This document shows, piece after piece, positions 1 to 64,000 of a stretch of DNA of 64,000 nucleotides (position 1 is the first letter of the stretch; every line of letters begins with the position of its first letter). Made by a program: the position numbers and the translations under genes. The stretch is taken from assembly GCA_014871385.1 (NCBI GenBank), contig CM026426.1:30431452-30495451 (forward strand), written 5' to 3'. The notes beneath the pieces were generated by a model, which searched no databases, was not told the origin of the DNA, and was given only the letters and a program-made list of their open reading frames with translations. The DNA is from Ceratodon purpureus. Its lineage: Eukaryota; Streptophyta; Bryopsida; Pseudoditrichales; Ditrichaceae.

Positions 1-49
1 GAAGAGTAGTCTTACTTGCTCCCTCGATTCCTAACTGATTTCCTATAGA

Positions 50-645
50 CCATAGGTTCTTGCACAATTAATGTGTTCCAGCAATTATTGATGCGCTCGA
101 ATGTTCCCGGCGTCCGGATAGGCATTCTTGTATTAATTTTGCGAATGTAGATAACATGCATTGCAATGTTAAGTGCATCACAGTCATTCCAATGGCATTT
201 TCTAATATAATTTAGAAGCGGTTCCTGCAGTTAACACGTTCAGCTTCCGCCGTGTTGCATCATCGACTCCGCGGCGTCCACACCGGGAAATACGGACCCA
301 AATTGACGTCATTCACAGGTATTACACATAGTTTCCCTCTCCACTATATTCTTTGCTTAATTACGTTGATAAGCCGTAAGAATTGCTACTTCGACAAATC
401 TTGCTGGGACAGACTTTTTTACTTGCAGTCCGGGTTATTGCCTATTTTCCTTACAAACACAGGTTCTTGCACAAGTAATGACTTCCAGCAAAAACTAGCA
501 CGCTCAAACCCCTGCGTCTTGCCTAGGATAAGCACTGATATATTTGCGACTCTAGATAACATACTGTATTGCATGTTAAGTGTTTCAGAATCATTTCAAT
601 AGCAATTTCTAATGCATATTTTTACGTGGTTCTTGCGTTTGACGC
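50..645. repeat. Two diverged direct copies of a ~190-bp unit
   Basis: A segment at about 50-240 recurs at about 459-645, with a period near 410 bp. Both copies begin with AGGTTCTTGCACAA, share the text around TAGATAACAT and GTTAAGTG, and end in a similar GGTTCTTGCG/GGTTCCTGCA stretch. The copies differ at many positions, so the duplication is old. An open frame of 116 codons crosses the second copy but has no recognisable protein features, and I do not call it a gene. Confidence 0.6.
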
Positions 646-762
646 TATCAACTACCGTTAAACAAACATGCCAGTTAATGTAGAAATCCCAAAAATTCTA
701 GAGTCCACTAATTACTCACTGTACGACGAATATTCATCAAAACGATTCCGGATCACTTGCAG

Positions 763-1138
763 GATCGTAGGATCCTACGATCATTCAAATTTTTGAGAGG
801 CCACCGCTGGGATCGTAGGATCCTACGATCCAATGAATGTTTTTGGCATCCGTTATCAACATGAGAAGATCGTAGGATCCTACGATACCATTGGTGGTTT
901 CGCCATCCACCAAAGGCTTTACGAGATCGTAGGATCCTACGATCTCTGCGCTATAGTGTCTTCCATGGTAACAGGAAACAAGTCGTAGGATCCTACGATC
1001 CATTGCTCAAGGGCATCCGCTAACAAAACCTGGGGGTGTCAACCTTACCTTCATCTGCTATCTTAAAGAGGGTCCACGGTGATAACCGTGATACCCAACC
1101 TTTTTTCTGTCCGTGGAAGATCGTAGGATCCTACGATC
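763..1138. repeat. Palindrome cluster I (six copies of a 20-bp palindrome)
   Basis: The perfect palindrome GATCGTAGGATCCTACGATC occurs at 763-782, 811-830, 925-944 and 1119-1138. Near-perfect copies lie at 868-887 and 981-1000. Spacing is 48-57 bp for the first five, then 138 bp. The sequence between copies is unrelated, so this is not a simple tandem repeat. The cluster lies directly upstream of the DUF7869-type gene that begins at 1229. Its role is unknown; a dimeric-protein binding site or transposase-binding subterminal repeat is a reasonable inference. Confidence 0.9.
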
Positions 1139-1228
1139 TCATCACCACTTCTTCGCTCAAAAAATTCCATTTTCTGCATCATTTATTCTAACAGAATTGA
1201 TTTCTTTCATACTTGCAGGTGATCAAAT

Positions 1229-4200
1229 ATGTCAACTAGTGTTGGAGAAGACGATGACTTCATGGATCTCACGTGTAATAACTACGGCTCTGACACGGAA
1301 GAGCAGCAAGACCCATTCATACCTGGGTTGAATGTATTCATCTGCTATCCTGGCCATGGCATTGTTGGTCATGCCGTTGTCATTGAAGTGAACTCCATTG
1401 GGTCTTGGCTTGGGGTTGATATTGAGAACACAACACCCGGGATGACCCTCCTTCATCCCATTGAGATAACTCCGATGGCGCTCTACCTGCCTATGCAACC
1501 TTTACAGACGGACATCTCCGTCTTGGCCAATGCGCTTGGTAGAACGGTACTTTGGGAGACAAGAAATGTGATCCAAAATACGCGCGATGGAGAATGCTCG
1601 GACTCGACAAGTTCCCTACCATATGTCCCCCAGGCTGAGTGGGTTGCGAAGGTCGTGAAGCGGTTAAACGACAATGGGGATACCTTGGCCTCTGGACGAA
1701 CCAACTGCGTCCGTCCAGAGGATCCTTCCGAGGACCACACCTTGGGAGTGGGATACATTGGAGTTACAGTGCTGGACGTCTTCTTCGGGGATCCAGGGGA
1801 AATCATGAGCCATCGTAGGTGGCCGATAGCGGAATGTGTATTTGAGGGTGGGCATAGGCTTAGCGATTCAATTGACTATTACACTCTTCATCCTGACGGT
1901 GTGGACACCCAGACGCATCTCGGAGGCCGCCCAAAAGCCCCCTATCGATTTATTCGGCGCAAAAAGCAAATTGACGAGAAACTCAATCTCTATGCCAAGA
2001 AGACTCTTCCCGTAGAAATTCAAGCTCTGTACTCTCAGCGGTGTTGTTCCAGCGAATGCGTCCGCTTGTTCAGGCCCCACGATACACTTGTCATTCGACA
2101 AAAGTACTGGTTGAAGGACTTCGACGGACGCCGGGATTATGCAAGGTCCGTGGGTGGCTAGTTCCACTATGTCGGGAGTAATAGGAAGCAAAAGTACGTC
2201 ACGTTGAATGGAATGGATGTATGCGCTACGGCATGGTACAAGATCCATGGTATACCAAAATCGACATTTCACGAATACATGAAGGAGTACAAGAGAGGTG
2301 TCATATCTTCGACGCACGGGAACAAGGATGTCAAATGGCCCCGCCTTGGAACAGTGCAAGCACTTGGGACAGTCACAGCCATCATCAATGAGACAACTGA
2401 TCTTATGCCCAATCAGATGAGAATGATAGCACTTGGCAGGATGGACACACTGAAGTTTCTACCCTCTGGTCACAATTGGAAAATGATCCAACAAGACGCC
2501 ACCCAGGTACTAACTACGCACAACATGCCCTCTTGTCAATTCAGTGTATCTTTCATGGGACATCTGCTTGAAAATCCTGACGTCGTAGGATCCTACGATC
2601 CGACAACTTGGAACATCGGTTCACTCGATCTTTAACGGGGTTCACAAATTACTGTAGTAAACTTTTATTATTAGCGATCCATAGTGACCCGCTACGAATT
2701 ACTCTCCTACGTGATCGTAGGATCCTACGATCTCTAAGTCAAAAGGAAATGTTTACACAAAATTGCCATCTACTCTGGGATCGTAGGATCCTACGATCTC
2801 TAAGTTGGGAGGAAATGTTTACACAAAATTGATGGTGTATTCTTGGATCGTAGGATCCTACGATCTCTCTAGAATAAACATCTTTAATATTGCATTCCTG
2901 CTTCATTTCCACATTGCTAATGCTTATGAAGAGTACAAGTAGGGTACATTTCTGACTAGCAGATTGTTTGGATTGATATGTAGACCAACTTAGAATTTGG
3001 GTTACTAGCGGTGTCTCAATCAGCCATAAGTAGGCTGAAGAAGCAGCACTTCAAGAATGTCGCAATCAAACCCGTTGGGAGTTCCTTCGCGAAGTGCACA
3101 GAGTGCGACACTCTTCTCCAGTACATTGACCGATTAGTGAAGGGCTCGCCAGAATACCTCAAGTTTGTGAAACAGAAACAGGACCATTGCAATCTTCAGT
3201 CGTCTTGTAGGCGACTGTACCACACTTGGAGGGAGGAGTCAAAGAGGCAGAAGGGCGAAATACTTTGTATTATCCACGACAAAATGGATACCGCAAAGAC
3301 GGCTATTCCTCGAATGCGCGTTTCCACAAAACATACTTCACCGTTGGGACAGTTTCCTATAAATGTCACGGGCATGGTTACGCATGGGCACGGCGACGGT
3401 GCCTACGCCCACTACTCGACAGACTTGTGGCCAGGCGACTCTAACTACACTATCTCCTCGCTTGCGAGACTGCTTTGGCATCTTGAGGAACCACCCATTC
3501 GTCAATCTGGCAAACTTTTCCCTCATGAGCCCGCTAACTCCTTCTTTCGAGCCATGCTGAAGGGAAAGTCCAGATGTTTTGACGTACTACCCCCGGTAAC
3601 AAATCACTCCAGTGAACGCGTACCGCTCCCAGTGAAACTTTATTTGCAGTTGGATAACTCCGCAAAGGACAACAAGAATCAATTCCTGATGGGGTTCTTG
3701 TCGATGCTTACTTATCGGCGTGTATTCAAAGAGATCCAGGCTGGTTTCTTATTGGTGGGGCACACGCACAAGGATATTGATGCCTACTTTAGCCATCTGT
3801 CTAAGACCTTGAAGAGTCAAAATACTTACATTGTTGCGGACTTGATGTTGGCTTTCATGAAATCCCAGGAATTGAGTTTCATGCCCGAGTTTGTTCAGGA
3901 GGTTGCGGACTTCAAAACGTTCGTGGAAGGCTATCTCATTGACGGAGCGGATGTTCTCGTGGATTTGGGAAATATGCACGTCTTCAAATTCTATGTAGAC
4001 GAAAGCGGGTGGCCCGTCATGCGATTCAAGGAGTTTGCAGTTGACCAACACTGGCTACCTAGGAACAAATCGGCTATCCATCTATTCAAGGCGGATGCTG
4101 ATGGAAATCCAAAGATACCATCTGTCATCCCCAATCCAGTCCCTTTCAAGAATTTGTGGGTGATGAGACTGTTGCGTCCACTGGCAACCAAGACAAGGCA

Positions 4201-4905
4201 AGAGAACAGGTTTCCAAAAATCTCGTTAAGAAGTCATTCCTCAAGGGTGGAATTCAAGGTTACATCGAATTTTGGGAACGCGGGATGCTTGAATGTTCCG
4301 GATTTCGCAAGGATTTTCCTCCGTATATTGATTACTGGAAGGGCATTTTCGCAGAATTGGAGAAACCTCTTCCTCCAACCGTGACGACCTTGGTAGAGGG
4401 TTTCTGGCCTAATCATGACTGGTCAGGTATGGAGAGTGCACCTTTATGCCTCCTCCCCGAGACGGATGTCACACTTGAGGATGAAGAACCCGAGCCCTAT
4501 TGTGGCCCCAAGTCCGCTCAACCGAAGCCCGCCTTGAACCCATGGCGAGATGTCCTACCAGAGGCTTGGGTCCTACTTCGTCCCTCTGACCCAGATATTT
4601 ATCCCGTCTGGTTAGGGAGAGCATGTTCAGCAGTCAATTGTGATGAACAAAATGCGGACTATGGGCAGTTCACTATTGAATTCTGGGAGCCCAAAAATCG
4701 CCACACCGACCTGAAGACGAAGTACGAGAATTGCTGGGACGCTACTTGGGTACGAGAAGATCGACGACCAGAACAAGTTCATGTAACTTCAGTGCTCTTT
4801 GCAAAGTCCACAACAAAAGAAAACCCCAAGACACGGAAGATCCCAAAGCAAGATCGAGTAAATGCATTGGCTAACCTTGATGCTGCTAACCTTATGGATC
4901 CGTAG
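1229..4905 (+). pseudogene. DUF7869-type protein gene, broken (one stop, one frameshift)
   Basis: Exon 1 opens at the ATG at 1229 and runs to a likely donor at 2506/2507 (CAG|GTACTAAC). It contains CCSSEC followed by an arginine/tryptophan-rich stretch typical of the N-terminal half of DUF7869 proteins. A TAG at 2159-2161 interrupts it without loss of frame. The second exon starts near 3011-3034; its acceptor is uncertain. It shows CxxC (AKCTEC), IHDKMDTAK, LQLDNSAKDNK and GHTHKDIDAYF. These blocks are arranged as acidic/histidine residues of an RNase-H-like fold, and I infer a transposase-like or nuclease role. Near 4150 the frame moves +1; the remaining ~249 codons (from about 4156) continue the protein to the TAG at 4903-4905. 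Palindromes flank it and fill its intron. The function of the family is not established. Confidence 0.72.
2581..2865. repeat. Palindrome cluster II, inside the intron of the DUF7869 gene
   Basis: Four copies of the same 20-bp palindrome lie at 2581-2600 (two mismatches at its edge), 2713-2732, 2779-2798 and 2846-2865. The last three are embedded in a 66-67 bp tandem unit that also carries GGAAATGTTTACACAAAATTG. The cluster falls between the exon ending at 2506 and the coding sequence resuming near 3011, so it is probably intronic. Confidence 0.88.
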
Positions 4906-4951
4906 CCGTCGCATAATTTATCCCCCATATCCATCCAGAGTTTTGTCGCTA

Positions 4952-5063
4952 GATCGTGGGATCCCACGATCTCCTCTACCTGGTTGCTATGAGATTATTC
5001 AGTTTTAGAAGTGCTTTGTTTTGCCCAGGAGTACTCGTAAAGAGATCGTAGGATCCTACGATC
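4952..5063. repeat. Palindrome cluster III with a compensated variant
   Basis: Two palindromes lie just after the DUF7869 gene. The one at 4952-4971 reads GATCGTGGGATCCCACGATC: both arms carry a change, so symmetry is retained. The one at 5044-5063 is the standard form. Nearby, a CTGGTTG..TGAGATTATTCAGTTTTAGA stretch is directly repeated at about 4980 and 5146. Confidence 0.88.
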
Positions 5064-5418
5064 CTGTTGAACATTCGCTACATCTGTTCGGATTTTACTT
5101 TTTTTAATCAAATTGCACTCGTTTACGCTGCTTTTGCCTCTGCCTGGTTGGTGTGAGATTATTCAGTTTTAGATGTGCTTCTTTCCTTCAGCTGTCAGCT
5201 AGTTAAGCTAGTCCTAGTCCTAATAATGTTTTCTTATCGCTGAGTAGGAGCCTAGGCGCTACTAGGATTGGTGAACGTTGGCTAGTAGACGTCCAGAAAC
5301 CCTAGAGAAGTGGATTACTAGAACTTTACCAGTTTAGTAGACGAACTCCAGCCAGATATTGTAGAAGAAGGTTGCATACTGTAGAAGTTAGTCACATATT
5401 GTCAAATATTTTGTCGTT

Positions 5419-6225
5419 ATGGGGAGGCGGGGTAGCAATGTGTGGTATCCGCAGTATCAGGAGACACCGGCTGATGTCGAGGAGCTCCGGCCATGGTTTA
5501 GGGCGGTGGTCGCCCGTTCTCGCAACACAGCTATTCCTGCTTTCAAATACATCAGTGAGATTCTATAGCCAGGTGCGGAGTGGTTTTGGAGTATTGCTCA
5601 CACCATAGAGTTGTTGGAGATCTCTGACGCTTCCGGCATCGCCTTCCCACTGACATTCGAGGAGTCCGAGGAGTCTGACGAGTCTGAGAGTGTTGGCAGC
5701 GTTCACTTCAGCCATACAGGGGAGGTGTCAACGCAAACCATGTCAACTGCAGGGTGGCTCCGCATTGTTGGCGAAGCATACGACATCTTGGAGGGTGCTG
5801 GAAGTCGGTGCTCTGGCCAAGATCAGTGGTGCGGAGGGTACGCAAGCCCGCAGTCGACGTATTCGTCGTTTGGATCCGTGCATCCATCCGTCGATACTGG
5901 GTGTAGTGCTGTCCGAGCCAAGTCCTCCAAGCTGGATAACAATTTACTCGTCAACGCCACACGCACTTCAGCAACAAGGCGACAACATCCCTCGGTAGCA
6001 GATACCTCTCTCACCTCCGATTCGGATAATTTCAACCCCGAGAATGTCCAGCTTTCTGAGGCAGTGGCTTCTAGCGATCGAGACCACACTGCGGACGAAG
6101 CCGACCGTCTTGAGCTGACTACAGAGTCGGAGGAATACAGAGATTGCTGGAGAGCTATGCCCTACTTAGGGCCGAATTTCCTGACCCCATCTTTCAAGGA
6201 ACTGTATCCTCCTGGTCGAAAATAA
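5419..6225 (+). pseudogene. CWRxMPYLG-family gene with one in-frame stop
   Basis: An ATG at 5419 (MGRRGSNVWY...) opens a frame of 268 codons that ends at TAA 6223-6225 and is broken only by TAG at 5566-5568 (SEIL*PGAEW). The product is acidic and serine-rich in the middle and ends with EEYRDCWRAMPYLG near residue 240. The same terminal motif (CWRTMPYLG after an acidic stretch) is found in the gene at 42548-43388 inside element D, so the two belong to one family. No catalytic motif was recognised. Its position just after the DUF7869 gene and its palindromes suggests it is part of the same mobile unit. That is an inference. Confidence 0.55.
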
Positions 6226-9200
6226 GTTCTCAAGTATCACCATCCACCATCAGCAGCCTTCGTTGGCATTCACTACTGCACATACTCGGAGGTTCTAATC
6301 TCGGGGTAAGCTTTTTGGTTTTTTTTGTCTACATACTATTGGCTTGTAAGTATTTAGAAGCTGCTTACAAGTTGGAAGTGTGAGCACAGGCGGGTTCCTC
6401 TTGCACCTGCTTACTTTTCATCTCCGGCAACAGTTCTCTTCTACACGGGAATCTGAAGACTCTGTCAATCAATACGACATTGTTCACCTTAATTTTGCCA
6501 TTCACGGATTAGTCTCATCTAGTTGAAATGGGTTGAAGTTTTAGTTAGCCTGAGTAGATAGTACATTAGTTGCTCAAGGTAGCTTTCATTTTAGTCCTTT
6601 TTAGTTTTGGACACATTCACACCCTTTTGTTCCTCTTGATTAGTTTTTTCTGCTCTTTTGGACTAGGTGGTGACTGTGAGTTGTTTCAGGACTTTTCCCG
6701 AGCTTGTCTCATTCTCGGAGGTTTTCCCTCTTTTCTAATACAATGTTTCCTCTTTTTCCGATCCATTGGATTGGTTCAGTGAGTTTCCGGCTTTGTGCTG
6801 GTTTCCTACGATCCTGAAAGACGCTGTACTCCAATTTGGATTTTTCTTTACAGTTCACAGAATCCAAATAATGTGATGTGTTTTTACACCTAGGTTGGCA
6901 AACATCGTAAGATCTTACGGTCCTGCTTACTACTTGCCAATATTACAATACCCACATGTTTGATAACTTTTGTATGAATACTCTTGGAGTCTTCTTTACT
7001 GTTTATGTAATGTTCTAATGTGAAGTGTTTATATATACCTACTTACCATGGATAGTAGGATCTTACGGTGTTTTACAAGTTGCCAATCTTTAATATCCAC
7101 ATGCTTGATAAGTTTCGCACTTAATCCCGAGCAATGTTTGCTGTATTTTGCATTTCTAACCTTTATCGTCTCTCTCAATTTCATAAAACGGTTAGGTCTT
7201 TGCTGGATCATATGATCCTACGATTCACCCTACCCATCATATTTCAGTTGGACTTTGACCAATCTGGACTATTGAAAGTCCGGATTTACTTAAATGTGGC
7301 ATGATGTTAACCGCCACACTTAACTTCTTGACTGGTTTGATCGTAAATATTTCAATCCGCCTGAATCCTCTATTTTTTGTGACATGTTTTGCAGTGGTTG
7401 AATCGAATGGGCCGAAGCTCATTTCTAGGACCTGGGCTCAATAGCGATGAATCGGACTAGTCACCCAACGACATGTGGTTATCGTCAACTTCCTCGGTCA
7501 GGTGTTCAGGCTGCAGTATTTTTGTCAATCCTCCTTCGTCCTAGTAAGATTTGTGTGTCTTGGTGATATCCTGGACTATTCATGATGCTGTTCGGATAGG
7601 TCTTGGTCTCTAACCTCCCAGTGGCTGATAGTTTTAGCAGTTTACTACACGATTCCCCTTTGCGTGTATATAGTATCTGGGCACCAAACTATTTTGGTTT
7701 CTGTAGCTCTCTTTAACAGGGTTATCCAAGACTACGTAGAACATGACGTGACAGTTAGAAACTCCGTCATCAGGGACTCTCTCCCTCTTTTGCAATTGCA
7801 GTTTTGCAATTTTGTACACTTTTGAAATCTATGTAAATAATATATAAGTTGTTAACATCTCAAAAATTTGCGGGTGCGGTCTCTGTTCTGCACTCTGCAC
7901 TCTCACTTTTATTAGTGACCTTTCTAAATTCCAAGTCCCTAGCCGTTGACACGGGTGCTGACAGCCCAAAGCCATACCCGGCAACCTCTAAAGCCATACC
8001 CGGCAACCTCCTTCTTGATTTCTGAGTCTCACACCACGTCGTCCCCGAGTACCCCACGTCGAGAGAATCCCCAAGGCTTTTCTTTTGTTCTAAAAATCTG
8101 GAACCTTGGTCTCTTGACTGACGCCCTGGATCAAGAGATAAACGCTTCTTTTGTTGGATCCAAGACAGTTCTCTTGTTTTTCACTTGATTGATTGGCTAG
8201 TTCCCTTGTAGTGTCAATAAGCTCAAATACACTTATATAATAACTCTCAAATCATGATCAACAATCATGATGGACAAGATTTGGTGCACTGTCTGACTAA
8301 AGGAATGCCATATCAAAAGCACCCTTGGCACAGTGTAACGAGAATTGGAGACCATGCATCTGAAGCTAAATCAATATTCTGTACAAATCCTCACGTTCTT
8401 CTCGACTCCAAGCTCACGTTCCTAGTCAAATATTCTTATGAAAGACGATCTGAAGGCGACAAGCAACCTACATTGAATCCAACCACCAACAAGACGACCA
8501 AATCAACCTACATAAAACCGATACAACCCAAACGACCATTGCATGACAATTTCAAACAGGGCAGACACCACACCACCTCCCTCCTCACGTCAAAAACCAT
8601 CTCACATTCATCAAATTGCCAATACGATTCAAACCCCCAGACCAAGCTGTCCTGGACCAAGCTGTCCTGGACACTGGACAAATGTCTTGGACAGTTGACA
8701 AATTTCCTGAAACCTGGAAAAATTTCCTGAACCTCGGACAAGTAGGACCAACCCCCAGACACAAAAATTTCAACAAGACCATCTACCTTACCAAAACACC
8801 AGCGGTCTAGACTATACGAACATGACTAACTACAAGGCTACAACAGATAGAAGAAACTCCCTTCTAAAAGCAACCACAACAAGAAAGAAGGACGCACCTG
8901 ACTCTGTTCCAACCAATGTCCTGCATGGGGACGTTGCTACCGTGCAAGCGGTGAGCAATAACTTTTCAGTTATTTTGATGTTTTTGGGAATTCAGAGCGG
9001 TATGATTATGGTATTTTATGGACTAACAAACTTTATGTTTTTTTTTTAATTCTAAATATGGTTGCTAATGAGGCCTATGACCGTGGACAATTTCAGTGAA
9101 ATAAGTGGAGAACCTAAATCTATGGCCGTGGAAATCTTGGTATCCACTACAATGGACAGTACGAATCTACAACCATGGAATGTTGTCATAAGAACTGTCT

Positions 9201-9430
9201 AACCTTCATAATGTCACAACCTCCTTTTCACCACAGAGTGTGATATAAAAAAAATGTTGTATATGTGATAATGTTACATTCTGAAGATTTGTGCATATAG
9301 CGATATTATCAAGGTCAGAGTGTAGTCAAACACATACAATCTGCCCAATCATACAATTGTCCATCCATATAATCTTTCCATCCATATACTCTGTCCATAC
9401 ACGAAGACTTTTGGAACGAATTTGCACCAA
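6226..9430. other. Gene-poor AT-rich stretch
   Basis: No convincing gene is visible. The stretch holds three degenerate palindromes (listed separately), a 22-bp tandem duplication around 7969-8010 (AAAGCCATACCCGGCAACCTC), and short internal duplications at 8640-8740 (ACCAAGCTGTCCTGG twice, AATTTCCTGAA twice). Open frames at 8254-8730 and 8822-9049 have ATG starts but low-complexity composition and no recognisable domain. Confidence 0.6.
6903..7225. repeat. Degenerate palindromes downstream of the DUF7869/CWR genes
   Basis: At 6903-6922 the sequence CATCGTAAGATCTTACGGTC keeps the palindrome core with a paired change (GGATCC to AGATCT). Weaker relatives lie at 7051-7070 (GATAGTAGGATCTTACGGTG) and 7205-7225 (GGATCATATGATCCTACGAT). 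They extend the palindrome territory to about 7.2 kb. Confidence 0.6.
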
Positions 9431-9434
9431 ATCC

Positions 9435-10126
9435 GGTCCATAACCCTGGCTTCTCGGGTCGGAGCTTTTTAGATGGGCTCTCAGGTTTGATGTATTTCTT
9501 CCATCGTGGGTGCGTTTGGAAGGGCCTCGACTTCGGGTCATGCAGTGGAGGTGTCTTAGACTTCCTTCTTTCTAAATGCATTTTTGGAGAGTGGGGCCTT
9601 GGTTGGGGGTGGGTTCTTACTAGATCTTGCACTAATTTGTAGCAAAAGTGGTTGCCTATTGTGGCCTCTTGGGTTGGAGCCTTACGGATGGGCTGTCAGG
9701 TTTAAGCTATTTCTTCCAACCACGAGTGGAAAGGTGGTAGTATTAGACCAAGCGAGTACACCCCATATTGATTGATTACACCCACAGTGAGTGTTGTCAG
9801 TCATTATCGGGTGTACTCGCTTGGTCTAATACTACCACTTTTCAAGTAGTGAGCTTGGATGTGTTTGGGAGGACCTCGGCTTCTGTTGATGTAGTGGTGG
9901 GGGCTTAGTTTTCCTTCTTTCTGAGTGCATTTTGGGCAAGTGGGGCCTGGGTCGGGGTGGGTTCTTGCTGGTTTTTGGACTGAATATGCAACATAACTCA
10001 TCCCGAACTTTGGCCTCTCGGGTTTGATCTATTTCTTCCAAGCAGGATGTGTTTGGCGGGGGCATTGCTTGGGGTAATGAACTAACGTAGGCTTAGATTT
10101 CCTTTGTTTTAAATGCATTTTTGGTC
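9435..10126. repeat. Three degenerate tandem copies of a ~200-bp unit
   Basis: Three successive blocks share the same order of short motifs: GGCTTCTCGGGT or GGCCTCTTGGGTT, then TTTCTTCCA, then GTGTTTGG with CCTCGRCTT, then CCTTCTTTCT..TGCATTTTTGG, then GTGGGGCC with GGTGGGTTCTT. Block 1 is about 9435-9625, block 2 about 9655-9985 (enlarged by the fold-back element at 9730-9842), and block 3 about 10005-10126. The repeated open frames on both strands here are consequences of the repeat. Confidence 0.6.
9730..9842. mobile_element. 113-bp fold-back / MITE-like element
   Basis: The 34-bp arm at 9730-9763 (AAAGGTGGTAGTATTAGACC onward) is matched in reverse complement at 9809-9842 with about one mismatch, leaving a 45-bp loop. 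It interrupts the second tandem block, which argues for insertion rather than a chance hairpin. I could not see a convincing target-site duplication, so the superfamily is unassigned. Confidence 0.65.
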
Positions 10127-10743
10127 ACACGGTAGCGAAATTCTGTTCTAATTTGCAAACTTCGCTACCGTTTACACATTGTCATTGTTGTATAACTTTT
10201 GAGATTTTGTATCTTCGTAAACATGCTACAGTGACTTTTCATATTACAACAATCTTTCAACAGGTCACCTCGTAAGTTGACTCTGTCGATTCAAAACATC
10301 CAACTCCAATTATCAATCACATTTTACCCAGATTCAATCGAGTGAATCAATGCTTGAATTTGAGTTGAATTCATTGAGATCCTTTCTTGTACATGACATT
10401 TGTCAGCCAATAATCCATCGGTCACAATTTCTAGGCAAAACAAAAAAATAACATTGTTGCACATAATAATAGTTCTCGTCTCTTCGTAAATATGCAAAAC
10501 TGGGTGTCTAAGAATCAAGTTTGTTCTATGACTTTGTTAATTTTATTACATTTTCATTGCGTAGATGCTTTGCAACAAAATACACATAGTCCCCTTTAGA
10601 TTCAAAACGCCTCTTCTTATCCGGTTACACTGAATTGTGCCAAAACAAAACCCATGAATGGACTAATTAGGATGGAATACTGTTTCTCTAAAAATCTTAG
10701 TCCAAATTTGGGAGCTCTTCTTGGTTCTCCGCTTTGACAAAGT

Positions 10744-10965
10744 ATGAATTTGGAAATGTTCAGAAACAATCTATTTCGCGAACTTCTGTACGAAGCGCGC
10801 AGTTGGAATTGCGTGGAATCCTATAATGTTGAACCTCTGTGCGTTTATGAGAATCCGCAAGTGCTAAGCAAGCGAAACAAGTTGACAGGATACTCAGACG
10901 ATGACACTTCAATATGTGATGACAAGCCGCATACTGAGGAACCTCAGTGTCGTTGGAAGATTTAG
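10744..10965 (+). CDS. Small hypothetical protein
   Basis: A 73-codon frame starts at an ATG at 10744 and ends at TAG 10963-10965. The product (MNLEMFRNNLFRELLYEARS...) is balanced in composition, with an acidic C-terminal half containing GYSDDDTSICDD. I do not recognise it and see no paralogue in the window. It lies about 540 bp outside the left end of element B. It may be a fragment of a decayed gene. Confidence 0.2.
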   Translation: MNLEMFRNNLFRELLYEARSWNCVESYNVEPLCVYENPQVLSKRNKLTGYSDDDTSICDDKPHTEEPQCRWKI

Positions 10966-11503
10966 GCAGATGGAGTGTATGTCTTTCAATTTAGTCCTCC
11001 GCGTGGTTCCCAGCCTTTTTTAGAAGAAGGGCCACTTTGAGATAAATTCATACACCTAGGGATTGATTGATAGACTTGGCAACTACTTTGTATCGATATT
11101 TAATGACCTTGACCATGAATTGATGCTGGTTTACGGACTGGTAAATGGTGCTATGACATTCAAAAGACTTCCATCCGTCTTCTTGTACCAGCTGAGAATA
11201 ATTGTACCGTAGGATTTACCTTAAGAAAAGCTACACAACCGCATTTACTCACGAAATGGACATGTAAATTCATTCTTGTAGGAATAGTGCAATATCAAAA
11301 GGATGTATTTATATGGATACCTCCTGATGATCCCACTAATCCCATGATGTGTATTGATTGCGCTTGGAAGGCAAATAAGAGTGGTATTTTTCTGGATACA
11401 AGAGGCTGTAATCAGAACACCCGTAACTGGGTCAAACAATTTGATTAGATTAGACGTCGTAAGCGAACAATGGTTGTGGAGGATTGTAAGCAAATAGTAG
11501 ATG

Positions 11504-11600
11504 GGGGAAAGTTCGTATGTGAGCGGAGAGCACAGAATGGAGAGCACAAAAATGACAATTAGCCAAATTTTCAAAAGCAAAGTAGACCCTATAAACGTGG
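11504..11600. repeat. Terminal inverted repeat, methyltransferase-side end of element B
   Basis: GGGGAAAGTTCGTATGTGAG is followed by GAGAGC repeats and then AATGACAATTAGCCAAATTT. This matches the reverse complement of the right end of element A (about 26400-26539). The preceding bases ATAGTAGATG would be a target duplication, but the partner end of B is lost. Confidence 0.75.
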
Positions 11601-11924
11601 AAAATTACTAAAATAAGGCATGAGTTTGTTATTTTTTATAGGAAAAGAGTATATTATTGTGGAATTTAGGGTTCTCTCTGGTAAGAATTTCTTACATTTG
11701 TACTATGAGGTACAAATTAGGGTGATGTCATGATGACGTCATGCATACAATCCTTTAGATTTGGTTATTTATTGGATCAAGATACGAGTATTCCAGCATG
11801 ATGTTTTTAGATAATATAGATAATTCTAGGAATAAGAAAACTCGAAACAAGCAAAAGAAATGGTCTTAAAAGTTTGTGGAATATTTCAGAGTTTGTGTAC
11901 AATTATGGAGTAGCTGAAACCAAG

Positions 11925-12604
11925 ATGTATACCAAGTCTGACTGCTTGTCTTCGTCGAAGAATTCTCCGTCTTACATAAGACCATTCCGAGCTTAAGTGT
12001 CAAGCAACGATCTATATAAACCTTAGCAGATGTCCTTGAAGTTGTATTAGCTCAATGATTTCTGTAGAACTTAAGCGTATACTTGCTAGGGAGTTGTTTG
12101 AAGGTATGTGCGATTCATTTGAGGTCGTTGCCTGTGACACGGTTTTACAAGATTTGCTTAAGCGGATGGCAGATGGGCCTAACCCCTAGGATCATATAGG
12201 TAGTAATGCAACGCAGGGTTGGACTCCTCCCAAGGTAATCACGTTTGAAGACATCGAGCACGCTCGTGCTGTGTTGAAGAGTTGGAAGCGGGAAATTGAC
12301 AGCAGTCTTGAAAATACATGCCTTCGGCTAGCAAGGTGGGATTACTTTTCGTACGAGGGTCGCCATTAGAGTCCAAAGGACGAATACAAAGTCAATCGGT
12401 TCAACATCAACTGGAGTGTTTTTAGGAGTTCTTGAAAACTTGAAAATCCAATTTACAACGAGAGGTTAGAGACAGCGTCCCTTGGAGAACTTAGTTGCGT
12501 TGAGTTAGATCAGTTGAGGTCATTGCTATTGGCCAATGGGAATCAGGTCTTAGATGTGCCGGAAGGAGATAAAATTTATTCGAGAGATGGTATCTGGATC
12601 TCTC
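11925..12604. mobile_element. 680-bp insertion within the end of element B
   Basis: Element A reads GCTGAAACCAAGATTAGG without interruption (reverse complement of about 26090-26112). In B the same text is split after CCAAG at 11920-11924 and resumes with CCAAG at 12605-12609. The 680 bp between are absent from A. CCAAG would be a 5-bp target duplication. No terminal repeats are obvious. The insert carries the broken frame described next. Confidence 0.55.
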
Positions 12605-12618
12605 CCAAGAATAGGTAA
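12055..12618 (+). pseudogene. Unrecognised ~187-codon gene fragment with three in-frame stops
   Basis: From the ATG at 12055 one frame runs to TAA 12616-12618. It is interrupted by TAG 12187-12189, TAG 12367-12369 and TGA 12433-12435, with no frameshift. The blocks between stops look like real protein: MISVELKRILARELFEGM, then ITFEDIEHARAVLKSWKR, then ELDQLRSLLLANGNQV. The product is mixed helical and charged. I do not recognise the family. The three stops are compatible with CAG to TAG and CGA to TGA changes. The last few codons run past the right edge of the 680-bp insert. Confidence 0.4.
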
Positions 12619-12902
12619 CATGGCTATGGTTTAGGGTGAGATTTTGTATGATTAAGAAAGTAATTACAACAATATATATATTGTGAGCATTTCAGTTGTA
12701 ACATTTCATTGTTCGTGTTACATTTTGAGCATTGCAATTGTGACATTTCATCATTGTGACAATCACGGATACGAACTGGAAATGAGAATCATAACTACGC
12801 AAGTGTGTTTGCAATAGAGTAGACAGAGGATTATGCAATCAACTCCAATTAAATCAAATCAAATCAGATGAAAACAATAATAGACCAAAGCCTCCTTCAA
12901 AC

Positions 12903-14385
12903 TCAGAACATACTACAATCGCTACTTCCACTCTCAGAACTAGATGACTCTGAATCTCCTTCTATAGCCTCTGCATCGACAAATACAAGGGCCCTGGGAT
13001 CAAAAGTAGTTGGCCGACTAGGAACATATATAAGGGCTCGAGATTTGAGCGCTTGTGTTAAGTCCTCTGCATAATCTGGAAGTATATAAGGCTAAATCGG
13101 ATTGGAATGAAGACGCCACGATGGAATGGACACGGGCCTTGGCCTACGTGGCGGTGTTGCCTCAACTACTCTGCAAGAGAAAATCGAGAGTGGTAAGAAT
13201 GAGTAGGTGAAGATGGAATCAGTAAAGAAGCAAAGGGAACTAGCCCTGAAGTTAGAAAATGTAAAGAAGAACTTACAGTACTTATCTCGTCTTGCTCTCT
13301 TTGGAGGTGCATCTTCAACTGCTGCCGGTCTAGGATGTTTTGGAGGGCCCATGGCGGATGGCGTAGCCATATACGGTTTGAGAAGGGCGTTGAATATGGC
13401 TTCGTCCTCCTCACAAGCTATGATATGACGACCAATACTCTGGCAAGCCTTGATGGAGGCACCTGAAACATGTAGCACAAGAAAGAAGTCAGTCCTAGTG
13501 GAGAAAATCAGAGGATGGAAATGGAGAAACTGTTAATGAAGGATTACCTGTTCCTGCCATCCACTCAAAGACTATGTCACCGGGCTTAGACATCTCCTCA
13601 ATTATGCCCTACATCATCTCAGGGGCTTTCTCCCTTGGGCCTCTCCACGGCACCTCCACATTCATGTGCTGCGATTCCACATCGGTGAAGTTGAGAATGG
13701 CATCACTCTCGGTAATGTGCAGGTCGTTGTATGCAACATCGGATTTCTTCGTTTGAAAAGAGAACCTGGATGGGGGATGACCACCACGAATGAAGACGCG
13801 CACCCAGAATCGAAGAGACTGCGTGATACCAAAATATGTGAGTGTAATTAATCAGAAAGCTTAGTAGAATGCAAAGACAATGAATGATTATGATGTACAT
13901 ACCAAGGAGCCGGGGTTCGTAGGGTGAGCCAAGCCTTGTGCATTAAAGCCCCACTAGTCTCAGTGCTGTACGAAACCATCAAGGTTGGCCAATTCAGTAA
14001 TCCGCGTAGTAAGTTTTTGGTCGTTGTTGTGGATTATGCAAAGAGCACCATCATACTGCAAGTAATGTCTTGCAAATTCGAAGAGGTCCTCCAAATACTC
14101 CTTATGACGTTTGTTCCAAGATGGAGTGATGTAGGGGGGATTGGATATCGTAGGGACCGGAAGATTCTCAGGAATGTCGGCAATGATCAAGTCGAATCCC
14201 AAGTGATTCTGCTCTTTGCATCTTGGCGGAACTCGGTTCTCGCGGCCTGCTCCAAACTTGAGTAAACAAGAGAACAGAGTTAGACATTAATTGATTTAGA
14301 GTAATGTACGTATTAAAGGGAAAGCACTAAGCAACGGGACATACCATTCGAACAATGTCTAGAGCCTTGTTCCAATCGTGATCGC
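12903..14385 (-). pseudogene. Element B ParB-methyltransferase gene, C-terminal half
   Basis: This is the 3' half of B's methyltransferase gene, severed by element A. Reading from 14385 downwards it finishes the exon cut by the insertion, passes an intron, and gives IIADIPEN and NPPY. Then come GPREKAPEMM, the TAG at 13609-13611, SKPGDIVFEWMAGTG and GRHIIACEEDEAIFNALL. Stops: a TGA and a TAG in the exon near 13960 (the TAG opposite TGG in A), the TAG at 13609 (also TAG in A), and TAG 13092-13094 where A has CAG (25615-25617). The terminal serine-rich tail ends with TGA at 12903. Motif I (AGTG) is better kept here than in A (AETG). Confidence 0.75.
14376..14385. repeat. Target-site duplication, left of element A
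   Basis: TCGTGATCGC at 14376-14385 is repeated at 26540-26549, immediately outside the two ends of element A. A 10-bp duplication fits the 8-11 bp range of MULE-type elements. Removing A and one copy restores the exon frame of B and its donor site GTATGT. Confidence 0.93.
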
Positions 14386-14461
14386 GGAGGTAGCTTGTAC
14401 GTGAGCGGAGAGCGGAGAGCGGAGAGCGGTGAGCAGAGATTTGGAGAGCGGAGAGCACAGA
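14386..14461. repeat. Left terminal inverted repeat of element A
   Basis: The repeat starts at GGAGGTAGCTTGTACGTGAG, then has GCGGAGA repeats and ends near GAGAGCACAGAATGG at 14461. It pairs with 26463-26539. Just inside lie an AT-rich stretch and a 40-base poly-T run at about 14861-14900, which has a poly-A counterpart in B at about 35035-35055. Confidence 0.85.
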
Positions 14462-14862
14462 ATGGGGAACAGAACCTAAAAATAGCAATTTTTAAATTAA
14501 AAATATACTATAAAATTAGAAGATTCGAATATTCTCAGTATATTTTTAGAAATAATCTTATTTTAGTAATTTAATTGACCCTATAACCGTGGACTAATTA
14601 CAGTATTCTCATTGAATTTGTAGTTCGTTTTCTCTTTTCTTGGTGATTCACTTTTTCACGTGCACCAATTACTATGCTCTTGCTCCTTCTAACTGGTTCA
14701 GGCATACATTAATTCCCCTTATTCCCTCACATTTATATGCAAATTACTATTTAAAATGTATTGGTATTGAAGCTCTTAAGAGGGATCAAGTTACATGTAA
14801 TATCGTAACATTTTCTTAACATTGCTATAATTCATCCACCATAGTCTACATGCCTTTCTTCT

Positions 14863-14907
<45 letters not shown>

Positions 14908-15367
14908 GTCTTGTATTTTTTATTAACTTTCTTTATTCTACCTATCTTGTTAGAGGGGTCAAAAGCCTCCTTTCATTTAATGTTCTCCTTCATTTTATTT
15001 TCACATTCATTTGTTTAATCTCCTTCATATTATTTTCAACCTTCATATTAAATATTGCTTTTGTTTACTTTAATCTATTTAATTTTATTTTTTATAATTT
15101 TTTATTTTTTTAATTTTTTTTAATTTTTTTATAATTTCATTTTTATTTTTTGTTTTTTTATTTTTTTATTGCTAAATGACCTCTCCTAAACCCTCATCTT
15201 TTTCGATTCAGTTTAGGAGGATGAGAACTTTTAAACGAATGAAAAGCTGATTTTCAAGGGCGCCAAGCATCTTCTTCAGGGATATTTAAGATAAGAGTAG
15301 AGAATGTCTCTTCTTCTTTCGTGTTGGTGTTCTGTGAAGCTCTTTTCCGTAGTACGGGACAGCAGTT

Positions 15368-15820
15368 ATGGAGGACGTCAGAGATATTGTTGCTCCACTT
15401 GCTGACGATGTTTGTCTATTTCAACCATATGTTCAGGTGGAGGACGAAGAAGAGGTGATGGCCAACAGCCAAGGGTGTCCTTTGACAACGGATAATGACG
15501 TACAACCAGATGTAAGAGCTGATCCTCTACGTTCTGAAAAATCAGATGATATCATAGTGTTGGAGGAGGACGCAGGTATGCCTTTGGAACCTCATGCATA
15601 CTCCAAGGTTGGAAAGATCCCAAGGGGAACCTATTCCAGGGAATGAGTATATCGGAGGTGGGGAGGTGGGCCATTGCTGAAACGTTCATACCAAGGACAC
15701 TTGCCAAGTGTGGGAACGAAGGTGAACGCAAATGTAGTTTGTCCTGCAGTACAGTCAGAGGTTCGCAGCCCTAGGGATAGTGTAGTGGGCAACCCTAAAC
15801 GTGTTAGGTTCGAAGATTAA
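15368..15820 (+). pseudogene. Small acidic ORF of element A with one in-frame TGA
   Basis: An ATG at 15368 opens MEDVRDIVAPLADDVCLF, followed by an acidic segment (EDEEEV, DDIIVLEEDAG). A TGA at 15644-15646 falls in a basic stretch where CGA (Arg) would fit. The same frame continues through KRSYQGHLPSVGTKV to a C-terminal RVRFED and TAA at 15818-15820. In element B only the second half is present, because about 305 bp corresponding to 15356-15660 are missing there. The function is unknown. The gene lies between the left terminus and the end of the SWIM ORF and is convergent with it. Confidence 0.45.
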
Positions 15821-16071
15821 GACATCTAATAACAAGTATATGTTTGCTGTAATAAAGGGTACATGTCAGGGGATACAAAGTATATAGTGCACTTGTTCAA
15901 GATAGAATGTTTTGAACTAGAGTGCAATCAATGTGAACGACAAAGCCTTTATAATGAAAAAGTCAATATAGCTTCTGTATTGCTGACTTAGTACATGGGA
16001 TATTACTAAAATCATTCACTACGTGACAAATGGCCATTGTGGAAATGGCAGTTCTAAAGTAGGAGGGCTAC

Positions 16072-17322
16072 CTACTTCTTCGCCAAGGGGTGACGCAAGA
16101 TTCCACTCTCTAAGAGTAGCTTGACCTCGTTGAAGCTGAAGGTAGGCGCATGGATGAAAAGCTCGGCTTCGGGATCACGGTTGGAGACCTTCAAGAGTAT
16201 GTAGTATAGGTGCTTACAATACGTGAACTGAGTCTTGCCACGGAACGTAGTCATCGTCCTCTTGAATGCTGGGCAAGTGCAACCAGAGTAAGAACTGATG
16301 GTAATCTGGTACCGTGTGATGTGTGGAGCGACGCCCGAATCCAGCCCAATGATGCAACCGTGGCCCGGCTCAGGTATCATGGTGACGGAACGGAGGCGCG
16401 CTTTGAGAGACTCGGAGGAGCCTATAGAGAGTTGCTGCGCCGGATTGGGACGAGTGGCAGTGCGCTTCACCATCTTGTCGTCTCTCTTGTCTGGGTAGCG
16501 GTCAGCGTCTGCAGGGACTGGCACCGAGCTGAGATTTGCAGGGGGCGGGGCAGAGGAGAAGAGGCGTCTTGGGGAGACCGGCTTCTTCGGCGGAAGTTGA
16601 AAACCTGTTGCTTTGAGGGCAAGAATCTCGGTGAGTTTGAGGTAAGTACCATGTTTCACTAAATAGACCTCTGGAATGGAGGGGAATTCCTCGTCCTGTG
16701 AGTAGTGTGCAACCCACTTGCGCTTAGAGCCTTTCAGGCAGCGCTCAATATCGTCGGAGCAGAAAAAGAACTCTGTCTTCTCAACTGTGTTCCTGCGATA
16801 GTTAGTCCAAAGCCCAGTGTAGGTCGGTGCAGCTGTGCAATGGGGCCCCCTGACAATTCTCTCAGTGCACTTCTTTTTCATTTCAGCTCTTTGGGCCCAG
16901 CAGCACTTTGCAGAAAGTTTGTGAAGTCTCGAAATGTGCCACTCCTTCACGTCGACCTTGGTTTCTTCAACCGCGTTGACATGGCGAATGCCGGCCTTGT
17001 TCACAGGTGAAGGTAAAGGGGAATCAACTTCCTGGGCAGGAGATTGGGTACCTTTTACCTTGGTGTCTTCTTCGGAGTCGTTTTCCACAATGATGAGCAT
17101 CTGCAAAGGGCGAGCCTTGACGGCGCCTCTTGGGCCTCTCGGGCGAGAGAAGTTTATATTGTCCGGCCGATAAGACTCTTCGTAAGCTCTGATGGGAACG
17201 TCGACTTTTCGCTTCTGTGAACCAAACACATCTGCTCCAGGCATGATAGGTTGACGGGTGCAGACCTCATCCGCTCTAGGCATATCGAGCATGGGTCTTC
17301 GAGCAGTGTAGGATTTCCTCAT
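16072..17322 (-). CDS. SWIM zinc-finger protein of element A
   Basis: This is an intact 416-codon frame. The ATG at 17322 (MRKSYTARRPMLDMPRADEV) is preceded by an A-rich context. The stop is a TAG at 16072-16074. Near residues 345-375 it has CTC..(about 20 residues)..CKH, the CxCx(n)CxH pattern of SWIM fingers. In MuDR/MULE and FAR1-type proteins this pattern follows the transposase core. The middle has proline-rich linkers, a WTNYRRNTVEKTEFFF block and a basic segment. I do not see the DDE triad. It is an accessory or remnant transposase C-terminus, probably DNA-binding. The copy in element B (32926-34176) differs by only one residue (Ser/Gly near the end). Confidence 0.72.
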   Translation of the reverse strand: MRKSYTARRPMLDMPRADEVCTRQPIMPGADVFGSQKRKVDVPIRAYEESYRPDNINFSRPRGPRGAVKARPLQMLIIVENDSEEDTKVKGTQSPAQEVDSPLPSPVNKAGIRHVNAVEETKVDVKEWHISRLHKLSAKCCWAQRAEMKKKCTERIVRGPHCTAAPTYTGLWTNYRRNTVEKTEFFFCSDDIERCLKGSKRKWVAHYSQDEEFPSIPEVYLVKHGTYLKLTEILALKATGFQLPPKKPVSPRRLFSSAPPPANLSSVPVPADADRYPDKRDDKMVKRTATRPNPAQQLSIGSSESLKARLRSVTMIPEPGHGCIIGLDSGVAPHITRYQITISSYSGCTCPAFKRTMTTFRGKTQFTYCKHLYYILLKVSNRDPEAELFIHAPTFSFNEVKLLLESGILRHPLAKK

Positions 17323-17380
17323 TTTTTCGCCTTGCGTTCCGCCATCCTGAGCTTCAGTTCCTTCTTTGATGGTCTAGAAC

Positions 17381-17414
17381 CCAAAACCCTAAAACCCTAA
17401 ATCCTAAACCCTAG
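17381..17414 (-). promoter_or_regulatory. Telo-box / interstitial telomere-like repeat
   Basis: Degenerate (AAACCCTAA) units lie about 60-95 bp upstream of the SWIM ORF start and directly after the zinc-finger ORF stop (17411-17413). AAACCCTAA boxes are known in plant promoters. Here they may be a promoter element for the SWIM gene, or filler left where the transposase core was lost. The inverted copy in B is at about 32832-32868. Confidence 0.5.
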
Positions 17415-18841
17415 GTCACGCATAGCTCCCTAACAAGAACCTTATTCTCTTGGACATACGCCCAGAGACTGTTTCCACGAAGCTTGGTGATACCGTCCAT
17501 GATTCCGTACCTTCTGTGTTTTTTGAAGGTCGCGACTTTGTTGCGGATGTTTGGTGACGCCATGTCTTTGCATCGATCCAGAACAGGAACCACCTCCTCC
17601 ATCGTCAGCTTCCTCGGTGGTGCATCCTCAGGCTGTAGCAGGTAGCTCCCGATGAGGAGTTTGCTCGCCTCCAGGACAACGGCGCTCTTCGTTGCTTTCT
17701 TGTTCATCTCTACCTGCTCTTCTATTAAGCTACTGATCTCTGCTTTAGAGTCTTTGTAGTTTCCAACTTTCACTGGATGATCATGTGTTCCTATGTGAAT
17801 ACAAGCTCTAGTATGATTTGCTTTGCCCACTACGTAATAAATCTTAGCCTCGCATGTAGCTACACATGATGGAGGTTCTTTACATACCTTGCACACTAGC
17901 GTGGAGTCAGATGGAGGAGGCTGATCCATGACAAAAGCTTGCAGGGTACAGCCTTCAAACTCAGTCTCGTTAACCTCGAAGATCTTGGGAACACGCTTCA
18001 GGAAGTCACAGTCCTTGTTGCTGCAGCGCAGTCATCCGACGCAGGTGGAACTTTGGAAAGACAGTCCGAAGTCGTTCTTGATGTTTGTTGTGATGGTCTT
18101 GGTCCACAAGTGACCGTCGTATCGTTTGTCCATTCCGTGCATTGACTTGGCGGCGAGCTTAGAGGAACCTGCAGCAGCTGGGGGCAACTCAAAAAGAATC
18201 GGACCATCAAACTTCGCAGGCAAGTACTCTACTCTCTCGTGTCTAATAGTAGAATAGTCTATCTTCTTCAAAATGTTTATTGACCCACGCGCCTTTGCAA
18301 GCTCTTGAAGGAGAGGAACAATGCTATCTGTGACCTGGGACAATGGAGGAGAAACACTGGAAGGAGGTGCATCAGCGTGGACCTTAGGTACCAACTTGAC
18401 GGGGCTGACTTCGTCATCAGAGGAGAGAGAAATGACTGTCGGGGGAGGAGGTTTCTCTACGTCTGAAGTTTCAGTACCAGGCTCGACTTTGACGTTGACA
18501 TCACGAGGTAAGGGAGTCTATCTTGTGCAAGTAGAAGAGCGACGGGGGGTGAGGATCTCAGTGGATGCAGCCATTAGAGAATCAGTAAGACCATAGACTC
18601 TATAGGATCCAAGGATGAGTCTCCACTGCAACATATTGTTCTCATCTCTCATAGAACGTTGCCCGAGGGTGTGGGTAACCTCGGCAGTAACGTCATCAAA
18701 GATTTCTTCCTCTATACTGATGGTATCCTCACGGAAATGGAATCTGAGACTCAGGCGAAGAGAGGAAACTGTAGCTAGACCATCGTCATCTACGCGAAAC
18801 CTAAGAGGGATGCCCATGCCTTCGGCGTACAGACAGACCAT
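17411..18841 (-). pseudogene. MuDR-like N-terminal zinc-finger ORF of element A, two in-frame stops
   Basis: One frame runs from the first shared Met (18841, MVCLYAEGMG) to TAG 17411-17413. It is broken by TAG 18518-18520 (STCTR*TPLPRD) and TGA 18032-18034 (TCVG*LRCSN). After an acidic/proline-rich linker come LRCSNKDCDF and VCKVCKEPPSC..C, then ACIHIGTHDHP. This is the Cys-Cys/His-x-His layout of the WRKY-GCM1-like fingers that open MuDR-type transposases. The frame ends with WAYVQENKVLVREL, about where the DDE core would begin, and then meets telomere-like sequence. Both stops are also present in B, so they predate or were copied between the two elements. No ATG lies in frame further upstream. 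Confidence 0.6.
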
Positions 18842-18929
18842 CCCGATGTTCGCAAGCAACTCAGTGATACTAGTGGAAGAAGGGAGGAGAGTGAGAGTAC
18901 TAGCGAAGCAGTATCGCGAGAGCAATGTG

Positions 18930-19449
18930 AGAGGAATGATGCATCGCTGTTGATCATCTTATTGTAGTTGGAATGTCCATGTGGACGAGTATGTAATGAT
19001 TCATTCTGTTATCTAATGAATGTATGATTTAAGAGAGACGGCGCTAACTAATTAGAATGTTGCTTTTTGCAGGCCCAAGTTTATCGGGTAGGAATTTTTA
19101 GAACAACGCATTTAATATTTGAATCGTGGAACCGATTCTATTTGATGTGAAGTTTGGTGAGATTAGAGTGAGCCGTCAGTTGCATCCATATTTAATACAA
19201 GTGTTCCGGTGCTTAATTAAAATTTTTTAATATTTTGTGGGCTTGGTTAATTCTCTTCCAATGTAGATTGATCGCATCAGCTTTAATTCAAAATGCAATT
19301 ATTTATAGTTTTCATTAATTTAAGTAGGTTTAGAATAAGGTAAGTATTTAGGGCTGAGTCAGGGGAGTTGAAGGTTTGGGATATATAAGAGGATGGGAAA
19401 TTAGAAGGAGAGCTTTATTGTGAAGAGAGTTCTCTCGTTAGTTAGACAC
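18930..19449. promoter_or_regulatory. Divergent promoter region of element A
   Basis: This ~520-bp AT-rich stretch separates the minus-strand zinc-finger ORF from the plus-strand ParB-methyltransferase gene. A TATATAA box lies at 19382-19388, about 62 bp before the ATG at 19450. Element B lacks about 660 bp here (equivalent to 18930-19590). Its methyltransferase gene has therefore lost the promoter and first ~45 codons. Confidence 0.55.
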
Positions 19450-22400
19450 ATGAAGGAGAGTGGAGGGTCTGCTCCCTCCACTTATGTGACTCCTAAACCT
19501 AAAAGAAAGGCATATGGTACAGATTTGACAAACAGGAGAGCGAGGAAGAGGAGAGAATCACGTAGAAAGGTGAAAGGTAACCTCTTGAGTGCACCTCTAA
19601 AGGTTCGAGGAGCTGGGCTGCCTGTGGCAATTAAATTTTGTAGCATCCGTAAACTCATTCTAGAGTCCATAGTAGAGGTGAAAGATGAGGTTTCAGAGGA
19701 TACCGCAGTTGAGCATGAGGAGCATGAGGTAATAAGTAGCGGAGAGAAACACCTGGAGATGACGGAGGAGCTAGGGTTCAAATCCAGTCCGACTTTGGGG
19801 ACACCACAACCTTCTTTCCGATTCAAGGAGTGTTCAACAAGAGGGACAGATTCTCAGTCGAGCGACCATTCTAACACGGATGTGGTAAGTTTCATAATCC
19901 ATAAATTAAAAAATGCTAAATGTAAATTATGTATTTTTGTAGAGTTATATTAGGTTAGAAGTATTGTCTTTGCTGCGGGTTCATTTTTTTACTGTTTAGA
20001 ATAGTGATGCCGCAATAAACTGAATGGTTGTTCAAAATAAGAGTCGAGTAGTAATTCTCGTCTTAGTCTTGAACATTTGCGCAGATTGTCGACTGGTTTA
20101 GGATTGAGCAATAGGTTGTAGAGGAGAAGACTTGAGAAGTGGATACGGTCGAGGAGTCAGATCTTGAGACGTTGAGAAAAATCGCTAGGAGAGCGAGACG
20201 CCAAATTATGGAGGCGGGCAAAGGTGGGGAAGTACTTGCTGCTACACGAGCAGGGCGAGGGCACCTTGGAAGTCCTATTGAAACCAGTGGGGAGGATGTT
20301 GATTCGCTCGACATTGTGGTAGGCCCAGGAGAAGAGGATATGGATGAGGGGTCGGCCCGAGGGAGAGGTCGAGGGGCCGAGGTGGAGGGTCGAGGGAGGG
20401 GTAAGGGTCGAGGTGGGAGAGGGAAGGCCTCTTTGCAAGCCCCATTGCAACAAACACCTACAGCAACAGTAGAGGAGGGGACATCTAAGGAGATGGCGGA
20501 GGGTGGAGAGGAGCATGGAGAGGAGCGTCTGGAGGAGGACATTGCGAGTGAGCAAGGCGGATCGGACCGCGGCCCTGCTACCGAGGAGGTGAGGATTTCA
20601 ATTCGGGTTTTGAGTCTTTTTGAATTATGGGTGTTGAGATTTGTTGGGGTTGTGTTTGTGGGTGATCAGTAAGAGAGGGTTCAAGCCGCGAGTGAATTAG
20701 ACTAAGTGGCTTGGAAGAGATTGTGGAGGAGGAGGGGGAGGAAGTGGGGGAAGGGGGGGATGCATTACAGTGGACCCTTGCGGAAGCCATGGCCGCGGCA
20801 AGGAAGGTCGGAGGTGGAGGCATGGAGAGCCGCATTGGAGATGCAGCCCCGGGGGAAGCCACCCCCGCCAAGGCGCATTCGGAGCTGACACTCCCCCACG
20901 AGGAGGGGGAGGATGTGGGGGAGGATGGGATGATTTTACAAATAAGAAGAATTCGGATGCTTGGGGAAATATATTGTTTATTTGTAATTTTTGCGTTTTT
21001 CTTGTTGTTTGATGTTTTCTGTTGAATTCTTATGATCTGTATATCCTTTGTGTTGTAGGAGCTCACAGAGTAATTCACCGCAAGTGACTTTGATGGCCCA
21101 ACTCCTGCAGAAGCTGAGGTGATTTAATTTGATTTGCATTCTCAATTGAACATAGCAAAGTCTATTGAACTTCCGTAATCCTTTTTAATTTTGTTCCAAT
21201 ACCTTAGTTGGGAAACTGACACTTTCTTTGATCCTCTTCTCTAGGTATTCTGAGATGCACCCTTGTCCATCAGTTCCCCGATCTCAGTGATCAATGTTTC
21301 CGACCTCTCGGATTCATTTGATCAGCCCTACTGTAGGTGTGCTTTAGGCAACCCTGTAGGTTTAGGTAGTGGACCTCTCGAGGTCCACTCTCCTCAGTAC
21401 ATGCCTACGTCCCCTGTCTACGAGCCTACATCCCCGGGCTATATGCCTACTTCTCCACGACTTGGTACCCCGCCAATGTCTCCACCTTCTCCTTCCTCCC
21501 CTATTAGAGTGAGGAGGCCAGCCCATGTTGTCTTCGCCCTCCCAGCGATATTGCCATGCCCTGTCCAGCAGACGAGGCGATTTTGGAAGAGGTGCCGTCA
21601 CTGGAACTGTAGACAGGCTAGGGAGTATTATAGTCGTGCACCACGCACATAGTGGCCTGTGTTCTACTTATTACTACTGCTAATAATTTGGTTCTCAAAA
21701 GAGATGTACCAGTCTAAGAAGCTATTCTTTTATTATTCTTTATAATATTTGATTTGCTTACGATCCTTGTCTTCGAATCAAGTCTAAATATGTATGACCT
21801 TTGACAGGTAACTCAAACACAGGATCAGTTGCCAGCGCCATCTTGTCCTACTGAATTGACGAATGCAGTGGACAGTGAAATGGAACATAGAAAACAGTAC
21901 AAAGTGGACTCTATAGCCGTCATCAACGATCTCCAAATACTCCCAAAGACAAAGTCCCGTATCCTTGTTCCCCTTTGCCGGATGCAATCAATGGCAAGAG
22001 TGCGACCTGTAGGAGAAATGGGAGTTCAACATTTGGAGCGAGAGTTTGTCAATGGATATAGAGATGGAGACCGGGTCATGTACATTTCCATGTACAACCA
22101 CGAAGAGAAGACAGCCGAAGTCACTCCGGAGATCAAGGCTGACTGGAGCCCTTGTTGGCAAAAAGTCAATGATGCTTTCGAGGATGAGCTCTTGGCCGAT
22201 CCGGACTGGAAGGAGTTCTCCAAGAAGATGTTCTATGTCTGGGAAGGTAACCATCCCCTTGCCGCATGGTACAGACATATCAACAACCATCACTATCAAG
22301 ATCCAGCTTGGCACATCTCCGTGCATTGCATTGTTCTTGACCCACGCTGTCATGTGGGAAACCTTCTTCATGCCATGCACGACATCAACTGGTAAGAATT

Positions 22401-25400
22401 TTTTCCCTACTTCTTGTCCTCACTTCTTGAAAGCTGCTTGAACTTGCACTACACGGCTTTTACTAACTACCATATCTTTGAGCAGGTCTACAGAAAATGA
22501 TCATGTAAAGAGTAATCTTCCTGCAAAACTCTTTCGTATTCGCTCTTTCGGTGTGATGAAATTGGAGGAATTCAAGGATCTGCTCTCACCCGAGAAGTAT
22601 CAATTATGTTTGAATCACAAACCATCAATTCCTGGATGGTTTACTTTGCCAACCAAAATCTTCATCGCATTTCTTTATCGTGTAAGCACTTCTTCCCCCC
22701 CCCCCCCCCCCCCCACGCTTCTAAATGTCATGAATTGTCGTGCTCTGTACACTCAGAAGTTGATAATTTTATTTTCCAGAGAGAAATCGTGGCTGCTTCT
22801 CACGAAGCTGCCAGGACCTACAAGGAGAAAACACCCATAAAAGAGCAAACGGCGGCAGGTGTTTGGGATGCCATGTCTGCCGCTACGACCAGCATGGTCG
22901 ACTACATTAAGAAGAAGGACTTCACCAAGTACCTGGCCATTGCCAATCCCAAAAACGGTGATGACTTCCTTGCAGAGGTGAGTTTTCTGACATTTCTACT
23001 TTAGTTTTCAATAAGTAGTTCAAACTCTAATCTTCCTGTTCATGTAATGATCACTTCCCAGATCAATCGGCATTACAGTGATTTTTCCAAAGCCGAGATG
23101 ACAGTGGATAAGCTTCAGAAGATTGTTCCCGCAGCTGTTGATGCCAAATTTAAAGCCCGTTGGCTAAGGTGGTGGAACTCTTCACCAAGTGCACGACAAT
23201 CATACAGATTTTTGCCCCAAGAATTGAAGGAGGCCGACTTGGACCCCTGGTTGAACAAGGCCACATTCTGGGCTGCGGTATAGTTCTTCAAACTTTGTAA
23301 CAATTACTAAAACCACTTCTTCTTTGTTTAATGTCCATGTTTACCTCAACGACAATACCTTTCTGTCGCAGCTGGAGGATGCTGTTAACCGGGAGTTTGA
23401 TGACATCTATAAGCCCGAGAACCTTGTCATTAAGTGGAAGTCCTTCCCGGGACTGTTGCGGCCAGACGCATATGTGGAAAGTTGGCGTATTCTCCTTTGG
23501 GAAAAAGCTTTCCCCTCATTTCTTAGTACCCGCGCAGAGAAGGCTTTCGATAAGAAGTCAGATTTTTCCACTTTTCCAGGAGCAGCAGATGTTGTCAAGC
23601 GTGTGACATACCGGTATGACATTTATGAACTATGACTTCGTATGTTTTTTCCTTTTTGCTTTTATTCACTGTCAATATTATGATTCTGATTTATGGCAGT
23701 TGAATTTCATTAGGTACTTCAAGAGAGAGCTGCTTCCGAAAGGTGCAATTGACCCTGAGAAGTTCCCTCGATACTTCGCCTCGTGGATTCAGAGAGGCTC
23801 TGATCAGTGTATCTATACTTCTCTCCAGTTGAAGAGGTACAGCTCGCCGCACCTTGCCGCTAGTTGTTGGTACCTCGACTGCATTCAAGGTTTCTTTATT
23901 GAGTCTGAAGCGGAGCTCAAAGGTGAGCTTGACGTGGGATCAATAGCCGTCGATGATTCTGAAGACGGTTCTGATGAGGCCGAAGGCCTTCAGGATCAGT
24001 CATCTGCACCTCCACCAAAGAAAGGGCGGGCGCGGCGACTGTGAAAGCTAGGATCGAAGTCCTTGGGCTCACAAGATACTGGTGCGGAGTCTTCCGCACC
24101 AGGAAAGGAGACACCCAACGCTTCTCCAACCACAGACGTCTTAGTGCCAACTTTGACCACTGCGAATGCTCCATCATTCATTAGTGCTTCTGATATCTCC
24201 AGAAGTCTCATTGAGCAGAGGAAGGCCAAACTCTTTCCCTATATCACTTCTTCCGCTGGAGCTTTGAATTCCACATATGTTTCCGTCTTCAACTCATCTG
24301 TGGATTCAGTGATGCGGCGAAATAAGAGACAGGAGAGAAAAGGTGGCGGCGACCCAGATTGGATCAAGACTCAAGACTTCATTCGCGAGGTATGTTTTGT
24401 TCTTCAGACATTTCTTGCATACATCTACTTCTATTCATTTTTTAGTTTCTAACTCTGCTTTCTTGTTTCTTCAAGTTCGGAGCAGGCCGCGAAAACAGAG
24501 TTCTGGACAGGTGCAAACAAGAGAACCATCAGGGAGTCGACCAGATCATTGCCGACATCCCTGAGGATCTTCCAGTCCCTTCCGTTTCTGACCCCCCCAC
24601 GAGTATTCCGCCTTGGAACTCTCGCTACAAGGATTATGTGTACGACATCTTCCATTTTGCAGATCAATACCTGCAGACAGCTGGTGCCCTCTGCCTCATC
24701 TACAATAGTGATCAGAAGTTGGCTAAGGATATCGAGGAAGAAGCTCAGGGTCATGACTTCGTGCTTTACAAGGACTGGTGGGGCGTCAATTTTCTCGGCC
24801 TGACTTCTCCTACGAACCCCGAGAACTTGGTAATTCCATCAGAACATTTTCTTCTCTTTACTTAGTGATAACTGTTCTCCTTATTTATATTCACTAGTTT
24901 TATTGAGTGCAGACTATGCGGTTCTGGATTCGCGTCTACGTTCGTCGTGGCAGTAATTTCTCTTTCCAGACGAAGAAATCACAGTTGATACATGGGGTCC
25001 TCAACATTACCGAGAGTGATGCCATTTTTAACTGGACCAATGCAGACTCGCAACAAATGAATGGGGACATTCCATGGAGAGGGCCAAGGGAGAAAACCCA
25101 CGAGATGATGTAGAGCATAATTGGAGAGCTTTCCAAGCCCGGAGACATAGTCCTCGACTGGAATGCCGAAACAGGTAACTATCCATACATATGTCTGTTT
25201 CATTTTCGTCTCGTTTCTTCAATAGTTTCTAAATTCTTTGTTACTCTCCGAGTTACAGGGGCCTTCATCAAAGCTTGCCAGGCTATTGGTCGTCACATTG
25301 TAGCTTTTGAAGATGACGAAGCCATCTTCAACGCCCTTCTCAAACCGTACATGGCTAGACCATCCGCCATGGGCCCTCCTAAACATCCTAGGCCGGCAGC

Positions 25401-25758
25401 AGCAGACGAAGCGCCTCCAAAGAGAGCAAGACCTGAGAAGTGGTGTAAGTCTTCTATTCTTTGTTCAAATTATCCAAGCACTGCTTCTCTTTGCACCTCT
25501 ACGTACTCAATGTAACCACAATCGGTTTTCTATTGCAGAGTAGTTTCGGCAACACCGCCACGTGGGCCAACATCAGTGTCCACTCCATCGTGGCGTCTTC
25601 ATTCCAGCCCGATTCAGCCTTTTATATTTCCGGACTACGCAGAGGACTTAGCACAGGCGTTTCAATCTGGAGCCCTTACATATGTTCCTAGTAGGCCAAC
25701 TACTTTTGATCCCAGGGCCCTTCTATTCGTCGATGAAGAGGCTGTAGAAGGAGATTGA
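19450..25758 (+). pseudogene. ParB-like / amino-methyltransferase fusion gene of element A
   Basis: A ~15-exon gene. Likely exons: 19450-19884, 20085-20588, one or two near 20701-20940 (uncertain), 21059-21118, 21245-21651, 21808-22391, 22486-22681, 22780-22977, 23062-23277, 23372-23613, 23714-24389, 24476-24829, 24913-25174, 25259-25444, 25541-25758. Order: basic/RG-rich acidic N-terminus; CTD-like repeats; a block with VRPVGEMGVQHLEREF then WEGNHPLAAW (ParB-like; B has GNHRL); a helical region; then IIADIPED, GALCLIYNSDQ, KPGDIVLDWNAETG and GRHIVAFEDDEAI. Motif IV preceding motif I matches permuted (beta-class) amino-methyltransferases. In-frame stops: 20112 TAG, 20133 TGA, 21071 TAA, 24042 TGA, 25111 TAG. 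GNHP and AETG suggest lost activity. It ends 20 or so codons earlier than B (TGA facing TCA). Confidence 0.7.
21395..21505 (+). other. RNA polymerase II CTD-like repeats in the element-A gene
   Basis: Within exon 21245-21651 the frame encodes SPQYMPTSPVYEPTSP, then GYMPTSP, then PPMSPPSPSSP. These are close to the YSPTSPS heptads of the largest RNA polymerase II subunit. Element B has four such units (about 29380-29490, minus strand), including YMASSP and YIPTSP. They are followed in both by a conserved block RVRRPAH..FALPAILPCPVQ. Confidence 0.8.
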
Positions 25759-26462
25759 GAGTCATCTAGTTCTGAGAGTGGAAGTAGCGATTGTAGCATG
25801 TTCAGAGTTTGAAAGAGGCTTCGGTCTTTTATTGTTTTCATTTGATTTCATTTGATTTAATTGGAGTTCATTGCGTAATCCTTCCTCTACTCTACTGCAA
25901 ACATCCTAAACTTGTTATGATTCTCATTTCCAATTCATCTCCGTGTATGTAAAGGATGAAATGTCACAACTGTAATGCTCAAATTATAATATGAAGAATG
26001 AAATGTTACAAAAGAAATGCTCAAAATTAATATTGCGCTGTAATTTATATTTTAATCATTCAAAATTCCACATTTTCATAGCTATGTTACCTAATCTTGG
26101 TTTCAGCTACTCCATTATTGTACACGAACTCTGAAATATTCCACGAACTTTTAAGACCATTTCTTTTTGGTGGTTTCGAGTTCTCTTATTCCTAGAATTA
26201 TCTATATTATCTAAAAACATGATGCTGGAATACTCGTATCTAGATCCAATAAGGGACCAAATCTAAAGGAATGTATGCATGACGTCATCATGACATCAGC
26301 CCTAATTTGTATCTTAGAGAACAAACGTAATAAATTCTTACCAGAGATAACCCTGATTTCCACGGTAATATACTCTTTTCCTAAAAAAAGTGTCAAAATC
26401 AAGCCTTAATTTAGTAATTTTCCACGGTTATAGGCTCTACTTTGCTTTTGAAAATTTGGCTA

Positions 26463-26539
26463 ATTGTCATTTCTGTGCTCTCCATTCTGTGCTCTCCGCT
26501 CTCCGCTCTACGCTCTCCGCTCACATACGAACTTTCCCC
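26463..26539. repeat. Right terminal inverted repeat of element A
   Basis: The sequence CTCTCCATTCTGTGCTCTCC leads into repeated CGCTCTC units and ends GCTCACATACGAACTTTCCCC at 26539, next to the TSD. Its reverse complement matches 14386-14461 and the end of element B at 11504. Confidence 0.88.
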
Positions 26540-26549
26540 TCGTGATCGC
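26540..26549. repeat. Target-site duplication, right of element A
   Basis: This is the second copy of TCGTGATCGC. On the minus strand it lies within the B codons reading GGDH. Confidence 0.93.
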
Positions 26550-29500
26550 CACCCACGTCAGAGAGCTCTTTGTGTCGAAGCTGAACCGAATCCACACAGG
26601 AGTTGATGACATAAACCTGTGTGGAATGCGGAGATCCAGCGGAAGAGGTAGTCTGAGGAAATTGCTTGGTCTTCCTCTGCTCAAGGAGACTTCTGGTGAT
26701 CTCGGAAGCACTGATCAAGGAAGGACTTGGCGAAGAAGTTGAAGAAGGCTTCGTAACCACATTACCTGGAGAGGGCTCTGGTGCCTTCTACTCTGGAGCG
26801 GAAGACGCCGCACCGGTTTGCTGTGATGCCTGTGAATGTGAACGCAAAGATTTTAGTCGCCATCTCCCTTTCTTCGGTGGAGGAGCCAATGATTGGTCTT
26901 CATGGCCTTCGTCATCTTCAATACCATCGACCGTGTCTTCGATAACCACCTCACCGGCATCGTGTAAATTCTTGACGTCCACCTCCGAGTCAATAGTGAA
27001 ATCACGAAAACAATCAAGATATTAGCATCCAGCTTCCAAGTGGGGAGCTTTGTATCTTTTCAACTGCTGGGGTGAATAAATGCACTGATCCGAGGTTCTC
27101 TAAGTCCAAGCAGAGAAGTACTTAGGAAGCTGCTGGACAGTGATGGCGCCTTTTGGAACAAGCTCTCATTTGAAGTACCTAAGAAAACTATTTTATAGAA
27201 GGTTAGTTTCCGAGAAAAAAATAGAGTCTATTATGTAAGGCGATTGTGATTAAGTTAAGAATAATACCGGTAAGTAATCCGCTTGACAACCTCTGCAGTT
27301 CCAGGGAATTTACAGAAATTGGACTTCTTGTCGAAGGCCTTCTCGGCCGTCTTTCCAATGAACGTAGCGAAGGCCTTCTTCCATAAAAGAATACGTGAAC
27401 TCTCTACATAAGCGCCCGGTTCCTGGACATCTAGAAAATCCTTCCAATTGATAACGAGGTTCTCTGCTTTACATATGTCCTCGACTTCATTGACGACAGC
27501 CTCCTCCAACTGTGATGCACAATTCAATTCAGTAGGGATGAGGTAGAATGCAGACAGAGAAGGAAGCAACGTGTAACTGGAATGGAGAGGTATTTAAAGA
27601 AACTATACCCCAGCCGAGAATGAAGTCTTGTTCAACCAAGGGTCGAGGTCGGTTTCCTTGAAATCGAGCGATAGAAATCTGTAAGATAGTCTGGAACTCG
27701 GAGATGAGTTCCACCACCTCAACCAACGGGCCTTGTATTTGGCCTCAACTGCCGCTGGCACAATCTTCTATAGCTTATCGAGGGTCATCTCCGGTTTTGA
27801 AAAGTCACTGAAATGCCCATTGATCTGCAAGAAGAATGATCGTTTTAGAGAGATTGAAATGCAGAAATGATGTAATGATACAAAATATTTTACAGAGCAT
27901 CGCAGCGGGATTTACCTCATTGAGCAAGTCGTCACCGTTTTTGGGATTTGCGATAGCAAGGTACTTGGTGAAGTCCTTCTTCTTGATGGATTCGACCATT
28001 CTTTCAGATGCCTCAGTCATGACATCCCAAACTGCATTTGCAGTTTGTTCCACCTCTGGAGTCTTCTCAAGGTAGGCCCTAGCTGCTTCATCGGAGGCCG
28101 CTGCAATTTCGCGATGTTCCAAAAATTTGACATGCTTATGTAAGTTGAAAAATTATCAAAGTATGAAGAGCGAGGAGGTGAAGGACGTGAAACTTACTCG
28201 GTACAGAAATGCGATGAATATTCTCGTTGTCAAGAAAAACCATGACGGATAAGGGGGCTTGTGTTTCAAACATGCATCATATTCTTCTGTACTCAGAAGG
28301 TCTTTAAACTCCTCCAACTTCATCATTCCGAATGAGCGGATTCAAAACAGTTTTGCTAGAAGCTTACCCTTCACGTGGTCATTCTCAGTCGACGTGAATA
28401 TTAAATCAAAAACTTAGAAGAATTATTCTTAACAAAAACAAAAACTTCAAAATGGACAAACAAATACAAATACATAAGTACGTACCAGTTAATGTCGTGC
28501 ATTGCATGTAGGAGATTGCCCACATGGCCGCGGGGGTCAAGTACAATGCAATGCACAGAGGTATGCCATGATGGGTCGTCCGCATGATGCTTGTTTATAT
28601 GCCGGAGCCACGCGGAGAGGCGATGATTACCTTCCTAGACAAAAAACATCTTGTTGGAGAATTGCATCCACTCCTTGTCTCCACAGATCTCATCTTCAAA
28701 ATGGTCACTCGCGGCCCTCTATAAAGGGCTCCAACGAGCCATGATCTCCGCCGTAACATCCTTCGTCTGCTCTTCATTGTTGTACATGGAGATGTACAAG
28801 AAGCGGTCCCCATCTCTATATCCCTTCACGAACTCCCGCTCCAAGTGCTGCACCCCCATTTCGCCCACCGGTCTAACCTTGGCCATGGAGACCATCCTGC
28901 AGAGGGGGACCATCATGCGCAACTTCTTCTCTGGTTTTATCCTAAGCTTGTTGATGACGCCTATAGAGTCCAACTTGTTTTGTTTCCGATGCTGCAATTC
29001 GCCTTCAAATGCAGTCTTCAAGTTAATTGGGCAGGATGGTTTTACCAACACATCTTGTGTTTGCGTAAGCTGCAAGAGGTGTGACAGTTATTACTCATAG
29101 CGCAGCCAAGGAATGTCTTGCAAGGAAGTAATTAAATATAAAGTAAAGTTACAAAATCATATCATATCTTGTAATTGTAGGTATCTATGAAAGATACTAT
29201 CTACGTGATGCACGCCTATAATACTCCCTAGACTGTCTACAATTCCAGTGGCGGCGCCACCTCCAAAATTGCCTGGTCTATTGGACAGGGCAAGGCAGAA
29301 TTGCTGGAAGGGCAAAGATTGCATGGGCAGGCCTCCTCACTCTAATAGGCAAGGAAGGAGAGGGTGGAGACATCGGCGGTGAATCCTGTGGAGGAGAAGT
29401 GGGGATGTAATGCGGGGAGGTAGGCTCATAGACAGGGGAGGAAGCCATGTAAAGAGGAGAGGTAGGCATGTATTGTGGAGAGTGGACCTCAAGAGGAACA

Positions 29501-31330
29501 CTACCTAAACCTACAGGGTTTGGTACATCACAGGTACAGTAAGGCTGATCAAATGAATCCGAGAGGTCGGAAACATTGATTACTGAAACAATGGAAGTGG
29601 CGGACATTCCGGGAGCATCTGAGGATACCTAAAATATGAGAAAAAAGATATAAATCAACCACTTCCAGATAGGAGATGAACTAAAATTAAGGTGATAAAA
29701 GCCAAGGCTGTATAAATTCAAACCAATCAAGTACCTCAGTTTCTGCAGGTGTTGGGACTAGACCACGGCTCCCTATATTATCCTGAGAGGATCCCAATTT
29801 GATGAACAATGAAATCACCATAAGAGGCCACAATAACACACAATAAGTAAAAAAAAAAAAAACTCGAGGCCAGCATCCTCGGCCCTGCCTTGAGCAGGAG
29901 GGCCTCCGCATCGGCCCCTTCGTGAAGGCACCCGACCAAGTGTCGGGGCCGACACTTGAGTGGAGGTGCGAGTCAAAAAAAAAAAAAAAACTCGAGGCTA
30001 GCATCCTCGGCCCTACCTTGAGCAGCAGGGCCTCCGCATCGCCCCCTTCGACAAGGCCTAATATCCACAGACCCCCCACACAAAGAGAACTCAAGAACCC
30101 ACCAACTCATTTGAAATTCTGAAACCCAAGAACCCATAACGAAAACCCAACATCCGCGCAACCCAAGAAGTGAACCCAAAGCCCAACCATACAAAAAAAT
30201 CTAAATTCTAACCCTTCCATACAAACGTCGTGGTATGGGAGGACTGACCTCGTTGGCAACATTCTCGTCGTCCTCCTCCTTGCCTTGGCCAACCTCGTCC
30301 TCCTCCTCACCTGGCCCGTCCTCGTCCTCATGCTCTTCTTCTCCGTCGTCGTCCTCCTGCTCACCAACCTGGTCGTCATCTTCTTCACTCCGTGGCACCT
30401 CCTCTTTGCCTGCTCCGATCGCCCTCAATGCCTCTTCGTCCATCTCCCCAGCAGCTCTCCCACCCCCTGGTTCCCTCCCCCGTCCACGCCCTCCGCGGCC
30501 CGCACCTCCACGCCACCTCCTCCCAACCTGCTTCTCCGAACCCTACTTCTCAGATCTTCAACCTGCTCTGCGCCCAACACCACCTGCATTACGCCCCACA
30601 CCTCTTTGCCCTCCTTTTAAAGGACCTCCACGGGCTGCAAAAGCTCGATCTACGGCCTCCCCTTCTTCCATAATTGCTCGCCTAGCTCTCGCAGCTCCTC
30701 CTCGCCACTCTCCTGATCCTTCTTCTGCTTCTTCTCCACTCACTTCTTCTCTCAATCCTCCACTTTGTTTACCAAACCTAGAACCTCCACCCTCGGTCCA
30801 CTTCCTCAAAAGAACAAAGTTAGCTTAACTACAGAGGAGAATTCAAAGTTTTACTGTATGAAAACTACGTTTAAAAGATGTCTATGAATTCGCAAGACAT
30901 AAATTACTGTGAAGGTCATTGGTTACAACTATAGACTATAGTCATCGGCTACTTAAGACAATAAAATGAGAAACGAAGCAATCACCTTTAAAATTGAACA
31001 ATACACATCCAACAATAAAAGGAAGGTCGGTAACTTACTTCAGTAGATAGTCGATCCTCTGTGAATCCTAGAGCTCTCTCTTCTAAAAGTGACTCGTTTA
31101 AGCCAAACAAAGGCTGCGGAGACTGTGGTGTTTGTAAACCATTTAACCCTAAATCATCCATCATCTCATTACTTTTTTCGTCCATGTTTTGTACATCATG
31201 GTCCCTAACCGTGACATCTAAAACCTCCTCTTTTATTTCCACTATAGACTCTAGAATGAGTTTACAAATGCTACAAAATTTAGTTGCCAAAGGCAGCCCT
31301 GCTCCTCGTACCTTCAGAGGTGCACTCAGG
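26550..31330 (-). pseudogene. Element B ParB-methyltransferase gene, N-terminal part
   Basis: The minus-strand counterpart of A 19590-24380. From about 31330 it gives the block GAGLPLATKFCSICKLIL, then (30800-30230) an RG-rich and acidic stretch, CTD-like repeats (29607-29280), a ParB-like exon (29075-28500) with EGNHRLSAW, helical exons (28330-27255) and the exon cut by element A at 26550. Stops include TAG 29278-29280 where A has CAG (21569-21571), TAG 28635-28637 where A has TGG (22240-22242), and TAG 26788-26790. The ParB-type arginine (HRL) is kept here but is proline in A. The start region is deleted. By eye, protein identity with A is roughly three quarters in the ParB-methyltransferase exons. 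Confidence 0.7.
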
Positions 31331-31406
31331 AGGTTTCTCGCAATACTGCTTCGCTACAATACTCACTTTTCTCCTCTTAACGGAAGAGTTGCCTGCGAAC
31401 ATCGGG

Positions 31407-32837
31407 ATGGTCTGTCTGTACGCCGAAGGCATGGGCATCCCTCTTAGGTTTCGCGTAGATGACGATGGTCTAGCTACAGTTTCCTCTCTTCGCCTGAGTC
31501 TCAGATTCCATTTCCGTGAGGATACCATCAGTATAGAGGAAGAAATCTTTGATGACGTTACTGCCGAGGTTACCCACACCCTCGGGCAACGTTCTATGAG
31601 AGATGAGAACAATATGTTGCAGTGGAGACTCATCCTTGGATCCTATAGAGTCTATGGTCTTACTGATTCTCTAATGGCTGCATCCACTGAGATCCTCACC
31701 CCCCGTCGCTCTTCTACTTGCACAAGATAGACTCCCTTACCTCGTGATGTCAACGTCAAAGTCGAGCCTGGTACTGAAACTTCAGACGTAGAGAAACCTC
31801 CTCCCCCGACAGTCATTTCTCTCTCCTCTGATGACGAAGTCAGCCCCGTCAAGTTGGTACCTAAGGTCCACGCTGATGCACCTCCTTCCAGTGTTTCTCC
31901 TCCATTGTCCCAGGTCACAGATAGCATTGTTCCTCTCCTTCAACAGCTTGCAAAGGCGCGTGGGTCAATAAACATTTTGAAGAAGATAGACTATTCTACT
32001 ATTAGACACGAGAGAGTAGAGTACTTGCCTGCGAAGTTTGATGGTCCGATTCTTTTTGAGTTGCCCCCAGCTGCTGCAGGTTCCTCTAAGCTCGCCGCCA
32101 AGTCAATGCACGGAATGGACAAACGATACGACGGTCACTTGTGGACCAAGACCATCACAACAAACATCAAGAACGACTTCGGACTGTCTTTCCGAAGTTC
32201 CACCTGCGTCGGATGACTGCGCTGCAGCAACAAGGACTGTGACTTCCTGAAGCGTGTTCCCAAGATCTTCGAGGTTAACGAGACTGAGTTTGAAGGCTGT
32301 ACCCTGCAAGCTTTTGTCATGGATCAGCCTCCTCCATCTGACTCCACGCTAGTGTGCAAGGTATGTAAAGAACCTCCATCATGTGTAGCTACATGCGAGG
32401 CTAAGATTTATTACGTAGTGGGCAAAGCAAATCATACTAGAGCTTGTATTCACATAGGAACACATGATCATCCAGTGAAAGTTGGAGACTACAAAGACTC
32501 TAAAGCAGAGATCAGTAGCTTAATAGAAGAGCAGGTAGAGATGAACAAGAAAGCAACGAAGAGCGCCGTTGTCCTGGAGGCGAGCAAACTCCTCATCGGG
32601 AGCTACCTGCTACAGCCTGAGGATGCACCACCGAGGAAGCTGACGATGGAGGAGGTGGTTCCTGTTCTGGATCGATGCAAAGACATGGCGTCACCAAACA
32701 TCCGCAACAAAGTCGCGACCTTCAAAAAACACAGAAGGTACGGAATCATGGACGGTATCACCAAGCTTCGTGGAAACAGTCTCTGGGCGTATGTCCAAGA
32801 GAATAAGGTTCTTGTTAGGGAGCTATGCGTGACCTAG
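31407..32837 (+). pseudogene. MuDR-like zinc-finger ORF of element B (near-identical to A)
   Basis: An inverted copy of 17411-18841. It has the same TAG (31728-31730), the same TGA (32214-32216) and the same finger cysteines and histidines. I noted only three residue differences: Glu/Gln in the leucine-rich stretch, Gln/Arg before SSTC, and Asn/Asp after VKVG. Upstream of the shared Met the two copies become unalike at once. The sequence then jumps to the equivalent of A 19590, so the divergent promoter is lost. Confidence 0.6.
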
Positions 32838-32925
32838 GGTTTAGGATTTAGGGTTTTAGGGTTTTGGGTTCTAGACCATCAAAGAAGGAACTGAAGCTCA
32901 GGATGGCGGAACGCAAGGCGAAAAA

Positions 32926-34176
32926 ATGAGGAAATCCTACACTGCTCGAAGACCCATGCTCGATATGCCTAGAGCGGATGAGGTCTGCACCCGTCAACCT
33001 ATCATGCCTGGAGCAGATGTGTTTGGTTCACAGAAGCGAAAAGTCGACGTTCCCATCAGAGCTTACGAAGAGTCTTATCGGCCGGACAATATAAACTTCT
33101 CTCGCCCGAGAGGCCCAAGAGGCGCCGTCAAGGCTCGCCCTTTGCAGATGCTCATCATTGTGGAAAACGACTCCGAAGAAGACACCAAGGTAAAAGGTAC
33201 CCAATCTCCTGCCCAGGAAGTTGATTCCCCTTTACCTTCACCTGTGAACAAGGCCGGCATTCGCCATGTCAACGCGGTTGAAGAAACCAAGGTCGACGTG
33301 AAGGAGTGGCACATTTCGAGACTTCACAAACTTTCTGCAAAGTGCTGCTGGGCCCAAAGAGCTGAAATGAAAAAGAAGTGCACTGAGAGAATTGTCAGGG
33401 GGCCCCATTGCACAGCTGCACCGACCTACACTGGGCTTTGGACTAACTATCGCAGGAACACAGTTGAGAAGACAGAGTTCTTTTTCTGCTCCGACGATAT
33501 TGAGCGCTGCCTGAAAGGCTCTAAGCGCAAGTGGGTTGCACACTACTCACAGGACGAGGAATTCCCCTCCATTCCAGAGGTCTATTTAGTGAAACATGGT
33601 ACTTACCTCAAACTCACCGAGATTCTTGCCCTCAAAGCAACAGGTTTTCAACTTCCGCCGAAGAAGCCGGTCTCCCCAAGACGCCTCTTCTCCTCTGCCC
33701 CGCCCCCTGCAAATCTCAGCTCGGTGCCAGTCCCTGCAGACGCTGACCGCTACCCAGACAAGAGAGACGACAAGATGGTGAAGCGCACTGCCACTCGTCC
33801 CAATCCGGCGCAGCAACTCTCTATAGGCTCCTCCGAGTCTCTCAAAGCGCGCCTCCGTTCCGTCACCATGATACCTGAGCCGGGCCACGGTTGCATCATT
33901 GGGCTGGATTCGGGCGTCGCTCCACACATCACACGGTACCAGATTACCATCAGTTCTTACTCTGGTTGCACTTGCCCAGCATTCAAGAGGACGATGACTA
34001 CGTTCCGTGGCAAGACTCAGTTCACGTATTGTAAGCACCTATACTACATACTCTTGAAGGTCTCCAACCGTGATCCCGAAGCCGAGCTTTTCATCCATGC
34101 GCCTACCTTCAGCTTCAACGAGGTCAAGCTACTCTTAGAGGGTGGAATCTTGCGTCACCCCTTGGCGAAGAAGTAG
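32926..34176 (+). CDS. SWIM zinc-finger protein of element B
   Basis: An intact 416-codon frame, the inverted twin of 16072-17322, with one residue change (Gly for Ser in LLLEGGIL). It carries the same CTC..CKH SWIM pattern near the C-terminus, the same telo-box 60-95 bp upstream and the same TAG stop. That this ORF is intact and nearly unchanged in both copies, while the rest of the elements diverged, points to gene conversion or recent exchange between the arms. Confidence 0.72.
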   Translation: MRKSYTARRPMLDMPRADEVCTRQPIMPGADVFGSQKRKVDVPIRAYEESYRPDNINFSRPRGPRGAVKARPLQMLIIVENDSEEDTKVKGTQSPAQEVDSPLPSPVNKAGIRHVNAVEETKVDVKEWHISRLHKLSAKCCWAQRAEMKKKCTERIVRGPHCTAAPTYTGLWTNYRRNTVEKTEFFFCSDDIERCLKGSKRKWVAHYSQDEEFPSIPEVYLVKHGTYLKLTEILALKATGFQLPPKKPVSPRRLFSSAPPPANLSSVPVPADADRYPDKRDDKMVKRTATRPNPAQQLSIGSSESLKARLRSVTMIPEPGHGCIIGLDSGVAPHITRYQITISSYSGCTCPAFKRTMTTFRGKTQFTYCKHLYYILLKVSNRDPEAELFIHAPTFSFNEVKLLLEGGILRHPLAKK

Positions 34177-34427
34177 GTAGCCCTCCTACTTTAGAACTGC
34201 CATTTCCACAATGGCCATTTGTCACGTAGTGAATGATTTTAGTAATATTCCATGTACTAAGTCAGCAATACAGAAGCTATATTGACTTTTTCATTATAAA
34301 GGCTTTGTCGTTCACATTGATTGCACTCTAGTTCAAAACATTCTATCTTGAACAAGTGCACTATATACTTTGTATCCCCTGACATGTACCCTTTATTACA
34401 GCAAACATATACTTGTTATTAGATGTC

Positions 34428-34590
34428 TTAATCTTCGAACCTAACACGTTTAGGGTTGCCCACTACACTATCCCTAGGGCTGCGAACCTCTGACTGTACT
34501 GCAGGACAAACTACATTTGCGTTCACCTTCGTTCCCACACTTGGCAAGTGTCCTTGGTATGAACGTTTCAGCAATGGCCCAACTCCCCAC
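34428..34590 (-). pseudogene. Remnant of the small acidic ORF in element B
   Basis: The minus strand encodes PLLKRSYQGHLPSVGTKV and ends RVRFED before TAA (34428-34430), as in A 15670-15820. The acidic first half is missing: at about 34580 the B sequence joins TTTTCCGCAG directly to TGGGGAG. The homologous A sequence is separated there by about 305 bp. Confidence 0.5.
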
Positions 34591-35436
34591 TGCGGAAAAG
34601 AGCTTCCTAAAACACCAACACAAAAGAGGAAGAATCTTATCTTAAATATCCCTGAAGAAGATGCTTGGCGGCCTTGAAAATCGGCTTTTTATTCATTTAA
34701 AACTTGTCATCCTCCCAAACTGAATGGAAAATGATGAAGGTTGAGCAGAAGTCATTTAGCATTCAAATAAAAAATAAAAAATAAAATAAAATAAAATAAA
34801 AAAGAAATTATAGAAGAACAAAAAAAAAAAAGAAAAATTATAAAAAATGAAATTCAAAAGATTAAAGTAAACAAAAGCAAAATTAAATATTAAGGTTGAA
34901 AATAATATGAAGGAGATCAAGAAAATGAAAGAGAAAATAAAATGAAAGAGAAAATTAAATGAAAGTAGGCTTTTGACCCCTTTAACAAGATAGATAGAAT
35001 AAAGGAAGTTAATAAAAAATACAAGACAATTATTAAAAAAAAAAAAAAAAAAAAGTTGAAAGGCACGTAGACGAGAATGGATGGATTCTAGCAATGTTAA
35101 GAAAATGTTACGATATTACATGTTACTTGATCCCTCTTAAGAACTTCAATACCAATACATTTTAAGCAATAATTTGCATATAAATGTTAGGGGATAAGGG
35201 GAATTAATGTATGCCTGAACTAGTTAGAGGGAGGTGGAGCATAGTAATTGGTGCGCATCAAAAAATTAATCACCAAGAAAAGAGAAAACGAACTACAAAT
35301 TTAATGAAAATACTGTAATTAGTCCACGGTCAATTAAATTACTAAAATAAGTTACTTTCTGAAAATATACAGAGAATATTCGAGTCTTCTATTTTTATAA
35401 TTTATTTTTAGTAAATTTTTAAAATTTTTTTTTTAA

Positions 35437-35780
35437 GGCAAATGAACAAAAGTCATAGCTAGTTAAATTTTTTAAGGCTCAAAGTTCACACTCTGATTGG
35501 ACAAGCTATGGCGGGGGGAGGGGGGGGAGGCAAATTACAATCTGCTATTTATTTAAGGAAAGGACCAAACATAAAAAATCAAGAACATTGTGAATGTAAC
35601 TTATTGTGCTTACTAAATAGGTTATTAGAGTAGTTTTGTGTACTCAAAGCGTAATTCACACAAATTCGAGGAGATGGAATCTAGTGCTGCAGCAAGTCTC
35701 TTGTAGTGGCCCTTTTAGTCTCACTACTTCACCATTAACAATAAATCCGGATACACATGTTTCAACAGAGAATCAGAAAT
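35437..35780. other. Junction and unclassified spacer right of element B
   Basis: Homology to element A stops in an AT-rich run near 35437 (TTTTTTTTAAGG). The following ~340 bp contain a G-run at about 35511-35529 and no gene, inverted end or target duplication that I can see. Confidence 0.5.
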
Positions 35781-35782
35781 CA

Positions 35783-36660
35783 CTACTTCTCCAAGTACTT
35801 CAGTAGGCCGTCCTCTAGGACTTGCTTCACTTTGTTGAAGCTAAAACTAGCTGCATGAATAAATGTATCTAATTTTGAGTCTAGGCCACAAACTACAATG
35901 AACAAGTAGTATAAGTACTTGCATTTGGCCCATTTTCCTCGCTTCCCAAGTGCCTTCCTTGCCATCTACTTAAAATTCGAGCAAGAGCATGAAGGGAGTT
36001 GAGAAATTGTCAAGTAATACTGCTGCACCTTAGGAGGCTTCCCTGAATACAATGATACGCTGCATCCTAGGGCTAGGGCTGACAGCATGCACATCTTGCG
36101 CACCTTGGAGTTCAACGAAAGGACTCAAGGACAATTATTGGAGTGCTTGATCAAGGAGGCCTTCTTGTTCCGTCGGATATGCTACCTGGATAGCGGGGTA
36201 GAAAACTCGTCCGGATATGCCGGCCTTGGGTAAGCCGTCAAGTCCACTGCCATCGCCAGGCCTTGGAAGAGTCTTCTGGGTGACATCTCCTTGTGCTGCG
36301 GGATCTAAAGCCAGCATTCTCAAGAGAAAGGATCTCTTTCTTAATCAAGCTCGTCCCTAGCTTCGGGGGCCAGACCTCAAGTACCTTTGGCACGGATAGG
36401 ACCACCATCGACTGTTTTCCTTCAAGCACCTGTCAATGTCGTCATTATAGAAAAAAACTGATGAGTCTCTACTAATCCTTCTTGTAGTTCTTCATCGGGC
36501 TTGTATACGTTGGAAAAGTAGTGCTCTTCCCGTATTGGACAATCCTTGTTGTCTTGGTCATAGCATGTTGAGCGCAGCACGCCTTGGTGGATGAAGCACG
36601 ACGTGGTACCCGTATTCCTCCAGAAGGCACTTAATTCACTCTAAATACCCTCCAAAGTAA
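35783..36660 (-). pseudogene. Third, degraded SWIM-gene copy (element C remnant)
   Basis: Scattered minus-strand blocks match the SWIM protein of A and B in order. Around 36420-36300, CLEGK.. and TSLIKKEILSLENAGF correspond to CLKGSK.. and TYLKLTEILALKATGF. Around 35960-35783, KCKYLYYLFIVVCGLDSKLDTFIHAASFSFNKVK corresponds in parts to YCKHLYYILLKVSNRD and LFIHAPTFSFNEVK. Several frameshifts and stops break the copy. It shares the orientation of B's minus-strand genes, not that of B's SWIM ORF, so it belongs to a separate, older insertion of the family. Confidence 0.65.
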
Positions 36661-37650
36661 ACCACTCCGTGTTCGTTCCCACAAAGACCTATAGTTTTCC
36701 TCCTTTTAGATCATAACAGAAATTACCACCCGAATCCAACCGTTTTCCGTCTCACGACCAGTCGGCCTGGTGCGGTAGTTTTTGCCTCGTTCCTATTTTC
36801 CGGCTTTTTAGACTAGTGGCCGGTTCCCATTGATCCGTCTATCCTTTCAAGTGGCTGGATTCTCCACCGTTCCGTGACTTAAAGTGGCTGGACACCCCAC
36901 TATTCCTATCTACCACCCGAAGAGTGGAGTAATAATCCTTCCGTATGGCTAGATACCGGTCCGGATAGCTACTCAGTGCCGGTTATGGGTACGGAAATCA
37001 TACTACAACGACATCACCTTACGGTTGTACGGTACCCTAACTATATCATCTCCCTTCCGGATTGGTTCGCAGTAGGAAATCCGGCTTTTTTCCCATCTAC
37101 AGGAAGCGACCGGTCCGTTTCCGGATTCCGGTGTACACATGGCCCTCCGTGTCCTTAAGACTACCAGCCCTGCTACAGTACGTCTCTCCTCCCCTCCAGG
37201 CTCCTTCCGGGACTGAAAACCGTCAACACTCGACGCTTGACACCTTCCCAATCTCTCAGGGCGCTCTCCAAACTACCCCACTGTTCAACACTCCTCCGGA
37301 ACACTACTGAAGACAATAGTACCAACAAACCATTACGGTAACGGACCCGTCAGCCAGCTGGTCGACACAACAAATCCAAAAGTATATTCTTAATTGCAAC
37401 AACAAAACAGCGTACAAAACAAGGCCCCGGCCTTGGAAAAACGTCCAGCTTAAGTACTAAACCTATCGGGCCTATAGCAACCAAGTGGCCAACCGAGATC
37501 CAGAAATTCCGGATCTTGGATCCCGGGTATCCTGGACCGGTGGCCGCCTTCTATTCCTAGTTACTGCCGCTATCTATCCGGATTGACAGCCGGGTGCACT
37601 TGAGCCCCATCGTTAGTCGCGGCCAGTTTATCCGGTCCTTATCCTAACTT
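36661..37650. other. CCGGA-rich noncoding stretch
   Basis: No gene is recognised. The stretch is rich in TCCGG/CCGGA words, like the gypsy leader and LTR sequences further right, and could be the rest of the retroelement whose ORF fragment starts at 38406. No LTR border was identified. Confidence 0.35.
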
Positions 37651-38406
37651 CTACTCCTTGTTCTTATCAAACCTTGGGCTGTGTCGGGTTCCATCCGATC
37701 GTTCCTTCTTCTGTCCTCCCTTCTTCAGCCTCTTCAGCGAGGGGCCTTCTCCCGGTGTATCAGCTACCGGTTGGTCGCTGGCCTTCCGGGCTCGTCCTGC
37801 TTGGACCGCCGGGGAGGGAGATCGTGCAGCCACCGGGGTAACGCCAAGATCCACCTGGATACGTTCCGGAGATCCCTGTACCGGAACAAAGTCTTCCGGT
37901 GGTGGGCCTTGGTTTGCCTCCAAAGAGATGTTCTCGAGGTTTACCGTCTCAACTCCATCCGGATTGGGCAGGTTGTGCAAACTATCCAAGGTGTCCGGAA
38001 GAGGATCCTCCAACGGTTGTCCAGGCTCCGATTGCACTGGCCGGATGGTCGACTGTAACGGAGAGGCTAAGGTCAGTACCTATGCCGGTCCTATGGTTGG
38101 TGCCGATGGTCTGGGCTCCTCTCGATCTGCCGGTGGCTCTGGTGGTCTTGACGGGCCGTCCTTTCCGACGCTGATGATGTCCACGAAGTGTCTCATCTGC
38201 AACCAAGTGTCCCTCATCACCTGCGTCTGGTCGTGCATGAATTTCACGATCAACTTCCGAGCCGGATCCGGTTGGCGGGTCAAGAATGCTTGGTAGACGG
38301 CGCACTGATTGGCCACGTCCACCTAAAGGGCTAAGGTAGCCTTGACCTCTACAACAGACTGGATGGCATTGGCTGCCCGGTCACGGGCGTCATTGAAGTC
38401 CTTTTG
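37651..38406 (-). pseudogene. ORF1-like fragment of a gypsy relative
   Basis: The frame starts abruptly at the LTR border (KDFNDARDRAANAIQSVVE), passes TAG 38323-38325 and TAG 38080-38082 in register, and ends at 37651. It includes RKLIVKFMHDQTQVMRDTW, which aligns in pattern with KIITILFKCEHSMNEIL in ORF1 of the gypsy element (56563-58779). A proline/acidic linker and a basic C-terminus (KRLKKGGQKKERS) follow, also as in ORF1. It is too diverged to be the same element's LTR copy. I regard it as a fragment of a related element joined to the LTR by recombination. Confidence 0.45.
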
Positions 38407-38868
38407 GGCAATCCAACTGCCAGTGAATCAGAAAAGACAAAACACCTCACCGCTCTTTCACTCTCTACTCCCAGTCCGCAAAAAGGAACTCCTAACCCTA
38501 ACACTCTCGCTTATATACACAGGGCATCATAAACGCTGCGGCGGCCCGTAATTGCAGACGCCACCGTACCGAGCTAGGCACCTATCCGAGTCATGATGAC
38601 TTCTGCGTCGTTTCGGATCCTAGACGCGGTTACAGTAACGGTCAGTTCTCGGATCTTTGACCGTTTCCGAGTTTTCTCTTCCGAGTTTCCGAGAATACTT
38701 CCTGCGTTAACTGTTTTAAAGTTTCTGGAGTATCCGGTTTGCGTTAACTCCTAATGCAACTAATGTCTAACTAGTTTTTACCTAATTAACCAAAAAAATA
38801 AAAAATTAATGGAATACTAACTCCGGATGAGGCTCTTCCGGTTTATTCTGAGTTTCTCGGATCCCACA
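38407..38868 (-). repeat. Gypsy LTR, 3' side
   Basis: 462 bp, begins (minus strand) TGTGGGATCCGAGAAACTCA and follows a GAAAATGGGG polypurine-like tract. It aligns end to end with 58827-59302, which has a 14-bp extra segment. By eye identity is a little above 90 percent. The far border GGCAGTTGGATTGCC is shared by both copies. Beyond it they diverge at once. Confidence 0.8.
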
Positions 38869-38904
38869 TTACCCCATTTTCAAATGTGAGAGTCCCCGCG
38901 AACA

Positions 38905-40828
38905 CTATTCTTCTTCCTCCCCTTTCGGGTCCTCGCTCTCCTCCGAATCTGTGAAATCTTCAGGGTTGTTATTCTTCACCGGAGATCCGTTTACCCGGGT
39001 CTCTAAGCTATTTCTCTGGAGATCTGCCAGTTGTAGTGATCCGTTCTCGAAGATCCGCGTGACTCGGTAAGGTCCCATCCATCTCGTGTGTAACTTCCCC
39101 GGAAACTTTTGGTGCCGATTATCATATAAGAGCACCAGGCCTCCTTCTTCCACCTTGTTATCCTTAGGAATTCTCTTGTCGTAGATCTCCTTACGTTTTG
39201 CCCGGACATCTACAGCTTGCTGGAGCGCGCCCCTTTTGACTTCCTCCAGATCCTGTAAGGCTACGATCCGGTACCCTGGATCCTCGACTCTAGGTCCGTG
39301 CCGGGCGGCCATAACTCGTAACGTTTCGACTTCTAGCTCTACTCCATGTACTGCGGATTGTCCAAAGACTAGGTAGAATGGACTCTTACCCATGGTCTTC
39401 TTGTCACTAGTGTTCGAGGCGTGTACCGCTGAACGTAGCTTCCGATCCCAGTCCGGCTTATGAGCTGAGACCATCTTGTTCAGAATCTTTTCAACGATGC
39501 CATTGGCTCGTTCTGTCAGTCCATTCGCTTTCGGATTATAAGGAGTCGTCTTCCGGTGCTTGATGAGATATTGTTCCGGGATATTGATGATGACATCATT
39601 TAGGAAATGTTTTCCCCGGTCACTTACCAGTTCTAACGGATGTCCAAACCTCATCATTATTTCCTCAAAGAGAAATGTGGCTGCGGCTGCGGCGTCGTTC
39701 TTCACCGTCGCTCGGGCTTCCACCCATCTGGTCGCATAGTCCGTAGCTAGGATAATATATCTCCTCTTCCGGGCTGTGACCGGATTGATCGGTCCGATAA
39801 AATCGATTCCCCATTTTTCAAACGGAGCCAAGGGGATAATGGGAGTGAGTGGCCAGTGATTACAGAACGAGGGTGCTCCGGTTCTTTGGCACTGGTCACA
39901 CTTCCCTACAAATTCCTTCACGTCTCAGGAGAGGTAAGGCCACCAATATCCGGCTGATCGGATCCGATTGATGGTCATTACTGAGGCAAAATGGCCTCTT
40001 GAGGGTCCGGCGTGTAAGGCTCTCATGACCTGCCTTCTTTCGGACTCCTCTTGGCATCTCCGTAATACATCATCCGGTCCCATCCGGAAAAGTACTCCTA
40101 GGATCAACGTAAAAGGAACTATTGTATTCTCGAACACCATCTTCTCCTCCCGCGTGAATCCATCCGGGTACCTCCGCTGTGTTAAATACTGGAAGATTTC
40201 CGAATAATCGGATTCCTCCGTCCCGGAAATGTGAAATACTTCCGCCTCTTCCGGGAACTCGTCCGGAAACGTGGCGGTGATATCCGAAACTGCTTTCGGG
40301 CCACGCATCCTTGACAAGTAGTCAGCGTTGGCATTAGCTTTACCTGGTTTCACTACTACCACGTAGTTAAATTCTTGGAGCAGCAAGATCCATCTTGCAA
40401 TACGCCCTGAGAGATCCGGTTTGTTCACCAAATACTTCAGGGAGTCGTGATCTGTGTGGAACACGATCTTGTATCCGAGAAGGTAGTGCCAGAACTTCTT
40501 GCAGGCGTATACTACCGCCACGGCTTCTCATTTCCGTGGTAGTGTATTTCCGCTCCGCCAGGCTCATGTGTCTGCTGGCGTAATAGATCGGATGCTCCTT
40601 CCGATCTCCCCCCTGCTGCCACAAAATCGCCTCTAGGCACCACCCAGAAGCGTCGCTGGTGACATGGAATTCCTTTGACCAATCTGGTGCTGATAGGATC
40701 GGAGCGGTAGTCAAGGCTTTCTTCAGCTCCTCGAATGCCTGCTGTCTCCGTTCCGTCCACAAAAACTCTTCTTCCTTCTTCAACAGTTCCGTTAATGGGG
40801 CTGCCAATTTGGCATACGCAAAAATAAA
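38905..40828 (-). pseudogene. gypsy pol, C-terminal part: RNase H and integrase
   Basis: Starting at the insertion junction (40828) the frame gives RRFIFAYAKLAAPLTELL, the RNase H strand VTSDASGW and, after a one-base frameshift near 40530, VVYACKKFWHYLLG and TDHDSLKYL. The integrase follows: an H..H..CDQC zinc region (HAGPSRGH, CDQCQR), then WGIDFIGPI, SDRGKHF and ERANGIVE as the D,D,E core, and a C-terminal RWMGPYRVTRIF block. TGA at 39925-39927 interrupts the zinc region in frame. The integrase proper (338 codons) is otherwise open to 38905. Confidence 0.82.
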
Positions 40829-40836
40829 CCTCCTAT
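40829..40836. repeat. Target-site duplication, left of element D
   Basis: CCTCCTAT at 40829-40836 is repeated at 51532-51539, flanking the inverted ends of element D. The duplicated bases encode the YRR of the gypsy polyprotein VGYYRRF. Removing D and one copy rejoins the RT connection to RNase H. Confidence 0.92.
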
Positions 40837-41508
40837 CAGGATTTTCTATTCCGTCGCGATGTGACCTTCTCGCGTCATAATGTCGGGACGTCACGACGGT
40901 TTACAGTGACGACCGGACGTCCCATTCGGTCTTTATCGCGACGGCCCAAATATTTACGGCAACATTTTCACTTTTACATTTCTGCCCCGGCGACACCTCG
41001 GACAGCCGATGTCCACGTCTGCGATAAAGGTGGTCTGATACTGGTTGGCCCCAGTACCAGTCCGCTGCGTCCGCGCCACCCTATACGATCCGATACCCAG
41101 TCCGATGTCCGATCCGACATCCGCTTTCTGCCGGATCGATGCCCCGTCGTCCGACGGGGCTTCGTGATCTCGTCCGCATTCCGGCATCACTCAAGGCGCT
41201 TATCCGCCATCCGATTGCTGTCGGCTCCGATGAAGTCCGCCACATTCTCTTGCACTCCTCGTCGTCGGACCTTGGTTCGGCCACTATCCCGACATCGTAC
41301 CTTCGACTGCCAAGTTCCGACCTGAGTTCGGGTCCGACGCATATCGAATTCGGATGTCCGGCAACATATCCCGGTTCGCCTCCCATCAAATGGACTGGCG
41401 TACTATGCTACGCCTGCTTTATCTTCATGGTCGTTCTAGGAATCGGTGCATTATTTTCCACTTCGGCAACGGCTCGTTGAAACGTGACACTTTGACTGCA
41501 TTTCAGCG

Positions 41509-41856
41509 ATGGCTCACAGTGCTGGGATTCCAGGGAGTCCTATCGCCTTGTTCGGGCCAGCCCAGTTTAGGAACGATTCTGACTTTAGCGACGATGAAGA
41601 GTATTTGGCGATCGTGGAGATGGGGACGAGAGTCAGGCCGAGTTTCTTACCTGCCATCCCGGTAGACGTCTCGGAGGGCATCATCTGGAAGATGTTGATG
41701 GTCGAGGACGACGACATCAAGAACTACAGAACATGCACTGTCCTCCGTTGTGTTTGCAGGGGGTGGAGGAACTTTGTGGATATTCAGCCACGTTGGTACC
41801 AGAGCCGACTTGCATTCAACCTGCGGCCTTTTATGGATTCTGAAGACGAGTCCTAG
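41509..41856 (+). CDS. F-box-like small protein (element D)
   Basis: An intact 115-codon frame from the ATG at 41509 (MAHSAGIPGSPIALFG) to TAG 41854-41856. Residues 55-92 give IPVDVSEGIIWKMLMVED and then LRCVCRGWRNFVD, which matches the F-box pattern (Ile/Leu-rich helix, then VCRxW). F-box proteins normally link substrates to SCF ubiquitin ligases through SKP1. There is no substrate-binding repeat domain after it; the acidic tail ends DSEDES. Together with the RING gene in the same element it suggests a ubiquitin theme. The F-box call rests on pattern only. Confidence 0.5.
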   Translation: MAHSAGIPGSPIALFGPAQFRNDSDFSDDEEYLAIVEMGTRVRPSFLPAIPVDVSEGIIWKMLMVEDDDIKNYRTCTVLRCVCRGWRNFVDIQPRWYQSRLAFNLRPFMDSEDES

Positions 41857-42547
41857 GATATTGTTCGTTGAAACACTAAGGTGTAGGGTACCGAACATCG
41901 CAGTTTAGTACATCAAGACCTGCAATGCTTAGGGTTTAGCGTAGTTGCAGGTCTGCGATGGTCGGATTGGTGTCGACCATTGTCCGGCACCTATCGGACA
42001 ACGGGTCGAACACTGCATTGCAGCCGAATAAGGCTGGTTTATCATGATATCGAATCCTTAAGTATTGGAATCATGAATCTTTAATTGTTAAAGCATTGAT
42101 GATACTGTGATCATACTTGTACATGCGTGATCACTAATAAGTTCATGATGCCAATACATGTCCGGGGGCGACTATCAATTCTGTTCTCGAGTGATACTCG
42201 TGTGATAGGGTGTATTATGAATGATATCATAATCCCTAGACGTATCGAGCGTGTTACGTTTTATGATTATACCGTCGGCCCTGTTATAATTGCGTGTACG
42301 TCTGTTCGCAACTTGGGATTGATTTCATAATCCAAAATCTAGGTGGATTATAAGTTTTATTGCAACTGAGAGGGAAAATTAAATGCCCATTTGGAACTAT
42401 GATGATCATCGCCTCCCTTCTTCTATGTGTTTAGCGCCGTTGGTAATGCAGCACCATTGCGGAAAACGTTCTTCCTGGGTGGTGTAGCGTTGTCTATTCT
42501 CCGCGCGCTGACCTGCACCAACCTCAACTCATTTCGAGCCGTGCCCG
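41857..42547. other. Intergenic stretch between F-box-like and CWR genes
   Basis: A 690-bp stretch with no supported gene. ATGATATC/TGATCA-rich words recur between 42030 and 42330, for example ATCATGATATCGAATCC and AATGATATCATAATCC, but no regular repeat was seen. Confidence 0.4.
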
Positions 42548-43388
42548 ATGGCTTGCTCGCGCAAGTGCCCTCCATCTTGTATGAAAGGGAGTAGCCGGTG
42601 CCTAAGCGAGTTTCTCCGATCGGACTACGAATCCGCGGATTTGCCAGTGTGGGTTGATGCAGCGAGGAGAAGGGGAGGGGAGTTTCAACATGCGAAAGAT
42701 GTGCCGAGATCCAAGGAATGTCTACGGACTTGGCTCGAATTTGTCGAGGCGTTTCAAGAAGACTATGGCCTCCGGTGTCCCGACTTCTCCGCCGTGCCCC
42801 TCATGGAGACCCGCCTGTGGGCGTCGAACTGGGACCCAGTCGCAGTGTTGCAGTTCCAATCCGTGGCGAACTGCACAGGCATCATGCAATTTGATACGCG
42901 TGCGCATTCCAGCGGAACGGGTGGTGCAAAGTGGGGTCCGGGGGGACGAGGAGGGTCGGAAGATCGTGTGGACACGGACTGGGGGTCCATCGAGCGATCG
43001 AGTGCGTGAGGAATGTGTATGCGCGCATGCCCGATGGTGGAGGGCTGGAAGTCGGACGAGGACGACGCCACTCCGCCGGGATAGAATCAGAGGAGTTGGC
43101 CAGGTTTCATTACAGATGGAAGCGGGAGACACTGCGCTGGAATCTCGTAGATCCATAAGGGCGGATGCAGAATCCCCTAATGCGACACGCGGATCCTCCG
43201 GTGATGCTAAGAAGCGTAAGGTGGACGAGGAGGAAGACTACTCGGAGCATGAAAGTGACGAGACTCGCGAAATGACGGACTACGAGTTCCAACGGTATTG
43301 CTGGAGAACGATGCCTTATCTCGGTGAGATGTCGGATATTGTGAACAAACAGGGGGGTTTTTCGCAGGGATTTTGGGAAAACGCTTGA
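42548..43388 (+). pseudogene. CWRxMPYLG-family gene (element D)
   Basis: An ATG at 42548 opens MACSRKCPPSCMKGSSRCLS and stays open 153 codons to TGA 43007-43009. The C-terminal part lies in another frame (about 43100-43388) and gives KKRKVDEEEDYSEHESDE, a possible nuclear localisation signal plus acidic segment, then YCWRTMPYLG. A TGA plus either a frameshift or a short intron (donor-like CAG|GTTTCATTACAG near 43102) explains the change of frame. The same terminal motif occurs in the gene at 5419-6225. Function unknown. It is mobile-element associated at both sites. Confidence 0.5.
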
Positions 43389-43764
43389 TTTTAATAGACG
43401 AGTGTTGCCGCTGTTAATGATTCTGCTCACTACCAATCTTGGAATGCTTAACTCTAGCCTTCTCTTTCTCTGACTATTTTGTATATGGGACGAGAATTTT
43501 CGTAAAATTTCGGCCTTATTATAATATTTAATCCCCGTTTATTATTATGCTGATCTTTTGATGATCAGAGTATAAATATGTTTTATAATGACGGAGCTAT
43601 TCCAAATGTCCCCCGTAGTTTGATATCTCCTTTCTGTTTCGGAAATATCCATCCAGTGCAGTTTCTAAGCAGACATGCATCTTCCAACCTCTTATCTAAT
43701 TGCCAATGCATTGCGTCGATAACGGAGATTCTCCGTATTTAACCGGACACTATTTACTTCGTAA

Positions 43765-44223
43765 CTACCTAGATTTCCTAGCTTGTTCGATGTCAATCTT
43801 CAGTTTCAGGTACTTGGATGGCCAAATCGCCTCCTGTTCCTCGACGTAAGTCTTAGGCTTTGAAGTTTCGGTCTCTACGGATGCGGCTGGTCTCCCCCGC
43901 GTGTTTCTTCGTATCGGACCTATCGCGGTCATAGCAGCGGTGGAATGCTTCCTTCCCTGAGATGGGGGTGACCTCCCATTACTACTTCCTCCGGGCTTCC
44001 CGTACTCGTTGTTGTCCTTCCACTTGCATCCCTCGTTAGCTGGAATGCATAGACCTCCCCCCAATACTTGTACCTTGTCTACGCCGATGTCCTTGTCTCC
44101 ACTGCCCGCTCCTGGAGCAGTTTCCTTATCAGTGTCCCCAACGACTTCGTTCCTCTCGGGATTCCAAGAGAGCAAGAACTCTAATACCTCATCCTCTAGA
44201 GTAGTTATGTCACAAGGATCCAT
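43765..44223 (-). CDS. Hypothetical basic/acidic protein (element D, minus strand)
   Basis: An intact 152-codon frame from the ATG at 44223 (MDPCDITTLEDEVLEFLLSW) to TAG 43765-43767. A TATATAAA box at 44303-44310 (minus strand) lies about 80 bp upstream, which supports a real transcript. The N-terminus is acidic and amphipathic. The middle is glycine/serine-rich with SPPSQGRKHS and RNTRGRPAA, an AT-hook-like GRP core. The C-terminus is a charged helix (KYLKLKIDIEQARKS). It is divergent from the RING gene. No family recognised. Confidence 0.45.
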   Translation of the reverse strand: MDPCDITTLEDEVLEFLLSWNPERNEVVGDTDKETAPGAGSGDKDIGVDKVQVLGGGLCIPANEGCKWKDNNEYGKPGGSSNGRSPPSQGRKHSTAAMTAIGPIRRNTRGRPAASVETETSKPKTYVEEQEAIWPSKYLKLKIDIEQARKSR

Positions 44224-44772
44224 CTTGTAACTGGGGAGGACTCGTCCACAATAACTTGCGGGCTAACTGCATCAGAGGAGACCTGTGTTATCGCACTTCC
44301 CGTTTATATATCATCGCATACTTCGCGCACTATAGTCCGCCATTTGCCCTTTGCCGGACGACGCTGCCTCGGATTAAATCCGAACGTACGTTGCCTGCTG
44401 CCCCTATTTGACCGTACCGGATCACCATCCGCGCTAGACCGGACCGGCACAATCTCCTGCCAAAGGCCGGATGTGCGAGGTTCGTATTATCCGGCGCCGT
44501 TCTCACTGTCCAAACACAATCCGCCTGTCCGAAGTCGGATTACGTTTTGCAAAGTTCCGACCCCTGACCTTTGCTCCACTTTCGGAGGTCTAAGAGAGAA
44601 ATTGACAGCGAAGAAGCCGGTGCACATACCTTATATAGATGTGCCCAAATGGTTCAAGCATAATCCTTCCCTTGTTGAAGATCCAGCGGGTCCGATACCG
44701 ATAAACAGGGAACCGTCGAGGGCCAGGAGACCACGGCAACGCAGAATACAAAATGCCACGTACGAGGATGAG

Positions 44773-47409
44773 ATGGCTGGCATGCTCAGATCCGATTGGC
44801 AGGGAAGTGGGTCGGACCCCATCATTGGCGGGAGTGCGGGAGAAGGGTCGGGCGCGGCGACTGCATCCCATGCGATGGACGGGGGGAACGATCGGACGGG
44901 ATGGGCATGGGGACCATCCGAGGCAGGTGAGGAGAGTTCTAGGCCAGATGTGGCTATGGTCAGATTGGAAGAAGTCGTCAACGCGACAGTAGCCTCCTTT
45001 TCTGGAGCTGACATAGACCTTGACATGGCGCACGATGGGATCGGGAATGCGGACCCGGGTTTAAGTAGGTCGGACGAGGGTTTCGGTGCGTCGGACGAGG
45101 GTTTGGGTGGGTCCGACCACAGATTCGATGGGAGAATCGCTCCGACAACCTCACGGGATTGGCGGATGCCCGGCTCGGAACACGGGTTATTCCGACGAGG
45201 TGCGACAACTAGCACTGCCCATCACGATCCTCCTCAGCCGAGAGGTGCAGCAAACGTTGTATTGGGAGCAGACCTGGTAATGCGGCAACTGCTAGAGGAA
45301 GTTTTTGCCAAACATGACGCGGACGTTCGCGAGTTAAAAGCAACAATAGGTGGTTTGGAACTGAAGATAGAGGCTCTTCGCGTGTCCGACGGCGGGGACC
45401 AGATGGCAGGAACATCGGACACAGAGTTGATGCGAGAAAGGGACGAGGCGCTGAGATCCGCTGAGAGAGCGGAGGCACGGGCTAATGCATGAGAAAAGGA
45501 TATGAAAGCCTCCATGTACGCAGCGAAATTGGCCGAGGACCTGACCACGCAGTTAAATGGCCAACTCACGGGCGCTGAGGAACGCGTTCTGGCGTTGGAA
45601 ACAGAAATGAGGGAGCTGAGCGTCCGACTCAAAGATGCGGAAAAGCGAGCAATAGCGGCGGTAGCCAGATCCACGGAGCGGGCTGTCCGACTAGAGGAAT
45701 CCGAGATACGTGCAAAGGCAATGGAAGACGAATGTCGGAGATTGTCTCGCCAACTGGAGGAGGAGAAGATGAATACATCGAAGCAAGGAGAGATCATCCT
45801 GTCATTGGCGTCCAAAATGGAAGATCATAAGAAGAAGGCTTCGGAAGCAATAGCTTTGGCAAAGAAAACACAGGAAGAACTAAACGAGCTCCAGGAAGTC
45901 GCTATGACGAGCGACAACCTGATACGTGCGGAGGCAGAGGCGGAGAAAGAAGCAAACAATGCCAAGGTGGTGGAATTGGAGACAGAGAACCTGCGACTGC
46001 TAGAGGAGGTAACACGGCTTGGGAAGGCTACTCGCGCTGTGAATGAAGGTGGTGCCAACGATGATCCAATCCAGGGCTGGTCCGAGTCATTAACTCAGGA
46101 GCAGAAGGCATTATTCCTGGGTGCGCTCCAAAAAACGGAGGATATGTACGTGATCGCTATCCTTGCATTAGCGGGGCGACTTCAGTACGAGAAGGAATTC
46201 GAAGCAATTCAGAAATAGTGGACGGAGAATGGACGATTGCGACACTTACTCCTCACCTCCTGGCCGCCTTTACAGACGATGTACCCTCCGGAATGGGAGG
46301 ACAGTCCGAGGATGCGGTCCGGCACGGGCAGCATTCAGTGGGAGAATGTTGCTGAGATTGATCATCACTGGAAGCAGGATCAGCAATGGGGGATGGGCAA
46401 GACCAAAGAGCTGCGGGAGGCGCTGACTTGGCCCGTCCCGCACGAAATGACAAAGGACGGAACCAATTGCATCGTGTGCTTTAATCATTTTGGCCCGGAG
46501 GGGTGCTACCAACTGGGGACGTGCAAACATGGATTTCACCCATATTGTTTAATCTCGATGATGATAAGAAGACGTGCGTGTCCAATCTGCTCAGCCCCTC
46601 TCGATCCTCGCCTGTATTTGACATTCGGATTGAGGGATTTCATGCCCAGGGGCTGGGCGTACGATCCAAGAGAGTTCCCAGAGAACTTTCCGCTCGGGAA
46701 TTTCGAGGATAAACCAATAGAGTGGGTCTGGCAACTACACATGTCGCAGCTCGAGATGTGGTACCAATTTCAGCCTACGGACTTGCTAAAGAGACCGAAG
46801 ACCATTATGCAAGCGGCCGATTTGTTGTACCCAGGGAAGCCTGTTGATGATGGAATCAGGCAATACTTTTACCAGATGTGCAAACACTACTGGGACAGTA
46901 GAAAGGGCCAGCTGGTTCCAGGGGAGAATCCAAATCCAGTGAATTCACAAGGATTGCCTGCGACACCTTCCGACGTATTGGCAGGATTTCCGAACAGGAA
47001 TAGGGATGCTAACAGTAGGGACGAGATGGTTTACGAACAGGGTTACCACACGATGCGGCTAGAGATTCTCGCTTTAGAAGAATTGTTATGCAAAATTCTC
47101 CCCGCTACCAAGAAGTGGCTGGATAAGAAAGGACCGAGGCCCAAGCCGAAGGAGCCATCATGTCGTCAACGCTTGCTATTGAGTGGTGCTTCGACTTCAG
47201 GAACTTCAGGGGCCACACCAAGGAGCGCGACACCGCCGGGGAATTCCACGAGGAACGCGTCACGAACCCGTTTGAACCCAAGCCAGTCGGCACCTCCCTC
47301 CAGAGTCCCGACACCGCCGATTCCGCCGTCCGAGGGCCCAACGCAACCTGGCCACAATAGTGCAACGTCCGGATCAGGTGATACATTGCAATTAGACGAT
47401 TCGGAGTGA
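44773..47409 (+). pseudogene. Coiled-coil / RING-H2 protein gene (element D), two in-frame stops
   Basis: The first in-frame ATG is 44773 (MAGMLRSDWQGSG), but the frame is open from about 44344, so the true start may be upstream or behind an intron. One frame runs to TGA 47407-47409, broken only by TGA 45490-45492 (ANA*EKDM) and TAG 46216-46218 (AIQK*WTEN). Segments: Gly/Ser/Asp-rich N-terminus; long coiled coil of heptad-rich Glu/Lys/Leu (about 45280-46030); then CIVC..C.H..H..C..CPIC (46469-46597), a RING-H2 finger, the usual signature of E3 ubiquitin ligases; then an aromatic-rich domain (WVWQLHMSQLEMWYQF) and a Ser/Thr/Pro-rich tail. A paralogue is at 60049-61203. Confidence 0.72.
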
Positions 47410-47579
47410 GATGAACTCCTAGAACTGTATAGAGTGATAACCATTAACAATGTTTTATTTTCTTTCATAACTATAGTAACCATTGCATAAACATAACTTC
47501 AATTGGCTTTTTCCTTTCCCGAAGACTCACCTAGAGTCACCAACGCCTAAGTCTGGATATATGCCATATAAAGAGTATC

Positions 47580-47700
47580 ATCCCTTCAGTCCGCGCATGC
47601 GACCGAGTCCGAGTCCGCCCATGCGTCCGAGTCCGAATCCGCCCGTGCGTCCGGGTCCGAGTCCGCCCATGCGTCCGAGTACACGTGGTGCAATCACCGA
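47580..47700. repeat. GTCCG minisatellite in element D
   Basis: Units of about 24-27 bp built from ATGCGTCCGAGTCCG and ATCCGCCC are repeated roughly four to five times between the RING and kinase genes. GTCCG words continue to about 47830. The same word is enriched in the subterminal parts of D (41000-41400 and 50900-51350). Confidence 0.7.
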
Positions 47701-47940
47701 TCGACCCATCCATTCGCATCATAAGATCGCGAGCCCATGCGGACATAGCAACCCCCCCGTCCGACGACCCGCCTCGTCCGCATTCACAGTCCGCCAAGTC
47801 CGACTGTGCGATCCGACCAACCCGCTAACCCTAATTCGCTCACAGGCCTAGATCCTACGTCTGCCACCCGACCGATCCCTTCCAAGGGTGATCGCTAAGC
47901 AATCAGTTATCGTCCCTGATCAATGATCTTCCTCGTCTCC

Positions 47941-47948
47941 TATATAAA
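47941..47948 (+). promoter_or_regulatory. TATA box of the element-D kinase gene
   Basis: TATATAAA lies about 230 bp before the kinase ATG at 48180. The region between ends in a pyrimidine-rich TTCTTCTTTTCCAAG just before GTACCATGG. A 5'UTR intron is possible. Confidence 0.5.
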
Positions 47949-48179
47949 GGTGTCCCTTTATTTTCCGCTCACTTTCCCATCCTCTCTAGGCCTCTCGTTG
48001 GGATCCGAGACTCTGTTGGGTCCGTCGGGACAGCGGCAGTGCGCGGGTCCGGAGGGTCAGTAGAGCACGGGACCGATTTCAGAGCCAAACCCTTGCTAAT
48101 TTAAATCAGGGTTCTGAACTGACTCGCCTACCTAAAAACCAATTGCTGATTGTTCTGTTTTCTTCTTTTCCAAGGTACC

Positions 48180-50114
48180 ATGGCAAACGAGAGTGGACGC
48201 ATACATCAGGAATGGCGCTCCGATGGGAGCCCCACCGGAGCACTCGGGGTGGGCGGGGGGCGTGGCGGAGAGAGAACCAGGTTTAATCAGGAATTCACCC
48301 CGATGGAAAACCTCGGAGGAGGCCACTTGCAGAGAGCGCGGGGAACGCGGGGTGGCCATGGTTCCCGGAGTCATGGCTCTCGTGCAACCCATGGATCAAG
48401 GGGGCGACACGGCGCGATAGGGAGCCACGCCGCGGAAAACATCGGCAGCCAAGGCACTAGGTCTGGTCCAGCGAGCTCGGGAAGTTCTAGCGGAGTACAA
48501 GCACCCGCCATGGAAATCGTCCCGCCACCTAAACCACTACCTAGGGTATTGTGGACATCGGCACCGTCCGACCAGTGTCCGCCGTCTACTGAAGAGCGTA
48601 AAGGAAGTAAGCGGGCAGAGGGGTGGCAAGGAACGGAGTCTGGGTGGACCGCGTCCGGTTTTGAGGTTAGGAAGCACAAGCATCGGAAGAAGGTAGCCGC
48701 GTGTGACCAGCATTCCACGGAGGCTAGGCTTTGCTGTAGAAAGATAATCCTGGAATGGTTTGCAAGCCGGGACATGCCATACTTGGAGAGTGCATTCTTG
48801 AATGATGGTCCGGCGGGACTCGAGAAAGCTTCGAATGCTCTAAGGCTACTACTGCAGGAGGGCATGGCAGGGGATGAGTTCCAGGAGGATAGAGGGAAGA
48901 GCAATTGGGGACAGTGGATCGAGGAACAAGTGCAGGAGGCATTGTTCAATTCAACAGTGCCATTTAACATGTTGTGTGGACCTGGTTCGGGATGTAGTGG
49001 GGGAAACTCCGAGCTCCTACAGAAGCTGGAGAATTGGAAAAGAGGTGCTATCCTCGCGAAGGGGAAGGGAAGGACTACACTGCCGAAGTTTGTCGGGAGA
49101 GCTCTGGCCGACGACATCGCTTCTCGGGACAGAAACGGTCTGAAGTGGCTACCGAAGGGTTCTTACGCCATCCCCGTAGACGAAAATAGTTTTCAGGGTT
49201 CGTTTGGAATCGTGCGAAGGGTGCGAATTGCAGAGGCATGTTTCATCCCGGAGTGGCTTCATTTTGCAGGGAAGACCATGAAGGTGACTGACTTCAAGAC
49301 AAGTCGCGATCAACGCTCTATCGAGACAATGTCATGTCTAGTTGATCACCCTGGTGTGATTAAGCTGCAATACCTAAACCGAAAGACGCTAGAGTCGTAC
49401 TCGCTATGGTGGAACGGAGGCTCGTCGAAGAACATGCGTGCGTTCGATTTGAAATTTGGGGAAACCCATGAAATGGAACTCCTCAAAGACGCAGGTCTCG
49501 ACTTCGAGGCCCGGAAGAAGCTGGTCATTTACCGAATAAATCGAGCTCACTTGGCCTAGGCTCTCATGTGCATTGTGGATGTGGTAGACGGCAAGGAAGT
49601 GCTACACTGCGACCTACACCCTAACAATGTCATGCTCCACTTTTCAACAGACCGCGACGGAGCTATTTTCATAGGTATATGTGACTTGGGAATGGCTTCT
49701 TTCATGCTCGAATCGGCCCCTTCGTACTACGGAGGTCAGAGCGAAGACGCGATAAAGAAGCACATGGAAATGTACAGTTGTGCTGCTCCGGAGTTGTTCC
49801 ATGTGCATGGCTCTAGAGGCTCATCCCAATCCCCACGTCGCATGGCAAAGCAGCACCTTTACACGTACAAATCAGAGTCCTATAGCATTGGAGTACTCGC
49901 AAGGCAGATTTACAACTCCGACTCGACATCGGTTCTATTTCAGCAGAACTGCGACCCTAACGGGGTTAAGATGCGCTTTGAGCAGGGTTTAGACGAATTG
50001 ACCCAGATCAACCCGGCTGCCAGACAAACCGTCACACACGTCGTGAGGACGTTGAAGTTATCACCTTACAATCTGCAAACACCGAATATGTGTTTCCGGG
50101 ACACCCATTCATAA
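48180..50114 (+). pseudogene. Protein kinase gene (element D), one in-frame TAG
   Basis: The start is the ATG at 48180 in a strong ACCATGG context. The frame runs 644 codons to TAA 50112-50114 with a single TAG at 49557-49559. The N-terminal ~320 residues are Gly/Arg/Ser-rich and unrecognised. The kinase domain has a glycine loop (QGSFGIVRRV), a candidate ATP-binding Lys (GKTMKV), HCDLHPNNVM (catalytic loop, Cys replacing Arg of HRD), CDLGMA (DFG variant), AAPELF (APE) and ESYSIGVLARQIY. The TAG sits in HLA*ALMCI, where kinases often have Gln before the ALxxLH helix, so CAG to TAG is likely. It may otherwise be catalytically competent. The substrate is unknown. Confidence 0.78.
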
Positions 50115-50888
50115 ATTACATGTGAGTATGCAAAACTCCTTAGAAACGTTTTGTCCATCGCGCAAGTACCGCTTCTTAGTGGTCTGACAATTTGAATATA
50201 ACTATATCATTCTGAACACCAGGGTCCGACTTTGCATTCGCCCAGGTTAGGCGCATAGGAGGTCATGTACCGGCTCTGAACAGATCAATTTGTAAATAGA
50301 GTTTGTTTGTCACATTCCTGACCCCGAAGCCATGATAGAGTGATTTTAATTCCACAATATTGGGACCAGAGCCCTAAACACCCAACGTTTATTCCACGCC
50401 GGACCCTCTTAAAATGGTCCGGCGACGCGGACCACCTCCTTGCCCACTGCACCCGCGGATGGGGCCCGTTCGCCTCGAATCCGTGCGATCCGACACCCTC
50501 CCGCAGTGACCAGTACAGTAGCTTAGACAATTTACCTTTTTTAAACTCCCAACTGTGCATCCGAACCAGGAAAACTTTGATCACAGACTGTTTGTAAGGA
50601 ATTTTCGGACCTATACTCGTTTGATAACTAAGCTACTATCACGGAAGTCTTGTTTTTTATAAGGAACTTTCTGAGCTATACTCTTTCACTGACTAAACTT
50701 CTACCAAGACAGCCATGTTTTAATGGATACATCTCGATTACAATATATAATCTGATGGAATTCAATATCGGTTTGAGAAGTAGTTGGTCAGTGTGTCACT
50801 TCAGTAGTGTCGGATGGTTCGAATTTCATATTTGCTCGTGAAGCAGTTGAGCTGTGTGAAAATTGAAGACAATATGTTCCCAATCACA

Positions 50889-51190
50889 GCATTGCGGACC
50901 ACCCTATACGTGTTCGTTCACAACGCGTCCGCCCGGTCCGAAAGCCTCCGTCCGCAATACGATCGGCATGAAGTCCGCCCACCCGGATACGCATTATCCC
51001 GCCTACAGGCCCGTCCGAGCCATGTTCCCAACACCCCACTGCATCGCGGACCACCCTGTATGTGTTCGTCCACATCGCGTCCGCCCGGTCCGACAACCTC
51101 CGTCCGCAATACGATCGGCATCAAGTCCGCCCACCCGGATACGCATTATGCCCGCCTACAAGCCCGTCCGAGCTATGTCCGCCTACCAGT
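50889..51190. repeat. Tandem ~151-bp repeat near the right end of element D
   Basis: The block starting CATTGCGGACCACCCTATAC (about 50889) recurs as CATCGCGGACCACCCTGTAT (about 51040). It includes CGCGTCCGCCCGGTCCG and CAATACGATCGGCAT in both. It lies 340-640 bp from the terminus and is dense in GTCCG. The overlapping open frames on both strands come from this repeat. Confidence 0.8.
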
Positions 51191-51531
51191 CCGGCCCACT
51201 CGCGGACTTCCCCGGCATTCAACGGTCGTGTTCCTCCTCAATCGTCCGCCAGGCCTAAACACGTCCGCCCCTGAACCCTAAATCGGTTGCCCGTCCCTGT
51301 CCGCCCGACTCCGCCGTCGGAACTCCTCCGCACATCCACGTCACCGTCCGGGGCCACCGCAATTCCAAGTAGGACGCCACGTAACGGGGCCGAGTAACTC
51401 TTTTACCCACGCTACTCGCAGGACCTAAAGGACCCTACGCTGACCCCTATTGTGACGTCGGAGGACCCCCGTCACGATCCATTCGGACGTCGCGACGGAA
51501 AAGTCACGACCCAACGGCATAGAAAACCCTG

Positions 51532-51539
51532 CCTCCTAT
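51532..51539. repeat. Target-site duplication, right of element D
   Basis: This is the second copy of CCTCCTAT, immediately after the terminal ...AGAAAACCCTG of element D. Confidence 0.92.
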
Positions 51540-53753
51540 AGTAACCGACGCATCCTAAGAATCTCTGGACCTCTCGGACGTTGGTGGGAGAGTCTAGAAT
51601 AAGGATAGCTCGTGCCTTATCGAATCAACCTCCAACCCGTTCCGACTTACTATGTGCCCGAGAAGAATCCCGGAAATCATCCCCATAAAACATTTTCCGG
51701 GATGTAACTTCAGTCCGGTTTCTCTGCACCTCTGGAAGGTTTTCCGGAGGTACTGGAGATGCTCCTTCCACTTACTGAAGACTGCGAAGTCATCAATAAA
51801 GACTTCTAAGAAATGTCGCAAGAGGTCTCGGAAGATATCCACCATCAGCCTTTGGAATGTTCCGGGAGCGTTACATAACCCGAAGGGCATTCTGTTGAAG
51901 GCGAATGTCCCCCATTCCGTGGTGAAGGTCGTTTTCAGCTGATTTTCCTCCCGGATCGACACCTGGTTGTAACCAGAAAATACGTCAAGAAAGCTGTAGC
52001 ACTCATGCCCAGCCACGTGATCGAGGATAATGTCCGTAAAAGGTAGCGGAAAGTAATCCTTCTTCGTGGCGGCATTTAGTTTCCGAAAATCTTGACAAAA
52101 TCGGATCTTGACTTTCCCATCCAAGCCAACTTTCTTCCGAACGACGACTATGGGTGATACCCACTCGGAGTTATTCACCGGATAGATGAATTCGGCTTTC
52201 AGGAGGCTATCAATCTCCTCCTTCACCATCAGAGAATACTTCGGGTTGAGCCTGTACTGACGTTTTCTGATCGGAACGGATCCGTCAACCAAGTCAATGT
52301 GATGCTGGCCTAGTTCCGAAGGTATCCCCTTGAGGTCGGATGGTGACCAAGCGAATACATCTAGGTATTCCCTTAGTAGATCTACATACTCCCCCCTCTG
52401 CTCCTTGCTCATGCTTCGCCCTAACAGAAATGTCTTTCCGGGGGCTACTTCCACCTTCTCATAGTCGGATGGTTTCACAACGTTTTTGACCCGTTCTGAT
52501 TCTTGTTCTTCCCCCTGATCCGTCCACGCGCTCCACACCCGTACAGGGGTGTCCGAATCGAGGCCCATAGCGGGTAGGTTCCCTTCCTCGACCTGCTGTC
52601 GGAACCATTCGTCCGAGAGTCGGACACTTCCCTCTCCAAGAGAGCGATCCTTTAGCACCGGGAACTTCACACGATCCGGTCCTGGTTGGGGTTGCTCACT
52701 GATCGGATTATGAAATCGGAAGTCATCTTTGGTAACTTTCGGGAACTGATTTACGAAGTAACTAAATACCTCGTCATCTTCTTCTTCCGAATCGGACCAA
52801 TCTGACGTATAACCATCCGAGCCGCTGGTTTCTCCAAGATATCCATCCATCTTCCATGGAATCCGCTGATTGGTCTTTCCGAGCACAAATTCCTTGGCTC
52901 CCCAATCAACGAGGACTCTTGCCATGTATAGCGAGGGTCCTCCTAACAACATCGGAAAGGGACGGCCCGCACTAACTCGGATTATCACATAATTCAAGAG
53001 GTAGGTTCCCTCTCCGATAGTGGTCGGAACCTGGGACAGTCTTCCCATGGGTTTAACCCTAGATTGATCGGCCATTCGTAACACCTGATCGGTAGATTCG
53101 AATGAGGTGTATCCGAGCTCAAAGGCCGTATCTTCCAGCATCAAGTTTACACCGGATCCACCATCTACCGGAACCTTCGGAATAGCACATCCTTCCACTA
53201 GCACTGTTAGTTCCGGTGCTCCGTGATCCTCAACCTGTAAGACATTAGTAGCCACAGACGGAAGTTTCACCCCTCGGCGCCTCCGTTTCGTCCAAGCCTC
53301 TCGAATTACCTTGTGGTAATTCACATCGTCATGGAGCAACTGTCCAATCGTGACATTTGCTTTGAGGGACTTGATATCTCCAAGAATATCATACTCATCC
53401 ACCCTCGGGTCGGAAGGAATAACCATCGGAATGTCATCAAACCGGATCGAGGGCTTGGTGATCTTCCGAGCAGGAGGATCCGTGAGCTCTTTCCGAACTT
53501 CCTCGCTCATATCTTCCGGCAGATTCTCTCTTTCCACCCCATTTTCCGCTCTAGGACTGTTGTCTTCTTCTAGTAAAGCTCGGGTTACCGTAGGAGGATC
53601 GGTCCCTGAATCCGAATCCACTCTCCTAGATCTCACTCTTCTTCTGGTCTTCCGGGTTTTCGGAAGCTTCGGTTCTTGGGCACGTTCTCTAGCGGAACTA
53701 CGGGTTGATACTCTGTGTACAGGTACTTCTGTGCCCTCCTGTAGTTCCGTCAT
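51540..53753 (-). pseudogene. gypsy pol, N-terminal part: protease and reverse transcriptase
   Basis: In register with gag (53753 follows a TGA at 53760-53762). The protease region has VPVDGGSGVNLM, a DGG variant of the retropepsin motif common in plant gypsy elements. The RT contains PIRKRQYRLNP, CYSFLDVFSGYNQV, MPFGLCNAPGTFQ and the catalytic FIDD (YxDD box), then GHIVSRNGLEV. A frameshift near 51595 moves the connection block (PTNVREVQRFLGCVGYYRR) into another frame before the element-D junction at 51540. RT is otherwise uninterrupted for 719 codons. Confidence 0.85.
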
Positions 53754-55589
53754 GAACCGTCATTTATCCGGGTTCTCTATCTCACCCGAGTGACCATAGT
53801 TGAGTCCAGTCATCTCTCTATTAAGGACCTCCACCTGTTTGAAAATCGGACGGGGTTGTGCCGGCTTGGCACACTAAGGAGCCGTATGACCGTATTCACC
53901 ACAGTTTTGGCATGGAAGGATCCGTGGCGCTCCTTGTCCTTGTCGCTCAAACGGACAATTAGGCGCGTAATGATCCGGACTCCCACAGTTGAAGCAGTAC
54001 CCGTGTGTCGGCTTCTGGTACATCGACCTACTCGGAACGTTCTGTGGAATCCGATATCCGGCGGGAAGACGAGCTATCTGGATCGGTGCCTTCCCTCTCC
54101 CGTAAGTAGTCTGAACCTGGTACACAGGTTGGTATTCCTCCATCTGGAACTCCTCCTCTTCCGGATATGCGTAGTATACCTCCTCTTCCGGATGGACATA
54201 GTGAATCCGTTTCTGGCGAGGCTTAGTACACTCCGGGGGATAATATCCTTGTTTTCCGCAGTTAGCGCACCAAACGTTGGCCCTACTGGTGGGAATCATC
54301 TTTCGAAGCTTCCGGTTCTCGGAAAGGTGAACGTTGAGTTCGGCAATAGATTCCCGGATCTCCTTCATCTCCTTCATTACCTTCCGAGAATCGTCATCTT
54401 CCACCTTCACTTTGATCAACTCTCGGTTCCGTCTAGGCCGGGAGTGTCCACTTGAACCGCCTTGGCGTTTCGAGGCTCCTTTGGAATCCTGTTCCGACTA
54501 ATCGGAACTGGATGAAGTGGAATCACTCTTACTGGTAGAGCCGGAATCTTCCGAGGAGGACTCGTGTCTTCGCCGACGTTCCCTCTCCTGCCGGATCTTC
54601 TTACTCCTCTTCTTGGTATGCTTCAGAGACTTCCGTAGCGATTGGGCCGAGTTCTCATAGTTTTGAGCAGCTTCCACGGCTTCCTACAGTGTAGCGGGTC
54701 GGGTTTGTCGGATCTGAAACCCCATCTCCTCTGGGAATCCGGCGACAAACCATTCCACTTGTACACTCGGAGCGATGGCCGTGGTGTGCTTCTGTATGAG
54801 CGCCTTCACTCTCTGACTGTATTTCCGTACTGACTCAGTAGATCTCATCGTCATCCGGCTCAACTTTCCGAGTGCGCGGGCTTCCCCTCCGGCTTCACGA
54901 AACGTACGTTGGAACAAGGTCACGAAACCGGTCCAGTCGTTACGTGTACATTCCCGAATGTCTTGGTACCACTGTAGAGCTTCTCCCTTTAGGAGACCTT
55001 GGAATATTCTTCTCTTCGCATCTGGGTCCTCCTGGTTGGCCAGAGCAATGGATTCGAACTCACAGAGCCATTCGTCCACGTCTTGATTTCCGTCTTCTTT
55101 GAATCTGCTGTACTTCAGTCAGGTAGAGGGGGCCATCGGATTGTCTTCCTCGTCTTCTTCTTCTTCCTTGGTCTCCTCCTCGAATCCCGTGTCGGCTTCA
55201 ACTTCGTCGGCTACGACTTCTTCTCCTTCCGGATCTTGAGCTACACCCGCTCCGACTGCTGAGGTTCCGGCCAAGGATACCACGATCACGTCTCCTTCTT
55301 GTTCAACAGCTGTCTGGATCCGGGATCGTAGATTCGTACCCGGTAGATCGTATACCAAAACCCTACCCCTCTTCTGTAGAAACCGAGTGGATCTTCTTCC
55401 TCCAAACTCTTTCGGTTGCGCCCCAACCATGGAAGAGATTGGGAGTTCTTCTTCCGACTCCTCGGAAGGATGGATCTGCGCGTAAGACTTCCGTTTACCG
55501 CATATCCACCTAAATGAAGCCTTCACAGTCTGGCTCCACTTTTCTTCAAATCTGCACTCGCTTATCTTCCGGGTATCCACCTGGTTCAC
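53754..55589 (-). pseudogene. gypsy gag with zinc knuckles, five in-frame stops
   Basis: A single reading frame continuous with pol. It opens near 55589 without an ATG and is broken by TGA 55119-55121, TAG 54684-54686, TAG 54498-54500, TAG 53874-53876 and TGA 53760-53762, with no frameshift. The capsid-type gag domain lies at about 55060-54690 (WYQDIRECTRNDWTGFVTLF, YSQRVKALI). Three zinc knuckles follow: CANCGKQGYYPPEC (His replaced by Tyr), CFNCGSPDHYAPNC (intact), and CQNCGEYGHTAP-stop-C, where the stop fills exactly the fourth position between His and Cys. Confidence 0.82.
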
Positions 55590-55600
55590 AGCTTATCGAA

Positions 55601-55618
55601 TCCCTGGCAGCGGCGCCA
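55601..55618 (-). other. Primer-binding site of the gypsy element
   Basis: The minus strand reads TGGCGCCGCTGCCAGGGA, close to the TGGCGCCGTTGCCGGGGA-type site of plant gypsy elements. It is 10 bp inside a TG..CA-like edge (TGTCGGAAC at 55629 on the plus strand). It lies about 3.2 kb from the 476-bp terminal repeat, which is unusual. Confidence 0.6.
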
Positions 55619-55628
55619 GATTTTTACG

Positions 55629-56562
55629 TGTCGGAACACGGAAACGCAACTAACATCCGGATAGCACTCTAATTGAGCGTAAACTTCCGTATTGTCACTA
55701 GGTTCCGAGTATCGTCCAGGGATTCAATAGTGTTTCACCAAGTAGTTACTCCTAATAGTTCGGAGCCTTGCCACTGCTTGGATAGTGTCTCCGGAACGTA
55801 ACTCCTCGACTATCTCTCTATCTCTTTCTCTTTCTCGTCAGGTGTTTCGTCCACAAACCCCAACGTCTCGGAACAGCTACCGTCCCACAACTGTCCTAGA
55901 GTACTCTGGCCAGCAGGTCACGCAGACGACCACTTCCGATCCGTGAGACTACAACGACAAACCAATCCGGATCTGGGAGAACCAGGATCCGATTATCCCT
56001 AGGCGACCCGTACCACGTTCCAAATCCCCTCTCACAGTATACGGAACCTCTTCAGAAGTTAAGGGAGCCCGATCAAGTACCCCTCGATCCGCTTTGACCC
56101 TAGCGACGGTTATTCCGCGTGAGGTTGGGTTGGAGACGGAACAGTGAGGCTTCACTCCTACGACAATCCACTAAATCTTCTCGCTCAATCCCATTACCTT
56201 TCCGATTCGGGTCTCGTCACAACTCCCATCACCTTCCTATCCGAGCTACAGCGGAACTCTCATATCCATCCCGGATCATTCACACTTAACTAGAAACCAC
56301 GCATAGTACTTGCAAAACATGAATACTTCACTGATAAGGAATATAGGGAGAAAACATGCAAAACAAAGACCCGGACTGCATCGCCTTCCTCGTTTAAGTA
56401 AGCAGGGGCTTTCACAAAAGCGGCGGCGCCAGCAGTTCAATCAAAAACCCTAATCCCTAGTTATCTACCTAGAATCCTACTTTACGAATAATCCGGATTT
56501 TCCGATCCGAAACCCGACTCCTATAAATCCGGAAAGTGACGGCCAGTTGCAGCGAGAGGAAT
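55629..56562 (-). other. Leader or LTR-like region between PBS and ORF1
   Basis: About 930 bp without a supported gene, pyrimidine-rich on the plus strand, with a second GGCGGCGCCAGCAG near 56423. Its inner edge, TGTCGGAA (plus), mirrors the TGTGGGATCC start of the repeat at 59302. The true LTR could therefore reach from 59302 to 55629 and contain ORF1. No matching copy of this region was found on the left side. Confidence 0.4.
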
Positions 56563-58779
56563 CTACCCCATCTTCGTCTTCTTGTGGCTCTCCTGCTCGC
56601 GGTCCTTCTCCTTCGACCTGGTCATCCGTGGCTCGGATCCTTCTGCCCTCGCTGCCCGCTCTGCCTGACGCCTAGCACTCCGTTCCGCCTTTGACTCCTT
56701 CGCCTGGGCCTCTAAGGACAGCCGGGTAACGATCCGGTTCTTGGGAGACTTGGGAGACTTCGGCAACATATGCGCGAGAGGGGTTCCGGACGTAGGGGTC
56801 CGAGTCCCAGTTCTGGCTGTACCAATCGTCGCATAGGTTTCCGAGTCGGACCCGGAAATTGTAATGGGTCCCTTCTTTGCCGGATCCTTCCTCTTCGCCA
56901 AAACTCTCCGAGCACGGGAACTGTCAGCAGGGGAGTCCACCACTGGCGTTCCGGTGGGTGTAGGAGTCACCGTTCCGGTCTAGGCTGTGGGTGAAGGGGT
57001 AAGTGCCCCCTCCTGAGTCACTCGGGTCTGTCCGGTTGGTGAAATGGCCCGTCCCCATTCCGCTCCTGCTACCTCCCCTTGATAAGCCGGCATGATTACC
57101 GACGATCCGAGTGTTGAGAGAACAACCGGCTGCACGGGCCGGGTGACCTCTTCCGTAATCGTCCGCTCTTCGGATCGCCTAACGGTGACTGTAGTCCCTG
57201 TCACCTCCGCCTGACCGGTGGGGATCGCGCAGCCTTGCTGAACCGTGCTCGCTCCGAGTGAGGCCACCTGACCTTGGTGTTCCCGGATCATCTCCGCGAT
57301 CGTTCGGACCGGTTTGAAGATATCCGCGTCGACCGTCATCTGCTCTTCAAGCTGGAGGTTGCGCTCTATTGGGGTCCGGAATCCTACCCCACGAGATTCC
57401 TCTACAACGGCCCGAGAGGGAGACCCGGGAAACGGATGGTTCCGACAAATGGTTCCGACGCTGGGACTTCCGACTCCCGGATTGAGCAGCTGCCGAACCT
57501 TCTTCAGAATCTCGTTCATCGAGTGCTCGCATTTGAAGAGGATCGTGATGATCTTCTGCTTGTTCTCCAAATTTGCAGGCTGCAATACATTCTCGTCGAA
57601 CAACCGGGCCTTGTTGACTATAGCACCCGAATTCTCTACCAACTTCCGAAGCTCACCCAAGGTCTCCTCCTGCTCGGCATGGAACTTCCGGATCTCCTCG
57701 CTCTTCGTCGCCAATTTCCTCGTAAGCTCCTGCAACTGAAGCTCCAACTGCTTCTTCTCACTCCGAAGTTTCGGGGCGCCCTTCAAAAGCTCCACCTCTC
57801 GGATCACCTCCTCCGGTATACAGCCCCTGAGAGACGTGCAGACCCTCCTGAACAGCGTCTCGATCCGATCGTAAGAGGCCTGCGCACGATGAGTTTCCTC
57901 CCGAATTCCCCGGAATAGTTCAACCGGAAATCCCCGTTCGGAACTGACCTCCTTCCATTCCGTATCACCCCGGGCCATGGAGGGCTCCGCGTGCTGCGAC
58001 GTAGCGCGTTCCGATCGTGACTTGGAGTGGGCCTTCGTAGCGCCGGGATTCGGAATGATCGCCATATCATCATCCCGTTCCGTGGACGCTGTATCCGAGG
58101 TTTCGCCGTGCGGTTCGAAATCCATCTTAGGCGGGATCTCCTGAAAATTGAGGAAGTTCTTGGCCGTCGTATAATCCTCCTTCTCCTTATCCCTCAGCAA
58201 ACCATACGAGTGGTAAAGGTGGTAGAGAAAAGGGGTGATCGGGGTCGGCTTCTTTCCGATCAAGGGCACCATCTTCAGCACGGTTTCCGCTATGAGCGCG
58301 GCCCAATTCACTGGACGCTCCCCCGTGTACGCTCCGAAGATGGTGTTCCCGACCATAATGGTGACCTGTTCCAGTTTCAGCGGATACAGGATCGGAACGA
58401 GGAAGGCTAAGACCTGTCTCTGTCTCCTATCCTTGCAGGCGTCTATCACGTATCCGTTATTCTTATGGATCTTCCCGTGAAACCTAGTCTGTACGTACTT
58501 ATCCGTCCGGGTTGCCCAAAGAAGTCCGTTCTGCTCAAAGTCGTAAGTTTCCGCCCACCGTTCCGCACTCCACAGCGTGGGCTTGCCCCGGATCGTGTTG
58601 TCCCACCTATTATCCGGTTCGTCCAAGATCTCTGTCACCGTGGCCTCATCCTTCAGCAACCACGGCCATGACAGCATACCCTGGCACCTCATCTGGGTGA
58701 GATCGTCAATCAACTCGTTCATCTCCGACTCTCTCACCGGAGTGGCAGGACTAAGAACTCTACAGTGAATGTGCGCCAT
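56563..58779 (-). pseudogene. gypsy ORF1 (extra ORF before gag), one in-frame TAG
   Basis: The ATG at 58779 (MAHIHCRVLSPATPV) opens a frame that reads 599 codons to TAG 56980-56982 and continues in the same frame for 139 more to 56563. The product has a globular N-terminal region (LSWPWLLKDEATVTEIL, FLVPILYPLKLEQVTIMVG), a central coiled coil (RSEKKQLELQLQELTRKLA), a proline/threonine-rich linker and a basic C-terminus (KAERSARRQAERAARA). It resembles the plant ORFs found between the 5' LTR and gag in Tat/Ogre-type elements, whose function is not known. The TAG replaces a likely Gln (SPTA*TGTV). Confidence 0.65.
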
Positions 58780-58826
58780 TTCTACCTCTCACCTCTCTCC
58801 CTTTGCGATCCGATAGCAAGAAACCC

Positions 58827-59302
58827 GGCAATCCAACTGCCAGTGAATCTGAAAATACAAAACACCTTACCGCTCTTTCACTCTCTACTCCCAGTCCGCA
58901 AAAAGGAACTCCAAACCCTAACACTCTGGCTTATATACCCAGGGCATCATAAACGCTGCGGCGGCCCGTAATTGTAGCCGCCACCATACCGAGCTAGGCA
59001 CCTATCTGAGTCATGATGACTTCTGCGTCATTTCGGATCCTAGACGCGGTTACAGTAATGGTCAGTTCTCGGATCTTTGACCCGTTCCGAGTTTTCTCTT
59101 CCGAGTTTCCGAAATCAAGGTTCCGAGAATACTTCCTGCGTTAACTGTTTTAAGGTTTCTAGAGTATCCGGTTTGCATTAACTCCTAATGCAACTAGTGG
59201 CTAGCTAGTTTTTACCTAATTAACCAAAAAAATGAAAAATTAATGGAATACTAACTCCGGATGAGGCTCTTCCGGTTTATTCTGAGTTTCTCGGATCCCA
59301 CA
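58827..59302 (-). repeat. Gypsy LTR, 5' side
   Basis: 476 bp, direct copy of 38407-38868. On the minus strand it starts TGTGGGATCC and has a TATATAAG box at about 58932-58939, placing transcription toward ORF1 (ATG at 58779). It is 14 bp longer than the other copy. The flank on the right is GTACAAGACC; no matching 5-bp duplication was found at the other side. Confidence 0.8.
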
Positions 59303-60048
59303 GTACAAGACCTATGGTCACGTGTTAAGTACGCACAATGGACATTGTCACATCGGAGATGGCCAAGGCACAATGAAGAACGTAATGTCAGCTTCAAGTC
59401 ATTCTCAATATTAGAGGTCACTGTTCGAGTCCAAGCGTGGCTATCATATCTCCTATATATGCCATGTAACTGCTTTGCAGCAGAGTCATGGCTCTGAGCA
59501 CCTAGGGGTGGAACTCAAAAATGATATCACCGCTGTAATGGGGTGGGAGAAACTAAACTTGCTGCATTCTAATTGTAGCAAAATTAATGCGCGAGAGAAC
59601 ACTCTTCGACCTCTTACAAACGCCGACATTAGAAAGGAATTGGGGCTAGTATAAGGCCCTATCTTTTAAACATCCTATTAGTCTAAGTGCAATGATATGG
59701 GCCATTTGACATCAGCATGGGCTGTGCCACATCGGTGCCACTAGACATGGCCGTCCATGGCACTCAGAACTGGTCGCCAATTTTATCTGTGTTTGCTATT
59801 TTCCTGCCTTTGTTCCCGTCCAATAGACCGCAGCCACTGTGGAGTCAATGATCCCCCTGAGTTTTCCCCCAACTGCCACGCGACACAAGACACCAATGTA
59901 AGAAATTAACTGATTGTGACTCTAGAGTTACTAAGAATATATGTAGATTGGATGGATGAGGATAACAACAGGTAAATGACGGAAGCTGTGGACCACTGCC
60001 TCCAAATTGCAAGCTACCAACGGAATGCTCAGAACGTAAGTGATCCAG
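59303..60048. other. Flank right of the gypsy element
   Basis: No complete gene seen. Near 59974-60037 a short exon-like stretch (MTEAVDHCLQIASYQRNAQN) ends in a donor AAC|GTAAGT at 60036/60037 and could be the first coding exon of the RING gene that follows, spliced to the CAG at about 60058-60060. Confidence 0.35.
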
Positions 60049-61203
60049 ATGAGCACACAGTACTACCAATGGAAGATTGCACGCATTCTGAACGTTGACC
60101 GTCACAGACAGATGTACAGTGAGTTCAAGAGGATTGACCACGACAACCTCAAGCTTAACTCCAAGAGAGATTTCGGACTTACCTCGTGGGCAGATCCAGA
60201 TGAAATGTTCCCTGACGACTTACCGATGATTGGTAAGGTAAAAGATTGGACGCAGTTGGAGTGGGAGGACAAGACCGCCAAATCCAACGAGAAGATCCCT
60301 GAGAATAGTAATATACAGCCAAGATTGCTCTGGCACAATCCACCGAAGTATGTGTTGGATGGAACCAAGTGTCCCATTTGTACCAATCCATTTGGTCCAG
60401 AGGGGGGCTGGTCATTGGGATCCTGTCATTGCATGTATCATCCACAATGCTTGATTTCCCATGCCATGATACGTCGGCAGTGTGCAGTATGTAAGGCCCC
60501 CTCACACAAGCGTTTTTATGAGCAGTTCGGCTTAGCGACCTGGATGCCACCGCATTGGGAGCAAAATCAGGAAAATACTCCTGACTTTCCGGACAAGTAA
60601 AATGAAGACTTGATTTGGAATTGGCTTATGGGAATGCACCAGTCCTATGTTAAAGTAATGAGCGCGCTGTGGAGGTGGGACCAGGATCCTGCAGAGATTG
60701 TAAGGAACTGCCACGAACTCATTAGGGGCGAGACAGAGGACGAACTCCAGGGAAGGAGGAATTTCTTCTACCAAGTGCTACAAGATTACTGGGATGTTCA
60801 TACCAATACATTCCAGTACGGCGCCCATCTTTGTGGATTTAGGTGGAATTCCAAAAAGAAGCTGGTTGCGGATCAGCACAAGGAGTTGCACGAAATGAAC
60901 GAAGAGGAATTCCAGATCGCTAATGACTTACAAGCCGCGGAATTTGAATGGGATACCTAGTTCAAGGCTCAAGCCGTGGATTTCCTATGAGCGCAACATA
61001 CTCCGGAGACCCTAACAGTGCTCCGTCGGATGCGCGACAGCAACTTCATGGAAGCAATGCTTGGAGGAGATGGCATAGCAAAGAGAACCCGGTCTGCAAA
61101 TCGGAAAGTCATCGCTAGCAATGGGGCAGAAAGTAGTGCAGCGGAAAGCTCTTGTGCACGACACGATGAGGGTGGATCGAGTTCCTCTGCACTGCACACG
61201 TGA
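60049..61203 (+). pseudogene. RING-finger protein gene, paralogue of the element-D RING gene
   Basis: One frame from about 60049 to TGA 61201-61203, with TAA 60598-60600, TAG 60958-60960 and TGA 60988-60990 inside and no frameshift. GTKCPICTNPFGPEGGW, then CHCMYHPQC, CLISHAMIRRQ and CAVC form a RING finger like that of element D (GTNCIVCFNHFGPEGCY...CPIC), with Cys in place of one His ligand. The downstream aromatic block (LIWNWLMGMHQSYVKV, FFYQVLQDYWDV) also matches D. The long coiled coil of D is absent or lies on unseen upstream exons. The C-terminal tail is Ser-rich. Probably from another copy of a D-like element. Confidence 0.68.
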
Positions 61204-61599
61204 CGTCGTAGAGATCCATGAGTGAAGACCACGTTTTTGTAAAAAGATATCAGAATATAAATACATGTAGAAGGCATAGGGAATTAGATAGATTTAGGAT
61301 TACATTCACATGTTTAATATTTGTTAAACTCAAACAATGGATGTTAATTTTCTTCTTGGAATCATTGTCGTGGTTCTCAAGACACTTTTATTCTCCCTAC
61401 ATTGGCCTCTTGTTTTTTGATTGCCAAACATGTTGTCCATTCCGTCTCTTGTCTCTTCTCCTTCCATTGTATGATAAGTGTATAAATAACTCTGGTGCAC
61501 ACCAAATTGTTTTGCATGGTAAGTGGATTTAAGTCACGGTAAGAAAATTTAATTTATGGGAAGTATATTTAAGGTATGGACTGAATTTTGTCTTATGTG

Positions 61600-63330
61600 G
61601 ATTTGAACCATGAACCCGCCCGCATGCACGCGCGTGTTTGCGCGCGCCCGTAGTGTGCCTACCCGAGCGCACGCACACCAGTCCCCGGCGAGAACACTCT
61701 TCTGTGAACACAGGATCAGGCCCGTACGCGCGCGCGGGAACAGCTCGCGCCCGTCGAACCAACAGCGCGCGCACAGATACCGAATCGTGGAAACTCAGTC
61801 TCCCCCCCTCAATGTCTCTCGTGTTCTGCTTGCGCCCGATGTTGCACACGCCCGAGTGCCCGTGTCCGTCATTGCACGCGTGCAAGCACTGCAACCGTAT
61901 CATGCAACTAATTTCTCCCCTCGAACTCCCTCTGACCATTTGCACGCGCCCGTACGCGCTCGTGCTCGTGAGTGCTCGCGCCTGTTTTGCACGCGACCAA
62001 GCACTCCAACAAGATTACTGAAATAATGTTTCCAATTCCACCACTCTCCCATCCTAACCCCTTGTTTTTATTTAATACTCCTACACTCTTTAATTTGTTT
62101 TTTTTTCCCTTCTTAGAACACTATGCTTTCATTTAATTCCTTCTCTCATTTTGTGCGTTCATTTTTCTAATTCCACCACTCCCCCATCCTATCCCCTTAC
62201 TTTCATCTAATACTCCTACACTCTTTAATTTGTTTCTTTTCCTCTCGTGGTTAACATTATTTTATAATATGAATGCCTATTCGATTTTTTTTATTTTTTT
62301 TACTTTTAGTTCCAAAAGTCTCCCATACTAATGAATTATATTTCACTGTAGTCCATACTCTCCCTTGATTTTTTTTTTTAATTTTATTTTTTTTGAACTT
62401 CTTGTATGCAGGCTTTTTAACTTCATTGCGCGCGCCCGTTCGATCGCCCCCGTCCGTCCGCTCTTGCAGGCACCCGCGCGATCGCTTCCGCGGTTGCCCC
62501 ATTGGACTTGCCCACGCGCGCGCGCAGCCGGTCACACGCGCCCGCGCCCGCAGGGACTCCCGCGCGCCCGCCTTCCACGCGCGGTCGCGAGCCCGCCCAA
62601 CTGCTCGTGCCCTGCTCGCGCCCAACCGTTCGCGCCCAAATGCTCTCGCGCGAATGCTCGCGCCTGTCTCCAACTACGCCGCGTGCGCGCGCTCTGGGTT
62701 TTGACTTGATTAATGCGGTAACTTGAAAAATTTCTCCTATAGTTTTAGTTAACTCTGCCCAAGGTTCGCTTAAAACGACTTACCTCCCACTGGGTGGGCT
62801 GGCACATAAAGAGCCAGTGGACCACGTGCTTTAGTTCTTAGACATGTGTGAACGGCTTGGGTAGTCCTGTGGCTTCTCTCATGTGTCACAATCTAAAATC
62901 TAAATAGAATTCCTCTAAATTTTTGTAGATGTTCACGTGTTTGTAGTTCACACACTTTAATTTTTTTAAATTTTATTCATTTTTCCCTCTCATTGTTATT
63001 TCTTCTCAGTGAATTGAGCGCGCCAAATCGATCTCGCCGGTCTGCTCGCAGTTGCTTGTGCGCGCCCGCGCCTGCATTCGCTCGTCAGTTCTTGCCTGCG
63101 CGCGCAACGCATCGCGCAAGCGCGCACCCCTCCTCCAGCGCTCGCGCCCACATGCGCCCACCCCCGCCTGTCTTCCCTTGCGCGCGCGATCCGCCACGCG
63201 GCCTGCAATTGCGCGCACCCACCTGCGCCCGCCCGTTCACTTCGGAGCGCGCCTGATCTCCTGGTTTGCGCGCGCCCGTTGGATCGCGCCCGTCCGGACG
63301 GTATTCGCCCGGTCGAGGGAGGCGATATAT
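61600..63330. repeat. Three CG-rich islands with CGCGCCCG words in AT-rich DNA
   Basis: Islands at about 61610-62020, 62425-62700 and 63015-63330 are crowded with GCGCGCGCCCG and CTCGCGCC words. TGCGCGCGCCCGTT followed by GATCGC(C/G)CCCGTCCG occurs in both the second (62435) and third (63275) islands. Between them the DNA is AT-rich. Long open frames on both strands here are Arg/Ala/Pro-rich artefacts of composition. Confidence 0.65.
62034..62238. repeat. Two direct copies of a ~70-bp unit, period 135 bp
   Basis: AATTCCACCACTC.CCCATCCTA followed by ATACTCCTACACTCTTTAATTTG occurs at about 62034-62103 and again at about 62169-62238. It lies between CG-rich islands. Confidence 0.75.
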
Positions 63331-63577
63331 AAACTGCTCCCTTGATTTGACATCCACCTTACCTCCTTGCATGTTTCATTTCCTGGGTCTCCTTCACGTC
63401 TCCTTGCATGAAACCGTTAGCTTGGGGAGACACTTGGTTTGGGTGGGGGGAATGTAAAAAATCTTCTCTCCATAAAGCAATGTGTCAAGCATTTTTCAGA
63501 CACTCTAAGTTATATCAGTTAATAATCTTTTGCTTCTACTGGTCCTATTAGTCCAGAGACTTCCCTAATTATTCACT

Positions 63578-64000
63578 ATGGATCCGGTTGAAGTGGTTGA
63601 ACGGGTTGAAGTGGTTGCTCCGGCTAGAGCCGCTCTGAGACCTGATACGAGAGAGTGGGCACCATGGTTTACGATCAAGCTCAAGGAAGGGTTACTGTCA
63701 ATTATGGAAGCCCAATGTGTGTATTGCAGGAACAAGCTTTCGTACGTGAAGTCTAGGTGCCTTCAGCATTATGGTTGGGACCAGCCCAATCTCTTGAGGG
63801 TTTGCCAAAAGGCCCCTACCGTAGTGAAGAGGAAGTTTCAGGTTTGCAGTGGGAAGATTCCCGGCCCTTCAACACAGGAGGAGATGGATGGTATAGAGCC
63901 AACATACCCCGCGTCAGTTCAACATCCGATCCCTCGTACACACGGCACTCTCTACGGTGGATCCGATCCCTCGTACAATGATACCGAAGAGGACCGAAAT
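63578..64000 (+). CDS. 5' part of a gene, possible zinc-binding N-terminus; continues past the window
   Basis: The ATG at 63578 opens a frame that stays open for all 141 codons to the window end. The N-terminus is Val/Glu-rich (MDPVEVVERVEVVAPARAAL). It is followed by REWAPWFTIKLKEGLLSIM and CVYCRNKLSYVKSRCLQHY. The CxxC..(11)..CxxH arrangement resembles the BED-type fingers that open hAT transposases and related proteins, but the match is short. A hydrophilic stretch with repeated SDPSY follows. A CWR- or RING-like partner cannot be judged because the gene is cut. Confidence 0.45.
   Translation, partial: MDPVEVVERVEVVAPARAALRPDTREWAPWFTIKLKEGLLSIMEAQCVYCRNKLSYVKSRCLQHYGWDQPNLLRVCQKAPTVVKRKFQVCSGKIPGPSTQEEMDGIEPTYPASVQHPIPRTHGTLYGGSDPSYNDTEEDRN

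Follow-up and report, generated by a model that had tools for sequence, protein, structure and literature searches.

A moss DNA transposon gene joining a predicted ParB/sulfiredoxin-fold domain to a permuted amino-methyltransferase domain with an altered catalytic motif

The second gene of a DNA transposon in the moss Ceratodon purpureus encodes a protein with a ParB/Srx-fold domain at its front and a circularly permuted beta-class amino-methyltransferase domain at its back. The element is an abundant, recently mobile cut-and-paste transposon with hundreds of relatives in the host genome, and the substitution patterns among its copies reveal that the ParB-methylase gene is under purifying selection. 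Two copies, one nested in the other, are found in the window, which is the whole stretch of 64,000 nucleotides analyzed here; its contig (110.5 Mb of a 362-Mb assembly) is presumably a C. purpureus sex chromosome.

Nested elements in the window

Self-comparison of the window reveals that element A, on the forward strand, lies within element B, on the reverse strand, with blocks of A matching B in inverted orientation on both flanks; the insertion point falls within an exon of B's gene. Element A is a DNA transposon of 12,154 bp (14386–26539, forward strand), the left end of which starts GGAGGTAGCTTGTACGTGAGCGGAGAGC and the right end GGGGAAAGTTCGTATGTGAGCGGAGAG (as the reverse complement). It is bounded by two copies of a 10-bp target duplication, TCGTGATCGC, at 14376–14385 and 26540–26549. 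Element B, into which A is inserted, belongs to the same family and is decayed. Its 3′ part, with the right end GGGGAAAGTTCGTATG, occupies 11504–14375 (reverse strand), and its 5′ part 26550–35410 (reverse strand), a span in which no outer end was recognized. TTTAGGG-like repeats, which suit C. purpureus as the host, were also noted.

Gene structure and coding constraint

Conceptual splicing of A joins ten exons (21808–25812) into a single frame of about 1,060 residues, although the first exon of the gene is not fixed. The introns are of the GT..AG type and measure 83–100 bp. Both window copies of the gene are decayed, the joined frame of A having three internal stops ahead of the terminal stop and B having many stops. 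All exons lie on the forward strand. The first of them (21808–22391) carries the ParB/Srx-fold domain, with GNHP in A where most relatives have Arg. Five middle exons follow (22486–22681, 22780–22977, 23062–23277, 23372–23613, and 23714–24389), which include a low-complexity linker and have no assigned fold. The motif IV region of the methyltransferase, IIADIPE, is found in the exon at 24476–24829 (DIPE at 24554–24565), and the SAM-binding-loop region, KPGDIVLDWNAETG, in that at 24913–25174, with the loop beginning at 25156. The last two exons (25259–25444 and 25541–25812) hold the end of the methyltransferase domain and a tail.

The preliminary description had proposed that the nested elements share one large spliced gene of about 15 exons ending at 25758. 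The sharing is borne out, with a dN/dS of 0.19 between A and B over 999 aligned codons, and the motifs quoted there are present; the ParB-methylase part consists of ten exons, however, and the gene ends at 25812. Differences between A and B at the three codon positions number 208, 154, and 430. Most exon gaps have lengths divisible by three, with additional gaps of 1, 1, and 2 in exon 8, whereas three introns of A give local matches of 17–19 bp at most to the corresponding part of B. From 5′ to 3′, synonymous divergence falls from about 1.6–1.7 to 0.2, and dN/dS per exon climbs from 0.13 to 0.55 (0.28–0.55 in the last exons); because of these two trends A and B are best read as mosaics, the 3′ end of which has lately been relaxed.

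An in-frame stop at 25111 is common to A and B and is a sense codon in all ten genomic copies that were fetched. An alternative genetic code, with TAG as sense, was considered for the shared stops and rejected, since the methyltransferase-exon stop is a sense codon in those copies and no conserved A/B frame continues past the stop of the CTD-like exon described below.

The N-terminal region

Upstream of the ParB exon, on the forward strand, lie the N-terminal and RG-rich/acidic open frames (19450–20672) and a CTD-like exon (YMPTSPVYEPTSPGYMPTSPR; 21254–21652). The latter, with YMPTSPVYEPTSPGYMPTSP, is conserved, B having one extra in-frame heptad. Its terminal stop is shared by 11 of the 12 copies read (A, B, and nine of the ten fetched; c10 differs), and coding constraint reaches this stop, with a dN/dS between A and B of 0.17 over the last 48 codons. 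In c1 and c9, the RG-rich region contains a tandem array with a 171-bp (57-aa) unit in an open frame, the sequences of which are unequal and which is absent from A. The region had been placed at the N-terminus of the same protein. With the shared stop, and with constraint up to it, one continuous gene of about 15 exons is not supported. Because the last RG-rich/CTD-like exon ends in this stop, that part of the element may constitute a gene of its own, or may join the ParB-methylase in a fusion isoform through an internal donor; candidate splice donors inside the exon are found at 21356 and 21509, both present in A and B.

Genomic copies, mobility, and selection

A first look at the genome with the ParB exon gave 1,887 candidates, the best 150 of which were scored, all at an E-value of 2.2e-111 or better; 125 of these lack a stop and 65 lie on the contig of the window. 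For the motif IV exon, 146 of the best 150 of 1,666 candidates are free of stops, and for both exons the restriction to best-scoring candidates means that the whole family holds a smaller share of intact copies than these counts suggest. The ten fetched copies are a non-random sample: eight come from two groups of equal score, and are likely to be recent copies, and to these were added the second-best row (c10) and a low row (c6c). One of the ten, c3a, has 3,037 masked bases and no upstream extension.

The search of the host genome for intact copies proposed in the preliminary description was rewarded: six of the ten copies fetched have ten exons that are stop-free until the last residues, with exon borders set at the closest AG/GT after alignment with A. 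The remaining copies have one stop (c6b and c6c), three (c4), or seven (c10). In the c1 lineage the acceptor of the first exon must lie elsewhere, because ACT rather than AG precedes the exon. Two copies on separate contigs, c1 and c12, show zero differences over the nine exons compared.

Direct repeats of 10–12 bp flank eight of the ten elements examined (a set that includes A and excludes c3a), none being found at c9 and c10. The elements with repeats measure 12.2–18.7 kb and have ends in common. In 8 of 8 elements read for this feature, the outer 130 bp contain RGAGC in five copies at one end and four to six at the other, with none on the other strand. The copies, ends, and target duplications uphold the view that this is a eukaryotic DNA transposon with an intron-containing gene.

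Comparison of c1 with c9, two open lineages that have diverged, gives dN/dS values of 0.14 for the ParB exon, 0.18 for the middle exons, and 0.26 for the methyltransferase, at a dS of 0.56–1.12. These data bear on whether the gene is a functionless passenger, carried by chance. Both window copies are broken and A/B dN/dS rises in the last exons, as a passenger would have it, but dN/dS is 0.13–0.26 both for the remaining exons and in the comparison of open lineages, and the best-scoring ParB and motif IV exons are mostly free of stops; because of this selection we give a passenger very little credence indeed. The gene had earlier been called a cargo. That the transposon carries it is correct, but the word is too weak for a gene that is maintained by selection in a lately mobile family.

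The ParB/Srx-fold domain

An AlphaFold2 model supports assignment of the front domain to the ParB/sulfiredoxin alpha+beta fold, as first suggested from its motifs, and so does the mutual agreement of fold matches that are individually weak: the best Foldseek E-value is 0.12 in the PDB and 0.0068 among viral models, and no single match is significant. Helix 149–161 of the model starts at the position of the GNHR motif. Of the 40 aligned rows that have letters at this place, A included, 33 show the Arg of this GxxR-type motif, as do all ten fetched copies; A itself has Pro. In profile and sequence searches, PHROGs, NCBIfam, and PADLOC gave no ParB match for A's exon, the Pfam matches of 41 aligned members included no ParB family, and a search of PDB sequences likewise yielded none.

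The retention of this Arg would suit a ParB-type nuclease or NTPase, in which transposition would involve nicking or cleavage of DNA by the ParB half, the methyltransferase half serving only to bind it. Nicking activity has been reported in the ParB domain of the Bacillus cereus ParB-methylase Bce_0392 (PMC5512222). The opposite-strand gene of the element, however, already resembles a transposase (see below), and we regard a nuclease or NTPase as unlikely.

The methyltransferase domain

The proposal that the back domain is a permuted amino-methyltransferase is supported by profile matches, which place it with the circularly permuted beta-class domains of Pfam family N6_N4_Mtase (PF01555). Against a cut-off of 26.7 bits, the isolated domain scores 28.0 bits (2.7e-6) in A and 35.8 bits (1.1e-8) in an open copy, and the whole products 23.9 (under the cut-off) and 31.7 bits, respectively. 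The match falls chiefly on the C-terminal motif X/I part. A PHROGs match reaches 2.7e-8, while NCBIfam gave matches far under cut-off and nothing better. DpnA from the PDB is matched at an E-value of 0.051 by A and 5.8e-5 by the open copy, and phage methylases match the latter at E-values as low as 6e-7; one of them shares 24% identity with A's domain along 92% of the latter (6e-3). In one-against-one comparison, hhalign gives 98.3% probability over 65 columns against four phage methylases. Similarity is strongest at motifs X and I. The order of the motifs is permuted, the motif IV exon preceding the motif I exon. A search with the full-length protein found no relative among 7,997 scored candidates, whereas single-exon queries did find relatives; no relatives were confirmed in viral contigs and GTDB genomes, sets in which the window's own genome is perhaps not included. 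An AlphaFold2 model of one methyltransferase exon alone (pLDDT 51.6) was too uncertain for use.

For motif IV the alignment (VDLIIVDIPEN against VDAIITDPPYN) was guided by order and by the strand ahead of the motif, the stretch alone scoring below zero. The motif reads DIPE in eight of the ten fetched copies, DIPK in one, and NIPE in one, the catalytic (D/N/S)PP(Y/F/W) being found in none; four database relatives have DIPE too. Genome-wide, wherever located, a codon pattern for II[AV]DIPE has 620 matches and its reversed control 0, and the pattern for II[AV]DPP[YF] has 0 matches, a canonical count that comprises DPPY and DPPF after II[AV]. The SAM loop reads DWKAGTG or DWNAGTG (DW[KN]AGTG) in nine of the ten fetched copies, c10 having no readable motif, and A has AETG; relative to the FxGxG loop, the glycines are retained and the Phe is changed.

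The preliminary description had suggested that the gene writes or reads base modification, perhaps on the element's own DNA. An active writer, with the methyltransferase half working despite DIPE and, guided by the ParB half, introducing 6mA or 4mC into the DNA of the element or the host, would be in keeping with the clear permuted beta-class domain, the AGTG loop of nine copies, and the purifying selection on the domain, and a PF01555 enzyme of bdelloid rotifers is reported to write 4mC (PMC8885841). Against it stand the altered motif IV in all ten fetched copies, open ones included, the genome-wide ratio of 620 to 0 in the above patterns, and the report that a change of SPPY to APPA abolished the activity of rotifer N4CMT (PMC8885841). 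The writing claim is thus not supported, and we consider an active writer decidedly improbable. Because motif IV is changed and the APPA change inactivates the rotifer enzyme, we take the domain to be something other than an ordinary methylase. It is also possible that DIPE, being so uniform, reflects an altered chemistry that is still catalytic.

The opposite-strand gene and module histories

A remnant of a putative transposase gene, with, by eye, a Cys/His block and a C-terminal CxC...CxH, lies on the reverse strand of A (16075–18958); about 0.9 kb that other copies possess is missing from it between 17374 and 17415. In c1 the corresponding gene has open frames of 745 and 505 aa. Neither these nor A's remnant has a Pfam match to a transposase or to the MULE/SWIM families, and the putative assignment was made by eye from the Cys/His blocks and the CxC...CxH, which recall MULE transposases. 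Both frames are full-length and stop-free in two of the nine copies read (c1 and c3b). The first frame has one stop each in c9, c6a, and c6b, with two 1-base gaps besides in c9; c4 has one stop (second frame), c6c two, and c10 five plus several gaps, and most of the second frame is absent from c12.

Between c1 and c9, the opposite-strand frames have a dS of 0.05–0.07 (dN/dS 0.155 and 0.05), as against 0.56–1.12 on the ParB-methylase side, from which it follows that the two halves of the element differ in apparent history, a near-uniform transposase-like module standing beside diverged ParB-methylase modules. The extreme is seen in the window, where an arm of 3,205 bp in the transposase half (15658–18862) is 100% identical between A and the inverted copy in B (31386–34590), and yet the dS of the ParB exon is about 1.6. 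The contrast is most naturally explained by exchange or gene conversion; for the identical arm, an assembly error is possible.

Proposed function

The best explanation, to which we would assign about an even chance, is that a ParB-methylase was captured and now acts as a pseudo-methylase, a partner that binds DNA or has a regulatory role beside the transposase. A bacterial or phage protein of the ParB-methylase type would have been taken up by a eukaryotic transposon. Its methyltransferase half would most likely be a pseudo-enzyme, because DIPE stands where (D/N/S)PP(Y/F/W) is expected, while the SAM-loop glycines are kept. METTL14 is such a pseudo-enzyme, beside METTL3. The protein would bind element DNA, the candidate sites being the GAGCGGA-like heptamers arrayed at each end, or modified DNA. 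By analogy with the accessory proteins of other plant transposons, such as TNPA of En/Spm and VANC of VANDAL, it would assist the transposase or oppose host silencing.

VANC counters host silencing in VANDAL elements, and the moss protein might likewise be primarily a counter-silencing factor, which reads methylated element DNA and lifts or blocks silencing by the host. The multi-copy, lately mobile family, the selection on the gene, and the repeat arrays at the element ends are consistent with such a role, which we put forward tentatively and rate as possible, if on the unlikely side. Quite unlikely, in our estimation, is a bolder variant, in which the ParB-methylase has turned into a self-directed epigenetic factor; DIPE would still use SAM, either through a chemistry not yet described or in reading modification, and the protein would mark or unmask the element's own copies, with variant modules deployed behind a near-uniform transposase module.

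Relation to known systems

Among the known systems closest to the moss gene, bacterial and phage fusions of the Bce_0392 type likewise join ParB to an adenine methylase, in a mobile-element context (PMC5512222). The moss gene differs from them in being eukaryotic, in its ten exons, in the roughly 500 residues between the domains, and in having DIPE rather than the canonical motif. The N4CMT of bdelloid rotifers is likewise a permuted PF01555 methyltransferase in a eukaryote, described as a host gene taken from bacteria, with an SPPY motif, a chromodomain, and demonstrated activity (PMC8885841). By comparison, the moss gene is transposon-borne, lacks SPPY, and possesses a ParB domain.

As to the element itself, an approximately 10-bp duplication, terminal inverted repeats, a transposase-like gene with a second gene, and the SWIM-like CxC...CxH (by eye) are MULE-like traits. 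MULEs make target duplications of about 10 bp, have terminal inverted repeats, and may carry accessory genes, for instance VANC of VANDAL and mudrB of MuDR. The fold of the accessory protein differs, however, and the opposite-strand ORFs lack a Pfam match to MULE or SWIM models. We presume that the family may correspond to the 'Lanisha' DNA transposons of C. purpureus, and so may already be in print. A literature search, the scope of which did not extend to the Ceratodon genome paper, revealed nothing on the ParB-methylase content of the family, nothing on 'Mutator-like' together with 'ParB', and nothing containing the word 'Lanisha'.

Parts of a bacterial or phage DNA-modification system thus appear to have been incorporated into a eukaryotic transposon. 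If true, this would be a further captured amino-methyltransferase in eukaryotes, besides that of rotifers; we know of no other on a DNA transposon itself. A uniform motif change under ongoing selection would allow a pseudo-enzyme partner, a reader, and a new chemistry to be clearly told apart, and, Ceratodon being a culturable moss, the element family is open to study there.

Neighboring sequences

An open reading frame at 2984-4384 matches DUF7869 (PF25273) with an E value of 7.9e-43. Further downstream, two long terminal repeats (38407-59306), 480 bp in length, 92.5% identical and 20 kb apart, bracket matches to gag, reverse transcriptase and integrase on the minus strand. Located between the reverse transcriptase and the integrase are plus-strand open reading frames (44200-50114), which include RING-like and kinase-like matches, both of which fall under the Pfam cut-offs.

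Divergence within the transposon

The nested transposon copies, elements A and B, share inverted arms (15658-18862 and 31386-34590) that are 100% identical over 3,205 bp, whereas the adjoining parts of the two elements are only about 73-92% identical. This may reflect recent gene conversion between the nested copies, or else an assembly artefact.

The transposon also encodes YxPTSPx heptads resembling the RNA polymerase II CTD (21398-21460), of which copy B holds one more than copy A, in frame. In two copies from elsewhere in the genome, c1 and c9, the RG-rich region contains tandem arrays of 57-residue (171-bp) units with the frame open; the period is the same in both lineages and the unit sequence differs.

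Among the fetched copies, the putative transposase half is almost uniform, with dS relative to c1 of 0.01-0.08 in all except c10, and the ParB-methylase half splits into lineages with dS as high as 1.1. Judged from these sequence comparisons, the transposon evolves in modular fashion, a near-uniform transposase half being coupled to a diverged ParB-methylase half.
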